Source: Comamonadaceae bacterium
GTDB lineage: Bacteria > Pseudomonadota > Gammaproteobacteria > Burkholderiales > Burkholderiaceae_C
Direction of reading: 5' to 3'
Length of the DNA stretch: 18,400 nt
Assembly (NCBI GenBank): GCA_947454585.1
Contig: CANGML010000010.1
Span: forward strand, 1-18,400
The number at the start of each line of letters is the position of its first letter. Position 1 is the stretch's first letter. Made by a program: the position numbers and the translations under genes. The notes under the pieces are model-generated. The model worked only from the letters and a program-made list of their open reading frames with translations. It was not told the origin of the DNA and made no database searches. Shown here in pieces: positions 1 through 18,400 of this stretch.

Positions 1-1
1 G

Positions 2-1864
2 CGCCAAGAAGGTGAGCAGGCGGCGCGTTGGCTGTGGCACTTCATGGTCGACAAAGACCAGGTGCCGAACCGCAACCTGCAGTCGATGCCCGATGCACAG
101 GCCCAGCAAGACTGGCTGCGCGAGCTGCTCTGGCCTTACCGCCGGGCCTACCGCCAAGCGGTGACCTTGTCCTTTGTGATCAACCTGTTGGGCCTGTTTG
201 CCGCGATTTTCAGCATGCAGGTGTACGACCGAGTGGTCGCCCATGCGGGCTATTCCACCCTGATGGCCTTGGTGTTGGGCATGGCGCTGGTGATTGTGAT
301 GGACCATGTGTTCCGTGCAGGCCGCGCGTTGTTGTTGCAACGCATTGGCGCCCGCGCTGAAGTCGCCATGGCCCGCGACACCCTGCAGCGCATGCTTCAT
401 CTGCCCGCCACGGTGCTGGAAAACCGCGCGCCCGGCTACTGGCAAGCGATTTATCGCGACATCGAGATCGTGCGCGCCACCTGCGCGGGCGCCACGGCCA
501 TGCTGGTGATTGACTTGCCCTTTGTCTTGCTGTCCCTGATCGTCATTGGCATGATTGCCTTGCCGCTGTTGCCGGTGGCGATGATCACCATCGCCGCTTT
601 TGTGGCCTTGGCTTGGCGGTCCGGCCAAGTCACGCGTGGGGCCACCGAGAGCGAGCGTGAGCAGCTGGTCAACCGTGACATGGTGCTGGCCGAATTGGCC
701 TCGGCACGCCTGAGCCTCAAAGCCCTGGCCGCTGGCCCTGCGGTAGAGCAGCGCTGGGAGAACTATTACGCCAAATGGATGAACGAGTCCTTGGCACGCA
801 GCCGCGAGTCCGACCATTACCGCGAACTTGCCCATGGCATGACCACTGCCAACTCGGTCATCGTCACCAGCTTAGGGGCCTTGGCCATCTTGGCTCAGCT
901 GCTCACCATGGGGGCCTTGATTGCGACCAACTTGCTGGCAGGCCGTATGGTCTCGCCGCTGGTTCAGTTGGTGGCCCAGTGGCGCACCTTTGGTCAGTTC
1001 AAAGCCGCCAAGAAGCGTTTGGACGAGTTGTTTGCGCTGGAATTGGACCGCCAAGAAAGCAGCATCGAGCTACCACGCCCTCGCGGGGTGATCCGTTTGG
1101 AAGGCGTGAGCTACAAATACCCAGGCAGCGAGCATTTGCAAATTCAGCCCTTGTCGGGCGAGATTGGTCCCTTTGGCATGCATGCCATCGTGGGCCCCAA
1201 CGGCAGCGGCAAAACCACCTTGCTCAAAATCATCCGTGGCTTGTACCCACCCGCCGACGGGCGCGTCATGTTGGACGGCGCGGACATTCACCAGTTCACC
1301 CAGGTTGAACTGGCCAAGCGGATGGGCTATTTGTCGCAAACGGCACAGCTGATGTCGCAGTCGGTGCGCGACAACATCGCGCTGAGCAACCCCAACGCCA
1401 CGGACGAGCAAATCATCCAAGCGGCCCAGCGCGCCTGTGCGCACAAATTCATCATCGACTTGCCAAATGGCTATTCGACCCAAGTCGGGGAGGGCGCACG
1501 CCGCTTCTCGGCCGGTCAAACCAAGCGCATTGCGATTGCACAAGCCTTGTTGAACGATCCCCCTGTCTTGTTGTTTGACGAACCCACGGGCGAGCTCGAC
1601 CGCGAAGCCGAGGTGCAATTTGTGCAGACCCTGCGCGAACTGGCCAAGGACCACACCGTCATCGTGGTCTCGCACAGCCCTTATCTGCTCAGCCATTGCC
1701 AAGGGGTGATGGTCATGAATGCGGGCAAATTGCTGGCGGCCGGGCCTGCGGCTCAGCTGCTGCCCAAGCTTGGCATCAATGTTGCATCTACACCGCCTGT
1801 CAGGCAACCGACACCCCCTGTCGTTGCCGCCACACACACCGCCAAAGCTCCGGCCATGGCTTGA
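2..1864 (+). CDS. Type I secretion ABC transporter (permease-ATPase), 5' partial
   Basis: Inner-membrane exporter that powers type I secretion of an unfolded protein together with the fusion protein and TolC-like channel encoded next. The frame is open to the left edge, so the N-terminus is probably cut off. The first ATG (44) has no Shine-Dalgarno; residues below count from it. A transmembrane region starts near residue 37 and carries the SMQVYDRV motif typical of type I exporters. Walker A is GPNGSGKT (384-391, Lys390), Walker B is LLFDEP with Asp512 and Glu513, and the H-loop His is at 544. The ABC signature reads FSAGQ (488-492) instead of the usual LSGGQ. LapB/HlyB-type relatives carry a C39-like domain before the membrane region; if one exists here it lies outside the window. 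The family is clear from motifs and context, but the substrate is unknown: no RTX-like gene is present. Confidence 0.93.
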   Translation, partial: RQEGEQAARWLWHFMVDKDQVPNRNLQSMPDAQAQQDWLRELLWPYRRAYRQAVTLSFVINLLGLFAAIFSMQVYDRVVAHAGYSTLMALVLGMALVIVMDHVFRAGRALLLQRIGARAEVAMARDTLQRMLHLPATVLENRAPGYWQAIYRDIEIVRATCAGATAMLVIDLPFVLLSLIVIGMIALPLLPVAMITIAAFVALAWRSGQVTRGATESEREQLVNRDMVLAELASARLSLKALAAGPAVEQRWENYYAKWMNESLARSRESDHYRELAHGMTTANSVIVTSLGALAILAQLLTMGALIATNLLAGRMVSPLVQLVAQWRTFGQFKAAKKRLDELFALELDRQESSIELPRPRGVIRLEGVSYKYPGSEHLQIQPLSGEIGPFGMHAIVGPNGSGKTTLLKIIRGLYPPADGRVMLDGADIHQFTQVELAKRMGYLSQTAQLMSQSVRDNIALSNPNATDEQIIQAAQRACAHKFIIDLPNGYSTQVGEGARRFSAGQTKRIAIAQALLNDPPVLLFDEPTGELDREAEVQFVQTLRELAKDHTVIVVSHSPYLLSHCQGVMVMNAGKLLAAGPAAQLLPKLGINVASTPPVRQPTPPVVAATHTAKAPAMA

Positions 1865-1876
1865 TAGGTAAGCACT

Positions 1877-3175
1877 TTGAGTCAACCCGCATCTCTCGAC
1901 ACGATCTTGAACGACCTAGGCGCCCCCGGCTGGCGGGCGCCGCAACGGCGTTTTTTGGCGCTGTTTGTGGTCATCTTTTTGTGGATGATCATTGGCCGTG
2001 TGGACCGTGTGGTCACCGCGCCGGGCAAGGTGATTCCGTTTGACAAGGTCAAAGTCATCCAGCATTTGGAAGGCGGCATCATCAAAGAAATCTTGGTGCG
2101 CGAAAACCAAGAGGTCAAAGCCGGCGACCCCTTGGTTCAGCTCGATCTGGCCACCAGCGGCATCAACAGCGGCGAAATGAACGCTCGCATGGCCACCCTC
2201 AAGCTGGCCAAGCTGCGTCTAGAGGCGGAGTCTGAAGGCGTGGAGCCCGTCTGGCCCGAGGCCATGTTGGCCCAGTTCCCCCAAATCATTGCGGCTGAAC
2301 AAGCCACGTACCTGAGCAAACGCGATGAGCGCAACAGCGCGTTCACCGCCTTGGACAACACGGTGCTGCAAAACCGCCAACGCATGGCGGAATCGCGCGA
2401 GCGCTTGGCCTCGCTCGAAGGCAGCTTGGTGATTGTGCGCAAGGAAATGGCGATTTCTGAGGAGCTGGTGAAAGACAAGCTCACCTCGCAACTGGATCAC
2501 TTTCAGCGCCAAAGCAACCTGGAACGCGTGACGGGCGAAATTGCTCAGCTGCGCCAAGCCATCATTGGCTCACAGGCCGCCATCAACGAGTCAATTGCGC
2601 GCCGCAAGCAAGAAGAAGCCCGATTCAAGCGTGAATCTGCCAACGAAATTGGCGAGTTTGAGCGCCGCATGGCCAGCTTGACCGAAGAGTTGAGCCGCGC
2701 CAACGAACAAGGTGACCGCTCGATCATTCGCGCCCCGATTGATGGCATCGTGAAAAACCTGCGCTTTCAGACCTCGGGCAACGTGGTCAAACCCGGCGAG
2801 CCCATCATGGAAGTGGTGCCGCTGAAAGACCAATTGGTGATTGAACTCAAGCTCAACCCCGCCGACCGTGGCTACGTGAATATGCACCAAGAAGCCTTGG
2901 TGAAGATATCGACCTACGACTTTTACCGCTACGGCGGCTTGATCGGCACGGTCAAAGGCATCGCCGCGGATACCGACATTGGCCGCAACGAAGAGCAGTT
3001 CTACCGCGTCATCGTGAGCACAGACAAAACCTGGCTGGGCGACAAGCCGGGTCTCTATCCCATCACCCCCGGCATGCTCGGGGAAGTGGACATCAAGGTG
3101 GATACGCAAATGATCTTGTGGTCATTGCTGCGACCCGTACTCAAACTCAAAACCGAAGCTTTGCGTGAAATCTAA
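1877..3175 (+). CDS. HlyD-family type I secretion membrane fusion protein
   Basis: Periplasmic adaptor linking the upstream ABC exporter to the outer-membrane channel. The TTG start lies 12 bases after the ABC stop with a weak AGGTAAG upstream. The next in-frame ATG (about 1984) would cut into the membrane anchor, so TTG is preferred. The 432-residue protein has a short cytoplasmic tail and one membrane segment (about residues 26-39). Next comes the HlyD-type beta-barrel/lipoyl segment with APGKVIP and QHLEGGIIKEI, a long charged helical hairpin (about 105-300), and the returning lipoyl half with RAPIDGIVKNL. The C-terminal beta domain ends near the LYPITPGMLGEVDI stretch, which is typical of HlyD/LapC/PrsE proteins. 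Its length is normal for the family. It is almost certainly cotranscribed with its neighbours. Confidence 0.93.
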   Translation: MSQPASLDTILNDLGAPGWRAPQRRFLALFVVIFLWMIIGRVDRVVTAPGKVIPFDKVKVIQHLEGGIIKEILVRENQEVKAGDPLVQLDLATSGINSGEMNARMATLKLAKLRLEAESEGVEPVWPEAMLAQFPQIIAAEQATYLSKRDERNSAFTALDNTVLQNRQRMAESRERLASLEGSLVIVRKEMAISEELVKDKLTSQLDHFQRQSNLERVTGEIAQLRQAIIGSQAAINESIARRKQEEARFKRESANEIGEFERRMASLTEELSRANEQGDRSIIRAPIDGIVKNLRFQTSGNVVKPGEPIMEVVPLKDQLVIELKLNPADRGYVNMHQEALVKISTYDFYRYGGLIGTVKGIAADTDIGRNEEQFYRVIVSTDKTWLGDKPGLYPITPGMLGEVDIKVDTQMILWSLLRPVLKLKTEALREI

Positions 3176-3200
3176 AACATTACTTCAAACGGAAACAACC

Positions 3201-4574
3201 ATGAACACACCAAAATTAAAAGTCCTCGCCGCCCTGGCCATGGTCGCTTGTGCAGGCAGCACGGCCTGGGCCGGCGATTTGAAATCTGAGTTGGTTTACC
3301 TGCGCGAGAACAACCCCTTGCTGCGTGCCAGCACCTTTGCGGTGGGCGCAGCAGAAGAACGCGAAGGCGCGGCCAATGCCGGCTGGTATCCCAAACTGAG
3401 TGTGACGGCGGATGGTGGGCGTGAAAAACTCGTCACAACAAATGCAAATGGCGGTGTGCCTCAAGCCCCCCTCTCAACGGACCTGCAACGCCAAAAAAGA
3501 GGCGTCACCCTAGAGCAAAACATCTTCAACGGTGGCCGTACCTTGGCCACCACCAGCATTGCCAAGTTGGAGCGCGACATCAAGTCCGCTGAACAGCGCG
3601 CCACCTCGCAAGAGGTGTTGCTCGAGGCCATGGTGGCCTACCTGCAGGTGTTGAAAAACCACATGCTGATCAGCTTGTCGGCGATCAACGAAGAAACCAC
3701 GCAAAAGCAGTTGTTCCTCGAAAAAATGCGTGTCGAAAAAGGCGGCGGCATTGCCGTGGACGAGCTGCAAGCCGAAACCCGTTTGCAAGTGGTGCGTGAG
3801 CGCCGCGTGGTGTACGAGCAGGGCATGCGTGATGCGCTGGCCTCTTACGAGCAAGTGTTTGGCAAAAGCCCTGACATGCGTCAGTTCCAAGACGTCAACA
3901 ACTTTGTCAAGGTGATGCCTAAAACCTTGGACGAAGCCATGGCCATGGGCCTAGAAAACAACCCGCGTTTGATGGCCACCAAGCTGGCGGCCGACAAAGC
4001 CAACCGGGTGATCGGCCTGGAGCGCTCAGCCTACATGCCCAGCGTGGACTTGGCGGTGACGCACAACCGTGACAACAACGCGGTGGGTGTGTACAAACGA
4101 GACGAAGATTCGGTGTTGATGAAGATGAGCTGGAACCTGTTCTCCGGTGGCGAGACGGTCAAACGTACCAAAGCCGCGTCGTTGGACCATAAAGAAGCCG
4201 CTGAACGTGAAATCAATGCCCGCAACAAAACCAGCGAAGCCGTGCGCATGGCATGGAACCAATACCAAAAAGGGGTGGAGCGTGTGGAGTTGCTGGACAA
4301 CGCCACCAAGACCTCACGCGCGGTGATGAATGGCCGTAAAAAATTGCGTGATTCCGGCAAAGAAACTGCCCTGGCGGTGTTGGATGCAGAGGTCGAACAC
4401 TTTGGCGTATTGGCGAACAAAGTCAATGCAATGATCGATGCCCGCGTGGGAAGCTATCGCTTGCTGAGTACCATCGGCATGCTCAACTTGAACCAACTCA
4501 ACATCGACGGCGAGCGCATTGAGCTGCCCGTACGTTCCGTGGATGCGGCCATCAAGTCACTGTTGAATGATTAA
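3201..4574 (+). CDS. TolC-family outer-membrane channel of the type I system
   Basis: Outer-membrane efflux trimer subunit (OEP family) completing the ABC-adaptor-channel set. The ATG at 3201 has GGAA about ten bases upstream and opens a good signal peptide (MNTPKLKVLAALAMVACAG, cleaved after AWA near residue 23). A longer in-frame reading from 3165 would overlap the adaptor gene and bury the signal peptide, so it was not used. The mature part holds two OEP repeats. The first contains LEQNIFNGGRT and the second MKMSWNLFSGGET, equivalent beta-barrel entry motifs, each followed by long helical stretches. The predicted product is 457 residues, normal for LapE/TolC proteins. It starts 25 bases after the adaptor stop and ends 16 bases before the glycosyltransferase, consistent with one operon. 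Confidence 0.93.
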   Translation: MNTPKLKVLAALAMVACAGSTAWAGDLKSELVYLRENNPLLRASTFAVGAAEEREGAANAGWYPKLSVTADGGREKLVTTNANGGVPQAPLSTDLQRQKRGVTLEQNIFNGGRTLATTSIAKLERDIKSAEQRATSQEVLLEAMVAYLQVLKNHMLISLSAINEETTQKQLFLEKMRVEKGGGIAVDELQAETRLQVVRERRVVYEQGMRDALASYEQVFGKSPDMRQFQDVNNFVKVMPKTLDEAMAMGLENNPRLMATKLAADKANRVIGLERSAYMPSVDLAVTHNRDNNAVGVYKRDEDSVLMKMSWNLFSGGETVKRTKAASLDHKEAAEREINARNKTSEAVRMAWNQYQKGVERVELLDNATKTSRAVMNGRKKLRDSGKETALAVLDAEVEHFGVLANKVNAMIDARVGSYRLLSTIGMLNLNQLNIDGERIELPVRSVDAAIKSLLND

Positions 4575-4590
4575 GTAACGCCACACCTCA

Positions 4591-5832
4591 ATGAAGATCC
4601 TGATCGTTCACCAGAACTTTCCTGGCCAGTTTCTCCACCTCGCACCCGCGCTGGTGGCGCAGGGCCACGAGGTTCACGCCTTGGTCTTGAAAAAAGAGGT
4701 ACCCCCGCAATGGTCGGGGGTCACCTTGCATGCTTACCAGCCGACCAAAGGCACGGCACCGACGGTTCACCCCTGGGCGCTTGACCTTGAAACCAAGATC
4801 ATTCGTGCGGAGTCGGTATTTCGCAAGTGCTTGGCGTTGCGCGAGCAGGGCCTTCATCCCGACGTGGTCTTGGCCCATCCGGGCTGGGGCGAGAGCTTGT
4901 TCATCAAAGACGTGTGGCCCAAAACCAAACTCGGCATTTACTGCGAACTCAACTACAGCGAATCTGGCAATGACGTGGGCTTTGACCCCGAATTCAAGAG
5001 CGACGACCCCGGCGACTCGTGCCGCTTGCGTTTGAAGAACATCAACAACGTGATGCACTTTGACTTGGCCGATGGCGCCATTGCGCCCACGCACTTTCAA
5101 GCCGACACCTTTCCTTGGCCCTTTCGCGCCAAGATCAAGGTGTTCCATGACGGCATCGATTCCAAGCTGATTGCACCCAATCCTGGGGCCAAGTTTCAAA
5201 TCAACGCCAACACGGTGGTGTCGCGTGCCGACGAGGTCATCACCTTTGCCAACCGCAATTTGGAGCCTTATCGCGGCTACCACATCTTCATGCGGGCCTT
5301 GCCACGTTTGCTCAAAGAGCGGCCCAAGGCCCAGATCATCTTGGTGGGAGGCGATGGCGTCAGCTATGGCCGTAAACCGACCGGCGACAAGAGTTGGAAA
5401 ACCATCTTTGCCGACGAGGTGAAGCCCCAGATTGACCCCAAGGACTGGGCGCGCGTGCACTTTGTGGGCCACTTGCCGCACCGAGAGTTCATTCAATTGC
5501 TGCAAGTCAGCACCGTCCATGTGTACCTGACCTACCCGTTTGTGCTGAGCTGGAGCCTGTTGGAGGCCATGAGTGCAGGCTGCGCCATCGTGGGCAGCGA
5601 CACCGAGCCCGTGCGTGAATTCATCCAAGACCATGAAAACGGCGTGTTGACCCCTTTCTTTGACACCGACAAACTGGTCGATAACGTGAGCCTGCTTCTG
5701 GAGAACCCCGATTTGAGGGCCAAACTAGGCGGCGCGGCACGTAAGAAGATTCAGTTTTTCTATGACCTCAAGTCGGTCTGCTTGCCCCGTTTGGTCAAGT
5801 GGGTCGATGCGCTATCGCCCAAGATCGGCTGA
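4591..5832 (+). CDS. Glycosyltransferase family 4 (GT-B fold)
   Basis: Predicted cytoplasmic retaining glycosyltransferase that moves a sugar from a nucleotide-sugar donor; donor and acceptor are unknown. The N-terminus MKILIVHQNFPGQFLHLAPAL matches the Glyco_trans_4_3-type N-terminal domain. The C-terminal half is a group-1 glycosyltransferase domain with ITFANRNLEPYRGYHIFMRA, the glycine loop ILVGGDGVSYG, and YPFVLSWSLLEAMSAGC (Glu325) followed by EPVREFIQ. The first Glu of the classical E-x7-E motif is not present at its usual place; the YPFVLSWSLLEAM form is, from memory, usual in this subfamily. The product is 413 residues with no signal peptide or membrane segment. No clear Shine-Dalgarno precedes the ATG, which lies 16 bases after the channel gene, suggesting translational coupling. 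Its position between two protein export systems suggests a role in surface glycan or adhesin glycosylation, which is inference only. Confidence 0.88.
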   Translation: MKILIVHQNFPGQFLHLAPALVAQGHEVHALVLKKEVPPQWSGVTLHAYQPTKGTAPTVHPWALDLETKIIRAESVFRKCLALREQGLHPDVVLAHPGWGESLFIKDVWPKTKLGIYCELNYSESGNDVGFDPEFKSDDPGDSCRLRLKNINNVMHFDLADGAIAPTHFQADTFPWPFRAKIKVFHDGIDSKLIAPNPGAKFQINANTVVSRADEVITFANRNLEPYRGYHIFMRALPRLLKERPKAQIILVGGDGVSYGRKPTGDKSWKTIFADEVKPQIDPKDWARVHFVGHLPHREFIQLLQVSTVHVYLTYPFVLSWSLLEAMSAGCAIVGSDTEPVREFIQDHENGVLTPFFDTDKLVDNVSLLLENPDLRAKLGGAARKKIQFFYDLKSVCLPRLVKWVDALSPKIG

Positions 5833-5836
5833 CCCC

Positions 5837-6346
5837 ATGAAGAAACATCAGCTCCTGATGAGCCTGGCCTTGGCGGGGTGTTTGAGCGCTGTGCAGGCGC
5901 AACGCATCGACGGCATGGACTATGGCGAACCCGACAACCCGTTGCTTCAGCGCATCTTCAGCGTCCAGCACATGGCGTCATGGACAGACCCAACGCAAGA
6001 CCTAGTCGCCTTGGGTAAGTTTGGCGATGGCACGTTTTGGCTCAGCGACAAGAGTGTGCGGCGCAACTGGCAAGGCCATGTGATTTTGAAGCTTTTCAAA
6101 ATCTACGACACACCTAAGTTTTTACGCCACACCAACGATCCCTTCAGACGCCAAAAACGAACGCCTTACAGCGCGACCGAGTCCATCGTGGCGCTGGATT
6201 GCGAGAACAAGACTTACGCGGTCAAGTCGGATGCTTTGTATGACAGCAGCCTGAATCTGGTGAGTTCAGAAAGCTACAAGTACGAGTTTTCAGCCTTCAA
6301 GCTCGATTCGGTGATGGCGCGTGTCCAACAAAACTACTGTTTTTAA
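5837..6346 (+). CDS. Small exported protein, surface-adhesin protein E-like
   Basis: 169-residue exported protein of uncertain function. The ATG at 5837 is four bases after the glycosyltransferase stop. A longer in-frame version from 5762 would overlap that gene and hide the signal sequence. The N-terminus MKKHQLLMSLALAGC has a lipobox-like LAGC (Cys15), and there is also a signal peptidase I-like site after AVQA (residue 21), so it may be a lipoprotein or a soluble periplasmic protein. The mature part has FWLSDKSVRRNWQGHVILKL, ALDCENKTYAV, an ALYDSSLNLVSSES stretch and a C-terminal Cys. This spacing of aromatic, Asp-Cys and Tyr-Asp elements resembles surface-adhesin protein E family members (PF16747), which are small and often surface lipoproteins. 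The resemblance is by eye and moderate. Its last 26 bases overlap the next gene. Confidence 0.75.
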   Translation: MKKHQLLMSLALAGCLSAVQAQRIDGMDYGEPDNPLLQRIFSVQHMASWTDPTQDLVALGKFGDGTFWLSDKSVRRNWQGHVILKLFKIYDTPKFLRHTNDPFRRQKRTPYSATESIVALDCENKTYAVKSDALYDSSLNLVSSESYKYEFSAFKLDSVMARVQQNYCF

Positions 6347-6785
6347 CTTGGTCCTGGCCACGCTGAGGCGGAGTCCATGGCTCGCACTCCTCGCGGGCTT
6401 GTCTGCGTGGTCGCAAACCCCGCCTGACGCCGGGGCTTTGATGCGTCAAACCGAGCAAATGCTTCGTGCCAACCCCGTCCATAATCCAAGCCGTGCGGCC
6501 CTGGCGCCGGCCCTGGTGATCGATGTGAACACCGCTGTGGCCGTCAAACGCATTCAATTTGCGGGCCACAAGCACCTCAGCCTGGACACCTTGCAACAGC
6601 TGGCGCGCCCTTACGAGGGCCGAACGCTGGACGGCAACGACTTGCACCACCTGACTTACGCGGTGACGCAGGCTTACCGAGAGGCCGGCTGGGTCGTGCA
6701 AGCCTATGTGCCGCGCCAACCCTTGCAAACGGGCGATTTGCTGATTCAGATCATCGAATCCGTCCCCCCCAGCAGCAAGCCCTGA
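6321..6785 (+). CDS. Stand-alone POTRA-domain (ShlB/FhaC-type) periplasmic protein
   Basis: 154-residue protein with a signal sequence and a single POTRA_2-like domain but no beta-barrel. From the GTG at 6321 it overlaps the preceding gene by 26 bases. A TTG at 6348 would give a tidier signal peptide (VLATLRRSPWLALLAGLSAW) and is a possible alternative start. The POTRA segment runs from VKRIQFAGHKHL (residue 75) to IIESV (148), 74 residues. It aligns without gaps to the first POTRA of the downstream TpsB (its residues 97-170), with 25 of 74 identities counted by hand, including IQF.G, PY.G, AV...YR and IESV. TpsB already has two POTRA domains, so this is an extra one in trans. It may help dock the TpsA substrate or regulate TpsB (inference). 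It could also be the remnant of an older tpsB that lost its barrel, but the frame is intact and the signal peptide is kept. Confidence 0.82.
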   Translation: MSNKTTVFNLVLATLRRSPWLALLAGLSAWSQTPPDAGALMRQTEQMLRANPVHNPSRAALAPALVIDVNTAVAVKRIQFAGHKHLSLDTLQQLARPYEGRTLDGNDLHHLTYAVTQAYREAGWVVQAYVPRQPLQTGDLLIQIIESVPPSSKP

Positions 6786-6825
6786 GCCAATTCCCCCTGT
6801 CAAAAACCAGCAAGGCATGAATCTT

Positions 6826-6858
6826 GCAGAAACCCAACCCTTATGGTTGTTTTTCTGT
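6826..6858 (+). terminator. Imperfect hairpin before tpsB; possible terminator or attenuator
   Basis: The left arm CAGAAACCCAACC (6827-6839) and right arm GGTTGTTTTTCTG (6845-6857) pair at 11 of 13 positions, with one symmetric 2x2 mismatch and a five-base loop. The upper stem alone (CAACC/GGTTG) is followed by a run of five T, so it could act as a weak intrinsic terminator. The full hairpin ends eight bases before the GTG of tpsB and could shape its translation. It lies in the 80-base gap that divides the upstream genes from the tpsB-tpsA pair. No convincing promoter or Shine-Dalgarno was found in this gap. The hairpin is seen directly; its function is inferred. Confidence 0.5.
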
Positions 6859-6865
6859 TTAATTT

Positions 6866-8650
6866 GTGAAGTTGAGCCGGTCGCGAATCCTGGCTGCGGT
6901 GGCCTTCCTGTGTCTTTTGGCCGGGTCGTTAGAGCTCTACGACCCCGTTTTGCCCAAAAACGCAGGCACCGTGCTGCGCGCGATTGAAGAAAAAACAGCC
7001 TTGCCTGTGACCGAATGGGCGCAGGCCGTGACCGGCCAAAACTACGCCAAACCCAAGCCCCGTGAGGTCTACGCGCCCGGCACCATTGGCGCAGCCATGG
7101 ACAAAATGCTCGCCGACCAAGAGGCGGCCGAAGACGCCAAGGCGCTCATCACGCTCAAAGACATCCAATTCACAGGCGTCACCATCCTGGGCGACATGGA
7201 GCTCAAGGAGCTCGTCTCACCCTACATCGGCGTGCCCATGAGCTACGAACACATGCTCGACATCGGCATGGCCGTGGAAACCTACTACCGCAAGAACAAC
7301 TACCTGGCGCGCGCCATTTTGCCGCCGCAGGACTTGACCGAGGGCGTCTTGACCGTGGACGTGATCGAGTCCGTGTTCTCCAAAATCGAGGTCGAGCAAG
7401 AGCTGGCCGATCTGCCCAACACCGAACAGCACGTGACCCACCTGATCCAAGCCCAGCAACCCACCGGCCAGTTGCTCAACACCCAGGCCTTGGACCGCGG
7501 CTTGGCATTGGCCAACGAGATTCCGGGCCTGAGCGTCAAGGGCTCCTTGCGCCAGGGGCGTGAGGCGGGCGAGACCGAATTACTGCTTGAGTTGTACAAA
7601 GGGCGTACACGTCAGGCTGAGTTGACGGCGGACAACGGCGGCTCACGCTCGACCGGCGCCATCCGTCTGCTGGCCAGCATGACCTGGTTTAACCCCAATG
7701 ACATCGCCGACATGCTCAACATCGTGGCCGTGCATACCCGTGGCAGCGATTACGCGCGCTTGGCCTACAGCATCCCGGTGGGCACCGATGGCTGGCGCAT
7801 GGGGCTGAACGTGTCCAGCATGAACTATGAAGTGGTGGTGGGCGAGCAGGGCATGGTCGGGGCCATGGGCCGCGCCATCACGCAGGGTTTGGAATGGGTC
7901 TATCCCTTGCTGCGAAGCGAGCAAGCCAATGCCACGGTCACCCTCAATGCGGATGACAAAGTATTCAAAAACACCTCTGCCCAAGGGTTGGTGATGTCCG
8001 ATTACGCCGCCAAAGTGCTATCGGCCCAGGTGGCGGGCTTCTACCGCGACCTCAACCCAGGCGGGGGCACGGGGACTTATTCCGTCATGGTGTCGCATGG
8101 CGACATCAACCTCAACGGCTCCTTGAACCAGCAAACAGACATGAGCGGCCCCAGAACGGCGGGGAGTTTCAACAAAATGCGCCTGAGCGGCACCTGGCAA
8201 CAAGCCCTCAGCACCCAAACCTCGGCCTTTGTCTCCTACACAGGCCAGTTGACAGACAAAAACCTCGACAGCTCCGAAAAAATGCAGCTCGGTGGCATGA
8301 ACGGCGTGCGCGCCTACCCCACGGGCGAGGGGTCGGGTTCAGATGCCCAACTCATTCAGCTCGAGCTCAGACATCAATTAGAGAGCGGCATTCTGATGAC
8401 TGGCTTCTACGACTGGGGCCAGGTCTGGTTGCAGCACAACCCTGACTTCCCAGGCGGCCCGCTGAATAACCGCAACACCTACCGCGGTTTTGGTGCCAGC
8501 GTGGGCTATACCAACGACGATGGGGTGAACTTCCGGGCGACGTGGGCGCGCCGACAAGGCCACAACCCCAACCCGACCCAAACCGGCATGGACCAGGACG
8601 GCACCCGCGACCGCAACCGCTATTGGCTCCAAGTCACCGTCCCGTTCTAA
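6866..8650 (+). CDS. TpsB-type two-partner secretion transporter (ShlB/FhaC family)
   Basis: Outer-membrane Omp85-superfamily transporter that should export the TpsA encoded downstream. The GTG at 6866 is chosen because an in-frame TAA sits at 6860-6862 and later starts (TTG 6872, GTG 6899) shorten or spoil the signal sequence. There is no evident Shine-Dalgarno. The N-terminus has a basic then hydrophobic segment (SRSRILAAVAFLCLLAG), then a linker to about residue 96. POTRA1 is 97-170 (LKDIQFTG to VIESV) and POTRA2 about 171-246. A 16-strand-type barrel follows to the C-terminus (594 residues), ending in VTVPF with the terminal Phe expected of outer-membrane barrels. The barrel contains LGGMNGVRAYPTGEG, the conserved VRGY/F-type motif of lid loop L6 (VRAYP at 481-485). 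Size and architecture are normal for the family. The stop is 27 bases before tpsA. Confidence 0.95.
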   Translation: MKLSRSRILAAVAFLCLLAGSLELYDPVLPKNAGTVLRAIEEKTALPVTEWAQAVTGQNYAKPKPREVYAPGTIGAAMDKMLADQEAAEDAKALITLKDIQFTGVTILGDMELKELVSPYIGVPMSYEHMLDIGMAVETYYRKNNYLARAILPPQDLTEGVLTVDVIESVFSKIEVEQELADLPNTEQHVTHLIQAQQPTGQLLNTQALDRGLALANEIPGLSVKGSLRQGREAGETELLLELYKGRTRQAELTADNGGSRSTGAIRLLASMTWFNPNDIADMLNIVAVHTRGSDYARLAYSIPVGTDGWRMGLNVSSMNYEVVVGEQGMVGAMGRAITQGLEWVYPLLRSEQANATVTLNADDKVFKNTSAQGLVMSDYAAKVLSAQVAGFYRDLNPGGGTGTYSVMVSHGDINLNGSLNQQTDMSGPRTAGSFNKMRLSGTWQQALSTQTSAFVSYTGQLTDKNLDSSEKMQLGGMNGVRAYPTGEGSGSDAQLIQLELRHQLESGILMTGFYDWGQVWLQHNPDFPGGPLNNRNTYRGFGASVGYTNDDGVNFRATWARRQGHNPNPTQTGMDQDGTRDRNRYWLQVTVPF

Positions 8651-8677
8651 AGAATCGCGCTGCCAATCCGAATCGGA

Positions 8678-11600
8678 ATGGCTATGTTGCGCTTTGTAGA
8701 AACACGCCCCTTGAAATCTGACGTCCGACGACCTCAGATCGCCAAGTCGCGTGTCTCTCAATATGCCTTGTCTCAAGTTCTGGGGCTGGCAGGCTTGTTG
8801 GCGAGTCCCGCCATGGCCCAAACAGGGCCCGTGGCCAGCACCCAGTTGCCCAGCGGGGGTCAAGTCAACGCGGGTCAAGCCACGATCAGCCAGTCGGGCA
8901 ACACGCTCAATGTGAACCAAAGCAGCCCACGCGCGGTGGTCGACTGGAACACTTTCAACGTCGGCAAAGACGCCACGGTCAACTTCCAGCAACCCAACGC
9001 GCAGTCGGCCACCCTCAACCGCGTCGCCGACACCCAGCCCAGCCAGATCCTGGGTCGTATCACGGCGCCCGGTCAAGTCGTGCTGGTGAATCCCCAAGGT
9101 GTGTACTTTGGCAAGTCATCCAGCGTGGATGTGGGGGGCTTAGTCGCCACCACACACGATGCTGCCAATAAAGAGTTCATGGACGGGCAGATCAAGCTCA
9201 GCCGCAACGGTGCCACTGGCAAGGTCGAAAACGAGGGCGAACTGCGCGCTGCCTTGGGGGGCTACATCGCGCTGCTGGCGCCCGAAGTGCGCAACAACGG
9301 CGTCATTGTGGCCAACCTCGGTACCGTGGCTTTGGCTGCAGGTGAAACCTTTGAGCTTAAATTTGACGGCGCTGGCGTGCTCAGCACCGTGCGGGTGACG
9401 GCTGCGACCCTCAACGCCTTGGTGGACAACAAAAACGCCATCAAAGCACCCGGCGGCTTGATCATCTTGTCGGCCCAAGCGGCCAGCCGCTTGCAAAGCG
9501 GGGTGGTCAACAACACCGGCAGCATCGAAGCGGCGGGTTTGGTGCGCCGCGCGGGGCGCATCTTGCTGGAAGCCAGCAGCAGCATTTTTAACAGTGGGAG
9601 TCTCAAAGCCGATGCCTCCAGTGGTTTGAATGGGGGCCCCGCTGGCACCGTTGCCCTGAATGCACCTGAGGTCCAGAACAGCGGCACGATCAGCGCTAGC
9701 AATTGGGCAGCCACTAACTTAGTGGCAAATGCATTGCCGGCAGATATGGGGCGCATCAGCATTCAAGCCGACAGCTTCACCCAAACCGCGACCGGTCTCA
9801 TCGATGTCTCGGCGGTCGCCCTGCAAGCCGGCACCGTCGACATCGTGGCGGCCCAAGCCCTGGCGCTGAGCGGTCGCATCTTTGCCAATGGCGTGGTGTC
9901 CGACCCCACCCAGATCGTGGCCAACGCCCTGGGCGGCACCATTCAACTTCAAGCCTCGCGCCGGGTGGATCTGACCACCGCCGTGTTGGATGCGTCGGGC
10001 GAGGGCGGGGGCGGACGCATCCATATTCAGGCTGATGGCGTGCCGACACCGGTGAACGACCCAGCCAACAACCCAGCCCAAGCGCCGGTCAAAGGTGCGG
10101 TGCTGCTGAGCACCAACACCGTGTTACGGGCCAACAGCGCCCGCGCCCAAGCGGGTCGCGTGGAGGTGGAGGGTGATGACATCAGCCTCGACACAGGCAC
10201 CCGGATCGAGGCCAAAGGGGCTACCAAAGGCGGGACGGTGTGGATTGGTGGGGGCTGGCAGGGTGCGGGCCCCTTGCGCCACGCCACCACCGTGATGATG
10301 AGTTCGGACAGTGTGATTGATGCCAGCGCCACGGACAACGGGGATGGCGGCGAGGTGGTGTTGTGGAGTGATGTGCACAACGCCAATTCAGTCACCGCTG
10401 TGAACGGCAGCCTTTATGCAAAAGGTGGCACTTATGGTGGTGATGGTGGGCATGTCGAGACATCGGGCAAGCTCTTGCAGTTAGGTAACCAGCTTTCTAT
10501 CTCCACAAAATCAATGCTCGGAGCCGATGGTGAATGGCTGCTAGATCCTGAACACTTGTGGATACGAGACCCCAGTTGGAACGGCTACAACTACACGACC
10601 AGTGGATCAACCACTTACACCGCACAAACGGCCAACCCTTCAGCCACGTTTTTGGTGAGCGGGGCCACAGATACGCGGGACAGAGGGCCCACCGTGGACG
10701 GTGTTTTCTATCCTGGCGTGACAGTGATTAGGACTGACACGATCAATGCGGCACTTGCCAACGGCAGCGTCAGAGTTGTGGCCACCGGATTGATCAGTGC
10801 TGCGGGCTGGCAACTAGAACCGCCCACTTACCAAAATTACTACATTTCAACGACAACAACGAATAAGTTAACGCTCCAAGCGGGAACATCCATCACGCTC
10901 ACCAGCGCTAAATTCAACCTGCCCAACGGTACGTTTGAACTGTTGGCCAACACCACCATTTCGCAAACTGGCCCGACCACGGGGGGTGCGATTTACGCCA
11001 ACACCTTGATCTTGGGTTCTTCTGATGGTGGCACAAGCAAACCTGCTGTGACCTTAACGGATGCCACCAACTACATCACCAATCTGCAAGCCAACAACCT
11101 CAGCGCGCTGAGTTTGTCCAACGCCCAATCCATGACCGTCAACAGCAACGGCTTGAATGTGTCCGGCGCCGTAACTTTGTCGGTCACGGGTGACTTGACG
11201 GTAAATGGCGCGATTGCCTTGGCAGGGACAAGTTCACTCACTTCGAGCAACGACATTCTGGTGAATGCCAACATCACCAAAACCGCAGGTGCTGATGCCA
11301 CGCTGACGGTGAAGTCGGCAAGACATTTGTCCTTTAGTACCAACACAAGCCTGACCTCGACCAGCAACAAACTCAATATGGTGTTGAACGCTGACTCAGA
11401 CAAGTCAGGTGATGGTTTCATCAAGTACTCAGGCCCCAGCATCAACACCAACGGGGGATCATTGCAATTCGGCATTGGCGATACCGCCGTCTTAAACAGT
11501 GCCACGGTTTATGTGGGGGGCGATGTATCGTTTGACGGTTCATCTGCCCAAACGGTGACAACCGGTGGCGGTGCGGTGTCCATCTACGGCGAAACTTTGT

Positions 11601-14600
11601 TGGCGAACACCTCGGGCTTGACCATCAACTCAGGCAGCGGTGCTGTGCGGTTTTATGGGGTGGTCAACTCCGCGAGTCAAATTTTTACGGGCATCAACTA
11701 TGGCTCTGGCATCAGTTGGCTGACGGCGCTGGACCAAGCGGACAACGTCGCCAACAGCTACTTGGCCAGCATCAGCTCTCGGCTCGAGAACTCGATGGCA
11801 GCCCTCTCGGTGAACTACAACACGGCATGGATTGGCGGTCGTCGCAACAGCGCCGGTGTGTGGAAGTGGGAAGCGGGCCCATTGGCTGGCCAAGCCATTA
11901 CTTATACCAACTGGGCCTCTGGCGAGCCCAACAACTGTTGCACCAACATCGCTAACGGCAATGGTTTCTATGGCGAAAACGCCATGCAGTTCACGGGTAG
12001 CAACGGCAATTGGAACGATTTGTTTGACAACGCAGGCGCAGGCCAAACCCTCAATTGGTACGTTCGGGCTACAACACTGAACAGCTCACCCCTGACGGTG
12101 ACCTCTACTGGTAATGTGACTTTTGACAAAGCGGTGGGGGTGAATAAAACACTGACCAATTTGTCGGTGACTGGCAATCAGGTCACGTTCAGTGATGCCC
12201 TGAAGCTCGACAGCACAGGGGCCATCATCACCAACACAGGTGCAAGCTTGATTGCGGGCAGCATCACTGGCACGGGCGCACTCACCAAGAATGGGGCGGG
12301 CGCCTTAACCCTCACAGGCAACAACACTTACTCGGGGGCGACCAACATCAACGCTGGCAGCTTGCTGGTGGGTGCAGGTGGCACCTCGGGTACTTTGGGC
12401 ACGGGCTTGGTGACCAACAACACCGCCTTGGTCTTTAACCGCAGTGATTTGTTCACCGTCACCGCCACCCTCACAGGCGCTGGCACGCTGACCAAACAAG
12501 GCGCTGGCAAATTAGCCCTGACTGCTGCCAACACTTATACAGGTGCCACTACGCTCAGTGCAGGTACTCTGGGAATCTATAACAACGCGGCAGCGGGTAC
12601 AAGTGCCATCGCAGCCGCGGATGGCACGTCCTTAATGTTTGGCCGTAATGTGACCAACTTTGCCAACAACATGACCCTCACGGGTAGTGTGACGTTTGAC
12701 CTTGACTCATCAGTTGACTATTTGGTGGTTGGCGGCGGCGGCGGCGGCGGCGCACACGTGGGCGGCGGCGGTGGCGGCGGTGGGGTACTCGCCAGCACGC
12801 TTGATTTACTGTCTGACACGAGTTTGTCTATCAATGTGGGAGCTGGCGGTGCGGGAGCTGCCAGCGTGGCAGCAAGTTCGACTTACAGCTCATTTGGTGC
12901 TAATGGAGGCAGTTCGTCGATAACTTTCTCAACTCTACCTGCTATTACTGCCCTTGGCGGTGGTAAAGGTGCGACCTGGCAATCGTATGCTGGTGGAGGC
13001 GCAGGTCTGTCGTCTGGTGGTGGCGGTACGGGTACCACCTATCCAGCTGGTACCGGAACTGCTGGGCAAGGTTTCGCAGGCGGCACAGGTGCAGGCACTG
13101 ACCCTTACTCCTCGGGCGGCGGTGGCGGTGCCGGTGGCGCAGGGGGGGCTGCAAGCCAAACAAATGGCTCAAACTCAGGTGCCAGGGGGGGTAACGGTGG
13201 TGTCGGTTTGGCGTCTGCCATCACCGGTTCAACTACATATTACGGCGGCGGCGGCGGCGGTGGAATACACGGTACGGCGCCCTTCCAAAACTTTGCTGGG
13301 GCCATGGGCGGCTTAGGTGGCTTGGGTGGCGGCGGCAACGGCACGCCATTGGACACCAATACGACCAGTTACACAGCCACAGCAACAAGTGGTGCAGTCA
13401 ATACGGGTGGCGGCGGCGGCGGTTCTGGTGGTGGTCTCAACACCATTAACACCAACGGCGGTGCAGGTGGCTCGGGCCTCGTTGTGGTGAGGTATCTGGG
13501 GAGCAGCGCAGGAACGGGTGGCACAGTGTCCTCTGGCACTGGCAGTGCCACTGGCTACACATTGCACACGTATACCAGCACGGGTGCAGCTTCTCTGTCT
13601 CTGAATGCCTTGAATGTCATGCTCAGCGGCACCATCAGTGGCGCTGGCTCGATGGTCAACAACGCCACGGGCGGCAAGATTTCATTGATGAACGCCAACG
13701 CCTACACAGGTAGCACTACGGTCAGTGGCGGCACCTTGGGCATTTACAACATGGCGGCCATCAGCCCTGGTGCGTTGATTGCTGATAACAACACCACCTT
13801 GTTATTGGGCCGAAGCATCACGGGCCTGACCAACAACATCACCCTCAATGGCGCGGTAAACGTTGCGTATGACAACAAGATTGACTACCTCGTGGTCGGA
13901 GGCGGTGGCGGTGGTGGCAGTGATGGCGGCGGTGGCGGCGGCGGTGGTGCCGTCGTAAGTAAAACAGGCATCGACATTGGCGCGGCTCTGGCACTGACCG
14001 CCACAGTGGGCGGCGGTGGCACTGCTGGGGCGTGGGCAGGTGCTGGTGCTACTGCAGGAGGTGACTCAAGGCTGAATTTCGGTTCTACAACTGATATCGC
14101 CACGGGTGGTTCGGGCGGCACTGTCTATCCAAATGGACCAGGTGGGGCTGGCGGCTCGGGCAATCAGTCAACTAGCAACGGCGGTGCAGGTGGCGCTGGC
14201 ACTGCAGGCAACACAGGTTTAAGTGGTGGCACTGGCCCAACTTCTAACATCACAGGCACTTTAACCAATTACGGTGGCGGCGGCGGCGGCGGTGTGACGT
14301 TCACGAACTCAGGCGTATTTACTGGTGGCGCTGGTGGCGCTGGCGGTGGCGGAGCAGGCACGTCCATAGCTAACGATGTACCCACGGCTTGGGCTGCGGC
14401 GGGCAGAGCCAATACGGGTGGCGGTGGCGGTGCGGGCACAGCCAGTTATCTCCCACAAAGTGCAGGCGATGGCACCGGCTATCGAACACCCGGCGGTGCA
14501 GGGGGCTCCGGTCTTGTGGTGGTTCGCTACTTCGGCAGCAGTGCGGGGACGGGTGGCACCGTCTCAACAGGGACGGGCAGTGCATTGGGTTACACCCTCC

Positions 14601-17600
14601 ACACGTTCAGTACGACGGGCAATAGCACTCTCACGCTCAATGCGTTGGCTGCCACATTCAGCGGGTCGATCACGGGGGCGGGTTCTTTAACGGCTAGCCC
14701 GTCTGCAGGGGGTAAGTTCACTTTTACCGCCAACAACTCGTATGCGGGTAGCACCACGCTCAGTTCGGGTACCTTGCAAGTCGGAACGGGCGCAACAGCG
14801 GGCTCTTTGGGGGCGTTGTCGGCCAACGTGCTGAACAACGGCACGCTGATCTTTAACCGCAGTGATGCCTTAACTTATTCAGGTTTGTTCAGTGGGACTG
14901 GCGCGTTGAAGGTCGAGACCGGGGGCATCACCCTCACGGGGGGTGCCACGTACACAGGCCTTACCACGCTGTCATCAACCCCCACGCCCAGCCGCATCAC
15001 GTACACCAACAACACGGTTCCTAGCACCAGTGGTTTTGCAGGTACCGGCGCTGTCACGATTGCACCTGCTGCAGCTTCTAGCTTCTCCAGTGCTTTCACG
15101 CCCAACTACACATTTGCCACCACCCTTACGGGCTTGACCTTGGGCAGTAGCAGCAACAGTGCAGACATCACGCTTAACAACGCCATTTCTATTGCAGGCC
15201 CCATCACGGTGGACGGTGGGCAGCTGAACTTGAACAACAGTTTTCAATCCACAGCGACTGGCGCAGATCTCACCTTCCGCGCTAAAACGAATATCAGCAA
15301 CACGGCGCTTGCCACACTGAGGACCAGCGGCGGCAACATCTTGTTGGCATCCAACGTGGATGATGCGATCGACAACGACACGACCAACAATGGATACATC
15401 CGGCTTGACTATGGTTTGAATGCCTATTCAAACGGCGGCAACATCACCATTGGTGGGGGCAACACGGCTGGCACTGGCTATGCTTTGGGGTCTTCAAACG
15501 AAGCGCAAACCCATGGTTTCCGGGTGGATCGCACGCTGACCTTGAGTTCTTCAGGTGGCAATATCGCCATTCGCGGTAAGTCTTATGCCAGGGCTGTTCA
15601 AGTCGGGTGGGGCGCTTCAGGGGTTGGCTTTTATTTCTTGACCTCCAGCGGTTTGATCGACAGTGGTACAGGCACCATCTTGATCGACGGGTACAGCCAA
15701 ACTTGGGGCAGTAGCTACAGCTCAGGGGTCTACTTCTATACCCAGCAACCCTTCACCATTCAATCTGCCAATACGACGGCAGACGCGATCAGGATCATTG
15801 GAAAAGCAACGGGGGCAAGTGGCGAGGCTTGGGCGATGGAGCAAGAGGACAACACGCTGTCCGTCTTGGCTACCGGAGCGGGTGGTGGGATCACGCTCAA
15901 TACCTCGCAAAAACTAACGCTTGAAGTGGTGATGCGCGGGACGTGGAATATGTTGGCTAGCAGTGGCCCGATCACGTGGAACGGGAAGTCCGATGCCGAT
16001 GGATTGACAGGAACCTGGTGGGGCCCCCTTTCTTACTGGGGATCCAAATCGGGAACAGCAGTTCAAACCAGCTCATCCAACATCAGCATTGCTGCTGACA
16101 GTTTCAACTGGGCTGGCGGAACCAACCCACTCTTTGGCACCACCGGAACCGTCGAGATCAAACCCGCGTCGGCGTCCTTTGCCAACCCCACTTACACCAG
16201 TTGGTTTGTTCTCAATCAGAACGCTCAAACGGTGAGTGGATTTACCTTGGGTAAGCCCGGAAACACCTCGTTAGTCACTGTCAATACAGCGGTCTCAGCC
16301 AATGGTCCGATCAATCTCTACGGTGGCAATGTGGACATCAATCAGGCGTTGACGACAACTGCCTTAGGCGCAGACATTTTGGTGAAAGCCTCAGGCAACA
16401 TCACGTCGACGGGTGATTTGACGCACAGCACCAACGCGGGAGACATCACGTTTTGGAGTGACAGCGATGCTTCGGGTGGCGGCTACACCTACTTGCATGA
16501 CAGAAACATCCTGGACACCCGCACCAGTGCGAACCGCACCAGTAGCCTAATTAGCACTGCGAGTGGCGGTGGCACTATTACTATGGGCGGAGGCACAGCC
16601 AGCACCACACTGCTCTCGGGAACAGTGGTGCCCACGGGCTACGCCGCAGACAACACCAGCTCATTGCCGGGTGGGGTGTCGCTGGGCTACTTCAACGGCG
16701 GTCACAACAGCGGCATCAAGTTGTATTCGGGGGGCGGCAACATCACGATACGTGGCAAGTCAACCTCCATCTGGGCAGGCGACTCGTCAGGCATCGCCGC
16801 GCTGGAAGGGCTCACGCTGGATGCAGGGACCACGGGCAACATCACCTTAGATGGGGTCGGTGGTCCGAGCGGATCCAGTTACAGCGCGGGTATCTTTTTG
16901 GGTTATTGGGGAACCAACGGCAATGCTGCGACGCTTCTCAAAACAGGCAATGGCAACATCTCTTTAACCGGCGTGGGCACAGGTGGCACGAGTAACCGCG
17001 GCATTATTTTCTGTTGTACCAATGCCATGCCCATCACCATCGAGGCAACGGGCACTGGCACCGTCAGTTTGACTGGCAGCGGCGCAACCCAAGACTTTTT
17101 GTTTTCGGGTGGTCACAGAATTTTGGCGGCCAGCGGGGCGATTACCCTCACTGGCACCACATCCACGGGGCCGCTCCAGGCCGATACCGCCGTCACCACC
17201 ATTGGCTACAAGTCAGGGAGCGATGTGACCAGCTCAACCAGCAACATCACCCTCACCGATGACAGCATGAGTCTCGCCGCAGGGAATGGTTTGCAGGTGA
17301 ATACCTCAGGCAAGCTGACCATTCAGCCTTACGGCAATAACTTCACCTCACTGACCTATCCGATCACCAACTTTGCGGTCTCGTCGGATGTCACCGGTTT
17401 AACCATTGGCAAAGACCTGGGCAGCACGGCACACACGGATACGGTCACGATCGGTGGCATCACCAGCATCAGTGGGCCCATCAGCGTGTATGCAGGCACG
17501 ATCAACGTCAACAGCAATTTGACGACCAGTTTGGCCAATGCGGCTATCTTGCTCAAAGCCAGTGGCAACATCACCCAAGCCACGGGTGTCGATGTCACGA

Positions 17601-18400
17601 CCAACGGTGGCAACGTGACGTATTGGTCAGATAGCGATGCCAACAGCCAAGGCAATATTTACTTGGTTGCCGCTACTTCAGCCAACACCACCAGCATCAC
17701 TACCAGCGGCGGCAACATCACGATGGGGGGTGGCAGCAACCTCACCACAGGCTATGCCTCCGGCTATGGCAACAGTTTCACGACCGAGCACGGCATCAAC
17801 ATTGATACCTACAGCACCTTGAACGCAGGGACCGGCGCGGTGACCTTGCGTGGTACTTCTGCCGCCTCACTCGATGACTACATCATCGGCTTGCGTATTT
17901 CGGGGACGGGTGTCAGTGTCACAGGTAGCAACCTCAGCCTGGTGGGTAATGCCTCCGCGGCAATCAGCGCAAATAACAAAGGCGCTTGGGGCACAGCCAT
18001 CATCAACGGGGCTTCGGTCACGGGCAGCGGCACCATTGACATCACAGGCACGGGGGGTGGCAATACATCGTCGGGTAGCAACTACGGTGTCTTGCTTTGG
18101 AACCCCGTCACCGGCACTGGCTCGGGTGCAGTGACTGTCACCGGCACAGGCGGTGGCGGCACGGGGAGCAACAACTACGGCATCAGTGTGAGCAATGCAT
18201 CCACCACCAAGAGCGCCAGTGGCAGCCTCACCCTGACTGGTCGAGCAGGCAGTGGCACCAACAGCCAAGGTATTTATATAGGTGGCAGCAGCACGCTAGG
18301 GGGTGTTGGGCAAAGCGGGGCCGTGACCTTAAGTACCGATGCACTGAGCTTGAGCGGAACCAATGCTTTAACGACCACGGGTGTGGTGACGATTCAGCCC
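8678..18400 (+). CDS. Giant TpsA adhesin, filamentous-haemagglutinin type, 3' partial
   Basis: Secreted fibre partner of the TpsB above. The frame stays open for 3,241 codons and reaches the right edge, so the C-terminus is not visible. ATG 8678 is the first start; ATG 8684 has a better-spaced GGA (8675-8677) and may be the real one. Residues count from 8678. An extended signal peptide ends PAMA (cleavage after residue 47). The TPS domain follows, with VVDWNTFNVGKDATVNFQQP, LNRV and NPQGVYFG (Asn138). A beta-helical region contains GEWLLDPEHLWIRDP (about 618-632), then come a C-type lectin-like domain (991-1133), five PATR repeats, two glycine-rich domains and large Gly/Thr/Ser/Asn-rich C-terminal modules. 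Only four cysteines were found, in two CC pairs. It lies 27 bases after tpsB and in the same frame, surely cotranscribed. It probably acts in adhesion or biofilm formation; the ligand is unknown, and the lectin domain points to a glycan. Confidence 0.95.
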   Translation, partial: MAMLRFVETRPLKSDVRRPQIAKSRVSQYALSQVLGLAGLLASPAMAQTGPVASTQLPSGGQVNAGQATISQSGNTLNVNQSSPRAVVDWNTFNVGKDATVNFQQPNAQSATLNRVADTQPSQILGRITAPGQVVLVNPQGVYFGKSSSVDVGGLVATTHDAANKEFMDGQIKLSRNGATGKVENEGELRAALGGYIALLAPEVRNNGVIVANLGTVALAAGETFELKFDGAGVLSTVRVTAATLNALVDNKNAIKAPGGLIILSAQAASRLQSGVVNNTGSIEAAGLVRRAGRILLEASSSIFNSGSLKADASSGLNGGPAGTVALNAPEVQNSGTISASNWAATNLVANALPADMGRISIQADSFTQTATGLIDVSAVALQAGTVDIVAAQALALSGRIFANGVVSDPTQIVANALGGTIQLQASRRVDLTTAVLDASGEGGGGRIHIQADGVPTPVNDPANNPAQAPVKGAVLLSTNTVLRANSARAQAGRVEVEGDDISLDTGTRIEAKGATKGGTVWIGGGWQGAGPLRHATTVMMSSDSVIDASATDNGDGGEVVLWSDVHNANSVTAVNGSLYAKGGTYGGDGGHVETSGKLLQLGNQLSISTKSMLGADGEWLLDPEHLWIRDPSWNGYNYTTSGSTTYTAQTANPSATFLVSGATDTRDRGPTVDGVFYPGVTVIRTDTINAALANGSVRVVATGLISAAGWQLEPPTYQNYYISTTTTNKLTLQAGTSITLTSAKFNLPNGTFELLANTTISQTGPTTGGAIYANTLILGSSDGGTSKPAVTLTDATNYITNLQANNLSALSLSNAQSMTVNSNGLNVSGAVTLSVTGDLTVNGAIALAGTSSLTSSNDILVNANITKTAGADATLTVKSARHLSFSTNTSLTSTSNKLNMVLNADSDKSGDGFIKYSGPSINTNGGSLQFGIGDTAVLNSATVYVGGDVSFDGSSAQTVTTGGGAVSIYGETLLANTSGLTINSGSGAVRFYGVVNSASQIFTGINYGSGISWLTALDQADNVANSYLASISSRLENSMAALSVNYNTAWIGGRRNSAGVWKWEAGPLAGQAITYTNWASGEPNNCCTNIANGNGFYGENAMQFTGSNGNWNDLFDNAGAGQTLNWYVRATTLNSSPLTVTSTGNVTFDKAVGVNKTLTNLSVTGNQVTFSDALKLDSTGAIITNTGASLIAGSITGTGALTKNGAGALTLTGNNTYSGATNINAGSLLVGAGGTSGTLGTGLVTNNTALVFNRSDLFTVTATLTGAGTLTKQGAGKLALTAANTYTGATTLSAGTLGIYNNAAAGTSAIAAADGTSLMFGRNVTNFANNMTLTGSVTFDLDSSVDYLVVGGGGGGGAHVGGGGGGGGVLASTLDLLSDTSLSINVGAGGAGAASVAASSTYSSFGANGGSSSITFSTLPAITALGGGKGATWQSYAGGGAGLSSGGGGTGTTYPAGTGTAGQGFAGGTGAGTDPYSSGGGGGAGGAGGAASQTNGSNSGARGGNGGVGLASAITGSTTYYGGGGGGGIHGTAPFQNFAGAMGGLGGLGGGGNGTPLDTNTTSYTATATSGAVNTGGGGGGSGGGLNTINTNGGAGGSGLVVVRYLGSSAGTGGTVSSGTGSATGYTLHTYTSTGAASLSLNALNVMLSGTISGAGSMVNNATGGKISLMNANAYTGSTTVSGGTLGIYNMAAISPGALIADNNTTLLLGRSITGLTNNITLNGAVNVAYDNKIDYLVVGGGGGGGSDGGGGGGGGAVVSKTGIDIGAALALTATVGGGGTAGAWAGAGATAGGDSRLNFGSTTDIATGGSGGTVYPNGPGGAGGSGNQSTSNGGAGGAGTAGNTGLSGGTGPTSNITGTLTNYGGGGGGGVTFTNSGVFTGGAGGAGGGGAGTSIANDVPTAWAAAGRANTGGGGGAGTASYLPQSAGDGTGYRTPGGAGGSGLVVVRYFGSSAGTGGTVSTGTGSALGYTLHTFSTTGNSTLTLNALAATFSGSITGAGSLTASPSAGGKFTFTANNSYAGSTTLSSGTLQVGTGATAGSLGALSANVLNNGTLIFNRSDALTYSGLFSGTGALKVETGGITLTGGATYTGLTTLSSTPTPSRITYTNNTVPSTSGFAGTGAVTIAPAAASSFSSAFTPNYTFATTLTGLTLGSSSNSADITLNNAISIAGPITVDGGQLNLNNSFQSTATGADLTFRAKTNISNTALATLRTSGGNILLASNVDDAIDNDTTNNGYIRLDYGLNAYSNGGNITIGGGNTAGTGYALGSSNEAQTHGFRVDRTLTLSSSGGNIAIRGKSYARAVQVGWGASGVGFYFLTSSGLIDSGTGTILIDGYSQTWGSSYSSGVYFYTQQPFTIQSANTTADAIRIIGKATGASGEAWAMEQEDNTLSVLATGAGGGITLNTSQKLTLEVVMRGTWNMLASSGPITWNGKSDADGLTGTWWGPLSYWGSKSGTAVQTSSSNISIAADSFNWAGGTNPLFGTTGTVEIKPASASFANPTYTSWFVLNQNAQTVSGFTLGKPGNTSLVTVNTAVSANGPINLYGGNVDINQALTTTALGADILVKASGNITSTGDLTHSTNAGDITFWSDSDASGGGYTYLHDRNILDTRTSANRTSSLISTASGGGTITMGGGTASTTLLSGTVVPTGYAADNTSSLPGGVSLGYFNGGHNSGIKLYSGGGNITIRGKSTSIWAGDSSGIAALEGLTLDAGTTGNITLDGVGGPSGSSYSAGIFLGYWGTNGNAATLLKTGNGNISLTGVGTGGTSNRGIIFCCTNAMPITIEATGTGTVSLTGSGATQDFLFSGGHRILAASGAITLTGTTSTGPLQADTAVTTIGYKSGSDVTSSTSNITLTDDSMSLAAGNGLQVNTSGKLTIQPYGNNFTSLTYPITNFAVSSDVTGLTIGKDLGSTAHTDTVTIGGITSISGPISVYAGTINVNSNLTTSLANAAILLKASGNITQATGVDVTTNGGNVTYWSDSDANSQGNIYLVAATSANTTSITTSGGNITMGGGSNLTTGYASGYGNSFTTEHGINIDTYSTLNAGTGAVTLRGTSAASLDDYIIGLRISGTGVSVTGSNLSLVGNASAAISANNKGAWGTAIINGASVTGSGTIDITGTGGGNTSSGSNYGVLLWNPVTGTGSGAVTVTGTGGGGTGSNNYGISVSNASTTKSASGSLTLTGRAGSGTNSQGIYIGGSSTLGGVGQSGAVTLSTDALSLSGTNALTTTGVVTIQP
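8819..9541 (+). other. TPS (haemagglutination activity) domain of TpsA
   Basis: The secretion domain recognised by TpsB POTRA domains starts right after the predicted signal cleavage (Gln48). It shows the family pattern in order: VVDWNTFNVG, VNFQQPNAQSATLNRV, ILGRITAPGQVVLVNPQGVYFG, VGGLVATT, and GGYIALLAPEVRNNGVIVA. The NPNGI-type motif is NPQGV here (138-142). The right boundary near residue 288 is approximate. Confidence 0.9.
9542..11647 (+). other. Beta-helical stalk of TpsA between TPS and lectin domains
   Basis: About 700 residues of short alternating hydrophobic/Asn-Gly-Thr segments (for example GTVALNAPEVQNSGTISAS and GRISIQADSF), as expected of a right-handed beta-helix. It includes GEWLLDPEHLWIRDP (about 618-632), a conserved break seen in long haemagglutinin-like proteins of this type. 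From about 10850 it becomes more Thr/Ser/Asn-rich. No separate gene or recognisable catalytic domain was found here. Confidence 0.7.
11648..12076 (+). other. C-type lectin-like domain embedded in TpsA
   Basis: About 143 residues (991-1133) follow the C-type lectin fold pattern. There is a helix-like SWLTALDQADNVA and ASISSRLENSMAALSV, then AWIGG (Trp1051), VWKWEAG (Trp1062, Trp1064), NWASGEPNN (Trp1079), GENAM (Glu1100), GNWND (1112-1114) and a closing WYVRAT. In known lectins the site-2 calcium ligands come from EPN, the ENC Glu and the WND Asn and Asp. All are present here as Glu1083, Asn1085, Glu1100, Asn1113 and Asp1114. EPN is the mannose/glucose-type form. The two canonical disulfide cysteines are missing (ENC is ENA, and the last Cys position is Arg/Ala), while a vicinal CC (1087-1088) sits beside the binding loop. 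Sugar specificity is inferred from the motif only. Confidence 0.85.
12269..12370 (+). repeat. PATR repeat 1 in TpsA
   Basis: Reads GALTKNGAGALTLTGNNTYS then GATNINAGSLLV, the standard passenger-associated (autotransporter-associated beta strand) repeat: LTK.G.G.L.L.G.NTY.G.T.I..G.L. It forms beta-helix rungs. Confidence 0.85.
12470..12580 (+). repeat. PATR repeat 2 in TpsA
   Basis: Reads LTGAGTLTKQGAGKLALTAA then NTYTGATTLSAGTLGIY. It leads into glycine-rich domain 1 through a GIYN spacer and begins the first unit of the tandem module duplication. Confidence 0.85.
12713..13585 (+). other. Glycine-rich domain 1 of TpsA
   Basis: Starts VDYLVVGGGGGGG, runs about 260 residues of Gly/Ala/Ser/Thr with repeated GGGGG blocks, closes GGSGLVVVRY (13495), then GYTLHTYTSTG. 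This YLVVGGGGG to SGLVVVRY bracket is known from glycine-rich domains of large surface proteins and phage tail proteins; it is not RTX (no GGxGxDxx nonapeptides). It interrupts the beta-helix between PATR repeats 2 and 3. Its DNA contains seven GGC triplets in a row at 12731-12751. Confidence 0.8.
13622..13747 (+). repeat. PATR repeat 3 in TpsA
   Basis: Reads LSGTISGAGSM, then KISLMNANAYTGSTTVSGGT and LGIY. It is the equivalent of PATR repeat 2 at the start of the second module unit, including the same LGIYN exit. Confidence 0.8.
13880..14620 (+). other. Glycine-rich domain 2 of TpsA
   Basis: Starts IDYLVVGGGGGGGSDGGG and closes GGSGLVVVRYFGSSAGTGGT (the RY at about 14530), then GYTLHTFSTTG. 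It is a shorter copy of domain 1 with near-identical edges (YLVVGGGGGGG, GLVVVRY.GSSAGTGGTVS) but a diverged interior. Confidence 0.8.
14657..14782 (+). repeat. PATR repeat 4 in TpsA
   Basis: Reads FSGSITGAGSL, then GKFTFTANNSYAGSTTLSSG and TLQV. It resumes the beta-helix after glycine-rich domain 2 and leads to VLNNGTLIFNRSD, which resembles NNTALVFNRSD after PATR repeat 1. Confidence 0.8.
14888..14974 (+). repeat. PATR repeat 5 in TpsA (degenerate)
   Basis: Reads FSGTGALKVETGGITLTGGA then TYTGLTTLSS. It is the last and shortest recognisable copy and diverges after LSS into a TPTPSRITYTNN linker. Confidence 0.7.
15263..18400 (+). repeat. Three large C-terminal tandem modules of TpsA
   Basis: Modules begin near 15263, 16370 and 17540, spaced 1,107 and 1,170 bases, the third cut by the window edge. 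Shared landmarks in order: ADLTFRAKTNIS / ADILVKASGNIT / AAILLKASGNIT; in modules 2 and 3 DITFWSDSDA / NVTYWSDSDA; NITIGGGN / TITMGGGT / NITMGGGS; GNIAIRGKS / GNITIRGKS / GAVTLRGTS; and VEIKP / LTIQP / VTIQP near the close. The first two then carry FVLNQNAQTVSGFTLGK and FAVSSDVTGLTIGK. Protein-level similarity is clear but diverged. The modules likely form stacked beta-helix blocks. Confidence 0.75.

Follow-up and report, generated by a model that had tools for sequence, protein, structure and literature searches.

The window, by which we mean the whole stretch of 18,400 nucleotides analyzed here, very probably encodes a two-partner-secreted (TPS) fibre adhesin with a true C-type lectin domain (CTLD) inserted as a loop in its rod. 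The window is the source contig CANGML010000010.1 in full and belongs to a genome that is 69% complete; all features located below lie on the forward (+) strand.

The fibre gene and its surroundings

The fibre frame, tpsA (8678..18400), is open at the contig end and encodes 3,241 residues so far. Its membership in the TpsA family is indicated by an N-terminal TPS secretion domain at residues 57-309 (8846..9604; PF05860, 5.1e-39) and by the adjoining gene for TpsB, an outer-membrane transporter of the ShlB/FhaC type (6866..8650; Pfam ShlB 2.5e-21, POTRA_2 1.7e-10). Farther along the fibre lies a glycine-rich domain, the better of two such stretches, at residues 1336-1606 (12683..13495; PF21722, 1e-29). 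The contig also encodes an ABC transporter, an HlyD-type protein, an outer-membrane efflux protein and a glycosyltransferase, and one small frame matched no Pfam family. Together, the first three form a type I secretion set that, along with the glycosyltransferase, adjoins the TPS genes (44-5832), and a separate 154-residue POTRA_2 protein is encoded at 6321-6785, immediately upstream of the full TpsB, which also contains a POTRA.

A C-type lectin fold within the fibre

The first-pass annotation had placed a C-type lectin domain in this fibre from its motifs alone, and the motifs AWIGG, WKWE, EPN, E-N-A and WND were all found in the translation in the order given. The nucleotides it covered (11648-12076) correspond to residues 991-1133 of TpsA; we extend the domain to residues 991-1140 (11648..12097), with a structurally aligned core at about 999-1136, on the basis of sequence matches, a family profile and a structure model. 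Searching 180 residues with phmmer against 177,635 distinct PDB sequences recovered CD23 at E = 6.8e-6, and the 57 sequences at E ≤ 1 were C-type lectin-like chains by name, except for one 'Hypothetical protein yk1067a12'. A profile built from 31 relatives found collectin placenta 1 at 7.7e-7, followed by CD23, SRCL and MBP-C.

The structure model of the domain is a confident CTLD with the double-loop fold, which, together with the alignment of the site-2 residues with CD23, bore out the fold that the first-pass annotation had expected from structure prediction. A continuation of the beta-helix, the outcome it had named as speaking against a lectin, was not predicted between about residues 999 and 1136. 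Judged by this model, the domain is a true C-type lectin fold inside a bacterial TPS fibre. The weakest part of the model is the loop holding a pair of adjacent cysteines, with a block mean of 57 and values below 50 at residues 157-159. The loss of the canonical disulfide cysteines was correctly reported: none of them is present in the domain, so the long-range disulfides of canonical CTLDs are absent, and the only cysteines are C1087 and C1088, which had gone unmentioned. The other bacterial CTLDs that we compared likewise have few or no cysteines.

An insertion in the beta-helix rod

The model places short beta-helix strands immediately before the lectin (residues 936-998; 11483..11671), in a flank conserved in 31 rows of the alignment, and again after it (residues 1137-1189; 12086..12244), where related frames carry the repeat without a lectin. 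An example of such a lectin-free repeat is VTFSSTLNGAYALTVNTSG. Aligned by eye with these related repeats, the window has VRFYGVVNSA and SSPLTVTSTG on the two sides of the lectin, which accordingly sits in a turn of the coil that is elsewhere a few residues long. The ends of a CTLD lie close together, which would suit insertion in a beta-helix turn.

The putative calcium and sugar site

The putative calcium and sugar ligands were located by alignment: E1083 and N1085 in the EPN motif with P1084 (11924..11932), E1100 (11975..11977), and N1113 and D1114 of the WND motif (12014..12019), the same five residue numbers that had been given previously. In the phmmer alignment, the CD23 site-2 residues E249, E257, N269 and D270 pair with E1083, E1100, N1113 and D1114; the CD23 numbers were obtained by counting, and PDB titles name the mutants E249A and D270A. 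N1085 supplies the Asn of EPN. The site-2 set E-x-N, E and N-D is thus complete, with EPN rather than QPD, a difference that serves as a sign of sugar specificity, EPN marking the mannose type. Calcium site 1 has not retained its acids, as those of an engineered CD23 chain face Arg and Ala, and D258 faces Asn, when aligned by eye. The loop after EPN is nine residues longer than that of CD23 in the phmmer alignment.

E1083, P1084, N1085, E1100, W1112, N1113 and D1114 are identical in 41/41 beta-helix CTLDs, and the same columns are kept in 21 other CTLDs, except for N1113 (19/21); L047, which has QPD, was dropped before this count. From the alignment, the five ligands would cluster as site 2, and the EPN motif and ligand set point to calcium dependence and mannose-type specificity, suggesting that the fibre probably grips sugars. 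The conserved ligands could also serve stability alone.

The reach of the Pfam lectin model

The match to Lectin_C (PF00059) that had been anticipated was not found: the excised domain gave none at E ≤ 10, the whole 69%-complete genome gave none at E ≤ 1, and Pfam and NCBIfam scans of the domain returned no lectin family. Lectin_C matched only 3 of the 31 family members at E ≤ 1 and missed the other 28. Two close relatives, P0003 and P0004, which share 60% and 55% identity with the window domain over the lectin stretch, pass its cut-off (36.2 and 26.4 bits versus 22.6). As these relatives pass and the CTLD fold was predicted, we attribute the negative result to the narrowness of the Pfam model.

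Relatives and distribution

Searching among long proteins only gave nine matches; among the best four, three have a Pfam TPS domain, and the fourth, from Rhodopirellula and named filamentous hemagglutinin, has Pfam YDG, DUF5649 and PATR and no TPS. P0002-P0005 have two CTLDs each, and the window CTLD aligns with the second CTLD of such relatives. No second CTLD with a positive score was found by phmmer when the lectin domain was compared with the 3,241 residues of the window TpsA, from which the gene end is absent; the absent end could hold a further CTLD. Two relatives have TPS and Lectin_C together in precomputed Pfam annotation, so the architecture is already visible in databases. No paper describing a CTLD in a TPS fibre was found in the titles and abstract starts of the open-licence literature.

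Scanning 84,980 species genomes with a sequence pattern recovered at least 30 related loci. By a local TPS profile, the CTLD frame has a TPS domain in 23/30 loci, L032 has one in an overlapping frame, and none was found in the CTLD frames of L003, L010 and L011; L018, L024 and L028 start at or near a contig end. A TpsB-like frame lies in the fetched stretch of 17/30 loci, and Pfam TPS was present in 22 of the 29 N-termini given, the window included. TPS fibres with a CTLD occur in Pseudomonadota, Planctomycetota, Verrucomicrobiota, Nitrospirota and Omnitrophota, with organisms taken from record titles and tree labels and several of them metagenome-assembled genomes (MAGs). The lectin in a TPS fibre was upheld as a CTLD within the TpsA frame, not as a single splice but as a member of a conserved lineage in several phyla. 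The C-terminal tails of L010 and L011 resemble what we take to be type IX and IPTL-type sorting signals, so the lectin module seems to use other export routes too. L010 (a Flavobacteriaceae record) and L011 (a Wenzhouxiangella MAG) share long near-identical N-terminal stretches and differ in these tails, reflecting either recent transfer or a binning error. In L003, a Bacteroidales record, two consecutive frames of about 820 residues (9362-14325) each have a beta-helix CTLD.

Closer to the window, model A1 matched 5/61 near genomes and 17/399 genomes of the order at E ≤ 0.001, several of these matches being short frames and not fibres. The longer model A2 matched 16/84 genomes of the genus, four of them over the lectin (G000, G445, G019 and, in part, G474); its other matches start from position 184 of 278 and correspond to the repeat following the lectin. 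In G474, the copy reads EPD in place of EPN and is part of a different type of protein. Three genomes of the genus (G447, G448 and G449) have open frames between 10,056 and 11,675 residues long, in which the post-lectin repeat recurs many times.

A tree of 62 domains places the beta-helix CTLDs together on one side of a branch (support 100/98), and the next branch holds bacterial CTLDs, including PEP-CTERM lectins, with weak support (87/73). A recent transfer from animals was rejected, as the 41 beta-helix CTLDs fall on one side (100/98) and adjoin other bacterial CTLDs with a midpoint root, in a tree that is weak on origin because it had only two animal rows, both long branches.

A vicinal cysteine pair beside the predicted calcium site

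The cysteines C1087-C1088 (11936..11941) form a vicinal pair beside the calcium site, after EPN. TpsA has four cysteines in its 3,241 residues, arranged as two adjacent pairs (1087-1088 and 2779-2780). The second pair, in the sequence FCCTN, lies in a beta-helix repeat at 17012-17017. CC is found at the same place as the lectin pair in P0002, P0003 and P0004. Across 29 proteins there are 81 cysteines in 74,860 residues and six CC pairs, where chance predicts 0.09; the lectin site of related proteins accounts for four of the six, which are hence not independent.

Most beta-helix CTLDs lack cysteine altogether. In the loop that holds the pair, L011, L013 and L022 carry C-x3-C or C-x5-C, and one of the L003 CTLDs groups with that of the window yet lacks the pair. 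A single origin of the pair was rejected, since the tree requires at least five changes at the fewest; that tree included the loop columns.

The stand-alone, mostly PEP-CTERM lectins (L035, P0013-P0132), of about 170-240 residues with a surface-sorting tail, lie outside any fibre, and L035 passes both the Lectin_C and the PEP-CTERM cut-offs. Among the 120 listed of 388 found, 116 have EPN..E..WND, 113 have CC in the same loop and 103 have the form EPN[ND]CC[GN]GE[DN], in a sample that leans towards CC because the query itself has it.

A possible role of the pair is to stiffen the binding loop or to provide its floor. In an excerpt of PMC12102755, citing a 2017 paper, vicinal disulfides are described as able to bind a sugar ring on its bare side, to stabilize structure or to act as switches, and in an excerpt of PMC4557014 they hold the oligomer of a sponge galectin together; given these other roles, sugar binding is only one option for C1087-C1088. 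Tentatively, and with more doubt than belief, we propose a bacterial C-type lectin lineage without long-range disulfides, in which a vicinal Cys-Cys ring between both calcium-ligand motifs would be part of the sugar-binding floor. As a vicinal ring ties no loop, it could pass the outer-membrane TpsB pore, and one lectin design could then serve both secreted fibres and anchored surface proteins.

Comparison with known systems

Animal CTLDs (mannose-binding proteins C and A, CD23 and mannose receptor CRD4) are 17-29% identical to the window in the matched rows. Unlike them, the window CTLD lacks the canonical disulfides and the site 1 acids, has a vicinal Cys pair and is set inside a secreted bacterial rod. 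The layout is the same in the Rhodopirellula protein P0005, whose source name 'Filamentous hemagglutinin' leaves the lectin unmentioned, and in loci L005 and L007; their two CTLDs, around residues 603-629 and 1004-1030, have no Cys, in contrast to the window. L005 and L007 match the local TPS profile, and no TpsB-like frame was seen in the fetched stretch.

Filamentous haemagglutinin FhaB is a TPS fibre with a carbohydrate-recognition region part-way along its rod; this region is not known to be a CTLD, which sets it apart from the window. CdrA of Pseudomonas aeruginosa is likewise a TPS beta-helix fibre and binds Psl. According to an excerpt of PMC2847200, CdrA aggregation needs mannose-rich Psl and is lowered by mannose, and an excerpt of PMC7616799 places the adhesive tip at the N-terminus and, in the pore, a cysteine hook at the C-terminus. 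These portions of the two papers assign no CTLD to CdrA, and it is by these descriptions that CdrA is set apart from the window. By analogy, CdrA is the nearest functional precedent for the window fibre, and the presence of the hook suggests that TpsB does not let ordinary disulfide loops through. If such loops are barred, lectins without long-range disulfides would be favoured; however, long-range disulfides are also missing from the stand-alone relatives, and their loss is thus not necessarily an adaptation to TPS.

Alternative explanations

In a low-complexity fibre, lectin motifs might arise by chance while the beta-helix simply continues, and the failure of Lectin_C on the window copy would fit this account. 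The PDB sequence matches, the profile of the relatives, the CTLD model and the conserved ligands all contradict it, leaving it a negligible chance. We give just as little credence to the CTLD being the variable protein of a diversity-generating retroelement (DGR), even though the loop is rich in Asn codons and the literature, judged by titles and abstract starts, often treats CTLDs of bacteria and phages as DGR targets. There is no fitting repeat inside the tpsA gene, and neither a second copy of the 429 bases nor RVT_1 was found in the 69%-complete genome, in which such an absence is weak evidence.

A CTLD fold could also bind a protein or an inorganic surface, with calcium for stability only. 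Many CTLDs bind no sugar, such as the antifreeze and intimin/invasin types; an antifreeze CTLD is among the structure matches to the domain, and the added length of the post-EPN loop relative to CD23 counts in the same direction. CTLDs that gave up sugar usually lose the EPN/E/ND set, whereas here the full set is invariant among the beta-helix CTLDs, and we consider a non-sugar ligand unlikely.

The preferred reading, a TPS fibre adhesin with an inserted C-type lectin, implies a chain that would leave the cell unfolded via TpsB and fold outside into a rod, with the CTLD, its ends close together, folding between two beta-helix strands. Calcium at site 2, together with E1083, N1085, E1100 and N1113, would hold adjacent equatorial hydroxyls on a sugar resembling mannose, glucose or fucose, and the fibre would thereby hold its owner to glycan-coated or glycoprotein surfaces or to matrix polysaccharide.

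Implications

TPS fibres are known to bind sugars, and to our knowledge the place of binding on the rod and the fold responsible have been established for few of them. A complete calcium-type lectin site whose position in these fibres is known would let sugar binding be tested on a domain of about 150 residues. Through the vicinal Cys pair, what may be a new way of constructing a lectin site can be tested concretely and cheaply, and the EPN motif points to a mannose-type CTLD in free-living bacteria, outside a DGR setting.
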